From the NCBI GenBank assembly GCA_021813235.1, contig JAKALG010000001.1, positions 19,681 to 31,175 of the forward strand: a stretch of DNA of 11,495 nucleotides. The letters are read 5' to 3'. Below are positions 1-11,495 of the stretch, piece by piece. A program made the position numbers and the translations under genes. The number at the start of each line of letters is the position of its first letter. Position 1 is the stretch's first letter. Below the pieces are notes generated by a model, which was given only the letters and a program-made list of their open reading frames with translations, did no database searches and was not told the DNA's origin. This DNA comes from a bacterium (GTDB lineage: Bacteria > Patescibacteria > Paceibacteria > UBA9973).

Positions 1-101
1 CTTTTAATAAGTTTATACTGCGAGTATTTTACTCCTTCAAATATTTCGGTATTATCCTCGGTATAACTTCTTATTTCATCCTCAATCTTTTTTATTAACA
101 T
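1..101 (-). CDS. Partial protein, N-terminus only, possibly the portal protein
   Basis: An open frame begins with ATG at 101 and runs off the left edge, giving 33 residues that start MLIKKIEDEIRSYTEDN and continue with a helical, charged stretch. It starts two bases after the stop of the 46-residue gene upstream, in the same transcription unit as the large terminase. In many tailed phages the gene following the large terminase is the portal, and portal proteins of the SPP1 type open with a similar amphipathic helix, but this is inference from position. Too little sequence is present to recognise a family. No Shine-Dalgarno sequence lies at a useful distance, so translational coupling is likely. 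Confidence 0.5.
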   Translation of the reverse strand, partial: MLIKKIEDEIRSYTEDNTEIFEGVKYSQYKLIK

Positions 102-102
102 A

Positions 103-243
103 TTATATACATAATTCTTCCTCGAACTCTTTTTTTTGTTTTTCTTTTTTTATTTTCCTATTTTTAATATTCCGTACATCAGGATTGTGATGTTCTTCCC
201 AGATTTTTCTAAAGTGCCTATTTATTTCTTCATCTCCACTCAT
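103..243 (-). CDS. 46-residue charged small protein downstream of terminase
   Basis: The start codon overlaps the TGA stop of the large terminase (ATGA), a classic sign of translational coupling. The protein begins MSGDEEINRHFRKIWEEHH and has a very lysine/glutamate-rich middle (about residues 28-44), ending in TAA at 103-105. Composition suggests a helical, possibly nucleic-acid-binding or scaffold-like peptide, but I recognise no family. The overlap and the correct continuation into the next gene support it as real, although the A-rich DNA under its second half also makes long lysine runs likely by chance. It is probably co-translated with the terminase. Confidence 0.5.
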   Translation of the reverse strand: MSGDEEINRHFRKIWEEHHNPDVRNIKNRKIKKEKQKKEFEEELCI

Positions 244-2648
244 AATAGTTCGTGTCCACGATTTAATGCGTGGTTTTCTTGTATGCGAATATACTCCGCT
301 GTATCATAATCATCACGGATTACTTCTTCTTTTGGCTTTACATTAAAACAGGATAGCATTGTCGCAATTACGTTATCATCGTGATAACCTCTTTGTGCTC
401 CTGCACCTTTCTGCTGGGAATCATCGGAATAGATAAAGACTTTCATCTCCTCCAATGTGTTCCTATCCCTTATTTTAACATATTTCTTACTCAGCAACAA
501 ATTGTAGTTTGAAATCAATAATTCTTTTGACGCAAAGTTCGTCTGAAAACCCAACTTTTTCAACTTTTTCTGTTCACGATAGTTAAAAATCTCTCTTTCA
601 TACAAATTATCGTATTGTTTTTTAACTGACTCAATAACTGCAGTACCAGACGCATTGGTTTCAATCACCAATAACGGCTTGTGTTTCAACGAATACATCA
701 TTGCCAACTGCATAATCTTCTCCACTTGCACATTTACAGGTACAAATTGGTTATAAATAGCTGTCTGCTCACCTGTATCCACATTAAAGACCACAATGGA
801 ACAAGGGTCAACCGCACCTTCGCTTGAATCTACCCCTATCTGATACTCATAATGATAATCTGGTTCGTGATATATTCGAATCCCATCAAAACTTCTAATA
901 GGTTCTTTCAAATAGAACTCCTGTTGCTTCAGATAGTCTTCTGAAAAAACTCCCCCCTCCACTAACGAGTCTGGAGACCATTCTCCATAGACAAATTTCT
1001 TTACGTACCGTTCAGGTTTTGCTAATTCAGACTGAATAAACTGTTCAGATAAGTTATTCTTGTTATCCAACATAGAAGTTTCAATCAAATGGGTCATTGG
1101 TCTTGGGTGGACCTTAAAATAATCATATCCCCAAAAGTTAGCGGGGTTCGTAGTCATATTAAACTGGTTAAACGTATACGCTCCACAGACTAAACAGACC
1201 TCATATAGCGGGAGTCCATCCTTATCTCGCTTTACTAAAATATCCACATCAGGCACAGTACCATGTTTGCACTGTCTTCTTCTCACACGAGAGTTCAATG
1301 CCTCGAATACCTTATCCTCTATTTCCTCTAACTGGTCCATAAACACGAAACCGAAGTTATGGGATTTAATCTGCTGAATAGCCTTCTTCAAGTCATCTCC
1401 TGAACCCGCTTGGAGGGCATCTAAACCAAAGAAAACGGCTTCGCTTCCATTCCTAAAGATAAGTTTCCCCTCTCCTACCTTGTGGGTGTACATTCCAGAC
1501 GGGCAGACATCTACAAAGTCCTTCATAAATGTCTCACTAGCGTTTCCCTTGGTTTTTCGCCCTATCATTATCCTTGTTCCAGGAAACCATTGGGTTAATA
1601 AGATAAACTTAATAATCCAAGAAAGTGATTTTCCAGAATTATGATGTATAACTCCTTCCGCTAGATAATTATTTGTACCAAACACATGTAAATCATAGAA
1701 ATTATCAAACGAGTGGTATCGCACTTGCACAACCTTTGTAATGGTGTTAAACTTATTATATGAAAATAAATTATAAACCAATGTTAGAATCTTTTGCGGA
1801 TGGAAAAAGGTCTTCAACAGAAATTGCCTCACTAACTGGAATGAGTGCAAAATACGTCCAGAAGTTACTTCTTCGTTATAATCTGCCTCGTTTAAGAGTC
1901 GGGGGTATAGAGGGAAAGAAAAATCAGTATTGGAAAGGTGGTAGATTCCTTGAGAAAGATAAATATTGGCTTGTAAAGGCAAACTGGCATCCTTATAAAA
2001 ATCACGCAGGTTATATTCGGGAACATCGTCTTGTAATGGAACAATCTTTAGGAAGATACCTAAAACCCGAAGAAGTCGTCGACCACATAAACGGAGATAC
2101 GAAAGACAATAGGATAGAAAACTTACGCCTATTTGCAAATAACGCAGAACATTTACGAAAAACTTTGAACGGAAAGACACCGAAATGGACTCCAGAGGGA
2201 TTTGAGAAATTGAGAGAAAATGGTCGCCAACTCCAAGCGAGGAAACGGGCAAAAATCCTTTCTCAGTAAGTACCCTATGTTTTGCGGTGCAGATAAATTT
2301 CCCAGTAGTGGTAGTCACTTCATATAAATCAGTTTTTTGATATTTAAAAGGAATTGAGGCAAATGCCTTAACCAACTTAAAACCATTCCAAGAATACACT
2401 CGGAGTGGTTTTTTAATATCCTTAATTTTTATTTTCTCATTTGTATCTGCATCTACTATTTCCGTGTCTCCGTGAACACAAGCCATACCCCCGCTCACTA
2501 AAGAAAACCTGTTCTTGTCGTTCACAAATTCAATCTGTTTAGGGTTCAGTTTAATTCCTTCAAATTCAGTAATTTCAATCTTCCCGTCCAACCAGTCCTT
2601 TCCCATCTGCTCATATTCACTATTTACTTCTTGTTTAAATTGTTGCAT
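240..2648 (-). CDS. terL: Terminase large subunit (ATPase/nuclease) interrupted by an intein
   Basis: This is the DNA-packaging motor subunit, which hydrolyses ATP to drive DNA into the procapsid and cuts the concatemer. The precursor is 802 residues; removing the intein (57-337) leaves about 521, normal for the family. Visible motifs: Walker A split by the intein (SGGMA before it, SGKS after it), Walker B-like FVFMDQLEE (D438), the coupling motif TTNP (499-502), and a C-terminal RNase H-type nuclease with acidic residues D607 (GVDSSE), E663 (VIETNASG) and D757/D758 (GYHDDN). A Cys/His set (C460, H462, C485, C488) between Walker B and TTNP looks like a zinc-binding insertion. ATG at 2648 has no Shine-Dalgarno. 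The small terminase lies upstream with a zinc-ribbon gene between. Activity should depend on splicing, because the P-loop is broken until the intein leaves. Confidence 0.95.
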   Translation of the reverse strand: MQQFKQEVNSEYEQMGKDWLDGKIEITEFEGIKLNPKQIEFVNDKNRFSLVSGGMACVHGDTEIVDADTNEKIKIKDIKKPLRVYSWNGFKLVKAFASIPFKYQKTDLYEVTTTTGKFICTAKHRVLTEKGFLPVSSLGVGDHFLSISQIPLESISVSFRSKFFVNVLRYLQIGVSFLSYCLSYLRLCGRRLLRVLGIFLKIVPLQDDVPEYNLRDFYKDASLPLQANIYLSQGIYHLSNTDFSFPLYPRLLNEADYNEEVTSGRILHSFQLVRQFLLKTFFHPQKILTLVYNLFSYNKFNTITKVVQVRYHSFDNFYDLHVFGTNNYLAEGVIHHNSGKSLSWIIKFILLTQWFPGTRIMIGRKTKGNASETFMKDFVDVCPSGMYTHKVGEGKLIFRNGSEAVFFGLDALQAGSGDDLKKAIQQIKSHNFGFVFMDQLEEIEDKVFEALNSRVRRRQCKHGTVPDVDILVKRDKDGLPLYEVCLVCGAYTFNQFNMTTNPANFWGYDYFKVHPRPMTHLIETSMLDNKNNLSEQFIQSELAKPERYVKKFVYGEWSPDSLVEGGVFSEDYLKQQEFYLKEPIRSFDGIRIYHEPDYHYEYQIGVDSSEGAVDPCSIVVFNVDTGEQTAIYNQFVPVNVQVEKIMQLAMMYSLKHKPLLVIETNASGTAVIESVKKQYDNLYEREIFNYREQKKLKKLGFQTNFASKELLISNYNLLLSKKYVKIRDRNTLEEMKVFIYSDDSQQKGAGAQRGYHDDNVIATMLSCFNVKPKEEVIRDDYDTAEYIRIQENHALNRGHELL
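1725..1753 (+). promoter_or_regulatory. Candidate promoter for the antisense HNH gene
   Basis: TTGCAC at 1725-1730, a 17-base spacer and TAAACT at 1748-1753 give a modest sigma70-like match ending 6 bases before the HNH ATG. A transcript from it would be nearly leaderless, as at three other genes in the window. The match is weak on its own; the repeated spacing is what makes it credible. Confidence 0.3.
1760..2269 (+). CDS. HNH homing endonuclease encoded antisense inside the terminase intein
   Basis: A 169-residue protein lying entirely within the intein DNA but read in the opposite direction. Residues 18-42 form a helix-turn-helix (SSTEIASLTGMSAKYVQKLL) and residues 83-131 an HNH nuclease of the phage HNH_3 type: EHRLVMEQSLGR, then VVDHINGDTKDNRIENL with D108-H109 and N117 as likely catalytic/metal residues, and H131. 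The length fits free-standing phage HNH homing endonucleases. It covers precursor residues 127-297, just after intein block B and before block F, so it occupies the usual endonuclease slot in reverse orientation. There is no Shine-Dalgarno; a weak sigma70-like promoter (TTGCAC, 17 bases, TAAACT) ends 6 bases before the ATG. It presumably cuts intein-free terminase genes to spread the intein. The C-terminal helix is rich in Arg/Lys. Confidence 0.92.
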   Translation: MKINYKPMLESFADGKRSSTEIASLTGMSAKYVQKLLLRYNLPRLRVGGIEGKKNQYWKGGRFLEKDKYWLVKANWHPYKNHAGYIREHRLVMEQSLGRYLKPEEVVDHINGDTKDNRIENLRLFANNAEHLRKTLNGKTPKWTPEGFEKLRENGRQLQARKRAKILSQ

Positions 2649-2749
2649 AATAATGTCTAATTTTAGGATTTATGTGGGGGAGATAATTTATAGTACCATT
2701 CAAGACAAAAAGAAAACCTGACATACCCCCCCTTCAGCCATACGGCTCA

Positions 2750-2899
2750 CTATTTGATAACGCTAAGGGCTACACGCTTACGATACATGGCTAGTCTACA
2801 GTATGAACCGCAATACTCTCTCTTGGGGTTGCGGGGAGTTGGTAAGGGTGAACCGCAGTTACAACACTTGAATATACTAGGTTTTATCCTCTTTGTCAT
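2750..2899 (-). CDS. 49-residue zinc-ribbon protein between the two terminase genes
   Basis: ATG at 2899 and TAG at 2750-2752 enclose a short basic protein with two cysteine clusters: KCCNCGS near residues 11-17 (C12, C15) and YCGSYCR at 29-35 (C30, C34). This pattern fits a small zinc ribbon of the kind often found in phage genes; the rest is Lys/Arg rich, suggesting nucleic-acid binding. It fills the gap of over 250 bases between small and large terminase, and the same strand and order support membership in the packaging operon. Both clusters contain a CGS tripeptide written TGC-GGT-TCA, so each carries a copy of the dispersed GCGGTTCA motif. No Shine-Dalgarno. An alternative view, that this is non-coding DNA with a pac site, cannot be excluded. 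Confidence 0.65.
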   Translation of the reverse strand: MTKRIKPSIFKCCNCGSPLPTPRNPKREYCGSYCRLAMYRKRVALSVIK

Positions 2900-2911
2900 A
2901 AATGATAACGA

Positions 2912-3367
2912 TTACGGACTAATTGGCTCATCTTGTACTATCTCGGCTTGTATTCTTACTGGCTCATTCTTGGGTAATTCTTGTACATTTCTGACTGTGA
3001 TATTGAGTATTGGTTGAGTGTTCTGTGTGTCATTTGTATTGGTATTTACTATACTATTTCCGTATTTTGAGAACACTCCGTTGATGGCTTTTAACTTACT
3101 GGAGTTATCCTTATCCTGTAAACAGATTTTTTCATATTCCTTAAGCAGATTTTCGATGTTGAAGTAGGGGTCAATAGGTAAACCGCTTTTTTCATATTGG
3201 AGTAACCTATTCTCGATACGTCTATTAAGAGCCGTATGGCGTGTGGTAGCTGTTTTTACACTATAACCCGCCTTAATGAAGGCATCTCGTTTACTCTTAC
3301 TAGTAGGGAGGAGAGTGATAACCTTATCTATTTTATCGGGAATGTGAACCGCTTTTTTCTTTGTCAT
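2912..3367 (-). CDS. terS: Terminase small subunit
   Basis: 151 residues. The N-terminal part (about 22-50) has the HTH signature of small terminases, KRDAFIKAGYSVKTATTR, which resembles the common AxIxAGYSxKTA pattern in which the subunit recognises phage DNA. The middle (50-105) is helical and suited to oligomerisation; the C-terminal tail (about 106-151) is Asn/Thr and then Glu/Val/Pro rich and could contact the large subunit. It is the first gene of the leftward packaging operon. The start ATG at 3367 is preceded directly by AGGAG with no spacer, too close to act as a Shine-Dalgarno, and by a good promoter whose -10 ends 8 bases upstream, so a leaderless message is likely. Confidence 0.82.
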   Translation of the reverse strand: MTKKKAVHIPDKIDKVITLLPTSKSKRDAFIKAGYSVKTATTRHTALNRRIENRLLQYEKSGLPIDPYFNIENLLKEYEKICLQDKDNSSKLKAINGVFSKYGNSIVNTNTNDTQNTQPILNITVRNVQELPKNEPVRIQAEIVQDEPISP

Positions 3368-3375
3368 CTCCTATA

Positions 3376-3404
3376 AGTATAACCCATAATGGTATGCATT
3401 GCAA
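3376..3404 (-). promoter_or_regulatory. Promoter of the packaging operon, leaderless type
   Basis: On the - strand TTGCAA (3404-3399), a 17-base spacer and TATACT (3381-3376) are followed after 8 bases by the ATG of the small terminase. Transcription starting at the usual distance would begin at or just before the start codon. A TRAACCGC motif (3407-3414) abuts the -35. Confidence 0.6.
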
Positions 3405-3620
3405 AATGAACCGCAATATGGGGATATAATATGTAGGGAGTATGTATAAACTCTTTACCTTGGGGCAATTAGAGGGGGTGTTTTTTAGGTGAACCGCACG
3501 AAAAGCCTGTTTTTGAGTGTTTTGGGTAGATAATTGACAAAATAAACCGCTTGTTTTGTTTTCATAATGTGGGGGATAACTTTTCTATTGCATTTAACAA
3601 GTTATATGATTTAATTATTG

Positions 3621-3717
3621 TATAGAGATAGGGAACAAGTGATAACCTCACTATTTATGGCTCTAACAGATAACAATTTTTATAATATCTAACAGCCCAC
3701 ACGTTCCCTTCTCTATA
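3621..3717 (+). ncRNA. Long-range stem with two internal hairpins (structured RNA or DNA element)
   Basis: TATAGAGATAGGGAAC (3621-3636) pairs with GTTCCCTTCTCTATA (3703-3717): 15 base pairs with a single bulged T. Inside lie hairpin GTGA/TCAC (3639-3642, 3648-3651) and a second arm GGCT/AGCC (3659-3662, 3694-3697) continued by AGATA/TATCT (3668-3672, 3686-3690). Together they make a three-way junction. TCTAACAG is repeated directly at 3662 and 3688. No U-run follows on either strand, so it is not an intrinsic terminator. It could be a structured RNA, a 5' leader for the rightward genes or a protein-binding or replication site. No known RNA family is recognised. Confidence 0.5.
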
Positions 3718-3718
3718 A

Positions 3719-3956
3719 AAAGAAATTGAACAGATAAACAAAAAGGTCGAAGCAAAAATAAACAAATCAAAATATGATAATAAAATACCCAGTATTGATG
3801 TTCTTAAAAAAGAAAAATGACTTTGTTATTGACTGTATAGAGAACTTACGAGAAAGCATAATAGAAGATAATAATAATGAAGGAGTAGTAGTTATAGATG
3901 GTGGACTTGATGAAATAAAGAAATCAATACAGATAGCAGAAAAATACAATAAATAG
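3719..3956 (+). pseudogene. Small rightward gene with lost start and +1 frame break (or a 60-residue protein from 3774)
   Basis: Two overlapping frames both look like protein. Frame one, open from 3719 directly after a TAA, reads as a charged helix (KEIEQINKKVEAKINKSK) and ends at TGA 3818-3820; it has no ATG, GTG or TTG. Frame two starts at ATG 3774 and after about 3819 reads NDFVIDCIENLRESI to a TAA at 3954-3956. Joining them by +1 shift near the A-runs at 3806-3817 gives one continuous helical protein. The simplest view is a decayed gene whose 5' end was lost where the structured element now lies and that suffered an indel in an A-run. Otherwise only the 60-residue product from 3774 is made. 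A sequencing error in the homopolymer would also explain the shift. No family recognised. Confidence 0.4.
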
Positions 3957-3964
3957 TGGTGTGT

Positions 3965-4007
3965 ATTCATAGGGGAGTAAGCTACACAACACTGCTCCTC
4001 TATGAGT
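3965..4007 (+). promoter_or_regulatory. Hairpin covering a start codon
   Basis: CATAGGGGAG (3968-3977) pairs with CTCCTCTATG (3995-4004), all ten pairs possible in RNA with one G-U, extended outward by further pairs to 3965/4007; the loop is 17 bases. The 3' arm contains the ATG at 4002-4004. No U-run follows, so it is not a terminator. It may hide the start codon of the next frame. Confidence 0.45.
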
Positions 4008-4103
4008 TGAAGTGAACTATCAGAAAAAGACATTCTTTTTGAACTTGCGGGATTATATGGAAGAATTATGAGTAATGAAGAAGTAAAAAATATATATAAA
4101 TAA
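4002..4103 (+). pseudogene. Small gene with in-frame TGA at codon 3
   Basis: The frame reads M-S-stop and then 30 protein-like residues, SELSEKDILFELAGLYGRIM and a further ten, ending in TAA at 4101-4103, one base before the next ATG. The downstream part has the composition of a real helical protein and the tight junction fits the operon, but the only ATG that gives its full length is followed by TGA at 4008-4010. Options: a nonsense mutation, readthrough of TGA, or initiation at a non-standard codon. General recoding of TGA is unlikely because TGA ends the large terminase in an ATGA overlap and Trp is written TGG throughout. Family unknown. Confidence 0.35.
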
Positions 4104-4104
4104 T

Positions 4105-4215
4105 ATGATAAAAATAAAAAGTGAGCCGCGATTATTAAAAATAGTCAGAGCCGTCATAGTCGTAGGCGGTTTATTAACCGTATTTATAATGGGAGGGGGA
4201 ACATTCCCATATTAA
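4105..4215 (+). CDS. 36-residue single-pass membrane microprotein
   Basis: ATG at 4105-4107, TAA at 4213-4215. A short basic N-terminus (MIKIKSEPR) is followed by one hydrophobic segment (about residues 10-30, containing IVVGGLLTVFIM) and a Gly-rich tail ending GGGTFPY. By the positive-inside rule the N-terminus should be cytoplasmic. The gene starts one base after the preceding frame and ends 5 bases before the next, so it sits in a compact rightward operon. Phage peptides like this can be holin-like, superinfection-exclusion or regulatory membrane factors, but nothing specific can be assigned. One of the three reverse-oriented GCGGTTTA motifs lies inside it (4166-4173). No Shine-Dalgarno. 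Confidence 0.55.
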   Translation: MIKIKSEPRLLKIVRAVIVVGGLLTVFIMGGGTFPY

Positions 4216-4220
4216 ACTGT

Positions 4221-4532
4221 ATGAAAAAAGAAATAGATTATTACGGAACAGAAGATAATTATATCCACTTAAAATTTGGAGATGCCAGAAAATGCTATAA
4301 TTTTACTGATAAACTTATAGAAAGATGCCCAGACTTTACGAGAGAATATAAAAACTATTTTGAAGGGGAAAAATCAAAGTTTAAAAATCCGTTTCAAGTT
4401 GTTTCTTATGTCTATGATAAAAAAATACCCGTACATTTTTATTATAATTACACCGATACACCTGCAAAAAATAGAAAAGAGATAATAAAATATTTAATTA
4501 ATGAGAATTGTTTTGTTGGTGATTTATCATAA
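4221..4532 (+). CDS. Hypothetical protein, 103 residues
   Basis: ATG at 4221 with an AT-rich upstream context and no Shine-Dalgarno; starts 5 bases after the membrane microprotein. The product begins MKKEIDYYGTEDNYIHLKFG, is Lys/Asp/Tyr rich, soluble, with no signal peptide or membrane span, and has predicted mixed alpha/beta character with aromatic residues throughout (HFYYNYTDTP near residues 72-81). I do not recognise the family. Its stop is followed by a 119-base stretch of four hairpins before the next gene. It is the longest intact gene of the rightward unit, so it may be the main product there. Base composition matches its neighbours. Confidence 0.72.
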   Translation: MKKEIDYYGTEDNYIHLKFGDARKCYNFTDKLIERCPDFTREYKNYFEGEKSKFKNPFQVVSYVYDKKIPVHFYYNYTDTPAKNRKEIIKYLINENCFVGDLS

Positions 4533-4542
4533 GCCGTTGATA

Positions 4543-4641
4543 TTGCCTCTATTGTCATAATGGAGGCAAGAATGAGCGGATTATACGCTCACCGCCTCGA
4601 AAGCGGTTAACAACACAACACTATCCCTGTTGATGTTGTGT
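4543..4641 (+). ncRNA. Array of four consecutive hairpins between two rightward genes
   Basis: Hairpin 1: TTGCCTCTATT (4543-4553) with AATGGAGGCAA (4559-4569), 11 pairs, 5-base loop. Hairpin 2: TGAGCG (4573-4578) with CGCTCA (4586-4591), 7-base loop. Hairpin 3: CCGC (4592-4595) with GCGG (4603-4606), 7-base loop CTCGAAA. Hairpin 4: ACACAACA (4613-4620) with TGTTGTGT (4634-4641), 13-base loop. They fill the whole gap between the 103- and 75-residue genes and end 10 bases before the next ATG. No U-run follows any of them, so this is not a terminator; it could be a structured leader, a processed small RNA or an mRNA stability element. It does not fold as a tRNA, and I recognise no riboswitch. 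Confidence 0.6.
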
Positions 4642-4651
4642 AAATTAAAAA

Positions 4652-4879
4652 ATGAATAAAGAAAAAGAATTATTGATGTATATTGACCAGTATGGATACA
4701 AGTATTATGCAAAAACACTAAAAGAATTAAAGCAAGCCGTTTGCCCGTACACAACAAGCCCACGCGTAGCGATAATGTATAGAGATAAAAAAGACGGGAG
4801 CACGGTACGATGTGGATACGTAATATCAGACCATTGGTTAACCGCCTTTAAGCCGTACGAAGTAAAATATAATCAATAA
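4652..4879 (+). CDS. Hypothetical protein, 75 residues
   Basis: ATG at 4652 follows the four-hairpin array by 10 bases in an A-rich context. The product begins MNKEKELLMYIDQYGYKYY; a helical N-terminal half (to about residue 30) is followed by a beta-rich part with MYRDKKDGSTVRCGYVISDH (43-62) and WLTAFKPYE. It looks like a small soluble alpha/beta protein with two cysteines (31, 55). I cannot name a family. The stop is separated from the next start by one base (TAATATG), so the two are coupled. Expression may be controlled by the structured leader in front of it. An AACCGC core occurs within it (4840-4845). Confidence 0.72.
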   Translation: MNKEKELLMYIDQYGYKYYAKTLKELKQAVCPYTTSPRVAIMYRDKKDGSTVRCGYVISDHWLTAFKPYEVKYNQ

Positions 4880-4880
4880 T

Positions 4881-5051
4881 ATGAAACTCTACGCAACAAT
4901 AACAAACGAAAAAGGAAAGCAACGCTCCATTGGAGGAGATGAAAAAATAACCATAGATTTAAAGCATAAAAATATGCGTGTAAAGCATCTCCAGTTTAGA
5001 ATTGAGCAAAATACTGGGGGGATGAACTGGGAGATTATAGAAATAGAATAG
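4881..5051 (+). CDS. Hypothetical protein, 56 residues, last gene of the rightward unit
   Basis: ATG at 4881-4883 directly after the stop of the 75-residue gene; TAG at 5049-5051. The product begins MKLYATITNEKGKQRSIGGD and has alternating hydrophobic and polar residues (ITIDLKHKNMRVKHLQFRIE), which fits a small all-beta fold. Similar short MKLYATITNE-type proteins are familiar to me from phage and metagenomic genomes, but I know of no function. It is followed after 33 bases by a strong intrinsic terminator, which confirms the end and direction of this operon. Confidence 0.72.
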   Translation: MKLYATITNEKGKQRSIGGDEKITIDLKHKNMRVKHLQFRIEQNTGGMNWEIIEIE

Positions 5052-5084
5052 GCAAAAACTAAAGGCGAAAGCCACAAGTAAACG

Positions 5085-5112
5085 CCACACAATCAGGGAT
5101 GTGTGGTTTTTT
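5085..5112 (+). terminator. Intrinsic terminator of the rightward operon
   Basis: CCACAC (5085-5090) and GTGTGG (5101-5106) form a 6-base stem with a 10-base loop, followed at once by six T (5107-5112). It lies 34 bases after the last rightward gene. Confidence 0.8.
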
Positions 5113-5115
5113 GTT

Positions 5116-5244
5116 ATGGTGAACCGCTATGAACCGCACACAGACCAACAGACAGGGCAACGGAAAACTACCACACAGGGGCGAGGAACGGACAGGATAG
5201 GCGAAACAGGGTTTTTAAACCGCAATATAATTCTAAAAAAGTAA
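5116..5244 (+). other. T-depleted GC-rich patch; also an open frame of 42 codons
   Basis: Between the terminator (5112) and the next promoter (5269) the + strand becomes GC-rich and nearly lacks T: only about three T between 5130 and 5210, against a very AT-rich background. It holds tandem TGAACCGC motifs at 5120 and 5130 (10-base period), one TAAACCGC at 5216 and two related AAACCGT sequences at 5244 and 5256. ATG 5116 to TAA 5242-5244 encodes 42 polar residues (MVNRYEPHTDQQTGQRK...) with Thr/Gly/Gln/Arg bias unlike its neighbours; the odd composition follows from the DNA and I give the protein low weight. A replication, priming or protein-binding region is equally possible. Confidence 0.35.
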
Positions 5245-5268
5245 AACCGTAATCTAAACCGTAACCTA

Positions 5269-5296
5269 TTGACAAGTTAGTACCAAGTCATATACT
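5269..5296 (+). promoter_or_regulatory. Strong sigma70-type promoter for a short RNA
   Basis: Perfect -35 TTGACA (5269-5274), 16-base spacer and -10 TATACT (5291-5296). It is the best promoter match in the window, points rightward, and is followed about 60 bases later by a terminator with no gene between. Confidence 0.7.
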
Positions 5297-5302
5297 TAAT
5301 AT

Positions 5303-5365
5303 GAAGTAGTGTCTATAGCACTCGCCACCCTATTTTGCAACAATTACGAAGGGTGGCTTTTTTTT
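5303..5365 (+). ncRNA. Putative ~60-nt phage small RNA
   Basis: Transcription from the promoter at 5269-5296 should start near 5303. The RNA would hold hairpin AGTGT/GCACT (5308-5312, 5318-5322), then directly the terminator stem GCCACCCT/AGGGTGGC (5324-5331, 5350-5357) with an 18-base loop and eight U. The only open frame near its 5' end is ATG-AAG-TAG (5301-5309). Promoter plus terminator with nothing else between them is the layout of a dedicated small RNA. The long single-stranded terminator loop (TTTTGCAACAATTACG) could be the target-pairing part. No family recognised. The alternative is a premature-termination device without a downstream gene, which is less likely because only leftward genes follow. 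Confidence 0.55.
5324..5365 (+). terminator. Intrinsic terminator of the small RNA
   Basis: Eight-base perfect stem GCCACCCT (5324-5331) and AGGGTGGC (5350-5357) followed by eight T (5358-5365). The opposite strand has no T-run, so it works rightward only. Confidence 0.8.
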
Positions 5366-5369
5366 ACCT

Positions 5370-5397
5370 ATTTCTAGCCGTTTTTATACCTAGAAAT
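5370..5397. repeat. Inverted repeat ATTTCTAG/CTAGAAAT
   Basis: Perfect 8-base arms (5370-5377, 5390-5397) with a 12-base spacer, just beyond the small-RNA terminator in the convergent intergenic region. No U-run on the leftward strand after it, so not a standard terminator; possibly an operator or RNA 3' structure for the leftward zinc-finger gene. A second inverted repeat, GCCCAAAA/TTTTGGGC (5427-5434, 5453-5460), overlaps the end of that gene. Confidence 0.4.
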
Positions 5398-5438
5398 CGC
5401 TCAAATTTGACCAAGGTGAGGTTTTTGCCCAAAACACA

Positions 5439-5567
5439 CTACTTTGTACCCTTTTTGGGCTTATCGTAGCATTTTGAGCATATTTCCCTAGGTTTACTCG
5501 AAGTACCTTTTGTGAAGTATCTCAACTTTCCTATCAGTTCTTTTGCACAAATCTTGCAACATTTCAT
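5439..5567 (-). CDS. 42-residue zinc-finger microprotein
   Basis: ATG at 5567, TAG at 5439-5441. The product has two CxxC knuckles, CKIC near residues 4-7 and CSKC at 30-33, separated by a basic stretch (LIGKLRYFTKGTSSKPRE), the layout of a treble-clef or ribbon zinc finger; the tail DKPKKGTK is basic. A nucleic-acid-binding or regulatory role is likely but inferred. It follows the transglycosylase gene on the same strand with a gap of 21 bases. A -10 TATAAT lies only 7 bases before the ATG, partly independent of the upstream gene, so it may be made from a leaderless mRNA. No Shine-Dalgarno. Small size lowers certainty, but the paired cysteines argue for a real gene. Confidence 0.65.
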   Translation of the reverse strand: MKCCKICAKELIGKLRYFTKGTSSKPREICSKCYDKPKKGTK

Positions 5568-5574
5568 CTACTAT

Positions 5575-5604
5575 ATTATACAACTTTCTTAATATTTTGA
5601 CCAA
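5575..5604 (-). promoter_or_regulatory. Promoter of the zinc-finger microprotein
   Basis: On the - strand TTGGTC (5604-5599), 18 bases, then a perfect TATAAT (5580-5575), followed 7 bases later by the ATG at 5567. The -35 is weak, the -10 is perfect. It overlaps the 3' end of the transglycosylase gene. Confidence 0.5.
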
Positions 5605-6089
5605 CAGTGCTTGCTTGCGTACCATGGTTTTGTATTTTGCGATTTATAGAGATAAACCGCATATTTTATATTTCCTTCGACTGACTTATAATCTAATCCT
5701 AATTCTTCTGCTTTTGCTTCGTGGATAATACGTATCTGGAATAAACCGTAATCTTTCTTATCTGGACCAAAAACACCCTCGTGTCGTAGAGAGCTTTCAC
5801 AAAATGCTATTCGTTTTAGTATTTTGAAATCTTTATAACTTAAACCAGCCGTAATTGATTCGGTATAAAGTAGATATGTGTTGTATTCTTGTTCACTTAA
5901 TTTAAAACTTTCGTTTGCAAGAGAGTGTGATAACAAGGTTTGGATGTTTAGAGGATTCCAACCCTCTTGTGATATTGGTGCTTCTGCTAATACTGGCTTA
6001 TAAAGTGATGCGGATGTTCCAATCAATGCAACAATCAACCCCTTACTCGTCAATCTCACAAGTCTGCAAACTAAATTGTTAATACTCAT
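5589..6089 (-). CDS. Secreted lytic transglycosylase (lysozyme-like), lysis or cell-wall entry
   Basis: 166 residues. An N-terminal signal-like segment (basic MSINNLVCRLVRLTSKG, hydrophobic LIVALIGTSASL, possible cleavage near LAEA at 34-37) sends it across the membrane. The catalytic domain (about 88-162) shows the SLT/lysozyme-like pattern: IAFCESSLRH with E98 as the catalytic acid, DYGLFQI (113-119), then the helical YAVYLYKS and W156. Such enzymes cleave the glycan strand of peptidoglycan. C97 and C162 could form a disulfide. It ends next to a zinc-finger microprotein and lies downstream of a terminator that closes the operon to its right, so it is probably transcribed separately. A 14-base perfect palindrome made of two dispersed motifs lies 5 bases before its ATG and could be an operator. 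Endolysin is the likeliest role; a virion-associated lysin is possible. Confidence 0.85.
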   Translation of the reverse strand: MSINNLVCRLVRLTSKGLIVALIGTSASLYKPVLAEAPISQEGWNPLNIQTLLSHSLANESFKLSEQEYNTYLLYTESITAGLSYKDFKILKRIAFCESSLRHEGVFGPDKKDYGLFQIRIIHEAKAEELGLDYKSVEGNIKYAVYLYKSQNTKPWYASKHCWSKY

Positions 6090-6094
6090 AGGTA

Positions 6095-6108
6095 GCGGTT
6101 TAAACCGC
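6095..6108. promoter_or_regulatory. 14-base palindrome in front of the transglycosylase
   Basis: GCGGTTTAAACCGC is two head-to-head copies of the dispersed TAAACCGC motif sharing the central bases. It lies 5-19 bases upstream of the lysis-gene ATG. Two-fold symmetry suits a dimeric protein; no promoter can be placed with confidence next to it. A partly related, reverse-oriented CGGTTCAC occurs at 6131. Confidence 0.5.
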
Positions 6109-6154
6109 CAAACCAGTGCAATCGTAATTTCGGTTCACTATTAAGGGTATCAAA

Positions 6155-6184
6155 CAAAAAAGGATAAGTCAACGAGACTTATCC
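6155..6184 (-). terminator. Intrinsic terminator of the long leftward operon
   Basis: Read leftward, GGATAAGTC (6184-6176), a 5-base loop and GACTTATCC (6170-6162) form a perfect 9-base stem followed by at least six T (6161-6156). It closes transcription arriving from the genes to the right and separates them from the transglycosylase gene. Confidence 0.85.
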
Positions 6185-6253
6185 CCAGTTCATATTTATT
6201 CTTCCATAATGCTGGGAGGAATGAACCGCCAAGCACTATGTGAAGTGGACTAA

Positions 6254-6409
6254 TTAAATATAATTTTTTATTTGTTCTTCTGTCGTTCCATTAGTTCCAC
6301 TATTCCATCCTCGGTCAGTCACAGTAACACTCCAATCTTTTCCAGATAATTCTAAGAAAAGCATTTTAAGTAGTTCTCTTAAGTTAAATCTGATAGTTAT
6401 TTTTTTCAT
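6254..6409 (-). CDS. 51-residue hypothetical protein
   Basis: ATG at 6409, TAA at 6254-6256. The product begins MKKITIRFNLRELLKMLFLE and continues with SGKDWSVTVTDRGWNSGTNG, ending TTEEQIKNYI. A beta strand, an amphipathic helix and two further strands look like a compact small fold. I recognise no family. It is the last gene before the leftward terminator at 6155-6184 and follows the tRNA-like element. The start context AAAATTATG has no strong Shine-Dalgarno (an AAGG lies about 12 bases upstream). The gap 6185-6253 holds only a TGAACCGC motif (6222). Confidence 0.6.
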   Translation of the reverse strand: MKKITIRFNLRELLKMLFLELSGKDWSVTVTDRGWNSGTNGTTEEQIKNYI

Positions 6410-6448
6410 AATTTTATTGACCTTTTAGTGAACCGACTTGTGATGAGC

Positions 6449-6539
6449 TGGTGGGGAGGTTGGACTAGGGTCTTGAGAATCGAACTCTTTACTTGGAGCG
6501 ACCAAGCGCACCAGCTATCCGACACCATCCACTCCCCCC
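6449..6539 (-). tRNA. tRNA-like element with encoded CCA, non-canonical or decayed
   Basis: Read leftward, the element opens with a G-run GGGGAG (6537-6532) that pairs with CTCCCC (6458-6453), followed by A and CCA (6452-6449), exactly the end of a tRNA acceptor arm. Inside are a D-loop-like AGCTGGT, a hairpin GCTTG/CAAGT around a 7-base loop GTCGCTC (anticodon-arm-like; U33 present, CGC in anticodon position) and GAG-TTCGATT-CTC, a T-loop match. However, about 19 extra bases lie between the T-loop hairpin and the acceptor strand, the T-stem has only three good pairs and position 37 is a pyrimidine. It may be a degenerate tRNA, an insertion-bearing tRNA or a tRNA mimic. The anticodon assignment is unreliable. 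Confidence 0.4.
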
Positions 6540-6561
6540 ATCAACCCACCACATTGGTAAA

Positions 6562-6843
6562 TTACCACCCACTTCTATCTTCTTTGGGTATTAAAGATAT
6601 TTTTATTAATGCAATAATGAACGAGGCAAGTATTATCCCACCAACAAATCCAAAAAATGTCGTTGGTGTATAGTGCCACGTCGAATAAGTAGATACCTCA
6701 CCTGAGCAAGAGTTAGTGACTACATTTACCACTGACTCAATAAATGCACTTTCTCTGCCACTTATCGTTGAAACAACCTGAGATGTACAACTTCCTATGT
6801 TTCCAGTTATTTCAGGTGTAGATATTATGTTATTTGTGTTCAT
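6562..6843 (-). CDS. Single-pass membrane protein, 93 residues
   Basis: ATG at 6843, 4 bases after the YopX-family gene, in the same operon. Residues 1-60 are Ser/Thr/Val rich with two cysteines (19, 46) and no charge clusters. Residues about 62-84 (TTFFGFVGGIILASFIIALIK) are one clear membrane segment, followed by a charged tail SLIPKEDRSGW. The charge balance suggests an extracytoplasmic N-terminus and cytoplasmic C-terminus; the two cysteines could then form a disulfide outside. Its place two genes from the transglycosylase makes a holin, pinholin or spanin-like role conceivable, but the distance, the terminator between them and lack of family match keep this speculative. Confidence 0.7.
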   Translation of the reverse strand: MNTNNIISTPEITGNIGSCTSQVVSTISGRESAFIESVVNVVTNSCSGEVSTYSTWHYTPTTFFGFVGGIILASFIIALIKISLIPKEDRSGW

Positions 6844-6847
6844 ATTC

Positions 6848-7360
6848 TTATTCCTCTTTGTTTTCGACTTTTAGTAAACCGCTATTTTCATAGATGTTGC
6901 CGATGACTTCTAATGTATCTCCTAAATCTACATTACTTGTCTCCCTTGCTATTTCTTCAATAGAATAAAAACCATCAGATAATAACTCTGATTTTTTAAT
7001 CTCTAAACCGAATATTCCATTTTTAAATTCTACTGGGAAAAAACTATTCTCCTGTGTTTGAGCAACTGGCATCATTCCAACTCCTACATCAACAGATTCT
7101 ATATAAGTATCAGGATATAAAACAATATCCCCTTCCCAAATCTCTTTGCCATTCTTATCGAGGAGTCCTGTGAATTGGTCTTTGTGTCTGTGAAATATCT
7201 CCTGTGGATTCCAATACTTATAATCCTTTGAATAGAGCCATTGGGGTATGGCTCTATATGAACCAGTTTCTTCATCTCGCTCTCCTATGTACCATTTCTC
7301 ATATCCAACAATTTTATTGGATGCACTTCGTAATCTAAATTTTATTTCTCTTTGTTTCAT
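6848..7360 (-). CDS. YopX-family phage protein
   Basis: 170 residues. The start REIKFRLRS, the central FTGLLDKNGKEIWEGDIVLY (63-82) and the C-terminal EVIGNIYENSGLL (151-163) are the hallmarks of the YopX family, widespread in phages of Gram-positive bacteria and others and named after the Bacillus phage SPbeta protein; no biochemical function is established. The length is slightly above the usual 120-150 because of an N-terminal insertion (about 20-55, containing WYIGERDEETG). Its ATG overlaps the stop of the upstream cysteine-rich gene by four bases (ATGA), so translation is coupled. The cytoplasmic protein has no membrane segment. Confidence 0.88.
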   Translation of the reverse strand: MKQREIKFRLRSASNKIVGYEKWYIGERDEETGSYRAIPQWLYSKDYKYWNPQEIFHRHKDQFTGLLDKNGKEIWEGDIVLYPDTYIESVDVGVGMMPVAQTQENSFFPVEFKNGIFGLEIKKSELLSDGFYSIEEIARETSNVDLGDTLEVIGNIYENSGLLKVENKEE

Positions 7361-7887
7361 AATCCTAAGTTTTGTTTGAGTTCTTCTAACACTTCTTTTT
7401 TATCTTTATGATAACACTCACCTTCACATAAACCACATCTATCACCTCTTTTTTCATCTATCCATTGCATATTGTAACGAACCAAAGAGTCTATCTCTCT
7501 TCTTATCCTCTCCCTCCACTCTGTGTCCTTTTGGGAAAGTTTTTTTGAGAGCAAAGAGTCTATAAAAGAAATAAGAAACGCTCTTGAACCTGGTCTACAT
7601 ACCTCGTCAATGTTTTCTAAAACAAATTCTAATGATTTGGCCCACTCTTTATTTGTTTCGTTAGGAAAATGACACTTACAATCACATCTTCCTCCAAATC
7701 CATTAGTGAAAAAACAAGAATTTCCTAATGGAGAGCAATTACAAGTTCCGTCAGAATTATCTCTTAATGATTTTCCTTTATTTGTTCCGTTCATAGTTAC
7801 CACCACGTCTGATGTATTACTTATACACTTCCAGCACAATCCAGTTGATGATTCAGTATCTATGTTATTGCATTTTATACATTTCAT
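7357..7887 (-). CDS. Cysteine-rich zinc-ribbon protein, 176 residues
   Basis: I place the start at ATG 7887 rather than the in-frame TTG at 7914, because the ATG leaves a gap of 5 bases to the upstream gene and gives the typical opening MKCIKC. Cysteine pairs: CIKC (3-6), CWKC (18-21), then a dense CNC, C, CDCKC cluster around residues 49-72, and CGLCEGEC near the C-terminus (about 151-157). At least two zinc sites are likely. The middle (80-145) is helical with an amphipathic WRERIRREIDSLVRYNMQW. No family is recognised. The stop overlaps the YopX-family start. A regulatory or nucleic-acid-binding job is plausible. This is one of several zinc-ribbon proteins in the window. Confidence 0.72.
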   Translation of the reverse strand: MKCIKCNNIDTESSTGLCWKCISNTSDVVVTMNGTNKGKSLRDNSDGTCNCSPLGNSCFFTNGFGGRCDCKCHFPNETNKEWAKSLEFVLENIDEVCRPGSRAFLISFIDSLLSKKLSQKDTEWRERIRREIDSLVRYNMQWIDEKRGDRCGLCEGECYHKDKKEVLEELKQNLGL

Positions 7888-7892
7888 ATTAT

Positions 7893-8039
7893 TTAATATA
7901 CAAGTACTTGCCAATTTCCTTTTTGTACATATGAAAGATTCTTATTAGTTTCTTCCCACTTACGAGTTTCTTCATTCCATACAAATCCTCTATCTAACAT
8001 CAGAATCCTTATTGTATTTTCAATTTCTTCTTGGTTCAT
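7893..8039 (-). CDS. 48-residue hypothetical protein
   Basis: ATG at 8039, TAA at 7893-7895. The product begins MNQEEIENTIRILMLDRGFV and continues WNEETRKWEETNK, ending with a beta-like GNWQVLVY. Tryptophans and an amphipathic first helix give it the look of a folded mini-protein. It lies 6 bases after the membrane/zinc-ribbon gene and 5 bases before the 176-residue gene, with the same AATATG start context, which supports it as a member of the operon. No recognised family and no Shine-Dalgarno. Confidence 0.6.
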   Translation of the reverse strand: MNQEEIENTIRILMLDRGFVWNEETRKWEETNKNLSYVQKGNWQVLVY

Positions 8040-8045
8040 ATTTCT

Positions 8046-8195
8046 TTATTCTTTAGGATAACACTCATTTCCGCAATCCACACAGTCTCCATTTTCATCT
8101 GCTTCGCCTCCACAAACTCCACATATTTCTTTATTTGTCTTTTTTATAAAGAACAGAGCAAAAACGCCAATAATTCCTAAAATTATATATCCCAT
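8046..8195 (-). CDS. 49-residue membrane-anchored zinc-ribbon protein
   Basis: ATG at 8195, TAA at 8046-8048. Residues 2-17 (GYIILGIIGVFALFFI) form one membrane segment; KKTNK follows, putting the C-terminus in the cytoplasm. The rest is a compact CxxC ribbon: CGVC (25-28), then CVDCGNEC (38-45). A membrane anchor joined to a zinc ribbon in under 50 residues is unusual and suggests recruitment of a partner to the inner membrane; this is inference. It starts one base after the upstream gene's stop, so coupling is nearly certain. Composition is like its neighbours. Confidence 0.65.
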   Translation of the reverse strand: MGYIILGIIGVFALFFIKKTNKEICGVCGGEADENGDCVDCGNECYPKE

Positions 8196-8196
8196 A

Positions 8197-8523
8197 TTAC
8201 AATCCCTTTAATAATTCCTCTGCCTGCGACTTTTCTTTTTGGAGAGAAGATTTAAGTAAATCTAACATAGTATTCGATGAAAACTTTACATATTTTTCAT
8301 TGTCAGCCGTTCCACCACATAATTTAGCGTTTTCTGGAATTATAAATCTATCTATCTCTTTTATCTTCTCATCTAAATAAGAGATATGAGAGGTGAGAAT
8401 AAACCGCTCAAGTTTTACTTTATTTATAATAATAAATTGTTCCCTAAAATCGTCCCCGTCAATGGGAATATATTGTGGGCAATAAAAATCCTTTTTCAAT
8501 TCTTCCAATGTGTCTTTAATCAT
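8197..8523 (-). CDS. Hypothetical helical protein, 108 residues
   Basis: ATG at 8523, overlapping the end of the preceding gene by 8 bases. The product begins MIKDTLEELKKDFYCPQY; residues 30-62 (NINKVKLERF to LDEKIKEIDRFI region) and the C-terminus (85-108, with LLKSSLQKEKSQAEELLKGL) are strongly helical, with likely coiled-coil character. Two cysteines (15, 69). No recognised domain. It sits in the middle of the long leftward operon of small genes. A TAAACCGC motif (8400-8407) lies inside it, read here as the codons around Glu-Arg-Phe-Ile, a third reading frame for that motif compared with other genes. Confidence 0.7.
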   Translation of the reverse strand: MIKDTLEELKKDFYCPQYIPIDGDDFREQFIIINKVKLERFILTSHISYLDEKIKEIDRFIIPENAKLCGGTADNEKYVKFSSNTMLDLLKSSLQKEKSQAEELLKGL

Positions 8524-8740
8524 AGAGTGTGGTATCGTTTATATTCGACAAAAATCTCAATAAATCGTTATAATATATTCCCGCTTGTCTTTCCAATAAC
8601 ATTATTGTTTGTCCGTTCATAAACTTTTCAAATTTTTTGTATTCACGTTTTGAAAGAATACTTTTTATTTGACTTTCAGGAATAACTCCAAGGAACTCGT
8701 CTATATGATGTGTGGATACTTGTTGTTTAGGTTTTCTCAT
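8516..8740 (-). CDS. Hypothetical protein, 74 residues
   Basis: ATG at 8740, 4 bases after the stop of the next gene upstream; its own end overlaps the following gene by 8 bases. Product begins MRKPKQQVSTHHIDEFLGVI, basic N-terminus, then helices (about 12-70) with Lys/Glu/Leu pattern SKREYKKFEKFMNGQTIMLL. It could be a small DNA-binding or adaptor protein; no family recognised. The overlaps on both sides make it a firm member of the operon. No Shine-Dalgarno sequence is seen. Confidence 0.68.
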   Translation of the reverse strand: MRKPKQQVSTHHIDEFLGVIPESQIKSILSKREYKKFEKFMNGQTIMLLERQAGIYYNDLLRFLSNINDTTLYD

Positions 8741-8744
8741 AGAT

Positions 8745-8954
8745 TTATACTTTATAAGTAATAGTAATGGGGATGACCTTATAGAGTTTGTTTTTTGAAG
8801 TGTGACTTCCTGTCTTCTGCCAATTTAAGCCTTTTGCCGTAAAACGAGCATTATCTCTATTCGTCCATAAATTACTTGTCAAAAATCCTTCTTCTCCTTT
8901 TCTCAACCACCATATTTTTCTTTTCACTGTTTTAGTTTTCTTTTGTTTTGGCAT
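8745..8954 (-). CDS. Small basic protein, 69 residues, MPKQKKT family start
   Basis: ATG at 8954, TAA at 8745. It begins MPKQKKTKTVKRKIWWLRKG, a very basic tail, then EEGFLTSNLWTNRDNARFTAKG and a beta-like C-terminus (YKVIPITITYKV). A basic tail plus compact fold fits a nucleic-acid-binding protein. The first codons lie in a 29-base direct repeat, and the same DNA in another frame encodes the last residues (AKTKEN) of the gene before it, so start and stop regions overlap. A second gene nearby (9056-9232) begins with the same MPKQKKT but then diverges completely. No family recognised. Confidence 0.68.
   Translation of the reverse strand: MPKQKKTKTVKRKIWWLRKGEEGFLTSNLWTNRDNARFTAKGLNWQKTGSHTSKNKLYKVIPITITYKV
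8921..8949 (-). repeat. 29-base direct repeat, copy A (start/stop junction)
   Basis: Identical over 29 bases to 9045-9073. Core AAAACAAAAGAAAACTAAAA on the - strand. Here it encodes the N-terminus of the 69-residue gene in one frame and the C-terminus of the gene before it in another. Confidence 0.85.
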
Positions 8955-9084
8955 ATCTTTTTATATTTAAAATAGATTCAAACCCAACTTCTACTAATGG
9001 ACTCCAATCATCTTCTATAAACTGCCTTGTGATTGCTCCGTAGGTTTTCACTGTTTTAGTTTTCTTTTGTTTTATAATAATCAA
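8932..9084 (-). CDS. Small protein in the repeat-bounded cassette, 50 residues from TTG or 39 from GTG
   Basis: An open frame between the two 29-base repeats reads ...KQKKTKTVKTYGAITRQFIE then DDWSPLVEVGFESILNIKRY and ends AKTKEN at TAA 8932-8934. It has no ATG; TTG at 9084 (50 residues) or GTG at 9051 (39 residues, MKTYGAITRQF) are the possible starts. The body looks like real protein (helical, acidic middle with DDW). The region encoding its N-terminus is the repeat copy that elsewhere supplies an MPKQKKT start, but here the ATGCC before it is replaced by TATTAT, as if the start had been lost by recombination. It is either a weakly expressed gene or a pseudogene. Confidence 0.45.
   Translation of the reverse strand: MIIIKQKKTKTVKTYGAITRQFIEDDWSPLVEVGFESILNIKRYAKTKEN
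9045..9073 (-). repeat. 29-base direct repeat, copy B (start/stop junction)
   Basis: Second copy of the 29-base repeat. On the - strand it encodes the C-terminal KTKEN of the 9056-9232 gene and, in another frame, the KQKKTKTV start of the following frame. The ATGCC that precedes copies A and C is absent. Confidence 0.85.
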
Positions 9085-9232
9085 TAATCCAATATAAAAC
9101 GCCCGTTTGAATTATACCAAGAAGATATGCTACGTTTTTTGATTCAGTAATTGCCAATGCTATCGCCATAACTACACAGGTACATACAAACATTAACATT
9201 ATATTTTTTTCAGTTTTCTTTTGTTTTGGCAT
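9056..9232 (-). CDS. Two-span membrane protein, 58 residues
   Basis: I take ATG 9232 as the start (MPKQKKTEKN), because the longer in-frame version from 9298 would run through the preceding microprotein gene and its upstream residues are Ser/Tyr rich and unlike a leader. Hydrophobic segments at about 11-29 (IMLMFVCTCVVMAIALAIT) and 34-51 (VAYLLGIIQTGVLYWIID) suggest two membrane spans with both ends in the cytoplasm, given the basic N-terminus and KTKEN tail. Size and topology are like phage holins or other small inner-membrane proteins, but no family is recognised. Its N-terminal codons are copy C of the junction repeat and its C-terminal codons are copy B. Confidence 0.62.
   Translation of the reverse strand: MPKQKKTEKNIMLMFVCTCVVMAIALAITESKNVAYLLGIIQTGVLYWIIDYYKTKEN
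9211..9232 (-). repeat. Partial copy C of the junction repeat
   Basis: On the - strand ATGCC plus AAAACAAAAGAAAACT, shared with copy A (including TATGCC), then diverging after CTG. It encodes the MPKQKKT start of the 9056-9232 gene. Confidence 0.75.
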
Positions 9233-9233
9233 A

Positions 9234-9326
9234 TTAGTTAAGAATGAACCGCAATATGAAGTACCAGAATAAGAGACAGAGTAAACCGCAACCGACATAA
9301 GCTAAACCGCTCAATAAATTTCTCAT
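9234..9326 (-). CDS. 30-residue membrane microprotein
   Basis: ATG at 9326 lies one base after the stop of the zinc-finger gene upstream (TAATATG); TAA at 9234-9236, one base before the next start. The product MRNLLSGLAYVGCGLLCLLF then WYFILRFILN is a single hydrophobic span with two cysteines and one arginine near its end. The tight junctions on both sides argue that it is translated. In 93 bases it contains three copies of the TRAACCGC motif (9245, 9282, 9303), two of them in one frame and one in another, so the protein sequence alone does not explain them. Function unknown. Confidence 0.5.
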   Translation of the reverse strand: MRNLLSGLAYVGCGLLCLLFWYFILRFILN

Positions 9327-9327
9327 A

Positions 9328-9534
9328 TTATAAACATTTTCTCCAATCTTCAAGAGGACGACCGCTAGTGCCATATATGTGACCAAAAAATATCTCTTTT
9401 CTTCCACATATTTCACATTTTCTTTTGTTTTCTTTCATATATATCCATTTATGCTCTTTAGGTATATCAGCGTGAAAACATAAAAATGTTTTATGTATTA
9501 TTATTTCCTGACATTCTATTTTTTTGTTTTTCAT
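9328..9534 (-). CDS. 68-residue zinc-finger protein, leaderless start
   Basis: ATG 9534 (MKNKKIECQEII) is chosen over the GTG five codons upstream because the -10 TATCAT lies at 9546-9541, so transcription would begin at the ATG. The product has C8 and C19 (FLCFHADIPKEHKW), then a CEIC knuckle in ENKRKCEICGRKEIFFG and a final Cys near the C-terminus, with GTSGRPLEDWRKCL at the end. The CxxC pair plus further Cys/His suggests one zinc-binding site and possible HNH-like or ribbon fold, but catalytic residues for an HNH enzyme are not evident. It heads a sub-operon from a promoter next to a DnaA box. Confidence 0.65.
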   Translation of the reverse strand: MKNKKIECQEIIIHKTFLCFHADIPKEHKWIYMKENKRKCEICGRKEIFFGHIYGTSGRPLEDWRKCL

Positions 9535-9540
9535 ATTCTT

Positions 9541-9568
9541 ATGATACACACTATAACAAGTTAGTCAA
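9541..9568 (-). promoter_or_regulatory. Internal leftward promoter, leaderless type
   Basis: On the - strand TTGACT (9568-9563), 16-base spacer, TATCAT (9546-9541), then 6 bases to the ATG at 9534. Good sigma70-type match, with the DnaA box 7 bases upstream of the -35. Confidence 0.6.
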
Positions 9569-9575
9569 TAGTGAG

Positions 9576-9584
9576 TTATCCACA
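9576..9584 (+). promoter_or_regulatory. Perfect DnaA box TTATCCACA
   Basis: TTATCCACA matches the bacterial DnaA-box consensus exactly and lies in the short gap (9535-9586) just upstream of the promoter at 9541-9568. Only one perfect copy is seen; near-matches with one mismatch (TGTGGATAC at 4810 and 8710) are inside genes. It may make the promoter DnaA-responsive or mark a replication element. Confidence 0.4.
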
Positions 9585-9586
9585 GG

Positions 9587-10006
9587 TCATTTATATAACT
9601 CTTTTATATACTCCTTAAATCCTTCGAAAGAATAGTAGTCTGCGTGGTCTGGGTTAGATGCAATTTCCAATATATTAGCCGCATTTCTTTTATCTATATA
9701 TTTCATTGCGTACTGTAATTTTCTTGTATGGATATGTTGTAATATATCAATAGGTATTTCTAATTCAATAACATATCTTTTATATAATGTAGTTTTAAAA
9801 TTAACCGTAGAAAGTGGTACATCCATTATTTCTCCTACCCATCCAGCCCAACTATCTCTACCGCTCTTACCTACGTGTTTTTTATGATATTCGTGTTTGT
9901 TTAAATAATAATAATCTTCTGCTTCAACCCAAAAAGCCCTATTACGCATAATTGCAGTTTTCTTTAAACGATTATATCTTTGTCTGTCTGTAAGTTTATT
10001 CTGCAT
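9587..10006 (-). CDS. Hypothetical protein, 139 residues
   Basis: ATG at 10006, overlapping the upstream zinc-ribbon gene by 11 bases; TGA at 9587-9589. A basic N-terminus (MQNKLTDRQRYNRLKKTAIM) is followed by an aromatic-rich segment, then WVGEIMDVPLSTVNFKTTLYK (56-76), whose pattern could be a helix-turn-helix, and a helical C-terminal half ending EGFKEYIKELYK. It may be a DNA-binding protein of the early region, but this is a pattern guess without family recognition. It lies just before the DnaA box/promoter gap, so it ends the recombination sub-operon or is followed by new transcription. Confidence 0.7.
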   Translation of the reverse strand: MQNKLTDRQRYNRLKKTAIMRNRAFWVEAEDYYYLNKHEYHKKHVGKSGRDSWAGWVGEIMDVPLSTVNFKTTLYKRYVIELEIPIDILQHIHTRKLQYAMKYIDKRNAANILEIASNPDHADYYSFEGFKEYIKELYK

Positions 10007-10193
10007 ATTCTATTTCTATATTTTTTATATTAAAGTCTCCATTTACTTCACAGGGTGAACCGCATTTCGGACAACTCACTTCACTAACAGGAAAACCAGA
10101 ATATTTTGACATAAGAAACCACGCTTCGCATCCGTCATAGGAGCAAATGTATTCTCTCATTATAAAATTATTCTGGTCTTCAATGTTTAGCAT
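9996..10193 (-). CDS. Zinc-ribbon protein, 65 residues
   Basis: ATG at 10193, 2 bases after the upstream OB-fold gene's stop. Cysteines occur as CSYDGC (17-22) and CPKCGSPC (41-48), a C-x4-C and C-x2-C ribbon layout, with the acidic tail NIKNIEIEYAE. An aromatic-rich linker (WFLMSKYSGFPVSEV) joins the two halves. Such ribbons in phage replication genes often contact nucleic acid or polymerase; here that is inference from position between the single-strand-binding-like gene and the 139-residue gene. The CGS is written TGC-GGT-TCA and carries the TGAACCGC motif (10056-10063), as in the 49-residue ribbon between the terminases. Confidence 0.7.
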   Translation of the reverse strand: MLNIEDQNNFIMREYICSYDGCEAWFLMSKYSGFPVSEVSCPKCGSPCEVNGDFNIKNIEIEYAE

Positions 10194-10195
10194 AA

Positions 10196-10549
10196 TTAGA
10201 AAGGGATTTCGTCTCCCACTGTATCAATACCTGAACCGATATAAAATCCCTTATATTCACCTTTTCCGTCTTTTGTTTTAAGAATACCGAGATATTCTAT
10301 TGCCACCTTCTTTCCTACGGGGATATTCTCAAATCTACCGTCTATAACAGTAGTTCCCCATACACCCACCTTTTCCTCTCCCGTATCAATAACATACACA
10401 TTGGATTGTCGTGTTCCGACATTTTCCACCTTTGATACATATCTTCCCTCTAATGAATCTCCCTTTTTAAGTGGTTCGTCTTTACTTGACCACATTCGGT
10501 CAACATCTAACCCCGCCCCAACTTCCTGATACTTTGTTTTATCTATCAT
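10196..10549 (-). CDS. OB-fold-like single-stranded DNA-binding protein with SSB-type tail
   Basis: 117 residues. Residues 28-104 are beta-rich with the spacing of an OB fold: KGDSLEGRYVSK, SNVYVIDTGEEKVGVWG, then KVAIEYLGILKTKDGKG and YKGFYIG. The protein ends GDEIPF, very close to the DDDIPF tip of bacterial SSB proteins that binds RecO, PriA, exonucleases and polymerase partners. It is shorter than E. coli SSB (about 178) and lacks a long linker. It lies next to a coiled-coil protein and a RecB-type nuclease, a common phage recombination/replication grouping. ATG at 10549 in context AATTATG. Alternatives: another OB-fold protein with a chance acidic tail. Confidence 0.65.
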   Translation of the reverse strand: MIDKTKYQEVGAGLDVDRMWSSKDEPLKKGDSLEGRYVSKVENVGTRQSNVYVIDTGEEKVGVWGTTVIDGRFENIPVGKKVAIEYLGILKTKDGKGEYKGFYIGSGIDTVGDEIPF

Positions 10550-10551
10550 AA

Positions 10552-10734
10552 TTATTTTTCTTTATTTTCCTCGACCTTTTCTTTTAATAAATCCTCAATT
10601 AACCGAAATTCACCTTGTAGTTTTAACTGCTCTTGTCGTGCTTCCATAATAAGTTTATTTAACTCCGCCACCTTTTCTTCCAACTTATTAAACTGCTCGG
10701 TAATGTCTTTTTTCTTTTTTTCTAAATCTGACAT
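10552..10734 (-). CDS. 60-residue coiled-coil protein
   Basis: ATG at 10734, overlapping the end of the nuclease gene by 13 bases and ending two bases before the OB-fold gene's ATG. The whole protein is one amphipathic helix with heptads (MSDLEKKKKDITEQFNKLEE onward, KVAELNKLIMEA, QLKLQGEFRLIEDLL). It should form a dimeric or trimeric coiled coil. Sitting between the exonuclease and the OB-fold protein, it may tether or regulate them; that is inference from order only. Confidence 0.72.
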   Translation of the reverse strand: MSDLEKKKKDITEQFNKLEEKVAELNKLIMEARQEQLKLQGEFRLIEDLLKEKVEENKEK

Positions 10735-11261
10735 AATTCTTTATGAAATAAACCGACCTTTTCTTTAATCTCTTTGATTAGTTTCTTGTCTCTTTTAACT
10801 TTGAAATCAACCGTATTAAACGCTATTGGGTTTTTTTCTATGTAAGTTATATATCCGTATGGTTTATTCATCGCCTCTAAATATACATTCAACTGGTAGA
10901 TGTGGTCTATTTTGGGTTCTGTTGGTAGATTTGAAACTGTTTTTAGGTCAATTATATTTCCATTTACTATTAAATCCACCCTCCCTACTATCTTCCAACC
11001 GTCATCTTCTATTTGTACTGGATATTCTTGTATTTCATTTGGATAAATCACTTGCTGAACATAATTGTGATACATATTGCCTATCTCAAATATCACTAAT
11101 GTTCTGTCGGTTAAATCCCTTTCCTTGAAAAAATCTTTCGGTTTAAGTTTTCCCGTACAAATATCGTATATTCTACTGGCGTGATAAATCCCAATTTGCG
11201 GTTTATGCCAACTATTATTCTTGTTCTTCGCATATTCAACTATCTTATCCTCTAGTTTCAT
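10722..11261 (-). CDS. PD-(D/E)XK exonuclease, RecB/Cas4-like
   Basis: 179 residues. Motifs of the RecB-family nuclease fold are in order: EIGNMYHNYVQQ (59-70, H65), GRVDLIV (93-99, D96), IDLKTVS (104-110, D105 and K107) and the QLNVYLEAM motif (123-131, Q123, Y127). These residues bind metal and DNA and cleave the phosphodiester bond. Only two cysteines (35 and 177) are present, so the four-cysteine iron-sulfur cluster of true Cas4 is absent or incomplete, and no cas genes or arrays lie nearby. It probably resects DNA ends for phage recombination together with the OB-fold protein. ATG at 11261 overlaps the upstream gene by 17 bases. Confidence 0.85.
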   Translation of the reverse strand: MKLEDKIVEYAKNKNNSWHKPQIGIYHASRIYDICTGKLKPKDFFKERDLTDRTLVIFEIGNMYHNYVQQVIYPNEIQEYPVQIEDDGWKIVGRVDLIVNGNIIDLKTVSNLPTEPKIDHIYQLNVYLEAMNKPYGYITYIEKNPIAFNTVDFKVKRDKKLIKEIKEKVGLFHKELCQI

Positions 11262-11495
11262 TTTTTAATTTTACTGTTTGTTTTAAATTTTCTAGTTTTT
11301 TTATTTTTTCATTTAAATATTCTATTCTATATTGACAAGAATCTATAATATCTTGTGGTTTAATTGCACAATCTATAGGTGTTACATGAAAAAATCCATT
11401 ATTTCCATTTCTTAATTCTTCAGGACATTTACAACTAATATAATCACTCAATTCAAGTTCATCTTTCAATTTTAATATATCAATTACACGAATTA
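11245..11495 (-). CDS. Partial protein, 5' end beyond the window
   Basis: The frame stays open to the right edge: upstream of the TTG at 11469 it continues as IRVIDILKLKDELELSDYI, so the true start is probably outside the window, although TTG 11469 (74 residues) cannot be excluded. Visible part: a segment with cysteines CKCPEEL and later IDSCQYR, then a coiled-coil-like C-terminus (RIEYLNEKIKKLENLKQTVK) that overlaps the nuclease start by 17 bases. Family unknown. The coupling to the nuclease suggests a shared DNA-metabolism role. Confidence 0.6.
   Translation of the reverse strand, partial: IRVIDILKLKDELELSDYISCKCPEELRNGNNGFFHVTPIDCAIKPQDIIDSCQYRIEYLNEKIKKLENLKQTVKLKNETRG

What the first reader, a model, noticed from the sequence alone, without database searches (positions are those of the whole stretch)
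1638..2480. Homing endonuclease encoded antisense inside a terminase intein
The large terminase has a complete intein (Cys1, T-x-x-H, HHN, Ser+1) in its Walker A loop, but the endonuclease slot between blocks B and F holds an HNH gene on the opposite strand (1760-2269). Usual inteins carry the nuclease in frame as part of the same polypeptide. Here nuclease and splicing element are separate proteins from overlapping genes on opposite strands, so the nuclease needs its own promoter and can be expressed when the terminase is not. I know of no standard class of inteins built like this; it could be a new composite mobile element (protein intron plus nested reversed nuclease).
Basis: partly seen in the sequence, partly recalled or inferred. 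Interest (0 to 1): 0.95.

Follow-up and report, generated by a model that had tools for sequence, protein, structure and literature searches.

The report
Phage inteins with reverse-strand homing nuclease
Inside the gene of a phage DNA-packaging motor sits an insert whose protein is predicted to splice itself out, and the middle of that insert also encodes, read backwards on the other DNA strand, a separate HNH-type nuclease gene that likely helps copy the whole insert into uninserted genes; the same two-strand layout recurs in more than a hundred distinct viral and prophage sequences, whereas mobile inteins as usually described carry their nuclease in the same protein.

Summary
The terminase frame (240-2648, -) has a 281-aa intein (1638-2480) in its Walker A loop; an HNH gene (1760-2269, +) lies wholly inside it on the other strand.

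It is not a one-off. Of 170 loci, 164 share the layout (111 of 117 non-redundant), always in one antisense phase. Of 160 loci found by the intein alone, 154 carry the antisense HNH, none a sense HNH, 5 are mini-inteins without it and 1 is cut.

Over the same DNA the HNH frame is conserved (dN/dS 0.17) and the linker frame is not (1.8), yet the linker has no stops (0 seen, 484 expected). Models show a confident Hint domain, a poorly structured linker and an HNH protein nearest I-HmuI. Sister terminases exist with and without the insert (PHS3/AL; Enterobacter/E. coli). A few hosts are helicases or an AAA protein, so the target is the P-loop.

Most likely this is a mobile intein whose homing nuclease is a separate, counter-coded protein. 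Splicing, cleavage and antisense transcription are inferred. Ten searches of an open-licence library showed no such intein; nearest precedents are antisense homing genes in group I introns and a same-strand hidden HNH (ShiLan).

The parts
240..2648 (-). Large terminase (TerL) frame with in-frame intein, 802 aa
   Evidence: PHROG terminase 3.8e-16; sister terminases P0122/P0123
2481..2648 (-). N-extein (residues 1-56), ending GGMA of the Walker A loop
1638..2480 (-). Intein, 281 aa, Cys1 to Asn281
2211..2480 (-). N-terminal splicing region (intein residues 1-90), Cys1 and block-B His68
   Evidence: block means 95-98 pLDDT; C1 and H68 invariant in 54 rows
1638..1748 (-). C-terminal splicing region (intein residues 245-281), ending His-His-Asn, +1 Ser
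   Evidence: residues 251-281 pLDDT 94-98; N281 invariant in 54 rows
1749..2210 (-). In-frame linker of the intein, poorly structured, complement of most of the HNH gene
   Evidence: low pLDDT; dN/dS 1.81 in this frame over the HNH region of relatives
1760..2269 (+). HNH endonuclease gene, 169 aa, antisense inside the intein
   Evidence: HNH_3 1.3e-12; model pLDDT 93.3; dN/dS 0.166 in relatives
1760..1903 (+). N-terminal helix-turn-helix-like region of the HNH protein (residues 1-48)
1913..2176 (+). HNH nuclease region (residues 52-139)
240..1637 (-). C-extein, beginning SGKS of the Walker A loop

Best explanation
It is a mobile intein in which the protein predicted to splice and the likely homing nuclease are two separate proteins encoded on opposite strands of the same DNA. 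Translated with the terminase, the insert would fold as a Hint domain and splice itself out, restoring the Walker A loop (inferred from fold and catalytic residues). Its roughly 150-residue linker is mainly the complement of a nuclease gene: it must stay open, but its amino-acid sequence is largely free (shown by substitution patterns). The nuclease (helix-turn-helix-like N-terminus plus HNH domain) is likely translated from an antisense transcript, cuts or nicks the conserved P-loop codons of an uninserted gene, and repair from the occupied copy transfers the whole composite (all inferred). Where the nuclease is lost, the linker is lost with it, leaving a mini-intein (seen in 5 loci).
For: Recurrence: 164 of 170 loci and 111 of 117 non-redundant loci, all in one antisense phase. 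Both intein ends (Cys1 and Asn|Ser/Thr/Cys) in 106 of 111, Cys1 placed doubtfully in 2 of them; the other 5 are cut by contig ends. Intein-selected sample: 154 of 160 antisense HNH, 0 sense HNH, 5 minis, 1 cut; of the 87 sharing no sampled 40-mer with the HNH-selected loci, 83 carry it. Selection: 38 independent pairs, HNH dN/dS 0.166, intein frame 1.81 over the same DNA, differences at HNH codon positions 608/504/1577. Open linker: 0 stops against 484 expected by synonymous permutation. Occupied and empty alleles: PHS3 against phage AL, exact 900-bp insertion, 99% identity over 200 bp on each side; Enterobacter cloacae L085 against E. coli ET729; window TerL against P0122/P0123. Insertion site clusters on the HNH tree: 6 changes against 20.0 shuffled. 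Structures. Shine-Dalgarno match of 5 nt or more before 28 of 92 HNH starts, shuffled mean 8.1, internal control 6% of 597.
Confidence: 0.88

Rival explanations
1. The antisense HNH frame is a chance or decaying open frame opposite an ordinary intein linker.
For: No promoter or Shine-Dalgarno found for the window's copy.
Against: HNH_3 match 1.3e-12; HNH-frame dN/dS 0.166 with the intein frame at 1.81; Shine-Dalgarno enrichment in relatives; same gene in 154 of 160 intein-selected loci.
Confidence: 0.02
2. The HNH protein is a packaging co-factor of the terminase (like the HNH proteins next to phage packaging genes, recalled as HK97 gp74) that happens to be nested in an intein, not a homing nuclease.
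For: Where Pfam names the host it is usually a terminase: Terminase_6N alone in 22 of 50.
Against: The same composite sits in helicase-like genes (L054, L080, probably L036) and an AAA protein (L081); sister phage AL has an uninterrupted terminase without it; insertion site clusters on the HNH tree.
Confidence: 0.04
3. The composite is now a fixed, non-mobile relic: once homing, today inherited with the host gene, the HNH kept for another use such as excluding rival phages or antisense control of terL.
For: Distances of HNH, splicing domain and extein are all correlated; precise loss explains empty alleles as well as gain does.
Against: Low dN/dS on the HNH, near-identical occupied and empty alleles, several host families and insertion sites.
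Confidence: 0.06

Closest known systems
Canonical mobile inteins (e.g. terminase inteins of mycobacteriophages, PMC5050341; passages read)
   Same: Splicing domain with Cys1, C-terminal Asn and +1 Ser/Thr/Cys; insertion in the terminase ATPase domain; inserted and uninserted alleles.
   Different: There (established knowledge) the nuclease is an in-frame domain of the same polypeptide; here it is a separate protein from the opposite strand and no nuclease is read in frame.
[quoted passage not shown] abstract, passages and sections 18-19 read)
   Same: HNH gene hidden in a second reading frame of an in-frame insertion in a phage gene.
   Different: Its HNH is in the third frame of the same strand and its authors found no intein or intron; here the frame is antisense and a complete intein carries it.
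Group I introns with antisense homing genes, e.g. Didymium squamulosum L2066 I-DsqI (PMC9548176; passages read)
   Same: Homing nuclease gene on the strand opposite the splicing element, reported there to be expressed and to cut the insertion site.
   Different: RNA intron with the gene in a peripheral loop, His-Cys family, eukaryotic rDNA; here both strands must code and splicing would be at the protein level.
Free-standing phage HNH genes (e.g. phiH, Thibault, StenR_269)
   Same: Relatives of the HNH protein outside the composites, 32-51% identical over the matched part.
   Different: Annotated as ordinary genes beside others on their own strand.

Membership tests
Intein | Hint-fold splicing domain | tested here: met
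Intein | Cys1, block-B His, terminal Asn, +1 Ser/Thr/Cys | tested here: met
   window sequence; C1, H68, N281 invariant in 54 rows; +1 residue S 76, T 30, C 4 of 110
Intein | in-frame insertion in a conserved motif, with uninserted homologues | tested here: met
   41 of 69 TerL hits have an uninterrupted P-loop by pattern
Intein | self-splicing activity | not testable with these tools
   needs a bench assay
Canonical (full) mobile intein | homing endonuclease domain in the same polypeptide | tested here: not met
   linker poorly structured; 0 of 160 loci have a sense-strand HNH by an HNH model; Pfam finds no nuclease in the sense frame
HNH homing endonuclease | HNH motif | tested here: met
   HNH_3 1.3e-12; PHROG HNH endonuclease 2.7e-40
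HNH homing endonuclease (I-HmuI-like) | I-HmuI-like nuclease fold | tested here: inconclusive
HNH homing endonuclease | cuts or nicks the uninserted allele | not testable with these tools
   only indirect: insertion site clusters on the HNH tree
ShiLan-type out-of-frame HNH insertion | HNH frame on the same strand, no splicing element | tested here: not met
   opposite strand, intein present
Group I intron with antisense homing gene | group I ribozyme | tested here: not met
   Rfam on 1400-2800 at E up to 1 lists only two sub-threshold sRNA matches, no intron family; the protein frame runs through the insert

The most novel reading that the evidence does not exclude
A previously undescribed, widespread class of mobile element in phages: the counter-coded intein. 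One stretch of DNA carries a protein intron on one strand and its own homing nuclease on the other, locked in a single antisense phase in which the nuclease's free third positions fall on the intein's second positions. It specialises on the Walker A codons of P-loop ATPases (terminases, helicases, an AAA clamp-loader-like protein) at several neighbouring sites, and frees nuclease expression from that of its host gene.
Probability: 0.75. Interest if true: 0.92.

Novelty: new variant of a known kind. Interest (0 to 1): 0.9.

Why it matters
Mobile inteins are usually described as one polypeptide with two domains. Here the two functions are two genes on two strands, and the in-frame linker is close to empty of its own constraint: a natural test of how far one DNA segment can serve two reading frames. 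It would let splicing be separated from homing, since either protein can be disabled on its own. It also explains annotation faults: a terminase annotated short in PHS3, a terminase called a pseudogene in E. coli MEI003, and an antisense nuclease left unannotated in Ymer. PHS3 and AL, close relatives with and without the element, make the homing question directly testable. The fixed phase and the P-loop target across unrelated ATPases suggest how a homing nuclease can cross between gene families.

Tried and rejected
Chance or dead antisense ORF: rejected by substitution patterns. Assembly inversion: rejected by recurrence. Packaging co-factor: unlikely given helicase and AAA hosts. Group I intron: no Rfam intron match. 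Split or fractured gene: the host frame is continuous opposite the HNH in all 111 non-redundant composites, which is also how they were chosen. A clean horizontal-transfer signal from distance correlations did not appear. No promoter was found for the HNH. The tree has few columns (12 of 107 inner branches starred), so only label clustering was used. PDB sequence search with the HNH gave nothing significant. Named controls: 5 of the 109 records, plus phiH, are annotated as ordinary genes; I did not compute their antisense frames except for phiH. In the 9 records where most of the HNH matches, I checked the layout directly in 2 (PHS3, Ymer); one search also matches the other seven Pectobacterium/Dickeya records, with positions listed for 5 of those seven.

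Papers: ten searches. None of the listed titles and abstract beginnings, nor the passages I read, describes an intein with an antisense nuclease. One search listed 40 of 62 papers, 25 of 316, 15 of 50. The library is open-licence only and two papers that I wanted (Gorbalenya 1998 on non-canonical inteins, Dassa 2009 on fractured genes; both recalled) are not held, so prior description cannot be excluded. Passages only were also read of PMC8966425, PMC10448857, PMC6669764 and PMC3423634.

Limits of counts: each collection scan keeps only its best 80 loci (312, more than 566, 116 and 133 relatives reported), and some loci come from the same contig, which the clustering at 90% HNH identity removes. 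'Composite' required an opposite-strand frame over 300 aa covering the HNH match, so zero stops within composites is by selection; over all 117 non-redundant loci in the fixed phase there are 18 stops, all in the 6 non-composites. Cys1 was placed doubtfully in L026 and L139 (dropped from the distances) and one residue off in L035 and L119. dN/dS is a simple Nei-Gojobori count on overlapping frames. For the Shine-Dalgarno test the nearest upstream start was taken; 19 of 111 without a usable start were left out. Extein families: 50 of 111 non-redundant frames and 10 picked as unusual were scanned; many exteins get no Pfam name.

Full report
WHAT IS THERE. The window holds a large-terminase frame, 240-2648 on the minus strand (802 aa), and a 169-aa frame, 1760-2269 on the plus strand. 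The terminase frame contains an intein of 281 residues (1638-2480) between GGMA and SGKS of its Walker A loop. Pfam finds the intein splicing domain (1.6e-9) in the first frame and HNH_3 (1.3e-12) in the second; PHROGs matches them to terminase (3.8e-16) and HNH endonuclease (2.7e-40) families. The HNH gene lies wholly within the intein, opposite residues 71-241.

RECURRENCE. Tblastn in phage records found the layout in Pseudoalteromonas phage PHS3 and Pectobacterium phage Ymer, with matches of both genes in seven further Pectobacterium/Dickeya records. Scans with HNH alignments, with the window and three named records, gave 170 loci. In 164 of 170, and in 111 of 117 after clustering at 90% HNH identity, a long open frame runs opposite the HNH, always in the same phase. 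Of these 111, 106 have both Cys1 (doubtful in 2) and Asn|Ser/Thr/Cys; the other 5 are cut by contig ends. The 6 others (phiH and five more) have no such frame. Of 87 with both ends and a start codon, 85 have the HNH wholly inside the intein; two run up to 44 nt past its 5' end. A second sample was drawn by the intein N-terminal region alone: 154 of 160 carry the antisense HNH, none carries a sense HNH, 5 are mini-inteins with linkers of 2-15 residues, and 1 is cut. Of the 87 that share no sampled 40-mer with the first set, 83 carry it.

SELECTION. In 38 independent close pairs (from 366), the HNH frame has dN/dS 0.166 and the intein frame over the same DNA 1.81; differences at HNH codon positions 1/2/3 are 608/504/1577. 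HNH third positions face intein second positions, so the linker peptide drifts; the value of 1.81 means lack of constraint, not positive selection. It may not stop, however: 0 stops in 111 composites against 484 expected from synonymous permutation; the other two antisense frames have 539 and 828. Composites were chosen for an open frame, so the fair statement is 18 stops in all 117 loci, every one in the 6 non-composites. Shine-Dalgarno-like words of 5 nt or more precede 28 of 92 HNH starts, against a mean of 8.1 (maximum 16) in 300 shuffles and 6% of 597 internal codons. The window's own HNH has none; by eye some of the window's other genes have an AGGA-like word and many do not. No promoter was found for it.

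MOBILITY. PHS3 carries an exact 900-bp insertion relative to phage AL; the flanks are 99% identical over 200 bp on each side, with two changes right at the 3' edge of the aligned gap. The Enterobacter cloacae prophage (L085) and E. coli MEI003 are occupied, while E. coli ET729 reads VAGFGSGKTW without interruption, 84% identical to L085 on both sides. The window's nearest terminases, P0122 and P0123 (80-81% identical over 54-55% of the query), are uninterrupted at GGMASGK. By pattern, 41 of 69 terminase hits are uninterrupted, 26 carry an intein end and 2 neither. Hosts: Terminase_6N in 22 and Terminase_3 in 8 of 50 frames scanned (may overlap); among 10 picked as unusual, three terminases, two helicases (L054, L080), a weaker helicase-like match (L036), an AAA clamp-loader-like protein (L081) and three without a named extein. 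Insertion sites over 110 loci: before [STC]xK 89, GK|T 18 (two with the cut placed one residue off), before GLGK 2, G|SNRAGK 1. They cluster on the HNH tree with 6 changes against 20.0 shuffled, as expected if the nuclease sequence sets the site, though relatedness alone also gives clustering. Against a simple picture, distances of HNH, splicing domain and extein all correlate (0.64, 0.59, 0.58; 104 loci), so vertical descent is also strong.

MECHANISM. Shown: two overlapping genes, the HNH frame conserved and the intein frame kept open with its catalytic residues, nearly always together, present or absent as a unit in sister genes. Inferred: splicing, antisense expression, P-loop cleavage and repair-driven copying.

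KNOWN WORK. The nearest papers are the ShiLan out-of-frame HNH (PMC11855218: same strand, no splicing element), antisense homing genes in group I introns (PMC9548176) and mycobacteriophage terminase inteins (PMC5050341). None of the ten searches listed an intein with an antisense nuclease; lists were partly capped and the library is open-licence only.

VERDICT. Confirmed, widespread, and as far as searched undescribed: a new variant of mobile intein.

Noticed in passing
window 2804-10063: The octamer TGAACCGC occurs 10 times, all on the + strand, against 0.10 expected; AACCGC 25 times (21 on +) against 1.8. Possibly a binding-site, packaging or regulatory word of this phage.
   Followed up: partly
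window 2737-2748 and 3229-3240: A perfect 12-nt inverted repeat, 480 nt between the arms, near the small-terminase-like ORF 2912-3367 (weak PHROG match).
   Followed up: no
L171 (E. coli MEI003) 2601-4888: RefSeq annotates the antisense HNH and calls the intein-bearing terminase a pseudogene missing its N-terminus; an 88-bp direct repeat lies at L171 4528-4702.
   Followed up: no
L054, L080, L036, L081: The same composite in helicase-like and AAA clamp-loader-like genes of viral contigs.
   Followed up: partly
L048, L071, L073, L118, L121: A lineage of these inteins ending Gln-Lys-Asn, without the usual penultimate His.
   Followed up: no
L257, L284, L303, L332, L333: Mini-inteins of the same families with 2-15-residue linkers and no HNH.
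   Followed up: partly
window 10722-11261, 6848-7360, 5589-6089: PD-(D/E)XK exonuclease-like, YopX, and a weak lysozyme-like match, all on the - strand.
   Followed up: no
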